Shown here in pieces: positions 1-64,000 of a DNA stretch of 64,000 nt. Below the pieces are notes generated by a model. That model made no database searches and was not told where the DNA came from. It saw only the letters and a list, made by a program, of their open reading frames with translations. The stretch's first letter is position 1, and each line of letters opens with the position of its first letter. The stretch comes from Protonemura montana. Lineage: Eukaryota > Arthropoda > Insecta > Plecoptera > Nemouridae. A program made the translations under genes and the position numbers. The stretch spans positions 14,613,001 through 14,677,000 of the forward strand of contig OX387610.1 in the NCBI GenBank assembly GCA_947568835.1, in the 5' to 3' direction.

Positions 1-103
1 ATCAATTAATCTCTTAATTCATCATGCACTTGACCTGTAACACCTTGACAAGAATCTACTGGCAGACAGCTGCAACTTGCATCTAGAACTGCGCTCGATG
101 CAC

Positions 104-241
104 TTTATTTCTACGCATCTTTCCATAACTTGACAATAATTAATAAATTCACTTCAATACAAAAACATCAGTATTTATGCTTATTTTGCTTCTTTTCTTA
201 TGTAACAATTTCCCGTGAAATAACGAGCTGTAAGCTTTATT
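104..241 (-). promoter_or_regulatory. Candidate polyadenylation signals of the PMEL/TMEM130-like gene
   Basis: Read on the minus strand, AATAAA occurs at 241-236 and 109-104, about 400 and 530 nt past the stop codon at 638. Either could end the transcript. The rest of bases 1-637 shows no ORF and is best read as 3' UTR and downstream DNA. Confidence 0.4.
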
Positions 242-637
242 TACTTTTAGCAGCTAGAAAATTTGAAGAAACATCAACCTAAGAAAAGTGAGGCATCCAG
301 ATAAAGGTGACACCATACAGCAACAAAATATAGGTTAATAACCAAAATCCCAAAAGAGCTTTACTAAAGAATTAAAGGCAAGCTATAAAATATTTCACGA
401 CTTCAAAAAAAATACTTTCAGGATAAAACAACATCAATAAAAAAAAAAATTTTTACAAGCGCCTTCTCCTAATATTCCCACATAGGACCTCATTTGCTAG
501 AAGCCTGTGTGTCAGTCATTTTCTTTCGTGTTACTTATCCTGCAAACCCCAACGAACGCAATCACACAACATATTCCAATATTGTCTTACACAAAACAAA
601 ACAAAACCATAAGTAGTTACACCCGAAGCTAAATCAC

Positions 638-3600
638 CTAACTATTCATCCTGCCGTACTCGTTCCTCCTTCCATTGCTACCGCCCGGCGCCCACAAGTT
701 ATCATCGGGACACGTGTATCCCGCCCCTTGGATCGACTCTTTCAGTCGCTCGCGGAACGTCTTGTACTCGAGGTTCTCCGCCTGCCCGAAGTTGAAGTCG
801 GCAACCTCGACGACAAACTGCGTCCGACTCTGCATGTAGTAGGCAACGCCGAACACGATCAAGATCACAGCGAGGAAGCTACAGACGACTGGGATCACGA
901 TCACGGACAACTGCGCCTGTCTCGTCACTAAAACAGACACGACCGTGATTTGATATCATTGCTACTGTCTAGCCCGTGAGAGAAGATACCAGCACAAGGA
1001 CTGTCCCCTGCATTGCTACAGTCTAGCCCGTGAGAAAAGATACCAGCACAAGGACTGTCCTCTGCATTGCTACAGTCTAGCCCGTGAGAAAAGATACCAG
1101 CACAAGGACTGTCCTCTGCATTGCTACAGCCTAGCCCGTGAGAGAAGATACCAGCACAAGGACTGTCCCCTGCATTGCTACAGTCTAGCCCGTGAGAGAA
1201 GATACCAGCACAAGGACTGTCCCCTGCATTGCTACAGTCCAGCCCGTGAGAGAAGATACCAGCACAAGGACTGTCCCCTGCATTGCTACAGTCTAGCCTG
1301 TGAGAGAAGATACCAGCACAAGGACTGTCCCCTGCATTGCTACAGTCTAGCACGAGAGAGAAGATACCAGCTCTTGCAATGTTTACTGAACTATTTCAAT
1401 TATTTAAAGTTTTGCAATCACTTACCTTCATAAATGTTTATGGCGATCGGAAAGATCTCTTTGGATACGTCGTTGCTGATGATGATCAGTATCGTATAGT
1501 TCCCGAGGACGGGAAAGTAGTGCATGATTTTCAGAGAGCTGTTCTTGATGACGTACTCGTACTCGCAGGTTTCGTTGCCGGTGACATTGTACGGCCCGGC
1601 CGTGTACTTGAGGCAGTAGCCGAACCGTGACGATCCTTCCCACTGCACCTGAAGGTTCAGGACGTCATCCCTCTGAAGCCACGTCGTGCCGTCCGCTTTT
1701 ATGTTTGCGATCGGAGCTGCAATCGAGGGTCACGACTTTAGTCTGACGGCAAACTTCGAGGTGAAATTCATCTCGTTACGGATTGATTGTGTGGAGATAT
1801 TGAATGATTTGTCAAGCGTTATCGATGGAAACCCAAATGTTGGACAATTTTTACACAATTGTCCTTATTATCATAACAACTGAAAATTCAAAATTGTTGT
1901 GAGAAATATTCGTGACTCTAAATAAATTGTTAATATTGAGCGTGCAATTGAGCAATCAGATGCATTTAAACAAAACGAACAAAAAAAATAACAACACAAT
2001 TAAAAATATCACTCAGAACATATTTGTTTGTTTTGTTTGTTTTTGTGCAAACAATGAGAACTTTGACTCAAGAAACTTTAAGCTCGATTATAAACGCTTT
2101 GGGGTCATTCCATGTGTAATCACTCACCTCAAACTTTGACCGACCCAGATTTTGATGAAAATTGGTATACTTGTTAAGTTTGTTGACTTAGGGGCTATTT
2201 TTTAATTTTTTTTTTTTTGGTCCAACCGTTCGGATATTACAAGGGGGGGAAGTTGGGGTCATTTTGCCCCCCGCGCGTGTAGTGACCACCCTTTCTACGC
2301 AATATCTAGGGTTCTATGGGAGCTACAGAGCTGGGAAAAAAATCATCTGAAAGGTAATTTCATACCCTACCTGAATATGGAAACAAAAATGACGATATGT
2401 TAATACGAATTTAATTGTGATTTTACACATCTGCATTTTCCAAAATGACCATATCGCTGATGAGTCATTTTTGATTTGCCTGATTTTTTTTCTATATGTA
2501 CAGAACATACATATGATCATGTGTTCCAAAAATCAAGATGGGTGTTCTACTACTTTCCAAGAAAAAAAAATGTTTTCTGCAAATTCATTCATAATATAAA
2601 TTAATATGAACTGAATTTAAGACAACATTCAAGAAAATGATCATTACTTACAATCATAGCTACTATGAAGTACAAATTTGCATATCTTAAGAGAGATGTA
2701 GTTTACCTTATTGAGGTACATATTTTATAAGCCCTGCTGTTGCCCTGTTGGTGTCTGTAGCCGACAAAAAGTATGTTCGACCAGTTGCCGTGTTGGGGTC
2801 GGCCAGTGTTAAAACATCAGCAAAAGCTACAATTAGTTTGTCTTGTACACTGGGATAAAAATATGATGGAGCTGGTCCATGAGGGTGTAGAAAGTTGACT
2901 TGAAGTTCAAGAGACTGTGATGATTTTTCAAGAACACACGCTAGCCACCAGTCTTCGTTGTATGCTACAGTGATGAAACTGCCCACGTCTTTGAACTCAA
3001 ACTCGGGTATTTCTGCTGCTGTTGCTTCCTCCTCTTCTTCTTCTTCTTCTTCTTCTCCTTCTTCATTTTTCTCAACAATCTTCACAATGTTGATTTCTTC
3101 AGAAAGAGAAAAGTGTTTCACATGTAAGGAAGTTAGCGATTTTGGGTAGAACGCATGAAAGCTTCTTGTGCCTACGATAGTTTTTAATTCTTTGAATCGT
3201 TCTTTAAGTTTGATGCCATTTGCTGTAATCTCTTCATTGGCTACAAACACAAAATTTACAGTCCACACATTTTCTGTTGCCCACCGGTAAAAGTCTATCG
3301 GCGTCATTATTTGGTCGGCATATGGTTTCTGTAAACTTGCCCGTGCTGCATTTCGTTTTACAGTCCCACCAACTCCATCGCATGGTCCTTTACCGTGGGA
3401 TGTGGCAAAAAAATGCCACTCAGCAGTTAGTTCGAAGTCAACTTCATGATGGCACAAGTTGGAAAAATTCTTCTTATTCTTATATTGGGCTGCCGCTCCA
3501 TCAGAAAAGTAAATTAAATGGGATACATCCGAAATGTTTTGTTTCAGGTGTCTTATCAGGTGCTTTTGGAAAGTGTGCACAGTAACGGTGTCATGAGTTA

Positions 3601-6600
3601 GCGAGTCAGAAATGACAACGTAACTTAAATGTTGTATGTCTCGATCTTCAGGCTTAAAGTAACACACAAATGGGTGAAGGGTGCATTGGCTGTTATTCCA
3701 ATGGTAACCTTGTGCAGCATCCTGGAGCACAAAAGAATAATTCTCAGCGAAGTCGCCCACTACTAAAACTTCCCCTGGTTTAAGGTTGGCTTTCTTCTCC
3801 TGCATGAATGCCGCTTGCTGCCGTGCAATAAAATCATGATTTCTTAATAAAATGCATTTTTCAATAAAACAGTCAACAAACTCATCTGTAGGTTTCGTAA
3901 TTGTCTCTAGGGTACATCTGTCTGTTGACAGCCACTGTTTATAAGTCACAGAGTCTATGAAATTTTCACTGAATGAGATTTCTAGCCATTCACGAAGTTC
4001 ATCGGTTCCCGGACAATTGCCACACTTTCCTACAAAGCAGTTGAGAAGCGGGGGGTTGCACATGAGGCTGGCAAGGCAGTGTTGGTATGATTTGATGGTA
4101 CCGTCTGAAAGCAAAGGCAGCTTTGCTCCCAAAGCCATCAACTTAACGTTTTGGTGTATCGTACAGACACAGACAGAATGTGTCCCAGCTGCTCCTGCCA
4201 GAACACAATGTTTGGGTCTGAGCTCTGCAAACTTCGAGAATCCAACCTTGATGTCAGGATATTTATCTTTGAAGCTGCGATACACTTCACTTAAGTTGCT
4301 TAACACTAGTCTCTTCTGGCGGTGAACTCGATTGTCACCCACTTTAACCGAGACAAAATCTTTTTTACCCGGCATGACACGGCTTACATCATCATTTTCA
4401 TAAAACTCTTCAATCAGTTGAATGCAATCAGGGGAAAGAGTTTTTCCTGCTTTTTGATTTGCAGATGGCAGTATCCCTTGGGCCTTTACTAGTTGTTTGG
4501 TTTTACGTACCAAATGGTTAGATGCATTGAACTCTTGCATTATTCTCTTAATGCTCCAACTTTTTGGAAGCACAGATAAAATTGTTATTTTCTCGCTTCT
4601 GGTACTCGTCTTAAACTTTTCTTTCAGTTGTGCTATTATCTCTGACCCATCACGGATGCTGTCCTTGCACTCCTCTGAAGATGTCAAATCTTCTTTGCTG
4701 ATTTCTTCATTACTGGGAGATACTAGTTCCAATCTCTTCTTTACACCTTGTGTTATTTCGCTGAACTTTCTTTTCGAATAAAACATAGATTTACCCTTTA
4801 GTTTGGTGGTATTAATAGGTGACACACCAAATGCAGCTAAAGACTGATTCACGGCATCTGCTTCACAGGGTATGTCCACGAAAGGTAGGTCAAGTTCAGT
4901 GGATTTAGTTGGCGTTAGAACAGAAACGGTTGTTAGTTCCTTCAGCCTGAGCGAGAGCAGCTTACGGCAAGTTGAGCATAATTTCTTTCCAGGGATGAGG
5001 TCGGCAATCTCCAAGTATTTCGTCCTGGATGCTGCATTAATTTCTCTTAACCCATTAACTTTCACTATTCCACAGTGAGCCTGAAACGGATCGCAGCATA
5101 ACTTGTGGTGACAGCTATACAGACGAAGGAATTTCTTTTCATGTAAATGACACACGGTCTTCACATTATCACACTTAGTACGCAGAGCTAATGATAACTG
5201 CTGGTCACTATTGAAACTTTCAATGCTTTTAATCGCTAGATCTTCGATGGGTCCACATTCTTCTTCAAAGAACAGTCCAATTGAGCACATTATGAATCTC
5301 TAAATAAAAGGTGCTTGAGAGCAAATTAGCTTCTATCCTCATCAACATGAGGCCAGAGACTGATTGCTTTAGTCCAGACAAGAAATTACCAAACTTTTTA
5401 CTTGTAACCTGTTACAACTTGATCCATGATTCAGGAGCATGACAAACAATCTATAGTTGTATTCTAGGGAATACCATTTTAAGATTCTTGTAGATGCAAG
5501 TCCAGACAAGAAATGAACAAACTTTTGACTTCTATGAACTGTTTCAACTTGATCCATGATTTACAGGAATATGGCAAACAATCGATTTGTATTGTAGAGA
5601 ATAACATTTCAAGAACATGCAACTGTGCAAACAAAAATCAACTTTAATATAAAATATATGCCAGTGCTCTGATCACAATAATTGTGATCAAAATGCTGTT
5701 CTACTGGCAAAAAGGCACTTTTTTATAGAAAAAATTTTTTTTCTTGGAAAGTGGTAAAACACCCATCTTGATTTTTGGAACACATGATCATATGTATGTT
5801 CTGTATATATAGAAAAAAAATCAGGCAAATCAAAAATGACTCATCAGCGATATGGTCATTTTGGAAAATGCAGATGTGTAAAATCACAATTAAATTCGTA
5901 TTAACATATCGTCATTTTTGTTTCCATATTCAGGTAGGGTATGAAATTACCTTTCAGATGATTTTTTTCCCAGCTCTGTAGCTCCCATAGAACCCTAGAT
6001 ATTGCGTAGAAAGGGTGGTCACTACACGCCCGGGGGGCAAAATGACCCCAACTTCCCCCCCTTGTAATATCCGAACGGTTGGACCAAAAAAAAAAAAAAA
6101 AAAAAATAGCCCCTAAGTCAACAAACTTAACAAGTATACCAATTTTCATCAAAATCTGGGTCGGTCAAAGTGAAATTTAATTAAAAGTGAGTGATTACAC
6201 ATGGAATGACCCTTTGAGAGTCCAAGCAATATTTATTTTGACTTTAAGAATTGGGCAAGAAGCTCAAAGACAAAGCAACAACCACGGCAGGTGAAGAACA
6301 AGACCAAGAATAAAGTCAAAAGATAAAATATTTTTGGTTATGCATTAAAAGAAATGGACAAATGAGTAGAAATATTATCAATAATAGCTAGTTTAGACTA
6401 TGGGTTTCAATTAGCAACTGCAATTAGAATTAAAAGGCTTAAAAAAATTTGATTTACCTTTTACAGTCATGTTTTGATGGAAATATCCATACGTTTTCAT
6501 TGGATCTGGAGGTACTGTTGTGGAATTAAGACAAACGTATGGATAATCCGTAGTCTTGTTTGAAAGAAGTTTCTTAATGTGAATTGGCGGAGCTGTTGTC

Positions 6601-7638
6601 TTAGCAGTGGTAGTGGTGGTAGCGGTTGTGGTGGTGGTAGCAACGGTAGTTGTATTTGGTGATGCAGTCGTTGTCGTCGATGTTGTTGTTTCGGGAGGAA
6701 CAGTTGTTGTAACGATAGGTTCGTAGGAGGCCACAACTAGAGCTTCGACAGTATGTTCTTTACCTACGTCCGTATAGTTAAATTGAAATTCGTAATTCGA
6801 CGTTTGACCATAATAGACACAGTCAACAAACCAGTACGTGTTTAAACTCGTAGCATTCTTGCCCAAAAACTCTGAGTCTGCATCTTTCAATGCAATTTTA
6901 TGTGTGACTGGTTTTGCATTAGAGACGAAGTTGTTTGTAATGTTATGATTTCCTTGAATTAGGACCATCTTTCCATTCAGCAAGCCTGAAAATTGAATAT
7001 TAGGGACATATTTAGCTAAGGAAAACCTTAAATTATTTCTTCACAAGCTAAATATGTTCAGTTTACGTACTTGTGAGATCGAAGGAGATCCTCTTGCTTG
7101 TTTCTATTATGTCAAAAATAAAATGCTTGTACACTAGTACTTGCACTTCATAAGGTCCCGGTGAATACGTTGGGAATGGGAAAGAAACAACCCACTTCGA
7201 TTGGATGCCTCCTTTAGTCTGAAAGTATGGAATAAGAAATGTATGTCTTTGACAGTGCTTTTTGCATAGTGGTAAACCTTAATCATACAATCACTTAATC
7301 AAACAATTGATAAAAACGTGATTCATACATTGCCTTCATGGCGTGGTAACGCATTGTCTTCCCAGTCAAAGAGGAACGATTCAGATGGTTCACTGCCATC
7401 GTCTTCGAACACTTTTGCAATAAATGTAATGCTTGCACCAATCACTGCAGGACCATTTGATTCAATATTAACGTAGTATCCACTCACTGAAACAAAAAGT
7501 TAGGTAAATTAGGCCAAGTCCTTGAGACATGACGATCGACATTGAAATCAAATTCCGACAAAGTGAACGTTTATACTTACCAGTCTCAATGAAGAAAATG
7601 AGTCCCACAATTAGGAAATGCCTGTTAAATACCACCAT
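638..7638 (-). CDS. PMEL/GPNMB/TMEM130-family type I membrane glycoprotein, six exons
   Basis: Coding exons, in order of transcription, are 7638-7581, 7486-7329, 7218-7071, 6985-6458, 1716-1426 and 927-638. They sum to 1473 nt (490 residues plus TAG), all with GT-AG borders and matching phases. Residues 1-19 (MVVFNRHFLIVGLIFFIET) form a signal peptide. A PKD-like region follows, with FEDDGSEPSESFLFDWED as the family hallmark. A Thr-rich mucin-like stretch lies at about residues 213-253, and there are many N-x-S/T sites (NIT, NAT, NYT, NKT, NST, NMT, NVT, NSS). A Cys-containing domain, a membrane helix at about 402-425 (SVIVIPVVCSFLAVILIVFG) and a short tail beginning VEVADFNFGQ complete it. 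The order matches vertebrate TMEM130/GPNMB/PMEL, which are endosomal, melanosomal or surface glycoproteins; the function here is inferred. The 4.7-kb intron between exons 4 and 5 holds a DNA transposon, and the last intron holds a 54-bp minisatellite. Which paralogue it is closest to cannot be decided by eye. Confidence 0.86.
955..1376. repeat. 54-bp minisatellite, about eight units, in the last intron of the glycoprotein gene
   Basis: Units begin near 957, 1011, 1065, 1119, 1173, 1227, 1281 and 1335. The core is TAGCCCGTGAGAGAAGATAC followed by CAGCACAAGGACTGTCCCC. Because 54 is a multiple of three, the minus strand stays open for 141 codons with an 18-residue repeat, but the array lies between a good donor (1425-1424) and acceptor (929-928) and is intronic. 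A single related stretch, GAGAGAAGATACCAGGAC, occurs at about 31433, so the unit probably comes from a dispersed element. Confidence 0.9.
2102..2570. repeat. Left terminal inverted repeat of the 4.1-kb transposon
   Basis: It pairs with 5734-6212. Visible differences are a longer T tract on the partner, scattered single-base changes, and a short stretch near the tip where the left reads CTCACCTCAAACTTTG and the right arm has an AT-rich insertion. The arm also contains a shadow ORF of 68 codons that appears on opposite strands in the two arms. Confidence 0.88.
2708..5290 (-). CDS. Putative DDE-type transposase of the 4.1-kb transposon (860 aa)
   Basis: A single open frame from ATG (5290-5288) to a stop at 2710-2708, centred between the inverted repeats, so very probably the mobility protein. 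The N-terminal part (about 40-110) is rich in Cys and His (CHLH, SCHHKLCC, HCG, CSTC) and could bind zinc and DNA. A second Cys/His motif, RPKHC...GTHSVCVCTIHQN, is at about 359-381. Candidate acidic catalytic positions are D513 in VVGDFAENYSF, D597 in IYFSDGAAAQYKN, and D638 in CDGVGGTVKR or E624 in AEWHFFATSHGK. Their order and spacing fit an RNase H fold, but this is inference. Residues 743-755 are nearly all Glu, and the tail (about 765-825, VGSFITVAYNEDWWLACVLE) resembles a small chromatin-reader beta-barrel. Comparable unnamed proteins are, to my recollection, common in invertebrate genomes. The superfamily was not assigned. Confidence 0.75.
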   Translation of the reverse strand: MCSIGLFFEEECGPIEDLAIKSIESFNSDQQLSLALRTKCDNVKTVCHLHEKKFLRLYSCHHKLCCDPFQAHCGIVKVNGLREINAASRTKYLEIADLIPGKKLCSTCRKLLSLRLKELTTVSVLTPTKSTELDLPFVDIPCEADAVNQSLAAFGVSPINTTKLKGKSMFYSKRKFSEITQGVKKRLELVSPSNEEISKEDLTSSEECKDSIRDGSEIIAQLKEKFKTSTRSEKITILSVLPKSWSIKRIMQEFNASNHLVRKTKQLVKAQGILPSANQKAGKTLSPDCIQLIEEFYENDDVSRVMPGKKDFVSVKVGDNRVHRQKRLVLSNLSEVYRSFKDKYPDIKVGFSKFAELRPKHCVLAGAAGTHSVCVCTIHQNVKLMALGAKLPLLSDGTIKSYQHCLASLMCNPPLLNCFVGKCGNCPGTDELREWLEISFSENFIDSVTYKQWLSTDRCTLETITKPTDEFVDCFIEKCILLRNHDFIARQQAAFMQEKKANLKPGEVLVVGDFAENYSFVLQDAAQGYHWNNSQCTLHPFVCYFKPEDRDIQHLSYVVISDSLTHDTVTVHTFQKHLIRHLKQNISDVSHLIYFSDGAAAQYKNKKNFSNLCHHEVDFELTAEWHFFATSHGKGPCDGVGGTVKRNAARASLQKPYADQIMTPIDFYRWATENVWTVNFVFVANEEITANGIKLKERFKELKTIVGTRSFHAFYPKSLTSLHVKHFSLSEEINIVKIVEKNEEGEEEEEEEEEEATAAEIPEFEFKDVGSFITVAYNEDWWLACVLEKSSQSLELQVNFLHPHGPAPSYFYPSVQDKLIVAFADVLTLADPNTATGRTYFLSATDTNRATAGLIKYVPQ
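5291..5733. repeat. Subterminal region with a 119-bp direct repeat and a perfect 10-bp-arm palindrome
   Basis: Two related copies of about 119 bp start at about 5371 and 5490. Both begin AGTCCAGACAAGAAAT and share CAACTTGATCCATGATT. At 5670-5690 TGATCACAAT and ATTGTGATCA flank a single A. The block sits between the transposase start and the right inverted repeat, where promoter or transposase-binding sites would be expected. That role is inferred. Confidence 0.7.
5734..6212. repeat. Right terminal inverted repeat of the 4.1-kb transposon
   Basis: It is the inverted copy of 2102-2570, ending GTGAGTGATTACACATGG then AATGACCC at 6212. It has a homopolymer A run at about 6086-6107 where the left arm has a shorter T run, a typical replication-slippage difference. 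Confidence 0.88.
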
Positions 7639-8042
7639 ACTGCAGATTTTGACATTTATTGACAGAAACTTATCTAGTTGCCAGTACCTGGGTGCGACTC
7701 GAATACCTGCTAATCTTATTATGTTGGCGAACCTGCTTGTCACTTCCTCATGCTGCAGTGGTGCGGGGTGCGGAGGGCGGTGCAGTACAAAGACAAAGCA
7801 TGCTTTTGCTGGCGGCTGTCAAATGTTTTAGTTTTGAAATATTTTAATTGTGATTTATTCATATTTCATGTTACTTCTTTGGAAGAGGATCTATCAGAGC
7901 TTGTGACTTTAGCCAAAGGCATGCATTTTTAAATACCTATTACAAGTACAAGATTCTCGTGTTGATTTCCTTCCTAACCTAGCCATTTAATCATTAAAAT
8001 AAAAAATAAAAAAAAAACAGTCTAAAATGTAATTTGGATTCA

Positions 8043-8056
8043 TTTATTTTTTTATT
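8043..8056 (-). promoter_or_regulatory. Candidate polyadenylation signals of the NUDT6-like gene
   Basis: AATAAA occurs twice on the minus strand (8056-8051 and 8048-8043), about 140 nt past the stop codon. The next gene on the same strand starts at 7638, so the interval 7639-8190 holds this 3' UTR plus the promoter of the glycoprotein gene. No TATA box was recognised there. Confidence 0.5.
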
Positions 8057-8190
8057 AATAGCTTTGGTATTACAATAATTACCTGAGGCTAATAGAATTA
8101 TCACTTTATTCAATTTTAAGGTAGTTTGGAAGGTTTTTAATATCATAAATTGACATGAGCACCAGGATAAAGCTGCATAATTTCACACAA

Positions 8191-11100
8191 CTAGATTTTA
8201 CTCTTTTCTCCCTCTGATAAATCTTCTATTTCAAACAGAGAGAAAGGTTTCTTCAGCAACGGATGCGTTCGTTTCTTCAAGCTGATAATCTTTCCAGTTT
8301 CTTTGTACTCCAGGTATTTTTCGACAAAAGAGCGATTTGTCTCATGCACATATTCGTGACTTAAAAACTCGTCAACCTAGAAAAAAAAACACGTTTATTT
8401 GCAAACTTTCAACTTGCAGCTTGCACATTTTCTAACGGTTTATTACATTTACCTTCATCCATTTGGCTTCCATAATTTCTCTGTCACATTTTTTGATCTC
8501 TGTCGAAACAGGAGCTAATCCCACAACGAAATAGATGTCTGAGCAGTCGAAATTTGCACCGTGTGTGTGCCTGAACGAGACGACAAATTGGAACTTTGTC
8601 TCGATGCTAGTCTCTTCTAAAACTTCGCGTATGGCAGCAACTTCAATGTCCTCACCTGAAATAAAACAAAATGTGCTCGTTGCAGACTGTTTAATATTAG
8701 TAATAAGTACGTACCACTTCAAAAACTGAATGCCATTTCTTGTCATATCACTTGCAGTTACTTAAAATAAGAAGATAAACGTGCAAGAACAACATATTGG
8801 TTACGAAACACATTCAAGAAGTGGCAAGCCAAAAGGTTTTTAAGAATAAAACCGGCAAGTAGGGTCAGGAAGTACAGATTTCACCACTGTCAAATAAAAA
8901 CCAATGTGTTTTTATTAAAGCTTACTTAAGCTTTCCGTGAAATGTTAAAGATATCTTTTTATATTCTGAACTTTGACACCAATTGTTTTTCAGCAAAACG
9001 GATTAGCAGGATAACCATTCAAAGTGTATGAACATATTCATCGAAAATTACATAAACAAATTCATGCACAAATTGTTTTCAAGGCAAGCTTTTAGCGTTA
9101 TAAAATTGAATGAGTATTTGGTGATCTGAAAGTACCTTCAAAAGTACTAATACAGCACATGACTAGCTGTAAAAAAAAAGCATCACACGTACCTGATTCT
9201 ACATAGCCGCCAGGCAGCTTCCAATGAGGGAATCCTTTCGGGAAATATTTCTCCCTCACGACGAGTATTTCTTCAGCGTCGTTGACTACGATTGCACCGA
9301 CTCCAATCATCGTGTGCGCAAATCGAGGTACATTCGACTCTTCGTCCCTTGGCATCCAGCGATACATCATGACATAACCGGACTGAGCGTGGTGGAAAAC
9401 AAAATCGTTCCTAGCGAGAATCGGAACCCAATCCGCATGTTCGGTGGCAACTTTAAACCAGACGCCGCGTAGGTCGCTGCTTGCCCACGCTTCTAAAGAT
9501 TCTGCGTGAAGAAATTAAATGTTAGGTATGTTACTATTATTATTATTATTATTTGTGGTGTTTAACGACGCACTGTTTTGACAACTGGCCCTGCGGCACT
9601 GGTCTAAAGGCGTCGGTGAATGAGTGGATGATGATGAGGATGATGATGAATCTAACCTAGACTAGAAGGGAGGAGGGAAAACCCGGTGCCGGCAGGTAGC
9701 CTACTCCTGTTGAAGACCAAGAGGACCACCGGCTTAACGTCCCTTCCGAAGGACGGTACAGCGCGAACAACAGGATTCCTCCACAAATCCATGCTGTCGA
9801 GAAGTTGATAAGCAAGGCGAGTGAAGTTTCTGTACTAACTTTCATCCCTCCAACCTCTCTCCCGAACAGAACTGGTCATGTGTATAATGGTCACCCATCC
9901 AATACCTGACTCAGCGCAGTGTTGCATAACTTCGGTGATCTAACGAGAACCGGTGTTTCCAACACGACAAACCGTTCGGTGTTAGGTATGTTACATTACG
10001 CCTGCTTTTGTAGATATGTTGCAATCAGAAATCCAAACATAACGTTGTCAACCACGTGGTTCTCATTGGTGTGCAAAGCGTGCCACAGTCACTTTGATTC
10101 CAGTGACGCTATATCGCGTCACATCCATTTTATGTCGAGTGACTCGCAATTTGATGTTGGATACGTTTTATTCTCATAACCTGATAATAATCCAATTTTG
10201 ACAAAGTTGTTTAGTTTCAATTTTGTTGTCAATTTTGTTTTGTTGTCAAAGTTGCAATTGCAAATGCCCAAATTCAGCCCATTGCAAGGATTTGCAACAT
10301 AAATAAAAGGAGGAAAATCGATTTATTAAACAATCGAAAGCTATCCAAATATATGGTTGACCATTAAGGTCTAGCAGGTCTAGCTTACTGATCTATATTA
10401 CAAATACAATTTCTTATTAATAATATTTATGATCATGATATTATAATATTTATGATTATGATTATGGTAATTATGAAGTGTTGTTATAGATGCAAGATGT
10501 GCAAAGATGCAAATTGATGCTCAAAGAACGGCAGGAACTTTAGAGTCAAATATTGAGACTGTCATTCCTGTAATTTGACCAAGTTATTATTTTGTGGTAG
10601 TCTTTGTGCCACCACTTGTGCAAACGCCTAGGGGTGGATTTTGTAAAATCTAGTATTTTTTCCCGACTATTTTTTTACATTAATCGATAACATCAGAGTC
10701 ATGTTGTTTGTTTAAATAGTGTTTTCGACAGCTTATACTGATGCGGTTTTTAAATGCATGACAACGTAATACTCTACGCTGGGTTTCATTGGTTCCATGA
10801 ACAATTGCTCCCACTTGAAGAAGCTGTCCATTCATTTGTCTACAGTGAACCTGCGATCATTTCAAGACCAAAATTTCCTCTGGGTTTTAGGAGTTGCTCG
10901 AGAGCAAGCTTATTCATTGACGTTGCGAATGTTCCATTTGGGCAGGGTCACATGACCAGTTGAACACACTTTTGGTGCTCTCCTGATAGTGTATCAGGGA
11001 AATCAGTTGAAAACAATATAAAATTTATCTTACAGAGGTTGATATGTTCCTACTATACCCACTTATTCATCAACTTGCAAATCTTCTGACCGACTGACCT

Positions 11101-11399
11101 TTCAGTTTTATGCTGAATTTTTCTGCATCACATGATTCGGCTGCAGAGCTGATTGTAATTCCCTTGTACCGATCCTTTCTACCTTCAAATATCTTGTCTG
11201 TGTCTGTCATTTTAGTAAGCAATCTTTTAGAGTAGTTCGATGGTAGATCAATTCTTCCTGACTGCTTATCTGAAGATAATTTAGTTGTGCTGAAGTGCTT
11301 GCAAGATAATGAACTTTGACTGATGTTATCCCATATTCTTTTCGGTAAAGAGTTATGTAATAATTTCCAATTATTTGTTCGGAGTAGTATAAAACTCAT
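8191..11399 (-). CDS. NUDT6: NUDT6-type Nudix hydrolase, four exons
   Basis: Exons 11399-11099, 9501-9193, 8655-8453 and 8376-8191 sum to 999 nt, giving 332 residues plus TAG, with GT-AG borders and matching phases. Human NUDT6 is about 316 residues. The N-terminus (MSFILLRTNNWKLLHNSL) is basic and lacks acids early on, which fits a mitochondrial presequence. It is followed by IFEGRKDRYKGITISSA, the NUDT6-type N-terminal domain. The Nudix box spans the exon 2/3 junction at about residues 199-221: GYVESGE, then DIEVAAIREVLEETSI. It fits Gx5Ex7REUxEE, but the usual Gly before the final aliphatic residue is Ser. Nudix enzymes hydrolyse nucleoside diphosphates linked to another group; the substrate here is unknown. 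Intron 1 carries a 5S-SINE. The gene is divergent from the CEPT1-like gene. Confidence 0.92.
9549..9985 (-). mobile_element. 5S rRNA-derived SINE (SINE3 type), single-head copy in NUDT6 intron 1
   Basis: Reading the minus strand from about 9980, the head contains AACACCGGTTCTCGTTAGAT, CACCGAAGTTATGCAACAC and GTATTGGATGGGTGACC. These are the A-box side and C-box of animal 5S rRNA. A body follows with the core CCTTCGGAAGGGACGTTAAG and the tail AACACCACAAAT. It has one head only, making it the best reference for the unexpanded element. It is transcriptionally dead or silent as far as sequence can tell. Confidence 0.85.
9986..11069. other. Remainder of NUDT6 intron 1, mostly unique AT-rich DNA
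   Basis: The only recognisable piece is at about 10086-10125, where CAGTGACGCTATATCGCGTC matches, inverted, the 5' flank of the tRNA-SINE copy at about 55601-55640. No exon with supporting splice sites was found. Confidence 0.5.
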
Positions 11400-11894
11400 T
11401 TACAAAAGTCACTCGCAAGTTCATTGGCACTTTACTGTAAAAAATGCTTTCAAGATGATCTTTTACAATGCTGCAAGCTGCACATTCAAGAAGTTAGAGA
11501 TAACCTTGGAAAAAAACTATTATATATTAAGTTGTGATTTGCAATAAATTTGTAGGCCAATTTAAAAATTTTCAAGTGTAATACGGCCATCTTGGAAGAG
11601 GGGAGTGGGGGTAATTTGTGGAAATAGGCACCCTGTGTGCGTCATTGGATGGCGTGTCGATAGGCGTAAATTTGGCCTGAATCGAAATTCGAAGGAAAGG
11701 AATGCGATGCGTTTGAAATGGTGCGTCGTTGTAGGTTGTAGCTTTTACATTGAAATGTATAATATTTTTGTATATGAACGAGTTTGCTTGTTAAATCCCA
11801 AACAGTGAAATATCGTTTGGGTGGTGAGATTTATTTCTTACTATATCGCTTTAATCCGCATTTCTTACTGGTGTAACACGCAGTGAAGTCGATA
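11400..11894. promoter_or_regulatory. Divergent promoter region between the NUDT6-like and CEPT1-like genes
   Basis: The two start codons are 495 bp apart and face away from each other. CGGCCATCTTGG at 11583-11594 is the reverse complement of a YY1-type CCAAGATGGC site, often found near transcription starts of TATA-less genes. The CEPT1-like ATG is preceded by TAACACGCAG (11874-11883), which could be a splice acceptor after an untranslated exon. No TATA box is evident. Regulation is inferred. Confidence 0.4.
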
Positions 11895-13034
11895 ATGGCA
11901 ATTACCAGGCATAAAATCCTAACCTCTGGACAACTAAAACATCTGAGCGCTCACAAATACAACTGCATCAACCTGAGTATCATTGATCCGTACTTACAAC
12001 CATGGTGGACATATGTTGTCAACAAAGTGCCGCTGTGGTTGGCACCGAATCTTATTACTATGACAGGTCTAGCCGTGAACATCGTAACAACTCTCATACT
12101 GGTCTGGTTTAGTCCGGATGCAAAAGAAGAAGCTCCTCGTTGGGCCTACTTCTTATGCGCATTGGGCTTGTTCATCTATCAGACGCTTGACGCTATCGAT
12201 GGCAAACAAGCTCGAAGGACGAACACCTCCACACCTCTTGGCGAACTGTTTGACCACGGATGCGACTCTGTCTCGATTGTGTTTGTCGGCCTATCAGCGT
12301 GCATCGCAGCGCAACTGGGCCACTTTCCATTGCTCATGTTCGCCAACTGTTTCTGCAGCATCGCTCTATTTTACTGCGCTCACTGGCGAACGTACTTCAG
12401 CGGTCAAATGATGTTTGGCAAAGTCGACGTGACAGAAGCGCAAATGTGCATCATGGTCATCCACTTGATCTCTGCCCTATTCGGCCCAAGCATCTGGATG
12501 AAAACCATCGGCTATCTCAACGTACGTATCAACCAAGTGACCTGCTGCGCATTTTTCCTATCATATCTTGTCGTGTTACTTCAGTTTCTTTCGAGCCTGT
12601 TCAAGTCCTACGACAAACACGTGCCCTTGCGTGAGTTCTTCAAGAATAATCTAGCGCCTGGCCTGCCTCTCCTGTACGTCGTCGGTCCTGCTTACGTAGT
12701 TTCGCAAGTGAGCGCCTCAAACGTGTACCTAAACCACACGTCTCTCTTCATCATCACGTTCGGGCTGGTCGCGGCCAAAGTCACAAACTGCCTCGTGGTC
12801 TGCCACATGACAAAGCATCGAATGCAACTGGCAAACACTGCCTTCGTCGGAATCGGCCTGCTCGTCGTAAATCAGTATTTCAACTCAGTATTCCAAGATT
12901 ACTTAGTGTTGTGGGTCAGTCTGTTTTTCATTGTGTTTGATCTGGTGTTGTATTCCTTACGGGTGTGTACCGAAATTTGCGACCATCTCGGGATAGAACT
13001 TTTTACCATTCCGAGCGCTGGTAGCAGGGAGTGA
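11895..13034 (+). CDS. Choline/ethanolamine phosphotransferase (CEPT1/CHPT1-like), single coding exon
   Basis: An open frame of 379 codons from ATG at 11895 (context GATAATGG) to TGA. The frame is open 12 nt further upstream but has no earlier ATG. The CDP-alcohol phosphotransferase signature DG-x2-AR-x8-G-x3-D-x3-D is complete: D102, G103, A106, R107, G116, D120 and D124 (DAIDGKQARRTN...GELFDHGCD). Such enzymes join CDP-choline or CDP-ethanolamine to diacylglycerol in the ER or Golgi, the last step of the Kennedy pathway. Several hydrophobic segments give a polytopic membrane protein. Length and flanking motifs (WLAPNLIT near 48-55, AKVTNCLVVCHMTK and NQYFNS near the C-terminus) agree with animal CEPT1/CHPT1. 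Which head group it prefers cannot be read. No coding intron is present, whereas animal homologues are usually spliced, so intron loss or a retrocopy is possible. Confidence 0.95.
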   Translation: MAITRHKILTSGQLKHLSAHKYNCINLSIIDPYLQPWWTYVVNKVPLWLAPNLITMTGLAVNIVTTLILVWFSPDAKEEAPRWAYFLCALGLFIYQTLDAIDGKQARRTNTSTPLGELFDHGCDSVSIVFVGLSACIAAQLGHFPLLMFANCFCSIALFYCAHWRTYFSGQMMFGKVDVTEAQMCIMVIHLISALFGPSIWMKTIGYLNVRINQVTCCAFFLSYLVVLLQFLSSLFKSYDKHVPLREFFKNNLAPGLPLLYVVGPAYVVSQVSASNVYLNHTSLFIITFGLVAAKVTNCLVVCHMTKHRMQLANTAFVGIGLLVVNQYFNSVFQDYLVLWVSLFFIVFDLVLYSLRVCTEICDHLGIELFTIPSAGSRE

Positions 13035-13229
13035 TCTGCAGTTTTTATCGATCGACGAGAATCGACGAGTGAAGTGAATGATCTTTGCGAGTTCACACAG
13101 TGTGATCAATAATTATGTGCACTCGAGTATTGTTAGCTAGCTGCTTTGTGTTGCCACATCAAAATGCTGCACCTTGTGATATGATATTGTATTATATTAT
13201 ACATAATAACATAGTTATTTTAATCCATA

Positions 13230-13235
13230 AATAAA
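13230..13235 (+). promoter_or_regulatory. Polyadenylation signal of the CEPT1-like gene
   Basis: AATAAA lies 196 nt past the TGA and is followed by T-rich DNA (TTTTTATATTTCTCTG). It is the first AATAAA after the stop. Confidence 0.65.
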
Positions 13236-15269
13236 TTATTGCTTTTTATATTTCTCTGTTCTTCATTTATTCAATTGTTCACCTTTTTACAGGCCATCTG
13301 GACAATGATCTAGATGCTGTTTAACCTATAGTTTAAAATCAGTTAACCTCTCACTTATTATTATCCAATTGTTAGCTCTCAAAAGTTAAGTTGTCAGCCA
13401 ATTTAAATTCAGCACAGTATGCTCAATGAATCCTTCCTTTTTTCCCCTCTCCATTTACAAATGAAAAACATGAAACCTCTCATTCTATTGGAGGTAATAA
13501 ACAACTTGTTATATTTATTAATTTTCAATTGTGGTACAATAATTCATTTAAAGGCGAGACATGCTGTCAGAGTCTTCCCCTTCTCACACCTGCGTTTATC
13601 TTGTGTTTACTCAAGCGTTGGCCCCCCTGTGGAGTCAACGTCAGAAGAACCAGTATTGCTTGGTGCACGTTCAGATCGGCCCGGTATGTGGTCCAAGCAA
13701 ACCTTCGCTTGCTGCTAAATCCTGATTGCAAACTTTGCTTTTTTAATACATTTTGACACGACAGGATGTGCTCTAAGCGATTAAATTCATAAGTTGGATA
13801 GAATTGATTTAATAAAACAGAGAAACGTCTTCCCCTTGAATTCGTTTTGTTTTCCCCCTTTTTTTTTAATTAGCCTAGGCTTTTTGCAATACAGAGATGT
13901 GTCAGAAATTGCATACTCTCTCCGCTCAGGTACAGAATATTCTTCCCCGAGTCGCGTATCGACCGCTTGAAAAGAGATGGCGTGACTCGTAAATATTTTA
14001 AATGAATGATTTATTGAGTTTTCTTTTCCTTGTTTGTCATTATGGCATGTGTCGTCGGTATTGAATCTCACGGTGTTTCATATAGCGACACATAATGGAA
14101 CGACCCCCTTGAAAAAAACTAAAACAAAATTGATATATTGATTGCGGTTTGTGCCTATTTCTAGGGGGAGCGAGGGCTCTTAAAACACTGGTTTTGATTT
14201 TACATGTTTTCTCTAAATATTTGTTTGATTTATTTTGATTTACTTTCAGTTTATTGTCTTAAAAACATGACATGTTATTGAAGAAACACATAAACAAGAT
14301 GGATTGGTTTGTAAAGTGGTTTGTACCCTCTCAGTCACATTAAAAATACTCTTTTAATTAAATATCTCTATAGAATACTAACCAAATTATATATCATCTT
14401 TTAGTTTATATATTAAATTATATAAATAATTTGTTTTTCTGAAATTCGTTAATTTCTTTAAGGGATTTGCTGTTAGTCAAGGAACCCAGGCTCTGAAACT
14501 TCTCTCCCTCATTTTCCTTACGTATCCGTGTAGATTTAATAAACATCTACAAAAAAAAAACATAAAAATTCTGAAGCACAAGTTGTTGCTTTGTATCTAA
14601 GATGATGGAGAGTGCCCATCACGTTCAGGATGAATAATGTGCCAGCTTGTGCCCTAACTTTCCGGGCGACGAACCAGTGTCCCGTCGCTCGGCGCTATGT
14701 CAGACAAATTTCTAGCTAACTCTCTTTGAACCACCACATTCTGCCGCCAATTTGCATAGAAGCCCGATTATCGGAATTAATAATTCGCTTGCATATTCAA
14801 ACTGATATCCATTCCGCCAAACTGTGCTCGTTAAAAAAAATAACCTGTTGAAACTAATTTCCTCTTGGTTTGGTTACTGGATGATTTATGATATGTTATT
14901 TTTAAATAATAGGCTGCCTATAGCCTGCCAATATCCAATTTGACCCAGACGGGTTTTGTTAGGTGTGGTAGCTACGCTTGTACTGCACGCTTTCGAAACA
15001 ATAACTCCCGCCTAGATAGGGAATAACAATTTATTGAATTCCAAAACGGATTGCTTTTAAAATAATTAATAAACGGAAGTCGTGCTATAGTAATTTAGTT
15101 AACATGTCAAATCTTAAAATAAGTCACCTTTCCTCGCCTCTAAATTTGACAAGCTATTTAGAAGAAGAAAAAAAAACACTTAATTGTTTTCACTTACGAA
15201 ACGCAAGAAATAGTTTTGAGGTTATGGTATATTAACTGTTTACCTGTTGCTCATTCTATTGTTTATTAT
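13236..15269. other. Intergenic DNA, no gene recognised
   Basis: AT-rich, with short unsupported ORFs only (longest about 99 codons, no recognisable motif). No tandem repeat, tRNA or copy of the dispersed families was noticed here. Confidence 0.5.
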
Positions 15270-15642
15270 TTTACAGCTACGATATTTCATTTTCAAGTGG
15301 GTAACTCCGAGTAGCGAGAGTGTTTTGTCGCCGGCCACGTTAGTTGCCTGTCGAGGAGGCCAGGAGGCGTTGCGTTCACGTCTCGTTGCTCGGTTCTTCT
15401 TGGTTTGAATATTTGGATCTCTTCGCTGCCTGGCGGTTGCAGCTCAGTTTCTCTCTGGAGACGATCGAGGAAGCGTGTTGGCGTGCTGCGACCTGGATTA
15501 CTGTGTGTTACGATATGATTTCTGACATTCGCGTTTTTCTTTAGTGACTTTTCTCTCTCCGTGCTGTTCGACAACGAAGAAAAGCAAAACGATTTTCAGA
15601 GAGCATTCAGTGTGTTTATTTTTCACGTATGGATAGCAAATG
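15270..15642 (+). other. Possible untranslated exon: CpG-rich block ending in a consensus splice donor
   Basis: A GC- and CpG-richer block than its surroundings. It begins after TATTTTACAG (15265-15274) and ends AATGATAA/GTAAGTTT with the donor at about 15643. There is no long ORF on the plus strand. It could be a non-coding first or internal exon of a plus-strand transcript, but nothing links it to a gene here. Confidence 0.2.
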
Positions 15643-17794
15643 ATAAGTAAGTTTACCATTGAAATTAATATAAAATTGTTGCTTATAAATATTGTCATGA
15701 TGTATTTATCTTTATCTTGTTTCGACTTCTGGGCTTACTTACTGGCCTTATCTGTCTCTGATAAAATCATCAGGGATCTCAACAGATTCAGATTAGGGTG
15801 CAGGAATATGAAGATAACCGAGAATTCTAATGTTATAAAACACAAAAACAGATAGAAATCCGAGAAATTACTTCGCCTTGACATTGCTAGCAGCCTTTCC
15901 ATACCCAGCATTTGCTTTTAATTTGCATGACAACTAGTTAACATGTCGAAGAGTAATCTTTCATCCTATGTCATGATGACAGCTCAAAAACTCTTGTAAA
16001 TCATTTACATTTATAATTTTCTTATTGTTGGCCACTTAAAAATAGGGCGGGCCGAAAAACAGTTTGTTGTACACAGGCGAATGTCACTTCTTGCTCTTTT
16101 TATGAGCATTACACATTCTATGTCGATGATATCAGAGTGAAAAGTAGCCAACAGAAAAAGTACACTGCATTTCTTCACATGGATAGTATTTTCCTCGTCC
16201 GTATAATTATGTGGTTTTAGTGGCTGGCCAAATGTTTTCGTAAATCTTGTGTTCACGATCCGAACCTTACTACGTGATAATCGCTCCTCCAACCCTTTTT
16301 TTTCCACTCGCTGGTTTCTTTTTCTTTCAGTTTCTTTATTTATTTTTTTTTCTCCTGTTGTCCTATTCTGACAGAGCTAGAATCCCATCTCACGAATCAG
16401 TCCGCTTCTTAGCTCGCACATCTTTGTCTCTTTCTGTAACTTGTTTCTCTCTCTCTCTTAGACTTGGCCAAGTCTTTCTTTCTCCTGTTTTGGGTCTTCT
16501 GATGTCAAAAGATGACATGCGACGTAAACCAGTAGCGGCCGACACTATCTGAAAGAAGCTGGACAATCCAAAACCAAAAACAACACAACAAAAATCAACC
16601 GGCACGGAAATTCCCAATTCTATAGAAAACTGAAAAGCGGCCACGTACAACACCACCTCGATTTCAACGGTCGATTTCGAGCGACGCGAGATTTTCGAGA
16701 AATAAACGCACAAGAAAACTCTGGTCGCTATACGTGACACACAATCAAAGCTAACTACATCACCAGGTTTAATTAGACATTTTCTCGGCCACCACCGCGT
16801 CATTGCGATTTGAAAGGAGTCCAATTTAAATTCTAACAGTTAGACAAAAGACAGATACCTGGCGTTCCGTTCCACCTCGCCGAGTTCATCGTATCTCGGC
16901 GCTACCGAAAGCGCGCGAACGAAAAATAAGCCACAATTGGACTGGAATCGGTTTTTAGTAAGGTATAACCTCGTACGCTCTGCACAACTGCATGAGCGAT
17001 TGTATTGTGTATACCACTTTAGCTCTAGAGAGAGGTGGATTTTTTTTTCCCAAACACGATTTGATGAGAGTGTTGAAATGTTTGATGTGGATAGCCCGAG
17101 GTGGCCGGAGGATAGACCGAAATTGCCTTCAAAAACATCTCGCCGACAAATTGTCTGCTTATGAGAAGAGTGGTGTTCGCTGCTCTCTTTCTTTGCCAGA
17201 AGAACGTGAAGTAAATGAACAATTCTAAGAGAAAATATTGGGATCGTTGCTCTCAAATATCACAGTAGTCGCTAGGTAATTTATCTTGAATTCAACCATC
17301 CTATTATTATCATAGCTGTGCAGGTTTCTGTGGTTTTTTGAGCTGAATTTACGTTCATTGCTTGTGAATTGAATCTGAATTCTCGCTTCCAATTGACCTT
17401 CGGGTCGAGTCGTAGAAGCTGAATCTCTACCCCCGTGAAAACAGCATCCCCTGAACCTTGAGAGTAAATCAAACAAAAGCAACCATAAATCGAAGAGAAC
17501 CTTTTTCCCCCGAAATGCTACATTTTGTCAGGGCAATGTGTCACAACAAAAAATATTGCAGTAACACCTGTCACATCACTCGTCACATCGCGAGGGTTGT
17601 TTGTGTAGATTTTCGCTGCTAGGGGTTGGTTATTTTTTGTACCAACAAGAAGCCCACGTATAGATAACAGAATGCCCGACCCGGAATATCAGAAAATACC
17701 GAGAGGTTTTCCCGTTTGCTTTTCGGACGTTTTTGCTACCATCGGCAGGGCACCGATGTTTCCACCAAGAAAATAACATATCTACTTTTGGAAA
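15643..17794. other. Intergenic DNA, no gene recognised
   Basis: Pyrimidine-rich at 16280-16480. Minus-strand ORFs of 144 codons (16390-16824) and 138 codons (16840-17256) lack motifs, strong start context or splice support and are not called as genes. Confidence 0.45.
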
Positions 17795-17956
17795 GGAAGC
17801 TAGACTGGAAAAATGTGCAACCGAACCGGGTTACGAACCCGGGACCTCCCAATTGCCGGTCGGGTGCTCTACAATTGGGACCGGCTATTGACCGGCAATT
17901 GGGAGGTCCCGGGTTCGTATCCCGATTCAGTTGCACATTTTTCCAATCCAGCTTCC
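17795..17956. repeat. Head-to-head tRNA-like hairpin, 67-bp arms
   Basis: The arms 17795-17861 and 17890-17956 are inverted copies with few mismatches around a 28-nt spacer. Each arm contains a B-box-like GGTTCGTATCCC (the left arm GGGTTACGAACCCGG is its complement) and GTGCAACC/GGTTGCAC-type ends. The same tRNA-like segment occurs singly at 26504-26570, so this is two copies of that element in opposite orientation. Confidence 0.75.
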
Positions 17957-19900
17957 TCTCCATCATCCGCTTGCTGGTTTAAGCTCCCTAACGGAAATGC
18001 CAGAAAAACCAAAAATAGCTACTTTTTTCCATAACTCGTATATCCGTTTAGTTTTTGTGATACACATAATTTTATTTGTGAATTACTTACACCTTTTGCT
18101 GCCACATTTTTACATATTATTTGGCGCACTTTTAAAAAAGGGCTTTATCACAAAAATAAACCACCTTAAATTTGACAATCTGCAAATTCGATTAATTTGG
18201 CTTTCAGGAAGTCATCGTATCGTACCTATATCCTTAAGAAGATTCGCAGGAAAGGAAGTAGATGTCATTTTGGTTCGTGTATTTTGCATAGACTCATAAG
18301 GAATTGTCGGATGTGCTATGGGAGCAGTTATTGAACCTATGTTGAAATCACGGATGCTACAGCAGGCAAATTATGCCAGCTGTTCGGTTCATTGCAAATC
18401 CCGGTAGCGACAAGGCAAAGTCACATCCTTTCACAAGCCTCTTCTTCGCTTTGATATCAAATAAATTGGGCAGCTCCGTCTTTCTGTTAGAAGCTCAACT
18501 TAATTTTTGTTTAATCTGGGTCTTTCAAAACCTACTGTCCATATCAATTGACTCTTGAGGCGGCCAAGACAAATCTTCGAGCTGTTTTACAACTTTTGGT
18601 GCCTTTCTAGCAACAAAGGACTTCTTAGCAGGGATTAGAATCGGAATTAAGCAGAAATTTTTACTATTAGTCAATTGGAATCGGAATGTTTGATTTTACC
18701 AAAAAAATTCTATTAAAAAATTAACACTTTATCTATGTGTGGTCTGCATGGACTGCACTGCTTACTTTGCTATTTGTATAATTTGTAATTTGATAGAGAC
18801 CGAACAGAACAATTGAAATCAAAATCAACATTTTTACTGTGCGTTTTGTGGAATCGGAAGTTTTCTCATGAGCTTTCCGGAATTGGAATTAGAATTTGTA
18901 TTATTTTGTGGGAGGAATCGGAATCGAAAAACATAAAAATTCCTGTCCCAGCTTCTTAGAAGATGGAAATCCGCTCACATGATTTGTGTAAAATTGAAAC
19001 CAATGACAAAACTAACATCTCTTTAAGATCACACAATTACTAGTTCCATTTCCAACAACGTCTTATCACAAATCACATAGTCTTCTGTTTTTATCTCGTC
19101 TCATCTGCACGCATTTCTTCCTCGTCAAGAATGTTTCTGCATGTAAACGCGTGAAACGTGCATTCCCAGTTTTCTCACAAGACAAGCAGGACACGACTTA
19201 CGCACATGTGCGGTGCGTGTAGTACGCACGCACGCACGCACGCACGCACGTGATGTCGATGCGTCCTGCGGCTGAAATCTTGTTAGTCCCGGAAGTCGAC
19301 GGTTTGGGTGAGAGAGAGATGGCTTCCGTTGTCACTCGTGTAAACGAGCCGTCATCGGCAGCGTTCGTAATTGCTCGGCACACCAATTACTGTACTTGTT
19401 AACGCTTGACACATCCGTTTGTTAACTAGAGTGCATGTCGCTCTAGCTCGAAACTCGGCGGCCATTTTAAGTGATATCTTATTTTGAAAGACCGTTTTGA
19501 AGGTTCTTTGATTAGCGCAGTGAGCGAAGCAAATTCAAAAAATTCGTTTCGTGTTTTTTTATTTTGTAAGTATTTTGAGCTCTCCCAGCCATAAGGTTGC
19601 TCCAATTCTGATTAAACTTGTACAGTAAATTGATCTAATTGTGCTTATTTCAGTAAAATCGATTCAAAAAATGTTACATCGCTCAAAATTCTCCAAAAAT
19701 TAGGTTAACTTTCACAAATTATCCCACTTTTTAAAGCCAAAATTTCTTGATGTAGTACCGAGCTTCTCAAATTTGTAGCAAAGAACTCCCAATATTTGTC
19801 ACATCATACAATATCTCGAAAAACAAAACTTCTTAACATTACGCACAGGCAATAGAGACAAAGCCAAAATGGCGGACATCAGCTGATATGATTTTCACTG
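17957..19900. other. Intergenic DNA, no gene recognised
   Basis: Only an ACGC microsatellite (19225-19250) stands out. The flanking sequence 19260-19390 is CpG-rich but has no supported ORF. Confidence 0.45.
19225..19250. repeat. ACGC tetranucleotide microsatellite
   Basis: About six tandem CGCA units, preceded by GTGCGTGTAGTA, so slightly longer if degenerate units are counted. Confidence 0.9.
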
Positions 19901-19904
19901 TTTT

Positions 19905-19985
19905 TAAAAATGACAGTTGGCTCACACTTCATCCCAGAATGACCGGTGGCGCCTCTTCCGGGAGAATAAATTCTCTACTTAAACG
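19905..19985. repeat. Dispersed repeat family D, copy 1
   Basis: Shares an ordered set of short blocks with four other sites: AATGACAGTTGGC(T/C), a (C)CGGTGGCG(C/T)C block and CGGGAGA. The other sites are 21418-21590, 29790-29970, 32140-32240 and 39358-39450. It is probably part of a non-autonomous element; no ends were found. Confidence 0.45.
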
Positions 19986-19994
19986 ACACATAGC

Positions 19995-20281
19995 TGAATT
20001 TTAATTTCGATATTTCTCGTAGGTTAACTCGCTTTTGAGACTTTTCACGCTCAAAAAATCTCCATCAATGTTTACCTCAACGATTGATATACACGTAGAG
20101 ATATTAAAAAGCGAGTAACCTACGAGAAATATCGAAATTAAATATCATACGACAGTGGCTCCACTTAACGTGATGTTCCGGTACTCTGCATTTTTGTCGG
20201 TAAGGTAGTCATTTGGCGGCCATCTTTCACGCAGAGACTGTAACATTGACGTTGTTTCTCTACCTAGAACCTACACTCAAC
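19995..20281. mobile_element. Foldback element family A, copy 3 (left arm truncated)
   Basis: Contains the family A inner arms (CGATATTTCTCGTAGGTTAA and its inverse), the loop segment with CAACGATTGATATACACG, and the right arm ending CTACACTCAACG at 20281. The outer left arm is missing. The loop lies in the opposite orientation to the copies at 47303 and 56385. Confidence 0.75.
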
Positions 20282-20412
20282 GCTACAAGCGTAAGAGAGT
20301 ACTGGTTATAAAAAGAAGCCTGAATCATGGCGGTTTGTCTCGTTGTTTGTCTGACCTGCACTGTACCTCGCTGTTAGGCACCATGAGTAGGATGGAATGG
20401 GATACGACCAGG
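20282..20412 (+). promoter_or_regulatory. TATA-containing block with an ATG and a splice donor (possible promoter and first exon)
   Basis: GTTATAAAAAGAAGCC (from about 20304) is followed by ATCATGGCGG, then by ATGAGTAGG (from about 20383) opening ten codons up to ACCAG/GTAATTG at about 20411. The first 60 bp (TACAAGCGTAAGAGA...ATGGCGGTTT) recurs at about 56919-56970 in another intron. The block is therefore a repeat fragment or a promoter carried by a repeat. No downstream coding exon was identified. Confidence 0.25.
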
Positions 20413-20744
20413 TAATTGTTATTCTCCACACTGCACAGAGTACCTCCATCACGGGTCGTTACTGTGGCCAAGTACTAATCACATGTTGATGCCATCAACA
20501 TAGAAATGTTTAGTGCTGATTGAAACTGATGGGATCACGTCACAGTTTTTGCTCTGTGCGGGTATTTGATTATTTTGCGTGATGCGTCTCATGAGAATGG
20601 AGTTGCTAATTGTGACAGTTTATCATTTTGATTGTGCAAGATTGGCGTTGATGTTGTTTTAGCGTTGTGCTTAGCAATTTCGGTCTTAATGCATGTTTTA
20701 AGTGTGCAAAAAAATATCTTCACGTTTTTTTTTCATAGTTATAA

Positions 20745-20995
20745 GACTCATGTCTACTTGATTTAAACTTAGCACTAGTTTTAACAAAAACTATTTCAAC
20801 TGACTTTTGAATGCTTAGTGAAGAACAACTGAATTTCCCAACGTTTCGTAACTTGTACCTGTTACTTTATCAAGGGTTAAAGTAGTCGTTTAGTTGCTTT
20901 AACCCTTGATAAAGTAACAGGTACAAGTTACGAAACGTTGGGAAATTCAGTTGTTCTTCACTTAGCATTCAAACCCCTGTTGAAATAGTTTTTTT
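20745..20995. mobile_element. Foldback element family C, copy 1, near-perfect hairpin
   Basis: The inner arms 20811-20882 and 20897-20968 match at 71 of 72 positions. Less conserved outer arms (AAAAACTATTTCAACTG and its inverse) extend the pairing to about 100 bp per side. The internal landmarks TCCCAACGTTTCGTAACTTG and GTACCTGTTACTTTATCAAG define the family. Confidence 0.85.
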
Positions 20996-21417
20996 TCACT
21001 GTTTTTATTTCTTCTCTCAGTCGTTTTAGAAAACAACCAAAATGTTGCGTTTTGAATACAACTACAAAATATGTCTCATGCCAAGATGTATTTTTAGGTT
21101 AATGTACGACATCATTCATTATGTCAAAAATGCTTAAAGATTTACAAAAGCGATATTTTATTCCCTACCATCTTTACACTGATGTCAGCAGTCGAGCTCA
21201 TGAGATGTAAGTTATGAGAGAATTATTATTCCTCACACTTAAGACATCACGGGTCGTTACAAGATAAAGTACTAATCACGTGTTGAAATATTAATGTCTA
21301 TCAAAATATTTACAGTTGATTGAAACAGATGACGTTTAATTATTTTTTTCCTTCTCTCGCACCGAGCAAGTGGTAGACAGCTCTGGGTGGCTCGGTTTTC
21401 GTAGCTTTTCAACCAAA

Positions 21418-21590
21418 GAACTTTTTTTCCCGACTGAGGCGCCACCTGTCGTTTTAGGGTTGACATGTGGGCCAACTGTCATTTTTAAATAAAAGCTGTA
21501 CAAATTATCTCCGTTGAATTCCACCATCTTGAATTTGCTCTAAAGCTGCTGTCGTGACAAGAGTAATTATAACAATCTTGTGAGTTCCTT
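21418..21590. repeat. Dispersed repeat family D, copy 2
   Basis: GAGGCGCCACCTGTCGTTTTAGGGTTGACATG...CCAACTGTCATTTTTAAAT, continuing to a block with TTATAACAATCTTG that is also present after copy 3. Shares block order with 29790-29970. Confidence 0.5.
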
Positions 21591-21734
21591 TGCATTTGTA
21601 TTAAGTATTTTCCTTACACATAATTGGTTAGTTAGTAAAAAATGCCAATTTGTTCGGGATTTTATTTCAGAAAATACAAAATACATAAGTTTTTTTAGTT
21701 ATTGACCCTGATTATTTTATTTAGATGCATTTAG

Positions 21735-21905
21735 GAAGCTTAAACTAGGTAATTGTTAGAATTTTATGTGATTCTTTTGTTATTGGAAAATTGTCAGGAC
21801 TGCTCTAACCCTTGATAAAGTAACAGGTACAAGTTACGAAACGTTGGGAAATTTATTTGTTCTTCACTTTAGTATTTAAACCCAGTTGAAATAGTTTTTG
21901 TTAAG
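21735..21905. mobile_element. Foldback element family C, copy 2 (right half only)
   Basis: Begins AGGTAATTGTTAGAATTTTA, passes through CCTTGATAAAGTAACAGG and ACGAAACGTTGGGAAATT, and ends CCAGTTGAAATAGTTTTTGTT. The left arm is absent. The 5' part matches the interior of the copy at 59530-59860. Confidence 0.7.
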
Positions 21906-22294
21906 TGTTTTGAAATTTCGCTACTGAAAGCTCAATCATGAATGAGCTGGTAGAAAATGCAGAGCGCAGTCCTCGAGCTGATTTCGTCGCAGTGCAACTT
22001 TATGATTTATTTTTGTTTTACCCTAAAAGCCTAAACATTGCCATGATTTGTCTGGCTCTGGCAATACGATAACAACGCTGTTACAATATTGTCCCTGTCG
22101 ATTTATTTTAAACGTCCGTTAATCGGTTTGTTACTTTCTAACTGGCATGATTAAAATTAGGCACGGAAATCAGTTTCCCAGGATTCGACTTGTCGCTAGC
22201 TGTTACAAGATAAATAAATATGGCCTGGCTCTTTTGATTTATGAGACGTATCAACATTCTCTCACGAGCGTTTTTTTTATTTATTTTTTATCGT

Positions 22295-22515
22295 AATTCA
22301 AGTCTTTGTGGGGGTTTGGTTCCCAATTATGTTAATTTTTTTCGAATTGATGACAGCATCGCTATTTTTGGGGGAAATTAGACATTTGATATCCATCGGT
22401 ACCATTGAGTTTATAGGTATGGTCAGAGAGCCAGCGTTCTTGTTCAACATTTCAACTAGAAAACGATCCGGAAATACATCGAAACGATAGGTGCCATCCA
22501 AAGGTCGTTAAAGCC
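22295..22515. mobile_element. Family B element, truncated, single-unit copy
   Basis: The family start TGAGTTTATAGGTATGGTCA at about 22410, GAGAGCCAGCGTT, and one diverged unit (GAAACGATAGGTGCCATCC) are present; the 3' module is absent. It shows the element before unit amplification. Confidence 0.6.
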
Positions 22516-23229
22516 GATAAAAAACTGAACCCCAAATCTATGGCCATAAGCCTAGAAGCATTTTAAACTATTTACAACAAATCAAAATAAAGTTAATTTT
22601 CAACTTGATTATATGTTTTGCGACCATCAATTTAGCTCGGTATCCGAATGCGACGCCCAAAACGTAGCTCCAATCGCCAAAGCGACATCGACGTCCCGTA
22701 CAACTGCAGCCGACGCCGACGACGCTCGGGCGCCCTGCTCGTAAAATGCGTAATAATAGAGTTATTTACTCAAGCATCTAGCGTCGAGCTGCTTCTGGTT
22801 TTGGGTGGGCGACGGGAGGGAGGGAGGGGATGATTCAAGATGATGCATCTGATCTGATGACATGCCGCTTGGTCCATTAGAGAGGAAGTCAAGAGGAATG
22901 TAGAAATGTGTTGGGAACTATGTGAACGTGTGCGACGCAGAGGATTCCTATAGTTGTTGCCTGTCTGCTTTTTATCGGCTGCTTGGCTTGTGTGGTAGGC
23001 ATATGAGGGATACGAGTTTGGTACAATTTGATGGATCGTATAGATGTTTTGGGTTTAGTTCGATTTTCGATTGATCGAGATTTTGTTCCATGTTTAATAG
23101 TTTCATTGATGCGGTGACCGCGAGTTCGAAACGTTTTGTGACTGACCCTGCTTCGTGTTTTGCGGGGCTTACCATCTTAGAAATAAAAATTGTTGAACTT
23201 CAAGTGTCCAAAATACAGTATTTTCAAAA
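22516..23229. other. Intergenic DNA, no gene recognised
   Basis: A CpG-rich patch at about 22645-22745 (CGACGCCGACGACGCTCGGG) and a G-rich run at 22805-22830. No supported ORF or repeat. Confidence 0.4.
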
Positions 23230-23928
23230 CAGACAACTGTGCCGAACGGTTTGGCGTGTTGGTAACACCGGTTCTAGTGAGTTAAACAACACTGCGCTGG
23301 GTCAGGTATTTGATGGGTGACCATCATACACATGACCAGTTCTGTTCGGGAGAGAGGTTGGAGGGATGAAAGTTAAGCAACACTGCGCCGGGTCAGTAAT
23401 TGGATGGGTGACTATCATACACATGACCAGTTCTGTTCGGGAGAGAGGTTGGAGGGATGAAAGTTAAGCAACACTGCGCCGGGTCAGTAATTGGATGGGT
23501 GACTATCATACACATGACCAGTTCTGTTCGGGAGAGAAGTTGGAGGGATGAAAGTTACGCAACACTGCGCTGGGTCAGGTATTGGATGGGTGACCATCAT
23601 ACACATGACCAGTTCTGTTCGGGAGAGAGGTTGGAGGGATGAAAGTTAGTACAGCAACTTCACTCGCCTTGCTTATCAACCTCTCGACAGCATGGATTTG
23701 TGGAGGAATCCTGTTGTTCGAGTTGTACCGTCCTTCGGAAGGGACGTTAAGCCGGTGGTCACCTTGGTCTTCGACAGGAGTAGGCTACGTGCCGGCACCG
23801 GTTGTACACTCCTCCCTTCTTGGCTAGGTTAGGTTCATCATCATCCTCTCATTCACCGACCCCGTTAGACCAGTGCCACATGGCTTGTTATCAAAACAGT
23901 GCGTTGTTAATCACCACAAATCAATCAT
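23230..23928 (+). mobile_element. 5S rRNA-derived SINE with four tandem 5S heads
   Basis: Starts with a 5S-like head (GGCGTGTTGGTAACACCGG, then GAGTTAAACAACAC). The segment from GTTAAGCAACAC through TTGGATGGGTGAC to GGGAGAGAGGTTGGAGGG then repeats at 91-bp spacing, with starts near 23371, 23462 and 23553. The body with CCTTCGGAAGGGACGTTAAG and the tail AATCACCACAAATC follow. Each unit has an A-box-like and a C-box-like 5S element. Immediately downstream lies the truncated LINE. Confidence 0.85.
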
Positions 23929-25200
23929 TGAAAGACGCAACGAGACGAGTTGAAGACGAGTTTTTTACGATTTTATGAAAGCTTTCGACACGGTAGATCA
24001 CAATCTTTTACTACAAAAATTGGAAACGTTGGTATTACTGGCGTTGCGAATGCCTGGATTAGGTCGTATTTAAAAGATCGCAAACAAGTTGTGAACATCA
24101 GACGAGAGGGTAATGACTATCTCTCAAATGAACTAACAATCAACGTTGGACTTCCGCAAGGCTCGGTTATTGCTCCTTTAATGTTTTCACTGTTCACCAA
24201 TGATCTACCCACCGAAATTACAGAAGGCAAACTAACACTCTTCGCGGACGACACTACCCACCTGATTAAATCCTCTAATTCCGACAAATTATGTATGGAA
24301 ACAAATTCAGCGGTCTCTCAAATTGAGAAGTGGGCCCGCAAGAACAATCTATTTCTGAACCATGAAAAAACAGTTGTAATAAGATTTAAGGCAAATCAAA
24401 AAGAGGAAAGTAGCACGCTTATCTGGATGAATAACAGAAGTATTGTGGAAGGAGCTGAAACTAAACTGCTGGGGATAATGATAGACAAAGAACTAAACTG
24501 GAAAAGTCACATCAACATGGTATGTAAAAAGATTGCAAGCAATTGTTTTCTTATAAAAAAATTAATGGATGTCATATCGCTAAGCCTAGTAAGAGTGGTT
24601 TATTTCTCCCATATCCAAGCAATTCTCGGATACGGCATAGCACTTTGGGGGTGGTCTCCCCACACGAAAAGGCTTTTCAAATTACAGAAGCGAGCGGTTA
24701 GAATAATGATAAAGGCTAGTCGGGATCCATGTGCGGAATTTTATTATAAGGACTCGTGCGTTACGTTTTTTAAAAAACTGGAAATTTTAACTTTGCCGTG
24801 TCTATATATATATAGCACAATTATATATCTCATTGACAATTGTAGCAATATACAAACCATTGACGATGTGCACGATCATTATCTTAGAAATAAAAAGGAC
24901 ATCAGGCAAAACATGCATAAAATAGACAAATGGTCTAGAGGACCAACAGAAATGGGCGCCAAATTTTTTAACAGATTACCAGGATCGATCAAATGTAAAG
25001 ATGGCCTGGCTTTTAAAAACGCACTGAAGGATTATTTATTAAAAAATTGTTTTTATTCGGTTGACACCTTTTTAGAACATAAAGAGTAACTTATACACTC
25101 TATGTAGATTATGTTATTATGTACCTGACTTTCCAAATGTTATTTTGTGTAACCAATTATGGAAGAAAATAAAATGAAATGAAATGAAATGAAATGAAAC
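23929..25200 (+). pseudogene. 5'-truncated non-LTR retrotransposon (LINE), reverse transcriptase 3' part
   Basis: RT motifs are present in order: MKAFDTVDHNLL (in another frame), GLPQGSVIAPLMFSLF, and the catalytic LTLFADDTTHL. The thumb-like C-terminal region follows (LGIMIDKELNWKSHI, WGWSPHTKRLFKLQKRAVR). One frameshift lies near 24020-24030, where KLETL changes frame before GITGVANAW. The open part then runs to TAA at 25087-25089. The 3' end carries AATAAAATG followed by an AAATG repeat (about 25170-25200), typical of LINE tails. Endonuclease and ORF1 are missing, so this copy is dead. Confidence 0.9.
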
Positions 25201-25367
25201 TGTAATTTGATCCGATCGCGAAGAAATTAAGTAAATTCTTTCGTGTTGTATGCTTTTTTTTTCTGTTCGTCAAAATTGACAAGACAAATTAGACCCGCGG
25301 GAAAGATTAAAAGAGTGCCCGACGAGCGAATCCAATTTCGAAAAAGAGTATTTAAATCAAACAACGG

Positions 25368-25374
<7 letters not shown>

Positions 25375-25404
<30 letters not shown>
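25375..25404. repeat. Poly(A) tract of 30
   Basis: It follows 170 bp of unplaced sequence after the LINE tail. It may mark the 3' end of another retroposed fragment; no source was identified. Confidence 0.6.
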
Positions 25405-25405
<1 letters not shown>

Positions 25406-27328
25406 GGCGTTGTGCCAAATTTGCTTGTACCAAACCAACATCGGGAAAATACCTTCACAGCGTCTTTTATTACCTGTCACGCTATGTGCCAGGCAAGGTA
25501 TACAAAAAAACCCACATATAACGTAGGTAGTAATTAAATTTAAAATGGCCCTTAGCCAATCCAATTTCACTTACTTAATACTCAATTTGAATTAACATAT
25601 AAATCAGACACTCAGGACCGTTTCTAGCTTGCATGAGCTTGGGAAACTTAATCTCGATCCCTCTCGATCTCAGCCTCTTGGAAGCTAGGTGGGTGGCGAT
25701 CTCCGTTAACAATGCAAATACTCTGTCAAAGTCTGATTAGCCAAAATGCCTGTAATTATCGACCGTTTATAATTTGCGACCGGGTAAATACAACAAGAAA
25801 AAACAACATACGGGCAACAACAACAAACAAAAAAAATTATCTCCAAAACGAATTCTCTTTGGCAGAGTACGATGAAACTAGATTCAATTATCTGCTCATG
25901 GTAAAGGTAATTGGTCTTCAGATACCTCGATGTTTCAATTCTAAAGTCTGTTCTGAACTGAGACGCCCTCGATCTCTTCTCAAAGCCCATAGAATTTTAA
26001 CCAGCTGATCTATTGCGTATAGGAATTAGCAAAGTTGTTTACATTTCAGAAGGCGTTCACATCGCAATAGAATAAGTTAGAAAAGATTGATATAAGATAA
26101 GATAATATATACATAATATATACATATTATATATATATAATATAATATAGTAAGATTGATAATAAGAATAGATAAGTTATAAGAAAAGTTAGAAACGATT
26201 GGGTTATTTTATGTTAGTATGGCTAAGTTAGGTTAGGTTATGTTGGGTTAGGTTTGGTTAGATTATGAGTGGTTATGCTATGATTTAAGGTTATGAAAAC
26301 CTTACTTAACCAGTCAAATTTATGTTATGCCAGATTTAGCTTTCTATACTCTATCAAAATTTGAATATTAACATTTATGAACGGTCATTGCAGGGTGTTT
26401 TGGTTTTTCTGGTCTTTCCACTTAGAAACCAGCAAGCGATGGATGGAAATGAAGCTAGAATCGGCTATCCTTTATCCCACCCCGTGAAAACTGGAATCGT
26501 AAACCCGGATAGCTCAGTTGGTAAACAATTGAGAGGTCCCGTGTTCGTTTCCCAGTTCGGTTGCACAAATAATAATTAATATTTATGTCTACAAAGTTTA
26601 AAACAATCAACGAACTCATAATTCTGCTCCTTGTAAAAAGCTGAAAAGCAAGAATAGCTCATTTTGATTTAATTCTGCACATCTCCTTGCATCTCAATCT
26701 TTCACAGACTTTAGCTGGACGTTCCACGAGGGTAATTGCGTTGTTCACCGGGGGCTATTTGCATAGGAATTATCTCGTATGCAATTTGGCTTAGTTTTTG
26801 TTGAGACCGCCGGTCATACGACTTGGTCTAAGTCTACATGATGGACAAACCAGGCGCACGAACACTCGAACTGTCAATTAAATATTCGGCGCACCGTTTT
26901 GCGAGCGGATAATAAAATTGTATCTCGCAGAGGAGATCGTATAATTTTTGTATTGGGTCCCAGAATTTGCAAGTATGCCCGCTAGGGTTATTTTTAGCCA
27001 TGCCGTGCATGTGATTAAATAATTTTGGGTAGTTTCAAACAAAGGATTCGTGATTTGGGAGAAAGATTGCCAAATTGTTGATAATTTCTCATCGTGCAGA
27101 GTTTGGGTTATTTGTTTAGAGGTTTTTAATTGGCTGACTAATTTATAGGCCAGCTAATGACATTAATCTGATACAATGCGTGTTTAATTTAATTTTCTCA
27201 TATTAAAATTTGATTTAAAATTTGAATATTTTAAATCCCAATTGATTTTAATTTCGACTCTTTACAACATAGTTGCTCAAAATTAGTTCATTCATGCTTT
27301 CAAAGTATAGTTAAAAATTAGAAGAATC
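25405..27328. other. Intergenic DNA with simple repeats, no gene recognised
   Basis: Holds an AT microsatellite at about 26103-26156, a degenerate GTTAG pentamer run at about 26225-26270 and a tRNA-like segment at 26504-26570. Otherwise unique AT-rich sequence without supported ORFs. Confidence 0.45.
26504..26570 (+). repeat. tRNA-like SINE segment, single copy
   Basis: The A-box-like GATAGCTCAGTTGG and the B-box-like GTGTTCGTTTCCC are 21 nt apart. The cloverleaf stems do not pair fully, so a working tRNA gene is unlikely. It is the same family as the hairpin at 17795-17956. Confidence 0.6.
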
Positions 27329-27870
27329 ATTGAGTTTATAGGTACAGTTAGAGAGCCAGCGTTTATGCTTTACTTTCAACTAAACAACCGAGGCCGGTAA
27401 AATATTTTGATAACGGTAGGTGCCACCCGATGGCGCTTGCTGCTGAGCAAACGAGGCCGGCAACACGTGGTAACGGTAGGTGCCACCCGATGTCGCTTGC
27501 TGCTGAGCAAACGAGGCCGGCAACACGTGGTAACGGTAGGTGCCACCCGATGGCGCTTGCTGCTGAGCAAACGAGGCCGGCAACACGTGGTAACGGTAGG
27601 TGCCACCCGATGGCGCTTGTCCTTTTTAACAAACCTCTACAATTAAATAATAACGGCTCAAAATATCGCGATACATGTTTATCAATCGTTGAGGTTAGCA
27701 TTAATAAAGATTAATTGAGTGTAAACCAGACTCAAATGCGAGTAATCTGCGAGAAATAACGGAAAGAAATTTCTTAAAAATCAAATAGACGAGACTCCAT
27801 CTTGCAGCAGTAATCATTTATTTTTGTCACGGCAAAGCAATCATTTGACGGCCATTTTCCACGAAGTTAA
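27329..27870 (+). mobile_element. Family B element with four 60-bp units
   Basis: TGAGTTTATAGGTACAGTTA at the left, then four units of GGTGCCACCCGATGGCGCTT plus GCTGCTGAGCAAACGAGGCC at exact 60-bp spacing (about 27416, 27476, 27536, 27596). The 3' module follows, with ATCAATCGTTGAGGTTAGC, GCGAGTAATCTGCGAGAAAT and CATTTGACGGCCATTTTCC. Long repeat-encoded ORFs on both strands are by-products of the 60-bp period. Confidence 0.85.
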
Positions 27871-29536
27871 ACACAAGCCATTTTCGTATGCTTTTTTTTG
27901 TTTGTCAATCTAATTCCCAAATGACCACTTTGATACAATTACGCTTTTCCCATTCGCCAGACAAATATCAAATCTAAGAATGCACTATTTTGATTTGATT
28001 TCGACGGTCAATCATTGCGAATCGATCTCAATAGCAATTGACTTAGCAATTGAACATCGTACACAACTTCTCTCTCTCTCCTCTCCACGGGGGTAATCAT
28101 CATTACAGAGCATACCACCGACTGAAACGTGATCCGTGATTGCTCTAAAATAACCTAGCTAAGCTAGGTAACAGGTAATCTACCTATATTATAATCATCT
28201 TCGACTGGTAATACAAACAATAATTAGCCACGAAACTTGGCCACACGACTTAAGTCTTCTTTAATAACAGTCCAAGTTCAATCTTCCTTCATCGCAGATC
28301 AAAAATATAATATTTATCGATTTTTTTTTCGTTGTCGATAAAGCTGTAAGTATAGATGTTTTTTTTTTAATTTTAATCATGTTTTTATTTGACAAGCTCT
28401 GTAAATGCTGGTCAATTCAAAACATAAACAGGCTGGGCAACATTTATTTTGTAGGCGATTAAAAAACTGATTAGTTGAAGGGTTTTTAAAATCAGATCTG
28501 TGTTAAGTAACACCGTTTTGATGTTTTGACATCACTTCGCTTGTCAAAAATCTCACCCGGATCCGGTCTCGGCTTTTCTGAAAGTATTGTAAGATTGAGT
28601 GAGACGGGCGGAAATTGTTTGATAAGTGAAGAGAGAATGCCGAGAAAGATTTTACAGACCAAGAAAAAGATGGATAGAAAAAGAACATGAACACGTGAAG
28701 TTTAGAGGAGAAATTCGGAGAAAAAGCAAATCGTAGAAAGACGATTAAGTGTGGTTTTGAGCAGTGAAAGAAAATAAATGGAATAAAGAATTAGAATGGA
28801 AATGAACTATGCTCACTGTTTATATTCTGTTTCTACCAGTTTTCTAAATAATGTCAATAGGTACATTTCAATTATTTAATTATTATTATAGTTTAAATTT
28901 TTCAATATAGATTTGTGATTGACCCTATAGCAGCTCAATCTATCGAAACATCGGCAGCAAAGCAAGAAGAAAACTACGTCATGGGTCGAAATGTTACGCA
29001 ACAGTTCAAGGAATTCATTACAATATTAGCTACAAGAATTCAAATTCAAGACATGTTCAAAACGAGCAGAAAGCTGGCTGGATTACAGTGCAGTTTTGAA
29101 AATAATAACTCAGTACCAAAACAAATACGATTTTGATCATTAGTGTCGGCTCTATTTTGAGTCCCACGGATATTTTTATCTAGAATCAAAACTATTCTCC
29201 ATAAACAGTGGGTTAACTTGGACACTTACCACTTACAAAGAACGCAAAAATATGTGTTTTCTTTAAGAAACTTTCATGAACTGCCCATACAAAGTCAGCA
29301 CTTCGATATAGAAGTAAACCAGTAGCCAACAAACATTGCAAACAAATCATATACATAAGTACTTCATATTTGATTGATTTGTGGTGTTCATATTTAACCG
29401 CCTTGCAAAAAGTAAAGGTTTAAAACGTATATCTAAACATACACTGTAGTATAGATTCCAGTTCTTCACAACTTTCAGATACCTCTGGGTCCGATCCAAT
29501 CCAAAGCATCCACCGAAATACCACCATATGCCACTC
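27871..29536. other. Intergenic DNA, no gene recognised
   Basis: AT-rich with scattered homopolymers. Small ORFs (for example 28915-29136) have no motifs. No dispersed family member was noticed. Confidence 0.4.
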
Positions 29537-29765
29537 TTTGCGTATCGCCCGCGCTCAAGGCACCCAAGACTGGTCTGCATCGCGGATGGACCAGCACCTT
29601 GTTAGCGATCGTAATTGGATTCGAACCTTGGGCAGGGCATTTGCGTGCCCTCTTCCCCCCCTCCTCCCCTACTTGACCGGTCGCCGCCAGACCGTGGTAC
29701 ATGGAGTTGGTCGGCGGTGTGGTAGAAGACAGGGATGCACAATAGGAACTTAACAAGACTTCGTT
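29537..29765. repeat. Possible tRNA-derived SINE fragment
   Basis: CCTTGTTAGCGATCGTAATTGGATTCGAACCTTG has a B-box-like TGGATTCGAACC, followed by a pyrimidine-rich stretch CCCTCTTCCCCCCCTCC. Similar CCTTGTTAG and CT-rich blocks occur at 44560-44660 and at 32815. Confidence 0.35.
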
Positions 29766-29789
29766 CAGCGAGAGAAGATATTCTCCCGG

Positions 29790-29970
29790 TAGAGGAGCCA
29801 CCGGTCGCTTTGAGTTGACATCAGGGCCAACTGTCATTTAAAAAAAAAACACTACAAATCATCTCCGCTGGTATCTAAAATTTATTTTTCGCTCTGAAGC
29901 TTTTGTCATGTCAATATTTCTTTCTAATTGTTTAACATTTTTGTACCAATTATAACAATCTAGAAAATTA
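29790..29970. repeat. Dispersed repeat family D, copy 3
   Basis: GGAGCCACCGGTCGCTTTGAGTTGACATC...GGCCAACTGTCATTTAAAAA, then the TTATAACAATCTAGAA block, in the same order as copy 2. Confidence 0.5.
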
Positions 29971-30383
29971 TTTTGCAGTTATAATAAGTATTTCGAAATT
30001 CCGCCCCTTAAAACATAGCTGAAATTTCACTAGTGCGTTGGTAGCAATGCTGAGGGTCAGTTCTTGAGTCGGGTAGTTTTCTTCTCTCGCAGGCTACATG
30101 TGGTGTGCTTGTAATAACATTTCCCTTTTCATTCGGTTCTTGTGATTTTTACAGATTTTTTGCTTCGTGTTTTTCGTATTTGACCCGGCTCCAATCCGGA
30201 AAAGCGAGCTAAAGAACTCCGGAATGTCTTTGTAAATGATCACCGCTATATTTAATGAACGCTCGTTTACACCTAATTATAAACTGCAGTTATTTATTCA
30301 ATATATCGTTTTTAAGTTATCTTTGGAAAGATATTTAGACATGTCGCATTTTAAATAAGAACACGTAGCTGGAAGGAATTCCA

Positions 30384-30893
30384 CATCATACACATGACCA
30401 GTTCTGTTCGGGAGAGAGGTTGGAGTGCTGAAAGTTAAGCAACACTGCGCTGGGTCAGGTATTGGATGGGTGACCATCATACACATGACCTGTTCTGTTC
30501 GGGAGAGAGGTTGGAGTGATGAAAGTTAAGCAACACTGCGCTGGGTCAGGTATTGGATGGGTGACCATCATACACATGACCAGTTCTGTTCGGGAGAGAG
30601 GTTGGAGGGATGAAAGTTAGTGAAGCAACTTCACTCGCCTTGCTTATCAACCTCTCGACAGCATGGATTTGTGGAGGAATCCTGTTGTTCGCGTTGTACC
30701 GTCCTTCGAAAGGGACGTTAAGCCGGTGATCCCCTTAGTCTTCGACAGGAGTAGGCTACGTGCCGGCACCGGGTTTCCCCACCTCCCTTCTAGGCTAGGT
30801 TAGATTCATCATCATTCACTCATTCACCGACGCCATTAGACCAGTGCCGCATGGCCAGATGTCAAAACAGTGCGTCGTCAAACACAACAAATA
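30384..30893 (+). mobile_element. 5S rRNA-derived SINE with two complete tandem heads, 5'-truncated
   Basis: Units starting near GTTAAGCAACACTGCGCTGG at about 30434 and 30526 each contain TATTGGATGGGTGACC. The body (GGACGTTAAGCCGG) and the tail AACACAACAAAT end at about 30893. The first 5S half-head is missing. Confidence 0.82.
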
Positions 30894-31479
30894 GAGGAAT
30901 TCCAAACAGATAAGCATACTGGTTAGTACCTAATTGCCTAAATGGATGTTACAATACACTGGCTGTAGCGGCGTATACGTAACGTGGTCGCTTTATTAGC
31001 GTGTTCACGATTATGAGGACGATGATGAACCTAACCTAGCCCAAAGAGCGGAGCGCGGTGGGGGATGGGGGGGGGGGGGGGCGGTGAAAGAAGAAACATC
31101 ACATCTTGAAAGCATGTAGGTACTCCCTGCGATTCACGTGCTAATTATCAGGTGCCAGTGCCTGGGGCGAACATTTGCGCTACGGTTTGCCAGTGAACTA
31201 TTACCACCGCCTTTGTCGGTGCGTTTGAAAGCCAGTGTGCGATCGAAACTATAAATACTCACAGTGTCGGCGATTTCGATTACATTTTCGGGACACTGTC
31301 CCGTTTGGGCAACAATTTTACGTCGTTAAGCCGAACAATTATCGTCATCATCATCGAATAAACTTTGTCCGAGTCGAGATTTTAACTGCGACTATTGGTA
31401 GGCATGGGGTTCATACGATATTCACAGCTCTTGAGAGAAGATACCAGGACGAGTGCGTTGTCCCAGCATTGCTACCAGC
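30894..31479. other. Intergenic DNA; poly(G) tract, no gene recognised
   Basis: A G tract at about 31067-31080 follows AACCTAACCTAGCCC, resembling the SINE tail. CTATAAATACTC at about 31248 is TATA-like. The stretch at 31433-31450 resembles the 54-bp minisatellite unit of the first gene. Confidence 0.4.
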
Positions 31480-31995
31480 TTTAAAATTTTATTATTAACA
31501 ACACTATAACCGTCTTAAAAATTGATGCCCAAATGCTGACTCGAACCCCGATCTCCACCTGTCGCGGGTGTTGCTCTGAACCATTGAGCTACTTGGACAC
31601 CGATCTCTACCTGTCGCGGGTGTTGCTCTAACCAATTGAGCTACTTGGACCCTGATCTCCACCTATCGCGGGTGTTGCTCTAACCAATTGAGCTACTTGG
31701 ACCCCGATCTCCACCTATCACGGGTGTTGCTCTGAACCATTGAGCTACTTGGACCCCGATCTCCACCTGTCACGGGTGTTGCTCTAACCCATTGAGCTAC
31801 TTGGACCCCGATCTCCACCTGTCGCGGGTGTTGCTCTGAACCATTGAGCTACTTGGACCCCGATCTCCACCTGTCACGGGTGTTGCTCTGAACCATTGAG
31901 CTACTTGGACACTGGCTTTTTTAGATGATTTTAGTGTATTTGATGAGAATGACAGTTCTCCTAGGAGTAGAACCATGTGGCTGTGAATAGTGTTG
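31480..31995 (-). mobile_element. tRNA-derived SINE (family T1) with seven tandem tRNA 5' heads
   Basis: On the minus strand a leader (TTCTACTCCTAGGAG, CACTAAAATCATC) leads to seven tandem units of about 52 bp. Each reads GTCCAAGTAGCTCAATGGTT then CAGAGCAACACCCGCGACAG, the tRNA A-box half. Only the last unit continues to a B-box-like GGGGTTCGAGTC, then GGGCATCAATTTTTAAGACG and AATAATAAAATTTT. Related copies at 55565-55890 and 51636-52012 define the family. Confidence 0.8.
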
Positions 31996-32139
31996 TTATT
32001 AATAAAATTCGCCGCGCATTGCATGCGATTGCAATTTAAATCAGATTTCATCCTAACTTTAAAATTATATTTTAAGTATGATACAGTGACGAGGTTTCGA
32101 ATCAAATGTTTTAGAGCAAAAGGAAATTGGCAAACATCA

Positions 32140-32240
32140 GCAGTGATTTTGATGTGTATTTTTTAATGACAGCCGCTCACATGTCACCCGAAAACGATCG
32201 GTAGCGTCTCTATCGGGAAAGTATTTTCTCTCACTGAACA
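32140..32240. repeat. Dispersed repeat family D, copy 4
   Basis: AATGACAGCCGCTCACATGTCACCCG...GATCGGTAGCGTCTCTATCGGG, with block order as in copy 1. Confidence 0.4.
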
Positions 32241-32261
32241 GAGCGAATATTGCAATGATAG

Positions 32262-32385
32262 TTTTTAGACACATGTCTACTTGATTTAACCTTAGCACTA
32301 GTTTTAACAAAAACTATTTCAACTGGGTTTTGAATGCTTTAGCCCTTTACTTAGCATTCAAAACCCAGTTCAAGGAGTTTTTCTT
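32262..32385. mobile_element. Foldback element family C, short copy 3
   Basis: The outer arm (TTTAGACACATGTCTACTTG, ACTATTTCAACTGGGTTTTG) and its inverse (CATTCAAAACCCAGTTCAAG) are present with almost no interior: an internally deleted hairpin. Confidence 0.7.
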
Positions 32386-33067
32386 CAAATATTGCAATGT
32401 TTGCAACGAGTTAGTCATCCTCCACATTCAAACCAATTTTCAAAGTGTGTCACCATCTTTTTTCTCCTGAAAACAGATCAAAAATATGTGCACAACTGGT
32501 TTATTAAACGCGAGCCATTGTTCTTCTCTCATGTCTTTACATGTAAAACAACATAAAATAGCAAGTGAAGACTCGTGGGCCACTGTTTCTTTAGCACCGA
32601 GCTCGTTGGGTCTCGCAATGTACGTCGGAGCGACTGGGCGAGTGGTTGACCCCTCGGATGAGGTGGTCCATGCTCCCAAGGACAACCAGCACATTATACA
32701 GTGTCTGTTGGGTTGAGAACGTAGTGCGGACCAAGCCAACTCTTGGTTCGTCGAGGGAAGGCGGCTCGCACACTGTTGCTAACTAGGTCTGGTGCTGGTC
32801 GGAATACCTTGTTAGCGGTAGGAGGCGGTACACGGACGAGACAGATACTGAAATCACTTGGAAACGATAAAGCCAGCGATTTTTTAAGGGTAAATCAGTG
32901 TAAAATAATAGCGAAATCGAACATTTTTCATGTGATAAATTTGTGAATGCCTATAACTTACCTAACTTTTACCCTATTTTTAATTTTTTTGTACCCTTTG
33001 TCGTATACTTATCGAGTGGTCCCAGCTATGCTGAAATTATTTTGGGAAGGATAATCGGTTTATCTTT
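32386..33067. other. Intergenic DNA, no gene recognised
   Basis: A GC-richer block at 32590-32850 contains CCTTGTTAGCGGTAGGAGG, similar to the SINE-like block at 29590, and may be another SINE fragment. Otherwise nothing is seen. Confidence 0.35.
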
Positions 33068-33278
33068 ATGGTGGTTTTTAGACTCATGTCTACTTGATTT
33101 ATCCTTAGCGCTAGTTTTAACAAAAACTATTTAAAAATGGGTTTTGAATGCTAAGTAAAGGACAACTAAAATGCCCATTTTCCTATTTTACCCATTTAGA
33201 ATTGTGTTAAATTTAATATATTTTTTTTTTAATTGTGTTTAGTTGGCCTTTACTTGGCATTCAAATAGTTTTTGTTAA
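33068..33278. mobile_element. Foldback element family C, copy 4
   Basis: The left arm TTTAGACTCATGTCTACTTG...GGGTTTTGAATGCTAAGTAA and the inverted right arm TTGGCCTTTACTTGGCATTC flank a short AT-rich loop. Confidence 0.75.
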
Positions 33279-33949
33279 ATCGGTGAACCTCCTCCCCGAT
33301 TCGCACCAACAACGGTCAAGATTTTCTAAGCGAAAACAAAAACACACTCATTTCTGATAAAATTGCTGTTCTTTTCAAAAAATCAAATTCAGAGCGACAA
33401 ACGTACGAACCAGTTCACGGTAAGCGAACCAATAGCAGTCGAAACCATTATTGCGCTAGCTTCTAAATGGGTAAATCGCAAATAAAATTGTTTCACGTAC
33501 TGCCAACGTCAAGCCGGCTGCTCTTTTAGCTATAGACACGTTCTGTGTACGCCAGCTGGTAGCGATTAAACCATTTTGCGTACATGCGATCAAGCTGATT
33601 GTTTGCCAAAATACCCCTGACATTCTCTGCAGCTCTAACCACGTTACATTCTGCGTGGGCCGCCTAATTACCGAACGGTACACCCCTGTCTGCACCACGG
33701 AGTAATCACCTGGATTGAAGAGAAAATTGCGTGACGGAAGGATATTAATTATAGCAGCTTGCCAATTTTTTTTACTGCTTCTAATAACTTATGGTTGAGA
33801 TCGCTAAAAAAAAACGCAGTTATTTTTCACACTTTTGAAGCTGTTGTACATGCGGACAATTGGTTAACTATGCCACATCTCTAGTGACATTGCGTGTATG
33901 ACATACATGACCATTTATATTGTTGCTTCGTGAACGCTCGCTAATATGC
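33279..33949. other. Intergenic DNA, no gene recognised
   Basis: No supported ORF, repeat or RNA gene was seen. Confidence 0.4.
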
Positions 33950-34600
33950 CAGTGAGTTTATAGGTACAGTCAGAGAGCCAGCGTTATTGTTAAACTTTCT
34001 GCTGAGTAAACGAGGCAGGTAACACGTGGTAACTGTAGGTGCCACCCGATGGCGCTTGCTGCTGAGCAAACGAGGACGATAACGCGTGGTAACGGTAGGT
34101 GCCACCCGATGGCGCTTGCTGCTGAGCAAACGAGGCCGGCAACACGTGGTAACGGTAGGTGCCACCCGATGGCGCTTGCTGTTGAGCAAACGAGGCCGGC
34201 AATATGTGGTAACGGTAGGTGCCACCCGATGGCGCTTGCTGCTGAGCAAACGAGGCCGGCAACAGATGGTAACGGTAGGTGCCACCCGATGGCGCTTGCT
34301 GCTGAGCAAACGAGGCCGGCAACAGATGGTAACGGTAGGTGCCACCCGATGGCGCTTGCTGCCGTTCTTTTTAACAAACATCTACAATTAAATAATAACG
34401 ACTCAAAATATCGCGATACGTGTTTATCAATCGTTGAGGTTAGCATTAATAAAGATTAATTGAGTGTAAACCAGACTCAAATGCGAGTAATCTGCGAGAA
34501 ATAACAGAAATTTCTCAACACTCGAAGCGACAGTGTCTCCATCTGGCGGCATCTTACATTTTTGTCGCGGTAAAAGCAGTCATTTGTCGGCCATTTTTAG
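33950..34600 (+). mobile_element. Family B element with six 60-bp units
   Basis: GTGAGTTTATAGGTACAGTC at the left. Units begin near 34031, 34091, 34151, 34211, 34271 and 34331 (exact 60-bp spacing), with variants such as AACGCGTGG, AATATGTGG and AACAGATGG. The 3' module runs to CATTTGTCGGCCATTTTTAG. Confidence 0.87.
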
Positions 34601-34794
34601 AATTTAACTAAAGCTGTACGGAAAAATATCCTGTTTCATCGATATTCCGTGTCGTGGACATCGTTATGACGCATGATTTATTATAATTTATCGCTTGGAA
34701 AAAAAAAGTTGCATCTGGAGATGATGTGTGATGTTTTTTTTATTCAATTTCATGCGCTTCGTTAAACTCTAGGTTCTAAGCACCGGAAGGTATT

Positions 34795-35655
34795 GAATGG
34801 GTGACCATTATACACATGACCATCATACACATGACCATCATACACATGACCATCATACACATGACCATCATACACATGACCATCATACACATGACCATCA
34901 TACACATGACCATCATACACATGACCATCATACACATGACCATCATACACATGACCATCATACACATGACCATCATACACATGACCATCATACACATGAC
35001 CATCATACACATGACCATCATACACATGACCATCATACACATGACCATCATACACATGACCATCATACACATGACCATCATACACATGACCGTCATACAC
35101 ATGACCATCATACACATGACCATCATACACATGACCATCATACACATGACCATCATACACATGACCATCATACACATGACCATCATACACATGACCATCA
35201 TACACATGACCATCATACACATGACCATCATACACATGACCAGTTCTGTTCGGGAGAGAGGCTGCAGGGATGAAAGTTAAGCAACACTGCGCTGGGTCAG
35301 GTATTGAATGGGTGACCATCATACACATGACCAGTTCTGTTCGGGAGAGAGGTTGGAGGGATGAAAGTTAGTACAGCAACTTCATTCGCCTTGCTTATCA
35401 ACCTCTCGACAGCATGGATTTGTGGAGGAATCCTGTTGTTAGCGTTGTACCGTCCTTCGGAAGGGACGTTAAGCCGGTGGTCCTCTTGGCCTTCCACAGG
35501 AGTAGGCTACGTGCCGGCACCGGGTTTCCCCCTCCTCCCTTCTAGGTTAGGTTAGGTTCATCATCCTCATCATCAACCACTCATTCACCGACGCCATTAG
35601 ACCAGTGCCACATGGCCAGATGTCAAAACAGTGCGTCGTTAAACACAACAAATAG
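34795..35655 (+). mobile_element. 5S rRNA-derived SINE containing a 15-bp x 29 tandem array
   Basis: GACCATCATACACAT is repeated 29 times without a break at 34803-35237. It has one C-to-T change in the first unit (GACCATTATACACAT) and one A-to-G change (GACCGTCATACACAT) near 35090. The 15-mer is exactly the junction sequence present once per 5S head in other copies. One normal head (GTTAAGCAACACTGCGCTGG), the body and the tail AACACAACAAAT follow. ORFs of 150-188 codons in the array are artefacts of the period. Confidence 0.88.
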
Positions 35656-37667
35656 TAATAATCTAAGCACCGGAGTCTGCTGGTCACAGGTATCTCACTG
35701 GCAGTGTGCGATGTGCCGTCGGTATTCAAGAGTCAGATTAATCTTGTAAGGAGATGCAAAGGAGAAGAGAGAGAGACGGAAAGGGAAAGAGAATGGAAGG
35801 CGGCAACAGTAAAGCAGAAAAAAAGGTACAATAAAAGTGTAACAACCTGAGACTGCCGCGTGTAGAAAAAAAGAATAAAAATAATCAAACAAACAAACTG
35901 GATGTCTGTTGTGAGTTCTTACCAAATGAGTCGGCAACGCGGCGTGGAAGGAGATGGAAGAAAGGTAACAAAAAAAATCAAATGTGATAAACTGTAGACA
36001 TTGTTGTGTGTCCACGTTTAATATTAAAGCGTTATGTAAATTTAAGTATCTTCTCGGAATTGGTGAATTTAATTTATAATAAGCTGTGAACTATTTATTT
36101 TCATTTTTCTTCCATCTCATTGTTGGACGACCGGCTTGTCGTTTGAATGCGCGCGTTTGATTTATGAATAATAATACCGAAACGATTGCGATTGTGCTGC
36201 GGACGTTTTGACTAAGAATTATTTTTATTTTGAAATCATGGCACCTCATCAACCAACAATGGATGTTTATTTCATTGCGCAAATCGTGACTTCAGAAGGC
36301 TTTTTGCTCGATTCGTTTTTCCCCCAGTTTTTTTCTTTATTTTTTTTTTCGTAGATTTCTTGAGAATATCGTTGATAGCTTTGTGATTGCTGGTGATGTT
36401 CGTGCTCGTGTTTTTCCCGACGCAGATGTTGAAAATATGTTGATGACTTCAGGCGTTACGACGACACTTTTTTTAAAAAGTAAGCGTTGGGGTAAATTGC
36501 CACCTCGTTACCTGCCTAGCGTAACAGATTGCTGTGATGATGGATTTACAAAATAAAAGTCTGTGCCGTGAATTACTTAAGTTGGTGAAGGGAAACCATG
36601 ATGGATCATTAAATTAAATATAATATTAACATAAAATAAAATAAAATAAACCATTGTTCGAGTCAAAGTTGTTATGTGACACATTTCTTGAGCAAAAAAG
36701 ATGAAGGAAAACCAGAAATTTCCTAAAAAATTAAAAAATATAAAGTGGATTTGAGTTATTCTTATTAGTAAAGAGTGTTTTTTTTTCAAGTTTACGAATT
36801 ATCGTATAATTGGCAGGATGTAAGCAGGAAACCACAAAAAAGTGTTCCTATTTCGGGAATCGAACCCCAGTCTCCAGCTTTTGCGGTTTTTATACCCGGG
36901 GTTCAAGTTCCCTTACAAGAAAACATATTTTTGGGATTTTTAAGAATATTTTTTTTGGTTTATTTATGGGAAATCTACATATTTCTCGCTATAGTCCGCT
37001 TTCCACATCGTTATTTGCTTATCCCACACGCTTAGATTTTTAATATCATAATGGCACATCTCAATAATATTATTTACTGGAATAATTAAGTTCTTGACTT
37101 CATATGGACAGACTCATACGATCCTAATCACGTGTCAATTCTTCAAAAAACGCCACAACAAATCCGACTTAATCCTCATAAAAAAAACCCAAATCCCACA
37201 CCGACCACTCCGAATCGAAACCCCCACCTTTATAATTTCGACAGAGCACCTTCTCTCAGAGCTCTGTTTAGAGCAACAAGTCGCCTCGGGTGTATCACGT
37301 TTAGTCGCTAACGTTCATCCACTCGGCCACATCCTTGCATGGGCTCAACGCACGGAATCTTCTGCTAGGGACAGGTGCTTATTACATAGACCCCTCGGTA
37401 AATAAAGAAGCAAGATGCACGGCTTCTTTATTCGGCTCCAATTTCAAATCAAATTTACAAGCTAAAGCCCTCGGATTTAAGTGCAGAATAATGCGGTGTT
37501 TGTAGGTAAATCGACAAAGTGACCCACAGTGATTTCGTACCAATTTGTTCAGAGATTTTCTGGAGTTATAATAATAGAATTTGAATTTGTTGGAGATAAA
37601 ATATTTAACTTTATAACAACAGTTTGTTTTTCTTCGAAATATTGCTTAAATGAATCACCAAAATGCA
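35656..37667. other. Intergenic DNA, no gene recognised
   Basis: GGGAATCGAACCCCAG at about 36856 is a minus-strand B-box (GGGGTTCGATTCCC) without a matching A-box, perhaps a tRNA-derived remnant. No supported ORF. Confidence 0.4.
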
Positions 37668-38460
37668 GCATAGGATCCAGCCAGCTGATCTCAAATAACC
37701 TGGATAGAGCATAGGATCCAGCCAGCTGATCTCAAATAACCTGGATAGAGCATCGGATCCAGCCAGCTGATCTCAAATAACCTGGATAGAGCATAGGATC
37801 CAGCCAGCTGATCTCAAATAACCTGGATAGAGCATAGGATCCAGCCAGCTGATCTCAAATAACCTGGATAGAACATAGGATCCAGCCAGGTGATCTCAAA
37901 TAACCTGGATAGAGCATAGAATCTAGCCAGCTGATCTCAAATAACCTGGATAGAGCATAGAATCCAGCCAGCTGATCTCAAATAACCTGGATAGAGCATA
38001 GGATCCAGCCAGCTGATCTCAAATAACCTGGATAGAGCAAAGGATCCAGCCAGCTGATCTCAAATAACCTGGATAGAGCATAGAATCTAGCCAGCTGATC
38101 TCAAATAACCTGGATAGAGCATAGAATCCAGCCAGCTGATCTCAAATAACCTGGATAGAGCATAGAATTCAGCCAGCTGATCTCAAATAACCTGGATAGA
38201 GCATAGGATCTAGCCAGCTGATCTCAAATAACCTGGATAGAGCATAGAATCTAGCCAGCTGATCTCAAATAACCTGGATAGAGCATAGAATCCAGCCAGC
38301 TGATCTCAAATAACCTGGATAGAGCATAGAATCCAGCCAGCTGATCTCAAATAACCTGGATAGAGCATAGAATTCAGCCAGCTGATCTCAAATAACCTGG
38401 ATAGAGCATAGGATCTAGCCAGCTGATCTCAAATAACCTGGATAGAACATAGGATCCAGT
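37668..38460. repeat. 41-bp minisatellite, about 19 units
   Basis: The unit CATAGGATCCAGCCAGCTGA then TCTCAAATAACCTGGATAGAG repeats without interruption. The variable positions are mainly GGATCC/GAATCC/GAATCT/GAATTC. Variants recur in the same order further along, suggesting higher-order duplication of blocks of several units. Confidence 0.95.
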
Positions 38461-40394
38461 CTGCCGGTCAAAATTGAAGTCAGGCAATCCATATCTGAGT
38501 GTTCAAAGTTCAAGTCAAAGACAAAAAAAAAAGAAACGTCAATTTTTACTGAAATTCAGCAAACTTTGGAGTGCTAATTCAATATAAGGAACCAAACTAA
38601 GGATAGATTTTGGGTCCCAATAATCAGCTAGAAAGTTCGGGAAGTGCTGTAGGATGATCGAGCCCGAATTTGTAGCTGTCACTTAGTTGCTTCGTCGTAA
38701 ATATTTTCATATGACTGCGTTTTTTTAGACAAAGTTTTACAATTTTATATATTTGACTCAATAATATTCGATGAATCTTGGATTAGGCCGCTATTTTTCT
38801 TGACATAGACTGTTCACAGCTCTCTCTCTCTCTCTCTCTTACTGCCACTGGGCAGGGCTGGGCAGGGTTCAGAAAAAACAACAACACTCGTTTAACATCA
38901 CGAAGGTCTCCCTATTTATACATCCATTTTTTGTAGCTGATCCTGCAAGGTGGTTTCGGTTTGTCTGCTCGAAATCTATAGTTAATTTGATGCTCGTAAT
39001 TGAGTTGTTATAATTTTTTGGAAATGTCAAATTATATGCATGGCTTGGCCGGTAATTACATAAAGAGTGTTATTTGCTGTGGCTATAAGAAAGAAAACAA
39101 CGATTTCCTTTAGAAAAATTATTTTCTTAAATTACTCCTACATACTTTTTTGCAGCAGTAATTTCGTTGCTGTCTCCACACAATCATCGGGCTGTGGTGA
39201 CGTCAATCCAGTATTTTCCCACCCTTCGAGTGAATTTCAGTATTTACTGAGTCTACATTTTTAAATAAGCATTATTCTTTGTACTGGTGCGGTGCATTGA
39301 ACCGATGCTTGCACTGATTTAAATTTTACTACATTTTTTCAAATCAGTGCATAATTTCCCGGCAGAGGCACCACCGATCGTTTCGGGTGACATAAGAAGC
39401 CAACTGTCATTTTAAAAAACAGTGCCAATAATCTTCACTGATGCCCGCCACGCTGCGCCACCTTGCGAAGATGTTTTATTTTTCAAACTATTGGAAATAA
39501 TCTTGTTCGATTTTTCAATTGTACTTCAAATCCCGCATTGCCTGAAATTTAATTAATGAGTTGTTAGCAAACCAGACTTGTGTATCGTGAAAAAAAAACG
39601 AGTGAGTGACATGTAATTAGCTCTAACTGTGCCACTTGGATCTAATCAAACACAGACGATCTTAATCACGCATTACTTTCCTTGTTTGTCAAATTATCAT
39701 TCGTCATCTCTGACCTCTTCAGAGTGTCTAGCAAACAAAACAAAAAAAAAACGCTTACAAAATGCCACTGCTCTGTTTTTTAAAAGTTGAGACAGCTCCT
39801 TTTTTTCAACCAACAATTGTATTCCCTTTTCACCAAGGAACTCATCAGCCAGTAGCTCCCTGCTCCCGGATGTTTGATAATACTGCAGGCAGCAGACTCG
39901 CTGCAAGTTGCATCCAGAACTAGAAGCAATAAAACACAGACAGGAAGTGAATTGCTCATATTTCTCCCTACGCGGGTCCATTACAAAAGCTATATAACTT
40001 CCTGGCAAACATATCTCACATGACACGGTTCATAATTTATCCCAGCTCCTGATTGTATTTGCTGGTTGCACTATATGGCTGCGTGAGTAACCCCAAAAAG
40101 GATATTAACAACCCCATAAAGAGCAACCTAAACCTCACTGCGTACAACCCCTAATGATGAGTGTTGAGGGCTGAAATTCATGGATGCTGCACCACCCGCA
40201 GTTAACTTTTTATAGTCCCAAAGACCAACCAAGAAAATGAGAGTGCGAGGTCCGTGATTCTTTCTGGAGCTACGATATTGGAGCGAGCTCCACATGTGCT
40301 AATGGCAAAACAAACTAAACTACGTTTCTAAAAATTCAGGAGAAATTCCCTGATTTTAGTCCGAGGGTCTTCCCGAAAAAATGTCCGCCAAATA
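38461..40394. other. Intergenic DNA, no gene recognised
   Basis: A CT dinucleotide run at 38819-38839 and a family D copy at 39358-39450. Otherwise unique. Confidence 0.4.
39358..39450. repeat. Dispersed repeat family D, copy 5
   Basis: CCCGGCAGAGGCACCACCGATCG...GCCAACTGTCATTTTAAAAA, with block order as in copies 2 and 3. Confidence 0.5.
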
Positions 40395-40672
40395 ACTACA
40401 TAACCGTCAAAAATGGGGGATGCTACTGGGTCTTTATTTCTCGCAGATTACTCCCTTTTGAGACTGTTTTACGTTCATTTAATCTATATTGATGCACCTA
40501 CGTGAATCGATATTTTGAGTCGTTAATATTTAATTGTTTAGATTTGTTAAAAAGGACGACCGGATGCGCCATCTGTTGACATCTACCGTTACCACGTGTT
40601 GCCGGTTTGTTTGCTCGGTAGAAAGTTTTTCACTAACACACGGGCCTCTAACTACACCTATAAACTCATTAG
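40395..40672 (-). mobile_element. Family B element, single-unit copy
   Basis: On the minus strand it runs from TGAGTTTATAGGTGTAGTTA through one unit (ACCGGCAACACGTGGTAACG) to the 3' module with TCGATTCACG, GGAGTAATCTGCGAGAAATA and TTATTTGGCGGACA. It keeps both ends and one unit only, the reference for the expanded copies. Confidence 0.8.
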
Positions 40673-43223
40673 CCGAATTGTTCTCCGACTCTAGTTTTTG
40701 ATGGTTGGTTAAACTCGTGTGTTTTTAGGATTTTGCACTTTTTGGCTGACAAAAAAACCTCTCTATGTGCACCTTTGTAAAGCAACCAACGGAAAAATGA
40801 AGTCACTTACCTTTAAACATATTTGGTTACACTCGGTTGTTTGTGAATAAAGAATTCAGCTCGGTTTCCCAAAATCCTTTATAAGATCAAGGCCTACTTT
40901 TAAGGGGCATAACCTTGTTCAACCAAAATATTTCTGAATGTGGTTGACAAAGTATTGAAAAAAATCTCATAAAAGTAATTGCAAAGTCGCTAACACCTAT
41001 CAAACTTTCAACTCTTGGTGCCTGAAAGCTTTGAGTTCAATCGCTCTTTTGTACGATTCCCAGCATGCGGTTTCGCACCCTAACCCCATTCAAAACTGCA
41101 GCCCCTCCCATGAAAAAAAAACCCATAACGAGTATGTTGACATGCATCGATGACATCATAATGCCGCCCCTGGGTCGATCAAAATAATTCAAAAACCACC
41201 CCTTATTACTTGCTTGATGGATTCTATAGCAGGGCGGTAGCAATTTATTTGATGTGCATCCGCTATTCGCATAATCGCTTCATTTCTCTTAATGGGAAAC
41301 TGCTCCCGTGAGAATAAGTTCAGTTTTCGAATCCAATCAGAACGTGATGGGAAGAGACCAAAAAACGACTGAAAATCATTGACTTGAAAATGTGAGGGCG
41401 CGTAATTGCTGTAGTTGTTGTTTGCTCTTGTTGGAACAAATTTCTAAACTCGAATTCATTGCATGACTGAATGGTAACTTCAAACTACCCCCTTATAAAA
41501 GTGGGCCCATTTCTTCACAACTTCTAGTTCCCCAAACATTGACATCGAAGACATTCTTATTTCTTAAGATTATATTATCATTCATCCGCTTATTCATTCA
41601 CCCTAAGTTAAAATTCTTGAAGATTTATGACTTGTCTTTGGCTGAGAATGCAGGCCGTTTTGGCAGGGGAAAGGCAGTGGACAATAAACCATGAGGACAA
41701 TCGGGCAGGCGATGTAGGGGTGGTTTATTTTCGTTTCTTGCACAATTGCCTTGAAAAACACCCCGAGTGAGGGTCGGATGGGTTGATGGGTTGAAACTTG
41801 AAATAGATTTGGACACCTTTTAGAAAGTGTAACTCCATTGGAATTTGTGTCGAGGTGAACAAATGCGTTTCATAGAAAACCGCGGAAAACACATCTATTT
41901 ACTACAAAAATGTTGGCACAATTTTGTAAAAATTTGAACAATGTTTAAAGATAGGATGTTTCACAACAGAATCCATTTTAAATGCAATTAAACGAATTTC
42001 TAAGTTCTTTCATCTCCCCTATCTGTATGGTAATTACGCTAGTTGCTTTTTTTTCTGTTTTTTAGATGTAAAATGTAGTCTAGTAGGTACAAGAGGATAG
42101 AGACCACTTGAAAGAATTTCTTTCCATTAGCTCTTTTGGTAAAAATGTCTTTAGACTGCTTTGATTTGATATCTTCTCTCACTGAATACACCGTAATCAA
42201 CGATGAACTACCTAATCAAACAAATTACATCTAAATACACATCACCATTTCCAATTACCAAGCAATTTGTGAAAGGAAATAATCCCTCGGACCCCAATTA
42301 AACCTGAATCATTACCAGTTAATGAAAGGCGTAACAAAACATCGAATTGACGACAGTTCACCTAGCTAACCAAACATGAAATAATCAGACTTGCGTGAAA
42401 TTCGTTCTGTCACGGTGGCTGCTTGTGTCAGTGATCGTGCCTCTATTCTCTCGACCATCCCTTTGTTTACTCACTCTCTTGGGGTAACTGATTTGTTGAC
42501 GGTCGCCCAAAGTGAAAGGTCTTGTCCCCTGCGTCTTATGGAAAGCCACCCCCGAGACTAAAGCCGGGATATTGTTGCCAGGAAATGTCAAGTTCGCTTC
42601 GTAGAACTTTGGTGGAAGCTAATCATATACGGTGTTAAATTTATTTAGTATAGACCTGCCAGGTCTGGATTTCTGTATTCGTTAAAATTCTCAAATTTAT
42701 ACTGCACCATCGCTATAAACTCAATGGTTATACTGTGCCAAGTTTTTAGGTTCCTATAACACGAGTTTTTTCTTCTACTTTATTTGATATTATTTCTCAC
42801 GAACCATAATACGCATAAAGGATAGACGACCATACTAAAAATCTTCGCAGATGCAAACTAATTCGTGGAAAATATATGAAACTCCTTTGGTCGACTCGTA
42901 AAATCAAATGCTTTAACGAATGTTGCCCAACACTTTGATGTTGCATCGTCGAGATTTCGAAAGGAGATCCTTTCCGACAGCAAGCGGACACGAGAGCGTT
43001 TTATTTTTCCTGTTTTTTTAATTAATCTCCTGTTAAGCCTATCCGTGGCGCTCTCTTCTACATATTAAATTTCAATCTCACGTGCTCCCTCGACTTTAAC
43101 AAAGCAAACATTCGATTAATCTAACAGGCTCTAATCCGGCTCGAATTCTGAGTCCAACCCGACCTCTTCCGAGCAGCTCGGCGAACTAAATCAGTGGTGC
43201 ACTGCAGGGTTCTTTTACCTAGA
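40673..43223. other. Intergenic DNA, no gene recognised
   Basis: ORFs are all below 70 codons and without motifs. No dispersed family member was noticed in this 2.5 kb. Confidence 0.45.
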
Positions 43224-44010
43224 GCTTATAGGTATATAGTTAGAGAGCCAGCGTTAATGTTAAACTTGCTGCTGAGTAAACGAGGCCGGCAACACGTGGT
43301 AACGGTAGGTGCCACCCGATGGCGCTTGCTGTTGAGCAAACGAAGCCGGTAAACCGTAGTAACGGTAGGTGCCACCCGATGGCGCTTGCGGCTGAGCAAA
43401 CGAGGCCGGCAACACGTGGTAACGGTAGGTGCCACCAGATGGCGCTTGCTGCTGAGCAAACGAGGCCGGCAACACGTGGTAACGGTAGGTGCCACACAAT
43501 GGCGCTTGCTGCTGAGCAAACGAGGCCGGCAACACGTGGTAACGGTAGGTGCTACGCGATGGCGCTTGCTGCTGAGCAAACGAGGCCGGCAACACGTGGT
43601 AACGGTAGGTGCCACCCGATGGCGCTTGCTGCTGAGCAAACGAGGCCGGCAACACTTGGTAACGGTAGCTGCCACCCGATGGCGCTTGCTGCTGAGCAAA
43701 CGAGGCCGGCAACACGTGGTAACGGTAGGTGCCACCCGATGGCGCTTGCTATTGTCCTTTTTAACAAACCTCAACAATTAAATAATAACGACTCAAAATA
43801 TCGCAATACATGTTTATCAATCGTTGAGATTAGCATTAATAAAGATTAATTGAGTGTAAACCAGTTTCAAATGCGAGTAATCTGCGAGAAATAACGACAA
43901 TAAAATTTCTTAACACTCGAAACGACGGTGTCTCCACCTGGCGGCATCATACATTTTTGTCGCGGTAAAGAAGTTATTTGGCGGCTATTTCTCGCTAAGT
44001 CAGTTTAACA
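43224..44010 (+). mobile_element. Family B element with eight 60-bp units
   Basis: Units at about 43301, 43361, 43421, 43481, 43541, 43601, 43661 and 43721, with single-base variants (CAAAT, ACACAATGG, CTACGCGATGG). The 3' module runs from AATATCGCAATACATG to TTATTTGGCGGCTATTTCTC. It is the largest array of the family here. Confidence 0.88.
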
Positions 44011-44469
44011 TTAGCACTGTGATAGTGCGTCAATACTGTAGTCATGTGTCCAAAACTGTCTTGCATGCGTTTTACTTCATTATTCTCCCAGGTTGTTCGG
44101 AGGACAAAGATGGATTCTCATCAACTCATTTCAAGCTTACATACATGAACACACATTTATTACCATATTATTCACAGTAGATGCAAGTTACACCTGCACT
44201 GTTTATAAACATGCTGAACTAACGATTTATATCTTCTCAGAATCACAAATCACAGCGTTCAGCTTCACCGCAATTTCTAAAATATTTCATTCTCTACAAA
44301 AAGCAAGTACTTCACATTTCTCTTTAAAGCGACATAAAAAAAAATCAAGAAATTTACATAAACTTCCAATTTAGATGACAAATTTATACCAAACATAACT
44401 GTGACCAAACCTTTAACCACAAGAAACAAATATCTGATGCATCTACACTTATATTACCACGTAGCTGGT

Positions 44470-44870
44470 ACGTACATAAAAAAACTTGCGTTCTATGTGG
44501 TCAAGAAGTCACTTGACTCATGCGCAACGGATCCGGGTTCACGTCCCGGTGGCGTTAGTTTTATTGAAAACGTGACGACGCCACTGTGCCTGCCTCTCCT
44601 CTCCCCCTTTCCCCCTGGGTCGACTTTATGTCACCGTATAACTTGCCTTGTTAGTTGCCAGCCGTGAAGCCGAGATTTTAGCAGGTACCTGGTCTCTGTC
44701 AGCTTCCCTTGCCTAGGGGTGTAATATAATACTTGACTTCACCCTCGTTGGGTGTAGAGGGCAGTAAAAAAGAGCCATCCCCTAGCGTGCTGGGCGAGGT
44801 CTTCATGGGGTTTGGTAACAATCTTGGGTGGCTTTGCCGGTAGCTGAGTATAGTTGTTAATTTCTAGGTT
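44470..44870 (+). mobile_element. Probable tRNA-derived SINE
   Basis: The B-box-like GGGTTCACGTCCC at about 44536 is preceded by GTCAAGAAGTCACTTGACTC. It is followed by a CT-rich block, CTTGCCTTGTTAGTTGCC, CCCTCGTTGGGTGTAGAGGG and CATCCCCTAGCGTGCTGG. It reads as a tRNA-like head plus an unrelated body, but no full second copy was found in the window. Confidence 0.45.
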
Positions 44871-46805
44871 TCATCATCTCGATTGATGCTTTAATTCAAT
44901 TTGGAATCGTTGCACGGTTGTTTTTTTTTGTTGGTTACTTTTTTTAGTCGGATCGTAATCTAAACGCAAGAAAGGTTTTTTAGTATTTGTAAAATTTCCA
45001 TAATTATTGGGTTTGTTTCCATTTAAACCTCAAATAAACGGCGGCTTACTCAGTTCAAAATGGCTGGATAGTGGATATACTCTCTTCGAATATTAATTTG
45101 ATGTCCTTGTAGCATGACGGTTGGTCTTTTTTTCCGTGTTAGCGATCTCTTCCATCGTGTAATGGAATATCACTGTGAAATATCTGAGGTTTTGAAATAT
45201 GAAACATGGCACGGTTGGTCAGTGGAGGCAAAAAAAGGATCAAAGAAGATTAAAGATTGATGGGACCGTTTTTATTAAAATTTGTTAGTAAGCCTATTTC
45301 TGTTTTTTTTTTTTCTTTCTGTGAGCAATGGCAGCATGCTACAGCAACGTTCACGAAATGTGCCACATTTGTGTCAACCGCAGAAAATGGAAATGTTCTA
45401 CCTTTTGAAAAACAGATGCGTCGAAATTTCAATGCTGTTAAACTGGTGGATCATTTGAATATTTTACATAGGAATAAACATCAACCGATGTTTAGATGGG
45501 CTTTGACCAAGAATGAACTTAATAACTGATCTCTCGTTTACCAATTTCAAGTTATTTAGAATAGAAAACAGATTGTCTCCCTTTCAGACTCAGCTGCTCA
45601 CGGTTTGATGTATTTACGGAATTTATGAAATATTAAACGCATTTAAGTATCAAACATACTCGCGGCCATAACTGGGATTTTTTTTTTTTTGTATGCAAAT
45701 CGTCACGTTTTTTCACTCCCATAACTTGCAATGCACTTACATGCCTCTCCTCGCCAGTCGTTTCACGAGGTAAAACAAGAAGTCATTTCAAACACTCACA
45801 CTCGATAAATACCAGCTAACCAATCAAAACTGCAGCCCATGCTCCTTTCTCGTTATTAACATTAGTCTAGTGCAAATAATTCAACACACGTGTGCGAGGT
45901 GGCAAAATCTGTTTGGTGGGTGTAAAAGTTAAAGGTGTGGTTGTGTTAAAACAAAGAAGTCACTTCTCGCTATACAGCTTAATTATCTCGTAGGTGTGTC
46001 CCGACGTTTCTCTCGCCGGGTATCCTTACGTCTATCTGACATCTGTTTCGACAATAATTGATTTCCTAAGTCTCGCGACCGACGCGGGAGATCTGACCGT
46101 TGGTCCTGAGATGGTCACACATTCTTGGGACGCACTTAAAACTTGAGTTATAAGAGGGTCTTTCAGATGTCAAAATAAAAGTATCCCTCCCATCTGAGAT
46201 GATCGAGGCTGTAACACCGAACCAAAAACATCTGAGCACGGAGATTTAACCTAAACAGATGAGATCTTATGTTCAGGATACAGCGACTCTGGTTACAGAA
46301 ATGACGAGTATTCAACTCTGGCGAGACGTGATTGGTCAAAATATTTTTAAATCGTCAAAGCTGTATGCTAAAACAATATTAGCATTTTCGTTTCTTGGCT
46401 TTGATTAAAATGTGAACTTGCTGAGATAATCCGGTAGGTAACCCGCATGTAAGTTTTGCTACCTAATTCTACCAAAAAGTCCTAAATCGTGGTTCTCCAC
46501 ACAACAATGCGGAGCTACTTTTAAAATCAAACAGAACCAGCGCCGTCTGGAGGTCGCCGGGGCTGCATTTCTCTCGTTTCCACAGCCCGTTGGAGATCTC
46601 CGAGCAGCAAGTATGTGAAGGCAAAGACGTAGAAATCCATGAAATCGGACTGTTCAGTGGCCTATCATTAGTTGGTAATCGGGATGTAACCCTTTTATAC
46701 CGTGCCGACGGCCATTCCTGTGTAACGCTTCCTACATCTGGTCATGTGGGTCCTTCGCGTTAGAAGAAAGAATGCGATATCCTGTCTGTTAGGTGGTAGG
46801 ACAAG
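44871..46805. other. Intergenic DNA, no gene recognised
   Basis: A 90-codon plus-strand ORF (45257-45529) has no recognisable motif. No repeats of the named families were seen. Confidence 0.4.
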
Positions 46806-47002
46806 TAATCCAGTATGATGGTTATTAGACTCGTGTCTACTTGATTTATCCTTAGCACTAGTTTTAAGAAAAACTATTTGAAATGGATTTTGAATGCTAA
46901 GTAAAGGACAACTAAAATTTCCCTCGCCTTGGTGAAATTTCAGTTGTCCTTTACTTAGCATTCAAAACCCATTTCAAATAGTTTTTCTAAAATAATCCAG
47001 TA
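46806..47002. mobile_element. Foldback element family C, copy 5, with 10-bp flanking repeats
   Basis: The arms AACTATTTGAAATGGATTTT...GACAACTAAAATTTCCC and their inverse pair closely around CTCGCCTTGG. TAATCCAGTA occurs at 46806-46815 and again at 46993-47002, directly bounding the element. This would be a 10-bp target duplication, the size seen for Mutator-like elements. Confidence 0.7.
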
Positions 47003-47302
47003 GTCTACTCTTTCCTAATCCTAAAAGTTCATTTTAAAATATTGATACTGTAATTGTTACTTCAAAATCAAAAAGAAATGCAGACGTAATGGCTGAATCT
47101 GTCTTACCAAAGATCAGGAATGCTGACAACGGTTTGGGAAGGCTTCTAGTACCGTGCTAGATGATTGTATTTTAAATAAAAAATACATATATTTGGCTAA
47201 GAGATATTAAATGTTATTATCAGCTTTATCCCTGGGTCGATGTTAAAATTATCTACAAATTCAACATCAAAATCCCCTTGAATCTACCGTTGTACCTGTC
47301 GT

Positions 47303-47730
47303 CGTTGAGTGTGTAGGTACTAGGTAGAGAAACAACGTCAATGTTACAGTCTCTGCGTGAAAGATGACCGCCAAATGACTACCTTACCGACAAAAATGCA
47401 GAGTACCGGAACGTCACGTTAAGTGGAGCCACTGTCGTATGAAATTTAATTTCGATATTTCTCGTAGGTTAACTCGCTTTTGAATATCGTTACGTGTATA
47501 TCAATCGTTGAGGTAAACATTGATACAGATTTTTTGAGTATGAAAAGTCTCCAAAGCGAGTTAAACTACGAGAAATATCGAAATTAAAATTCATACGACA
47601 GTGGCTCCACTTAACGTGATGTTCCGGTACTCTGCATTTTTGTCGGTAAGGTAGTCATTTGGCGGCCATCTTTCACGCTGAGACTGTAACATTGACGTTG
47701 TTTCTCTACCTTTAACCTGCACACTCAACG
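47303..47730. mobile_element. Foldback element family A, copy 1, with 7-bp target duplication
   Basis: Arms of about 178 bp start CGTTGAGTGTGTAGGT and end in the inverse CACACTCAACG. CTGTCGT lies immediately outside both ends (47296-47302 and 47731-47737). The loop contains ATATCAATCGTTGAGG. It lies about 100 bp upstream of the exon holding the start codon of the two-helix membrane protein gene. Confidence 0.82.
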
Positions 47731-47855
47731 CTGTCGTGCTTTTGGTCGTAATTCGATAGCCAATGCTGAATGCACCTGTAATGAGAAGCACAAAAGCTAA
47801 CCGAACTTTGTTTACCCTGTTTTATTGCAGATTGGCGTGAAGCTGTTCGCAATGA

Positions 47856-50800
47856 ATGGCTACAATAATGTCCAGGTATCCACGCTATCCCTACCAGAGT
47901 ACGACCATCCCCAACGTGCACGTGACCGGTCCTCATCATCAGGCCAACCACCACCAGCACCACCAACAGCATCATCAACAGCATCATCAACAGCACCACC
48001 AGAATCACCACCAGAATCATCACCAGCAGAACCATTTTCAACCGAATCATCATCAGCAGAATCACCAAAATCACCAAGTCCACCAAACTCTCAGGTAATT
48101 AGTGGTGTTTGACAACTCACTGGTTTTATGGCGTCGATGAATGAGTAGATGACGACGAAGCTAACCTAGCCTAGAAACGAGGAGGGGAGACCCGGTGCCG
48201 GCACGTAGCCGACTCCTGTCGAAGACCAAGGGGACCACCGGCACAAAGGACGGTACAACGCGAACAGCAGGATTCCTCCACAAATCCATGCTGTCGAGAA
48301 GTTGATAAGCAAGGCGAGTGAAGTTGCTGTCGAGAGGTTGATAAGCAAGGCATGTGAAGTTGCTGTCGAGAGGTTGATAAGCAAGGCGAGTGAAGTTGCT
48401 GTCGAGAGGTTGATAAGCAAGGCGAGTGAAGTTGCTGTCGAGAGGTTGATAAGCAAGGCGAGTGAAGTTGGTGTCGAGAAGTTGATAAGCAAGGCGTGTG
48501 AAGTTGCTGTCGAGAGGTTGATAAGCAAGGCGAGTGAAGTTGCTGTCGAGAGGTTGATAAGCAAGGCGAGTGAAGTTGGTGTCGAGAAGTTGATAAGCAA
48601 GGCGAGTGAAGTTGGTGTCGAGAGGTTGATAAGCAAGGCGAGTGAAGTTGGTGTCGAGAGGTTGATAAGCAAGGCGAGTGAAGTTGGTGTCGAGAGGTTG
48701 ATAAGCAAGGCGAGTGAAGTTGGTGTCGAGAGGTTGATAAGCAAGGCGAGTGAAGTTGCCGTACATTTTGTCCATGGTTTACCGATTGCTACCGTGTGCA
48801 AATACCTTCGGTTGGTACTAATTTCGACTCACGTTACGCTTTGCATAAAGCGGAAAAATTAAATGCAATATCAGTTTGAACCATCGCGATCCTATTAACC
48901 TCTCAGCCAATCTCTTTAAAAAACATGCGTCTACCGAAAATATATATTCTGTTTGTTCGGGCCATTAATTTTGAAGGTCATGTTCCTATACTGCATTCGT
49001 GAAGGAGAATCGCGTCGGTCATTATTTTAAGTCAAATGTCATCAGTCTCCTGGCTGAGCCCCAGCTCGGGGTTGAGTCTAGCACCTACCAATCTACAATA
49101 TGTTCACTCTTGGGTCACCAAAAATTACAGTCTTTTTATTAGGCATGAGAAGAATAAATATAGGCAGTTATTGATTATAAGCAGATGCATCAGACTAATG
49201 ATTTTCTTGGAAACGAACGGAAAATTCCCCGGAAATTGCTAGCATTTATGATTTTCAGCTGTTAACTGCAAATATTAGCTCTCCTATTGTGTATGGCTGG
49301 GACCAACTGCCGGATACAGTTAACAAACATCAGTGAAGAACCCATATTTGGGCACTTAGCTCGTTATTGGATTGGGTACAAAAGGTTTTGTCGCAGACCT
49401 AGTTAATGTGTCAGCTAGCTGGGATCGGTCCTGGTTGTCTGCAGACAGGAACCATCGAGTTGTTAGGTATGTCAGGGGGTCAGCGTCAATGGTTAGCTGA
49501 GTAAACGAGGCCGGCAACACGTGGTAACGGTAGGTGCCACCCGATGGCGCTTGCTGCTGAGCAAACGAGGCTGGCAACACGTGGTAACGGTAGGTGCCAC
49601 CCGATGGCGCTTGCTGCTGAGCAAACGAGGCCGGCAACACTTGGTAACTGTAGGTGCCACCCGATGGCGCTTGCTGCTGAGCAAACGAGGCCGGCAACAC
49701 GTGGTAACGGTAGGTGCCACCCGATGGTGCTTGCTGCTGAGCAAACGAGGCCGGTAACACGTGGTAACGGTAGGTGCCACCCGATGGCGCTTGCTGCTGA
49801 GTAAACGAGGCCGGTAACACTCGGTAACGGTAGGTGCCACCCGATGGCGCTTTCTGCTGAGCAAACGAGACCGGTAATACTTGGTAACTGTAGGTGCCAC
49901 CCGATGGCGCTTGCGGCCGTCCTTTTTAACAAACCTCCACCAAAAAAAAATTACGACTCAAAATATCGATAAATTTATATCAATCGTTGGATACGCACTA
50001 GCGTAAACCAGTCGCAAATGTTTCAAATACAAGCAATATCGAAATACAACTATTTAACACTCGAAAAGACGTTGACTCCACCTACATTTTTGTCGGTTGA
50101 GAAGTCATTTGGTGGTTATTTTTCGCGAAGACAGATGAACATTAGCGCTATCTTAATTCTTAGTAATAATAATAATAGTTTTATTGTATGCGACACGTCA
50201 GTGGTTAATACCTACAATACACCTTAACTTCCAAGGTTAATACACCTAACTTCCATTAAGAAACTCGCTAACAGAATACGCACAGAAAGCTGTACGCAGG
50301 AAGCTTTTGGTCAAACATCTTTTGGTCAACATCATGCATCGGCCTGATAGCGAGACCAGACCGCTAGAAGTACCAAACTTCCATCAGTATCTGAAGAGCA
50401 AACAGAGTTTAGGGAAGTGAGATTGGAGATAGCCGAGCTTAGAGCGACGCTCGAGCACACAATAGAATTGCCGGCTTGCTCTCTGCTCAATTCAGACAAT
50501 AGACTATTAACGTAAGGTGCCCCCCCTCCCGATCACTGCATGACGTCGGTACATAGCGCACTTAGGAGGGAGGTTGTCGGGGCACATGCGGTCGAGACAT
50601 GATTTTATCCTGCTTCACGGTGAGGTTATGTTGACGATATTATGTCATAATTCTGTTGATCTATTCTCCCACTTGTGAGTTTTTAAAACTCTGTATTAAT
50701 TGACACAAGTCATGTACTTTGCCCTTACATTTTCGTGGTTTTTTAAGTTGATTTTGAAAGGTTCATTTAAGACTATAAATATCCCAAGAAGTGAAAATGC

Positions 50801-53800
50801 AAAAATGGGTTTGCCAAGAAATGCCAAACGGACATTTCAAAAAGTGCGGTGAATTTGTAGACATATAAATAAGTTCTCTCTATTTCTAAACATCTAGACA
50901 ATTCTGTCAGTCATCCATCATGATCCATTCATTCGCTAGCGTGTTTGAAGATATCTTGAAATTTTGACTGAGTTGGTGCTAGGACCTTTTTAGTTCAAGG
51001 CTGAAATTTGTTTGTCCAGCAAACACGTGTTAACGAAAAAGATTCCCAAATGATATCGCTCTGTATCATCATTTGCCAGAGATAAGGAAGGTTCCACTAA
51101 CCAACAAAAGGACATCCAGTGATCTCTTCTACTTCCTATCCACGATTACAACATCACAGAAACTGAAATTCACCAGCATGATCACAGAGAAGTGGACAAA
51201 TGTTTGCATTGGTTAGCCACGAAAGGTATATCTGTCACAGGTAACATTTCGTTCCAATGAGTTAAGCAAACCTCTTGGTTAATCTTAACATCACAATGGA
51301 AATACTTTCAAACTATTTAACAGCTTACACAGTTTATTTTTTATTAACATTTTAATGATGAATTACCTGTGACAGTTGTGACAATTGAAACAGTGGCCTC
51401 AACAATATAAAAAATGGTTCAAAACCGAAGAACTTTATTTTTCTAATATTACAATGTAATTAATCACAGAGTGCAAATCTACTGTAATTATTTTGGGATT
51501 GCACCAGTGCACCGAGTACGCTCCGAAACTGCAACAGCTTTACTGTGTTACTCCCATCTCGTAAAGTACATCCAGCGCACTGTCAAATACTAACCGTCTA
51601 AGCAAATCTGGCCTCTCCTGTCACATTCTAACTTTTGTATTATTATGAACACTAAAACCTCTCAAAAATTGGTATCCAAAAGAGGAATTGAACACTTGAA
51701 TTGCACTTGCAATTTAAATCACATTTCACAGCATAAAACGCATCTAACGTCAAATTGGAGATTGAATGGATATGACCTAGTAGTGTCAATGGAATCAGAG
51801 CAACTGTGAGTATTCACAGCCTCGTGGTTCTACCTTAGAGAAAATAATACGGTATTATTTTCTCTAAGGTTCTACTCTTTGGAGATCCATCATTCTTATG
51901 AAATATGCTAAAATGCTATCAAATATGATTTATGCATGTAGCTCAATTGGTTGGCCACACCTACGACAGATGAAGATCAGGGTTCGATTTCCCCTGTAGG
52001 CCCCCATTATTGTTTCTCACAATAATATACTTCATGCAATAGAAGTATTTTCGATTTAAATCAGATTTCCCAACCTATTGTAACTCCAGCTTGTCTTCTC
52101 TGTTTTGCAGCAGGAACCCATGGGTGGGTCCCGTGCCCTGCGAGTCGCAGTCGACCAGTTCTTCGAGCTCGCGCACCTATCGCGGGGGAGTCGTTCCCGC
52201 GCCACCGTGGCAACAAACAGAACAACACGGCGGCATGCCCACATTCGGTCAACATGGAAGCATGCCCACCTTTACACACACGATGAGGCCGATCTACCAG
52301 GAGCATATGGTCGAAGGTATGGAAAACCTTACTTCTTTTCGCTATCAAAAGATCTCGTAACACAACTGAAAAAAATCTTTCAGAGTAGCGGTCGTTATCC
52401 ATGTTATGGGGTTCAAGGAACTTGGAAATCCAAAAACACTGATGTAGTATTTGAGGTTTAAACGTTGGGTATCTTGGCGCCAATGTTGGCAAGACTGAAT
52501 AAAGGAGTTCTAAATATGGACGATTGGCATCTTGATCTTATATTGGCGACAACATTGTATGTATGTATGTATATATGTTTATTGCATGAATAGTTGTTAA
52601 TACATAATACATGTCAATGGGTCACATTCAAAGTAGTAATATTAGAATAATGCATCCTAACATCACTTTTTGTTGTTCCATGCAACCTTCTTCTATAATT
52701 AAGACTATGCCTGTAAGTCTGACTTCTCATCCTCTAGTTGGTACATTTTTTTAACTTCTTTTTTGAATTTTTCTGGTCCATATGTCTTGGTTTTTTCTGG
52801 TAATAGGTTATATAGTGATGTTCCAAAGTGTGTGAAAGAGGCGCAGTACTTTTTTGTTCGGTGGTGTTGCGTGGAAATTTGTCCTTTTGAGCGTATATTG
52901 ATGTCGTGGAGGTCACTTCTTTTGTTTAGTTTTCGTTTGAGGTAATCTGGTTTTCCTGTGACTAGTGTTCTATGGATGGTGCAGAGTGCTTGAAGTTTGA
53001 GTCTTTCTGCCATTTTCAGCCAGCCAGCCCTCCGAATGCCAGGAGTTATGTGCTCTCTTTGCTTGATGTTGAGAGAGTACCTGGCACAGGAATTTTGGAT
53101 TTTTTGTAAATGTTTGAAGTTGTTTTTTGTTATGCCTGGTCCATAGACCAGCGCACAATAGTTTATTTGAGACAGTATTAGGGAGTCGCATAGGATTATT
53201 TTTGCTGTTGGAGGTAGTATGGCTTTAAACCTATAAAGTGACCGGAGTTTGAATCTAGCTTTATTTCGCAAGCTGGTGACGTGCGCAGCGTAGTTGAGGT
53301 TGCTGTCCATTATCAGCCCCAGGTTTCGTGCGTTGTCGGATAATTTTATATCGGTTCCATCGATTGTGATTTTGAAGTTCAGCTCCATTGTTTTCGCTCT
53401 CTGGGTGTTTGTTCCGAACAGTAGGGACACTGTTTTTGAGGGATTTATTATCAGTGCTCTTTCACTCGACCATTTAAGAATGTCAGCCAGGGTTGAGTTT
53501 ATCACCGCCAGTGCTGCCGGTGTGTCTTGTGGTTTGAAAGAGTAGTATATTTGGGTGTCGTCTGCAAATTGTTTTATTTTGCAGCCTTTGATTATGCTGG
53601 GTAGATCCGCTGTGTAGATGGTGAATAGTAGCGGGGCGAGTATTGACCCCTGTGGCACGCCTGAGGGTATGTTAAGCAGCGAAGACTGTTTCTGTGTCGT
53701 ACCATGTTTTACTACCACACTTTGGCTTCTTCTGGTAAGATAGCTGGTAAACCACTCTTGAGTTGCACCTTCAGAGCAGATGTTGCTGAGTAGCTTGATC

Positions 53801-56800
53801 AGTAGTGGATGGTTTATCGTGTCGAATGCTCGGGAGTAGTCTAGTAGTATTAGACTCGTGACTTCTGCTGCTTCCATGGCACGAAGTATGTCATCTGACA
53901 CATCTAGTAGCACTGTGGTGGTACTATGATTCTTCCGGAATCCTGACTGGGTGTCTGGGAGGATATTGTTTTTCTCAACATGTTCACTGAGTTGTTTATG
54001 TACTGCTTTCTCCAGTATTTTTGACATGGTTGGTAATATAGTGATTGGACGCAGGTCTTTGTGTTGTTTAGGGTGGCACACCTTTGGGATCGGAGTGATG
54101 AGTCCTATTTTCCATAGGTCAGGGCACTTGCCTGTGGACATAGAGTTGTTTATGACATTTGTTATAGCTTGGGCACAGGCTGGAAGAGAAAGGTATATCA
54201 TTTTTAGGGAGATTCCGTCTATGCCTGTGGCATTTGTCTTGATGGTCTGGATTATCTTCAGGGTGTCAGAGGTGCTGATGGGCTGGAAGTTCAGGGTTGT
54301 TTTGGTGTTGTGGTCGGTTGTCGTGCCTGTACAGCTGTCTATTATCTCTGCTTTGACAGTGTGTTGGCCTGCTGCTTCTATGTAGTACGAGTTCAGCTGG
54401 TCGGGGTCACTAAGTTCCTCTGGGATGTCTTGTTGTTCTCCTCCTCGTTTGCTGTGTATATCCCACTTCTCCAAATTGTTCCAGAATTTCTTTGGGTCCT
54501 TTTTGCATTTTAAGAGAGTAGACACTATGTATGCCTGCTGTTCTCTATGTACTGCTCCGTTTGTGTAGTTTCGAAGCTCGGCATAATATTTCCATGCTGC
54601 CGTGAGGTTGTTTCTTTTGAATTTTTTCAAGGCATCGTCCTTTAATTTTATCATGATTTGTATCGTACCAGTGAGCCAGGGTGTACTGCGTTTTGATGTG
54701 GACATAAATTTTATTGGGGCAAAGATGTCTGCTACATTTATTATGTGGCTGTTTAGTGTCTTCACCTTTTCGTTGATGTCTTCCGTGTTATATATTTCTT
54801 CCCACGGCATGTTATTGGTATATTCTTCCAACATTTGAATATTGATTCCTCTGTAGTTTCTCCCGGTCCAGGATCGTCTGGGATTTTTCGTTTTGTGGTA
54901 TCGTAGGGTGCACGATACCAGGTGGTGGTCCGTTATTCCTTGTCCCTTCTCGTCTAGTATACTAGTCATGTCTAGTACCTCTGTTCCAATAACAGGGTTG
55001 ACATCCCTAATATATATGTGGTCTATCAGGGTGGCACTTGTTTCTGTGATCCGAGTAGGTAGCTTTATTATTTGCACTAGATTGTTTTCTCTAAGGAACT
55101 TGGTGATGAATTTTGATGAACATTGGCAAATGCTAGCAGGCACTTGTTTCTTGTGATTGGTCGTAGAGTCAAAGACCTAATAAATTAATTGACTGTCGAA
55201 TTTCAACGTGAAAATCCACACAGAATATCGAATTGAGATCAAAACAGTTATAGCAAGATGACGAAGCAAGTATTAATAGCCTATAACACTCATTCTAATT
55301 GTAGTTTGGGACAAAAGCTCAGAGCAAAGATCTGTTTAACAGTTATTCATGAATCAACAGTCATTGTGGTAGCTGAGATGACAACAATCAGTAAGCAATT
55401 AAAACTGGTCTCAATTCCTCGGTCAGAGTACAAGTCTCCTAATCTTCAATACCAGTTCTAATTTTCAGTTTTTCAAAGTTTATCCTCTTCAATTCTACCA
55501 AAATTAACTTATCGTACCGTTAGACAGACTTTCCAACAACCAATCCATTATAATTACAAGATGACAATAATCGTAACTCGGTAGTTATTCGAGTTTGACA
55601 GGTTGTGACGTGATATAGCGTCACTAGAATCAGAGTGACTGTGAGTATTCACAGCCTCTTGGTTCTACTCCTTGGAGATCCGTAATTCTCATCAAATACA
55701 CTAAAATCGTCTCAAAAAGCCAGTGTCCAAGTAGCTCAATTGGTCAGAGCAACACCCGCGACAGGTGAAGATCGGGGTCCAAGTAGCTCAATTGGTTAAA
55801 GCAACACCCGCGACAGGTGGAGTTTGGGGTTTGAGTCCCCGTTTGGGCATCAATTTTTGAGACGGTTGTAGTGTTTATAATAATAAAATAAACAGAACAT
55901 GTTCTTTCTCGACTTGATAATGGGCGCTAAATGACTGTCCCATGCAGCATCTATAAATCGCCCTTCTATACAATTATCCTAAAATAAAGCTCGTACAACA
56001 TTTATGTAGTTGTCAGTAACCAAAGAAGTAAACATTGTTACAAATGCTTGCAGTGGTGGTGGACGGTCCCGGTCGCCACAGCATTGCTCCGCTGCTGCCG
56101 CCAGCGCCGTCGAGCGGAGGTACGAGCGCGCCGACCGTTGCTCGGTGCTCGGGCTCGTCTCGCGCAGCGTCCGATCGACCAAACACTCCGAGCTCGCCCG
56201 GCGGACACTCGGCAGCAGTCGACGGCTGCGGTGGACACTGCGTCGCTTGCGAGACCTTTTGCTACTACTTCCTGCAGGTAGATTCATGGCAAACGCATTG
56301 ATCCTGACCTCGGTCATTGGGTTCTTAGTCATAGACTTGGTCTGAACTTTGGACGTCTGTTTTAAGTGTAATACCTGGTAATACCATTGAGTGCAAGTTC
56401 TAGGTAGAGAAACAACGTCAATGTTACAGTCTCTGCGTGAAAGATGACCGCCAAATGACTACCTTACCGACAAAAATGCAGAGTACCGGAACGTTACTAG
56501 TTACTACTTAAGTGGAGCCACTGTCGTATGAAATTTAATTTCGATATTTCTCGTAGGTTAACTCGCTTTTTAATATCGTTACGTTTATATCAATCGTTGA
56601 GGTAAACATTGATGGAGATTTTTTAAGCATGAAAAGTCTCAAAAGCGAGTTAACCTACGAGAAATATCGACATTAAATTTCATACGACAGTGGCTCCACT
56701 TAACGTGATGTTCCGGAACTCTGCATTTTTGTCGGTAAGGCATTCATTTGGCGGCCATCTTTCACGCAGAGACTGTAACATTGACCATGTTTCTCTACCT

Positions 56801-59448
56801 ATAACCTACACTCAACGATGAAACCGAAATAACGGAACATGAATCACTTAAAATAAAGTACAGAGTGTACTTATTATTATTAGGAGTAGATTAGCTTGAA
56901 ACCTGTTGAAAGTACAAGCGTAAGAGAACGTACTGGTTATAAAAAGTAGCCTGCATCATGGCGGTTTATCTCCAATCATAATGTCCAAAAGACGCTTGTA
57001 ATTTAAAACCCACGACCGCAACTAAATTTCCCCTCCGTGCACGCAGGTGATCTTCACGTTCGGGATCCTGGCTGGCGTGTCGTTGACGATCGCGGGCAGC
57101 GTTCTACGCAGCCAGCAGCGTGGCGGCGACCTCCTCGTGCTCGTCTACATCGGGTGCATGACAGCGATGGTCTGCTCGCTGCTGCTCTCCGTGCAGTGCT
57201 GCGTGCGGAGAAACGTGAAGAGACGGAAGCGATCCATGCGGAGCCAGCGAAACCAACGGCGGGTGGCGCACACCTCCGAGATACCCATGCAGGTCGGTAC
57301 AGCGCGCCAGGTGATGCAGGTCGCGTCATTTGCATGCCTCCGCATGCATGGGTATCTAACCCATGCACCCATGGGTATCATGGGTATTATGGGTATCTGG
57401 GTATCTGACCTAGTGCAAGTCGAAGTTCTGGGATTATGGTTCTCGCCACCGAAGTTAAGCAACACTACACTAGGTCAGGTATTAGAAAAGTGACCATCAT
57501 ACACATGACCAGTTCTGTTCGGGAGAGAGGTTGGAGGGATGAAAGTTAAGCAACACTGCGCTGGGTCAGGTATTGGATAGGTGAGCATCATACACATGAC
57601 CAGTTCTGTTTGGGAGAGAGGTTGGAGGGATGAAAGTTAAGCAACACTGCGCTGGGTCAGGTATTGGATGAGTGACCATCATAAACACGACCAGTTCTGT
57701 TCAGAAGAGAGTAGGCCAGTGCCACAAGACCGGTTGGCAAACATATTGCTGTTAAAAAATACAAGTCCAATCTCAGACAAGTCACCTTGTGTAAGTCAAG
57801 TGTACGTACACTTTTCAGCTCTTCTTCTTATTGCATCAATCTCGTGCAATTTGTCTTTGGTGTAGATAACTGAGTTTTTGTATTGCTTTATTTTGCTTTA
57901 CAGTGGTTTGTGGTTTCTTTATGGGGCTTTATGGTTGGATGACATCAGTAAATGTCGGGTTACAACGACCACGCCAACCAAGTTTGCTGTTGTGACATTA
58001 CCACAAAACTTTATTGCTTAAAACCTTGGAAACACACCAATCATTTCCCATTAACTTTCTAATGAAAAAAAGTCACCATCTAAATCTTTATTTTACTATC
58101 TTTAATTCCTTTCTACTTGTAACACTTTCACAAACAAAAGCAGATTCTGCTTCTGGTAATTTTGTAAACACGTTGTCGTCTATTTGCTGTTTAACCGAGC
58201 GGTCTTTTTTCAGGACATGGGAACGTTGAAAGTAATGCAAGGGCCAATGGCGCGAGGAGACCTGGCCGTAGGAAGCCATCGACAGCACCAGCAATACCAA
58301 CCTTTGCTCATGCACATCGTGCAGCAACAGCAACAAGGCAACGCTGCTGTCGTGGTGGACAACCTGCCTCAGCAGCAGTACCACCACACTGCAACCTATA
58401 GGTAGGTGACGTGTTGGTTTCCCAGAATTTTTACATGTATTTCTTGTGAGACACACTTTAAGGTTGGTACTACCAGAAAAAGCTGACTGGAAGCTAGAGC
58501 TAGAGTGGTGAGAGTGGGTGGCACGGGATTTTAACGACCAGTTTTAAAATATTCACTTAAAGAAGTTAACATTAGCTTTTTCAGTAGCATAGGTGCCAGC
58601 AGAAACAATAACAAATCACTTTCTTAAAGTACCACTTCTCCAATTTTCACTTAAGTTAGATAAAATCTTATTTAAGTTGCAAACGCTTGCAATGCGTGGG
58701 GTATTTTATTATTATAAACACTATTTTTGTAGTGTATAAAGTGTTTATAGAAATATTATCATTGAGATGGTTAAAGTGTTCATTCATTCAAGTTTTGCTT
58801 CTCATGGCTAATTTCACTAACATCAGATTAAACTTAGTTTCGGTCCAAGATTTCATTTTCTCGCAATCAACATTTTGTGAATTTAGGCAACGTACTCAAA
58901 ACAAGAAAAGAAAAATAGTTTTCAGCACAGAGTTATCAAACGGCATGTTTTTGATATAACGTTACAGTTTTGTCGGGTACTGTTTTCTTTGAAGTCGAAG
59001 AGATTTTATAAATTTAAACCTCTATCAGTCCAGGTTCAAATTTGAAAAGGAGACGAGCACGAAGAGGAAATGTCCACAAAATTGTAACGGAAGGGTGTCT
59101 TCTTGAATGAATTGTAAATTTCCATTATTTTTTATCATTTGTTTAACTGTCATTGTTGAAGTTTTTCAAAATATCAGAAAATCTAAACAAATTAATTTGA
59201 CTTTTGACTCAAGTTAAGCTTTCACTTATTCAGCATCTTGGCTACTCAAAAACAGAAACAGACAGAACTATTATAAATCACACCACGGCATTATCACGCA
59301 CCTAACCCTAACTTCTGACATTCACAGGTCTGGCAACACGACAGACACGTCTGGCTTCGTCGGACGGATGCTCGATGTTTCTCGTAGTGGTACTCCCTGG
59401 TGGCGGAGACACGCAGAGATGGCGCCACACGTTGAATCAACACACTGA
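47856..59448 (+). CDS. Unrecognised two-helix membrane protein with His/Gln-rich N-terminus, six exons
   Basis: Exons 47856-48094, 52111-52316, 56054-56277, 57047-57292, 58214-58401 and 59328-59448 give 1224 nt (407 residues plus TGA) with consistent phases. An in-frame TGA at 47853 fixes ATG 47856 as the start. The exon begins after TTTTATTGCAG (47831), so a 5' untranslated exon lies upstream. Residues about 30-75 are His/Gln/Asn-rich (HHQQHHQQHH). A Ser/Pro-rich stretch follows, then CGGHCVACETFCYY, helix 1 (VIFTFGILAGVSLTIAGSVL, about 224-243) and helix 2 (LLVLVYIGCMTAMVCSLLL, about 252-270). A basic cluster (RRNVKRRKR) and a Gln-rich tail complete it. Cytoplasmic ends and membrane residence are inferred. 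The exon 4 end is uncertain: in-phase donors also exist at 57311 and 57320, after CAG. No family was recognised. Confidence 0.75.
48103..48765 (-). mobile_element. 5S-SINE fragment containing a 36-bp x 13 tandem array, abutting a splice donor
   Basis: The SINE 3' end (inverse of AACACCACTAAT) starts within about eight bases of the exon 1 donor GTAATT at 48095. The body core is degraded (GTCCTTTGTGCCGG instead of the GGAAGGGACGTTAAG core). Then GAGAGGTTGATAAGCAAGGC plus GAGTGAAGTTGCTGTC repeats about 13 times at 36-bp spacing (48296-48765), drawn from a segment present once in other copies. No 5S head remains. Long ORFs (186-211 codons) are period artefacts. Confidence 0.85.
49452..50135 (+). 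mobile_element. Family B element with seven 60-bp units, in intron 1 of the two-helix protein gene
   Basis: Starts GAGTTGTTAGGTATGTCAGG. Units lie near 49526, 49586, 49646, 49706, 49766, 49826 and 49886. The 3' module is more diverged than in other copies (ATCAATCGTTGGATACGC, GTCATTTGGTGGTTATTTTT). Confidence 0.85.
50136..51635. other. Intron 1 sequence, no feature recognised
   Basis: No supported exon, RNA gene or repeat. A GC-rich spot is at about 50515-50585. Confidence 0.45.
51636..52012. mobile_element. tRNA-derived SINE family T1, rearranged copy
   Basis: It has an inverted tail fragment (TATTATTATGAACACTAAAA...CTCTCAAAAATTGGTATCC) at about 51640-51690, and a forward leader and head (GTGAGTATTCACAGCCTCGTGGTTCTACC, then TGTAGCTCAATTGGTTGGCC and AGGGTTCGATTTCCC) at about 51807-52000. 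The tail and head are in opposite orientations, suggesting two fragments or an internal inversion. A 15-bp inverted pair, TTAGAGAAAATAATA and its partner, lies at about 51835-51870. Confidence 0.6.
52553..55178 (-). mobile_element. 5'-truncated Jockey/CR1-like LINE in intron 2 of the two-helix protein gene
   Basis: Reading the minus strand, endonuclease-domain remnants start at about 55178. A reverse transcriptase frame ends at 52705, and the element finishes with AATAAACATATATACATACA, a polyadenylation-like signal plus a short CATA repeat typical of non-LTR tails. The 5' half (ORF1 and most of the endonuclease) is missing, the usual result of incomplete target-primed reverse transcription. 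Inserted antisense to the host gene. Confidence 0.9.
52705..55143 (-). CDS. Endonuclease (C-terminal part) plus reverse transcriptase of the LINE, open but N-terminally truncated
   Basis: 812 open codons; the first codon is GTG and no true start survives. The end of the endonuclease domain is seen in LPTRITETSATLIDHIYIRD. RT motifs follow in order: ITPIPKVCHPKQHKDLRPIT, YSRAFDTINHPLLIKLL, SGVPQGSILAPLLFTIYTAD and KIKQFADDTQIYYSF, whose FADD carries the catalytic aspartates. A C-terminal region with LNIKQREHITPGIRRAGWL follows. The uninterrupted frame suggests recent insertion. The truncation leaves it unable to move by itself. Confidence 0.88.
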   Translation of the reverse strand: MPASICQCSSKFITKFLRENNLVQIIKLPTRITETSATLIDHIYIRDVNPVIGTEVLDMTSILDEKGQGITDHHLVSCTLRYHKTKNPRRSWTGRNYRGINIQMLEEYTNNMPWEEIYNTEDINEKVKTLNSHIINVADIFAPIKFMSTSKRSTPWLTGTIQIMIKLKDDALKKFKRNNLTAAWKYYAELRNYTNGAVHREQQAYIVSTLLKCKKDPKKFWNNLEKWDIHSKRGGEQQDIPEELSDPDQLNSYYIEAAGQHTVKAEIIDSCTGTTTDHNTKTTLNFQPISTSDTLKIIQTIKTNATGIDGISLKMIYLSLPACAQAITNVINNSMSTGKCPDLWKIGLITPIPKVCHPKQHKDLRPITILPTMSKILEKAVHKQLSEHVEKNNILPDTQSGFRKNHSTTTVLLDVSDDILRAMEAAEVTSLILLDYSRAFDTINHPLLIKLLSNICSEGATQEWFTSYLTRRSQSVVVKHGTTQKQSSLLNIPSGVPQGSILAPLLFTIYTADLPSIIKGCKIKQFADDTQIYYSFKPQDTPAALAVINSTLADILKWSSERALIINPSKTVSLLFGTNTQRAKTMELNFKITIDGTDIKLSDNARNLGLIMDSNLNYAAHVTSLRNKARFKLRSLYRFKAILPPTAKIILCDSLILSQINYCALVYGPGITKNNFKHLQKIQNSCARYSLNIKQREHITPGIRRAGWLKMAERLKLQALCTIHRTLVTGKPDYLKRKLNKRSDLHDINIRSKGQISTQHHRTKKYCASFTHFGTSLYNLLPEKTKTYGPEKFKKEVKKMYQLEDEKSDLQA
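55565..55890 (+). mobile_element. tRNA-derived SINE family T1 with two tandem heads
   Basis: The leader GTGACGTGATATAGCGTCAC...GTATTCACAGCCTCTTGG leads to two heads of GTCCAAGTAGCTCAATTGGT plus GCAACACCCGCGACAGGTG, about 52 bp apart. The second continues to GGGTTTGAGTCCCC, then GGGCATCAATTTTTGAGACG and TAATAATAAAATAAA. The orientation is opposite to the seven-head copy at 31480-31995. Confidence 0.78.
56385..56817. mobile_element. Foldback element family A, copy 2
   Basis: Arms and loop as in copy 1 (TAGGTAGAGAAACAACGTCA, CGATATTTCTCGTAGGTTAA, TCAATCGTTGAGGTAAACAT), ending CTACACTCAACG. A small extra block, TTACTAGTTACTACTTAAG, sits in the left arm. No target duplication was found. It lies in intron 3 of the two-helix protein gene. 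Confidence 0.8.
57398..57720 (+). mobile_element. 5S rRNA-derived SINE, tandem heads only, body missing
   Basis: The first head is the most 5S-like stretch in the window: GTTCTCGCCACCGAAGTTAA, then GCAACACTACACTAGG. Two 91-bp-type units with TATTGGATAGGTGAGC and TATTGGATGAGTGACC follow. The sequence breaks into the tail-like AGTAGGCCAGTGCCAC at about 57710, so the body is deleted. It is in intron 4. Confidence 0.75.
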
Positions 59449-59529
59449 TTGCCAATCAGAAGATAGGGGTCCGCTCGATTTTCAAAACCCTGACGATATT
59501 CTGCCACTTTAGCCTTATTCAGAGCAATG

Positions 59530-59860
59530 CTGTAAATCTTTTAACAAAAACTATTTCAACTGTGTTTTGAATGCTAAGTAAAGAGCAACTAAATTTTCCA
59601 ACGTTTCGTAGACACCGAGAGAAGAGAACCACCTCAGGTTGTAGATTACATTTTAGGTAATTGTTATAATTTTGTGTGGTTCTTTTGTTATCGGAAAATT
59701 GTCAGGCCTGCTTTTACCCTTAATAAAGTAACAGGTACAAGTTACGAAACCTTGGGAAATTTAGTTGTCCTTTACTAAGCATTCAAAACCCAGTTGAAAT
59801 AGTTTTTGTCAAAACTAGTGCTAAGTTCACATCAAGTAGACATGAGTCTAAGAACAAACA
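59530..59860. mobile_element. Foldback element family C, copy 6, in the 3' UTR region
   Basis: The arms TTTAACAAAAACTATTTCAA and the inverse TTGAAATAGTTTTTGTCAAA, with CAACGTTTCGTAGACACC, GGTAATTGTTATAATTTTGT and CCTTAATAAAGTAACAGG inside. It lies 80 bp after the stop codon of the two-helix protein gene, and its AATAAA (about 59721) is the first one past that stop. The right end extends further than in other copies (ACTAGTGCTAAGTTCACATC, AAGTAGACATGAGTCTAAG). Confidence 0.8.
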
Positions 59861-60447
59861 TAATGTAAAACTTGCTTCTATACAACTTGGGATGCATGTT
59901 ATTGTTTCACAGATAAGAGTGAAGTTAGGTCGATAAGAAAATGACGGTACATTTCTTATTGCTGCCAACTGGTTCTTAATTTATTGATCTGTAAGAACCT
60001 GAAATCTCACATCATTGCAAATCTTACAGCTGGGAACAGATCCTAGAATTTTACTCTTCCGTTCAGTGGTAGCTTGGCGATCGCGACGAAATGGAAATCG
60101 AAGAAACTTGTTCATTTTTTGTACATATTGTTATATTTTATTTATACGAAGACGTAAGTTAATGCTTCTAATGTGGGAAACCGAACCGTGTCGCCGTCAT
60201 CTAGTCGAAGATCGTGTGTTGGCACACCTGAAGCTTGTGGACACGGTCCTATGTAAATGATCAAATGTAAAATAAAACTTCCGATTTATGTACTTTTTAT
60301 TTCCTGTCGAAAGAGATTATGTGCATGGAAATGTTTAGCGTTTTGTTAAGGGTCGAATTAAGATTGGTCACCTGGATTCCTTCTTGCTTGCTACTTTTAC
60401 TGTTGGCAAGTTTTTTCAATTTGCATTTTCAAAAAATTGGAAAAAAT
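59861..60447. other. Unassigned DNA, no gene recognised
   Basis: An AATAAA at about 60271 is an alternative polyadenylation signal for the upstream gene. A short ORF at 60015-60260 ends just before it but has no motif and no splice support. Confidence 0.35.
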
Positions 60448-61655
60448 TGGGGAGTTGAATGCAACCCCCTGTTTTTGTCTCAGATTATTAATAAGGGAGT
60501 TATTCTAGTTTTAATGTTTAAAATCAAGGTAGCGGCTAAAGTATGATGTTTACGCAAAATCCAAATAGCCCGTCGTGTTCGGGGGTGCAAACTACCCCTT
60601 AGACCACAGTATGGGCGAATCTTCAAAAATCAAGAAAAAACGTAAGGGGTTAGTCCATTGATTTTTTCAATATTTTTTCAGTGTAAAATCAAGTGATGGA
60701 TTTTGACCCGCGAGGGGTGTCAACAGGGGTAGAATTTCAAGGGGAGTTGAATGCACCCCTCTGTTTTTGTCTCATATAAATATTAAGGGAGTTATTCTAG
60801 TTTTAAAATTAAAAATCAAGATAGCGGCTAAAGTATGATGTTAACGCAAAATCTAAATAGCCCATCGTGTTCGGGGGTGCAAACTACACCTTATACCACA
60901 GTATGGGCGAATCTTCAAAAATCAAGAAAAAACGTAAGGGGTTAGTCCATTGATTTTTTCAATATTTTTTCAGTGTAAAATCAAGTGATGGATTTTGACC
61001 CGCGAGGGGTGTCAACAGGGGTAGAATTTCAAGGGGAGTTAAATGCACCCCTCTGTTTTTGTCTCAAATAAATATTAAGAGAGTTATTCTAGTTTTAAAA
61101 TTAAAAATCAAGATAGCGGCTAAAGTATGATGTTAACGCAAAATCTAAATAGCCCATCGTGTTCGGGGGTGCAAACTACCCCTTGGACCACAGTATGGGC
61201 GAATCTTCAAAAATCAAGAAAAAACGTAAGGGGTTAGTCCATTGATTTTTTCAATATTTTTTCAGTGTAAAATCAAGTGATGGATTTTGACCCGCGAGGG
61301 GTGTCAACAGGGGGGGGGGGGGATTTCAAGGGGAGTTGAATGCACCCCTCTGTTTTTGTCTCAGATAAATATTAAGGGAGTTATTCTAGTTTTAAAATTA
61401 AAAATCAAGATAGCGGCTAAAGTATGATGTTAACGCAAAATCTAAATAGCCCATCGTGTTTGGAGGTGCAAACTACCCCTTAGACCACAGTATGGGCGAA
61501 TCTTCAAAAATCAAGAAAAAACGTAAAAAACGTTAGTCCATTGATTTTTTCAATATTTTTTCAGTGTAAAATCAAGTGATGGATTTTGACCAACGAGGGT
61601 GTCAACAGGGGTAGAATTTCAAGAGGAGTTGAATTCACCCCCCTGTTTGAACCTG
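60448..61655. repeat. Tandem repeat of about 292-297 bp, four full units plus a partial
   Basis: Units start at GGGGAGTTGAATGCA, about 60448, 60741, 61033, 61330 and (partial) 61622. Each contains AGATAGCGGCTAAAGTATGA, CGTGTTCGGGGGTGCAAACT and ATTTTGACCCGCGAGGGGTG. Units 2-4 are nearly identical. The third has a G homopolymer expansion at about 61311-61321. Confidence 0.92.
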
Positions 61656-61759
61656 CGATGGAAACTTATCTTGTTTTTCTTGATTTCCCTCTGAGAATCC
61701 TCCGAGTTCCTCGACTCCCAACGCCTGGGCTATAGACATGACGTAAGCACACACGTGTA

Positions 61760-62770
61760 CGATAAGTTGCCTACACATCAGGATTCACTGCTACATGGGA
61801 TTTATTTATATCTTGTTTTATTTACTTCCTGCAAAAGATACAAGACAATGGAACGGAGGAGAAACGGGGCCGGGTTCGTATCCCGCTTGGTACACTATTT
61901 TGAACTAAGAAACAATCACCTACCAAGATTGTTAGAGTATTGTCATGCAACTCTCGCCATCCTCCATAGCGTCCGTTTGGCGGCGAGTGAAGATCGCTCT
62001 CGTGCCCAGCGCCAGGATGCAGAGGGTCGCTGGTTCGTATCAGGTAAGTCACGTGTCTGTATTAAACTGCAGGATATGTGTCAATCGTTACAGAGAAAAC
62101 TTTCATCTACTCTCCATGGTGAACTGAGATCTCCTCTAGGTGCTGTTCAAGTACATGTTATATCCTCCCCTCCGGCACAGCGTCTCAGTAGCAGATTGGT
62201 CAGGTCACTTCACTGTGTGCCCATAGAAATATAACTGCGTTCGAGTCCCGTCTTCTGTAATTCATATATCTCTTATTTCCCAATGGAATACATCTAGTCA
62301 CGGTGGATGATTGGAAGAGTCGCTACTCTGCTAGCATCTCCTGACGAGACCGGGTTCGGATCCAGCTCGCTCCGCTTTTTGTTCTTCAGAGAGTAGTAAC
62401 AGTAATTTGTTCAGAGTGACAGATTGCATCAAGTATTTGATAACAAATCAATCGGATGGTATGCGTCCTCGTAGCACAGCACGGTCGGGAGATTCAATGC
62501 GTGGGGTCCGCAGTTCGCTTCCCGGAGCCTCCAAGTTTTGTCTATCAGAGTCCTCCACCTGGAACATAGTTTAAGTGAAGGGATGGGGAGAGAAGATCCG
62601 AATTATAATTTTGAATATTTTTTTTTTACTAAGTCCAAAAGCAAAGGAATATATACGACTTCCACCACATAAATATCATCAGAGCAGTGTGGCTCAATGG
62701 TAACGAGCTAGCTTCAAAGCTGGGACAGGAATCCTATTCGTGGGTTCGAATCCGGCCAAAGTATATCTTT
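61760..62770 (+). repeat. Cluster of six degenerate tRNA-like segments
   Basis: B-box-like motifs, all on the plus strand, are GGGTTCGTATCCC (61872), TGGTTCGTATCA (62031), GCGTTCGAGTCCC (62237), GGGTTCGGATCCA (62352), CAGTTCGCTTCCC (62511) and GGGTTCGAATCCGG (62742). Several have an A-box-like partner 35-55 nt upstream (CTCAGTAGCAGATTGG, CGTAGCACAGCACGG, GTGGCTCAATGGTAAC). The stems do not pair well enough for canonical tRNAs, and the intervening sequences differ from each other. Confidence 0.5.
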
Positions 62771-62786
62771 TGGGAACGGCTAAAGA

Positions 62787-62788
<2 letters not shown>

Positions 62789-62825
<37 letters not shown>
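62789..62825. repeat. Poly(T) tract of 37
   Basis: Directly downstream of the last tRNA-like segment. It may be a reversed poly(A) tail or a Pol III stop tract that has expanded. Confidence 0.7.
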
Positions 62826-62826
<1 letters not shown>

Positions 62827-62944
62827 TGCGGACAGTGAAATGGTTACGTGTTTTTGGAATACAAATGAATGTTAAAGCAAAATTTATTTTTTATTTTTAA
62901 TCATAGCAATACATTTCATTATCACACACAGCAACAAAGTCACA

Positions 62945-63214
62945 TTTGAAAAAACTACTTTCAACTAAGTTTTTTGAATGCTAAGTGAAGCACAAATCAT
63001 TTTCCCAAAGTTTTGCAACTTATGCCTTTTACTTTATCAAAGGTGAAAGCAGTCCTGACATTTCTCCAATAACAAAAAGAACCACAAAAATATAAACAAT
63101 TACTTTTAATTTTAAAATTACTTTAACAATTACTGTGGGTAAACGTTGGGAAAATTAGTTGTTCTTTGCTTAGCATTAAAAAAACCAGTTGAAAAGAGTT
63201 TTCTCAAAACTCGT
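62945..63214. mobile_element. Foldback element family C, copy 7
   Basis: AAACTACTTTCAACTAAGTT...TGAATGCTAAGTGAAG at the left and TTGTTCTTTGCTTAGCATT...CCAGTTGAAAAGAGTTTTC at the right, with CTTTTACTTTATCAAAGG and AACAAAAAGAACCACAAAAA inside. It is diverged and ends directly against the next element. Confidence 0.7.
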
Positions 63215-64000
63215 AGGTCATTCCATGTCAATTCAACCAATTTATTTGGAAAATTGACAGTCACCTCTTAGAAGTCGATCAAACTTGGTACGATGGTGAC
63301 CACATAATTTCTATTGTTGCGCCGCTTTTCATTCTCAAAATGCGTCGGCTGTAGTTGAGATAAATTAATGAAAAACAATTTACTTGAAAGGTATTGAAAT
63401 TTTGTATCATAAAACATAAATTGGAGGAGTTAAATTTTTATTTGTTTTACCCCAATTATCTTTCAAAGTGGTATTTTTATATTCTTGGAAAAACTCTATT
63501 CGATAGCTATTAGTGTGAACTCCAAGAGTGGGACAGCGAGGGAATTTTGAGATAAAAGTTAAAAAGTACGCCGTGTGTGAGTAATTGCATGTTTTTACAT
63601 ATGTTTACGCATATGGTTAAAGTCCACACAAAATCAACACATCATAAAACCTGACCAACTTTTATGTGAAATAAAAGTACGCTTACGCATAAAGTAGGCT
63701 TGGGACTTTCAGTCATTTTTTTTAAATTTTGTCCCACACCGTTCATGCGCAGTAGCAGTCCAAACTTGAGCACTTTTCAGTGTTTTGGTTCGTCTTCCAC
63801 AATGTTTGGGCTTCTAGCTAACGACCCGTTAAAGATAACGGAAAAATAAAAACACCAATGCGGTAAAATCCAATCTCTATTGACCACTCAACGCAATCGC
63901 AAGAACTTCTATTCGTGCGAAAGAAATGTACGCGCTTAAATTTGCATATATTACACAGAGTATGGAGCACCACTCATAATAGAGATAAATTCGCATCGTA
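63215..64000. other. Possible element whose tip resembles the 4.1-kb transposon, running out of the window
   Basis: AGGTCATTCCATGTCAATTC at 63215 shares GGTCATTCCATGT with the transposon end at 2102. A further loose match (GTCGATCAAACTTGG against ACCGACCCAGATTTTG) is weak. No ORF or opposite end is seen before base 64000. Confidence 0.3.

Follow-up and report, generated by a model that had tools for sequence, protein, structure and literature searches.

Tandem arrays of the 5S rRNA-derived head of a SINE in Protonemura montana, probably expanded as minisatellites near chromosome ends

Results

The window analysed here is a stretch of 64,000 nucleotides of Protonemura montana (assembly GCA_947568835.1, contig OX387610.1, hereafter C13, positions 14,613,001-14,677,000) from a genome of 258 Mb in 34 contigs, and coordinates without a contig or locus name are those of the window. 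An initial annotation had placed at 23230-23928 a SINE derived from 5S rRNA with four 91-bp promoter heads in front of one body, and this was confirmed: the copy at 23230-23925 on the plus strand consists of a leader, four heads and a body. The leader (23230-23279; cmscan, BLAST and sequence) is the 5S-like 5′ half (about positions 1-48 of 5S) and has lost a short internal stretch. Together with the first head (23241-23351), it aligned with positions 1-120 of the Rfam 5S rRNA model at 35.9 bits, just below the gathering score of 38. Head unit 1 (23280-23370; Tandem Repeats Finder and BLAST), 91 bp from the A box to the linker, is followed by unit 2 (23371-23461) and unit 3 (23462-23552), both delimited by sequence and BLAST, and by unit 4 (23553-23643; BLAST), which abuts the body. 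BLAST returned four full units over 23280-23643 and the body over 23650-23925, and Tandem Repeats Finder reported a period of 91 bp, 4.1 copies and 95% matches over 23280-23648. The body with its 3′ tail (CACCACAAAT) occupies 23644-23925 (BLAST and flank comparison). Heads 2 and 3 have changes in common that are absent from heads 1 and 4, and unit 3 is a near-copy of unit 2 (23371-23552), which points to a local duplication. No target-site duplication of this copy was recognisable when its flanks were compared. Directly 3′ of the SINE, an open frame of 385 aa (23932-25089) encodes part of a reverse transcriptase domain (PF00078, E 1e-15) and is probably what is left of a LINE.

Other copies of the SINE in the window carry different numbers of heads. 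The copy annotated near 9549 indeed has one head; it spans 9551-9980 on the minus strand with a 15-bp target-site duplication (BLAST, sequence and flank comparison) and served as single-head reference, and its 9860-9980 part scored 54.9 bits against RF00001 in cmscan, above the gathering score of 38. The two complete heads reported at 30384 were also found: the plus-strand copy at 30384-30892 starts inside a head, at unit position 44, continues with two full heads and the body, and has a 10-bp target-site duplication flush with the cut (BLAST and flank comparison). For the several heads reported at 57398, two full heads and a 77-bp third are present, but the extent had to be corrected to 57452-57711 (plus strand; Tandem Repeats Finder and BLAST), and most of the body is absent. 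Two copies had been overlooked, both delimited by Tandem Repeats Finder and BLAST. The first, at 34788-35653 on the plus strand, starts inside a head at about unit position 26 and contains some 29 tandem copies of a 15-bp piece from the C-box region (34802-35242), one full head and the body, with a 13-bp target-site duplication recognised by eye. The second, at 48118-48764 on the minus strand, is headless, and the first segment of its body, which is 36 bp long and promoter-free, is repeated about 13 times.

The basic anatomy was derived from two single-head copies with target-site duplications, the one at 9551-9980 (minus strand) and one at another locus (L046). The basic element is about 430 bp long and comprises 48 nt of 5S 5′ half, one 91-bp head, and a body ending in ACAAAT(AAT)n. 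For the promoter boxes we used Xenopus 5S numbering, which we take to be 50-64 for the A box, 67-72 for the IE and 80-97 for the C box, equivalent to unit positions 2-16, 19-24 and 32-49. Plain arrays repeat the 91-bp part and not the leader; therefore, by homology, each inner head has the A, IE and C boxes but no 5S 5′ half. The annotated A-box-like and C-box-like elements of each head stand by this homology, with box positions that depend on the assumed numbering. The head at the 5′ end is homologous to 5S rRNA and the element is short, dispersed and multicopy with target-site duplications, as in a 5S-derived SINE of the SINE3 type. Exact target-site duplications of at least 10 bp adjoining the start were detected by script in 5 of 30 copies, and two more were seen by eye, in the 34788 copy and, with one mismatch, in L046. 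As for the 5S rRNA genes, 47 matches were scored in the genome, and the full-length ones cluster on contigs C11, C15 and C23, on C11 from its very start.

When the 258-Mb genome was searched with at most one mismatch, there were 22,412 matches to the head-head junction and 7,127 to the head-body junction, while reversed controls gave 0, indicating that these junctions are not due to chance. Exact leader and body tags, which miss diverged copies, recovered 1,037, 242, 198 and 70 copies with 1, 2, 3 and 5 heads, the classes counted, and the common form of the SINE is the one with a single head. Four of the 100 matches listed for the two-head tags are not two plain heads and represent a 92-bp variant in which the leader and unit positions 1-44 are repeated; three of its loci recur in the three-head list. 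In L042 (3133-3637 and 9465-10000), this variant has the 5′ end of the element joined behind position 44, so that unit position 44 appears in two places, at this junction and at the start of the 30384 copy. The longest array in our sample, in L034, runs to 21 complete units plus a partial unit.

We then compared where copies with different head numbers lie along contig C1 (33,122,741 bp, 33.12 Mb), for which the lists cover every exact-tag copy with 1, 2, 3 or 5 heads. The terminal 4.2 Mb on either side held 32 of 72 single-head copies, 19 of 20 two-head copies, all 9 three-head copies and 6 of 7 five-head copies. Farther inside, 40 of the 72 single-head copies stood against 1 of the 29 with two or three heads (Fisher P=3e-7, with a cut chosen after the lists had been seen). 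Cuts at 2.5, 3.3 and 5 Mb gave P values from 4e-7 to 2e-5 for the same comparison, and a Mann-Whitney test gave P=5e-7. In the whole genome, 68 of the 70 five-head copies were near contig ends where 32.9 were expected, and none of 20,000 simulations reached 68; in this test, ends other than those of C1 were set at the largest position in any list, that is, at lower bounds that make a few copies terminal by construction. In the lists, five-head copies on large contigs clearly cluster toward both ends and leave a wide stretch between them empty. The largest position recorded on C13 is some 0.46 Mb away from the window, which is thus probably in an end region. Among the matches listed for C1 below 29.0 Mb, the first 1.9 Mb contained 20 of 35 head-head loci versus 14 of 88 head-body places (P=1e-5), and 15 of the 35 head-head loci were interior, 7 of them in one repeated segment. 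With contig ends taken as chromosome ends, and length known only for C1, the arrays show the subtelomeric preference expected of SINE-derived satellites (sSats).

The repeated interior segment of C1 is represented by L031, L040, L032 and L033 (20.98, 22.42, 23.32 and 26.09 Mb), all with arrays of the 5S SINE. In three of these loci it exceeds 6 kb, in L033 it is partial, and some of its copies have arrays of a tRNA-type SINE in or near them. The inverted array pairs at these four places were considered as the ends of one foldback transposon, which was rejected, as they look like separate SINE insertions in a repeated segment. One SINE insertion present in four paralogous segments has 13, 6, 5 and 3 heads, the three-head one without its 5′ flank, and a second insertion common to three of them has 10, 9 and 10 heads. 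In the 10- and 9-head pair, the 5′ flanks had 7 mismatches over 1,500 bp, and the 3′ flanks had 43 over 1,470 aligned bp. Unit number therefore varies at one site as in sSats, here between paralogous, not orthologous, sites, and the unit is, again as in sSats, a part of the SINE joined to a SINE end.

The borders of the units were examined in the two single-head copies. The 91- and 15-bp units are bounded by direct repeats of 6 bp and the 36-bp unit by a repeat of 4 bp; in the body starting at 23644, a 6-bp border repeat of the 36-bp unit (ACAGCA) was seen by eye. Random borders had a repeat of at least 6 bp in about 0.2% of cases and of at least 4 bp in 1.6-1.7%. At the border of the 92-bp unit no matching direct repeat was found, the pair tested being 89 bp apart and out of step with the period. 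The border repeats, the differences in head number between paralogous segments and the changes common to heads 2 and 3 of the reported copy point to duplication and loss at the DNA level.

Heads differed by 4.7% within arrays and by 5.6% between arrays (175 units from 36 arrays, paralogous loci included), and the nearest relative of a unit was in its own array for 29% of 150 units, compared with 4% by shuffling. Each of the 20 arrays with at least three heads held at least one variant that also occurs in at least four arrays at other loci, and some of these variants sit at a CpG site, where recurrent changes are possible. Such cross-locus variants do not suit a fresh in-place expansion from a single head. 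They call for old arrays, for exchange among loci, or for multi-head templates that were inherited; a recent burst explains the sharing less well than old arrays that had exchange among loci, or mixed arrays that were inherited. Full homogenisation of arrays, as in some sSats, was rejected on the closeness of the within- and between-array values, the 21-unit array itself differing by 5.6%. The accessible part of the report on squamate sSats describes homogenised units as a mark of abundant, long arrays and not of all sSats (PMC10702118). Fixed head types by position (first, inner or last) were likewise rejected, since the consensus was identical and differences were weak, at sites 23 and 47 of 91. 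An association of high head number with old, diverged copies alone, which the initial annotation had named as counter-evidence to function, was not seen when head number was compared with body divergence (rho -0.21, P 0.30, n=25 including one headless copy, paralogous L032 and L040 dropped).

We also analysed the promoter boxes of 147 units from 32 arrays, the paralogous L032 and L040 having been dropped beforehand. Locus-weighted divergence was 0.051 for the boxes together versus 0.033 for the rest of the head, with 0.020 in the A box, 0.089 in the IE and 0.063 in the C box. Without site 22, boxes exceeded the rest by 0.011 (95% interval -0.002 to 0.024), and in an earlier test, whose box limits were one base off, non-CpG box sites were more variable (P=0.02). 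Selection on the boxes together was thus not seen in two tests, and the A box alone was less diverged.

Three copies, those at 30384 and 34788 and one in L036, begin inside a head and continue with one to seven full heads, and their target-site duplications, 14 bp in L036, are flush with the cut. A single-head template cannot yield such copies without later conversion, indicating that multi-head RNAs have sometimes been copied. The few multi-head copies in the C1 interior suggest, nevertheless, that retrotransposition of arrays is not the main route. The 30384 copy starts 48 nt before its next head, which equals, within 1 nt, the spacing from the 5′ end of the element to head 1, unlike L036 and 34788, which start at unit positions 53 and about 26. 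Reading inner start sites from these 5′ ends was given up, with one fit in three and too few copies. Among full-length copies, a two-head one (L044) and a four-head one (L033) have target-site duplications of 14 and 15 bp.

Pieces other than the 91-bp head are repeated as well. The junction of the promoter-free 36-bp body unit was found 2,456 times (control 0), and on C1 all 70 exact places, from 7 loci, were in the last 2.02 Mb. Moreover, part of the head (52 bp) of an unrelated tRNA-type SINE is repeated seven times at 31486-31989 (minus strand) and twice at 55725-55849 (plus strand), as found with Tandem Repeats Finder and cmscan; 55777-55849 matched the tRNA family at 36.4 bits (gathering score 29). 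By eye, the A-box part is present in the 52-bp piece and the B-box part is absent. Its junction occurred 12,144 times in the genome (control 0). The 100 matches listed were all on C1, with 86 at 0.54-1.12 or 30.70-31.75 Mb and 14 between, an apparent end bias that refers to copies with the repeated piece.

Discussion

We propose, with a probability of roughly 75%, that the multi-head copies are SINE-derived minisatellites that grew near chromosome ends by DNA-level expansion. In chromosome-end regions, short direct repeats within the SINE would permit slippage or unequal exchange. AAGTTA occurs where the head starts and, 91 bp further on, at the head-body junction, and misalignment of the two could turn one head into a tandem array, which would then grow and shrink like a minisatellite. 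An environment rich in exchange may account for the concentration at contig ends. The repeated promoter would be a by-product, as pieces of 15, 36 and about 92 bp of the same element, and the piece of the other SINE, are repeated too. Some expanded copies were in addition retrotransposed, so that arrays also spread, to a small extent, through RNA. Against the proposal stand the variants common to arrays at different loci, the interior head-head loci of C1, the 92-bp unit without a matching border repeat, and the uneven minisatellite load of the end loci with arrays.

An unlikely alternative is a mobile multi-head subfamily, in which a dimeric or polymeric master is transcribed and retrotransposed and the bias to ends reflects insertion or survival. 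The truncated copies argue for templates of at least two heads, the target-site duplications of full-length two- and four-head copies agree with mobility, and a 91-bp junction present more than 22,000 times, with variants common to arrays across loci, would also be expected. However, single-head copies outnumber each multi-head class counted and occur all along C1, where multi-head copies are almost confined to the ends; head number differs among paralogous segments, and the promoter-free unit is end-biased too. In a dimeric SINE the multi-module form is the main mobile unit, and here single-head copies predominate in the exact-tag counts and are spread along C1.

Rather more doubtful is a mixed course, a mobile minisatellite whose heads expand in the end regions while inner 5S-type promoters also start shorter multi-head RNAs that are reverse transcribed. 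If true, head number would be passed on by both DNA exchange and retrotransposition. In its favour, unit position 44 is both where the 30384 copy begins and where the 92-bp variant is joined to the 5′ end of the element.

The initial annotation had suggested that several Pol III promoters in one SINE could increase transcription or allow shorter RNAs to be initiated at inner heads. A functional role of this kind, with tandem type 1 promoters favoured during amplification for more RNA or inner starts, appears very unlikely to us. Each unit has the three boxes by homology, the A box is the least diverged part and the 30384 copy keeps the 48-nt spacing before its next head, all of which would suit it. 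Nevertheless, the suggestion found no support, as the boxes taken as a group show no better conservation than other sites, the IE and C boxes being more diverged than non-box sites; the promoter-free 36-bp unit and, by eye, the A-box-only 52-bp unit were amplified too; the occurrence of multi-head copies is linked to chromosomal position; the 5S 5′ half is missing from inner heads; and two of the three truncated copies start elsewhere. Collapse or expansion of repeats in a draft assembly is highly improbable, for although tandem arrays are difficult to assemble and these are known from assembled contigs alone, hundreds of copies have only 2-5 units, unit variants change along arrays, and truncated copies have target-site duplications.

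In Alu and Twin, each element has more than one RNA-derived module, a fixed number that is amplified as such; in contrast, the present SINE has anything from a single head to more than 20, and the number depends on where in the chromosome a copy lies. As dimeric or twin-headed SINEs, Alu is named in the accessible text of PMC10702118 and Twin of Culex in that of PMC3272025. The closest likeness is to the squamate sSats, for which the same part of PMC10702118 describes units that are fragments of a SINE and, in snakes, contain a promoter box, along with several unit types, a clear subtelomeric preference and unit numbers that differ at some orthologous loci. Tandem units from part of a SINE, several unit types, end preference and varying unit number are all found here. 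The squamate units differ, so far as described there, in containing box B of a tRNA-like head and in mostly keeping one SINE end, whereas the present SINE has a 5S-type head, many arrays lie between both SINE ends, and some arrays have been retrotransposed. 5S-derived SINEs are known in fish, mammals and insects, for example HaSE3 of Helicoverpa, which shares with this SINE a 5S-like head with A, IE and C boxes, an unrelated body and some target-site duplications; tandem heads are not described for it in the available sections (PMC3272025). Minisatellites derived from transposable elements include the mouse B1 VNTR, whose array was seeded by a short repeat inside the SINE, but with a 6-bp unit and in another SINE, according to the accessible part of PMC9659126. 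Our literature search, largely without subscription papers, found no description of tandem-headed 5S SINEs. As far as these searches show, the 5S-type head, the commonness of arrays between both SINE ends, the retrotransposed arrays and the parallel in a second SINE are new.

These arrays extend SINE-derived satellites to a SINE of 5S type, and one genome holds two unrelated SINE families with arrays of head parts. Insertions with head numbers from 1 to above 20 exist by the thousand, and some have target-site duplications, so that the passage from a dispersed repeat to a satellite can be counted step by step. Any effect of tandem type 1 promoters also becomes testable with them.

Besides its 91-bp arrays, the window has 88 bp of minisatellite per kb. 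The corresponding values were 0-37 for six interior stretches picked blind to arrays, 50-156 for five array loci of the interior, and 0-367 for nine loci at the ends of C1, of which four have at most 21 bp per kb. The array loci were picked for having head arrays, so these values indicate co-occurrence in many loci, not an unbiased gradient. A 60-bp minisatellite occurs at four places in the window (27411-27619, 33995-34362, 43265-43750 and 49496-49914), and a 41-bp one, found at 37667-38459 (19 units) and in a C1 end locus (L041:906-2626, 49 units), forms a dispersed family. A 292-bp unit is repeated about four times at 60449-61648. Finally, long near-perfect hairpins at 17827-17924, 47425-47607 and 56508-56701, whose matches to miRNA families were below the cut-offs, are probably small inverted-repeat transposons.
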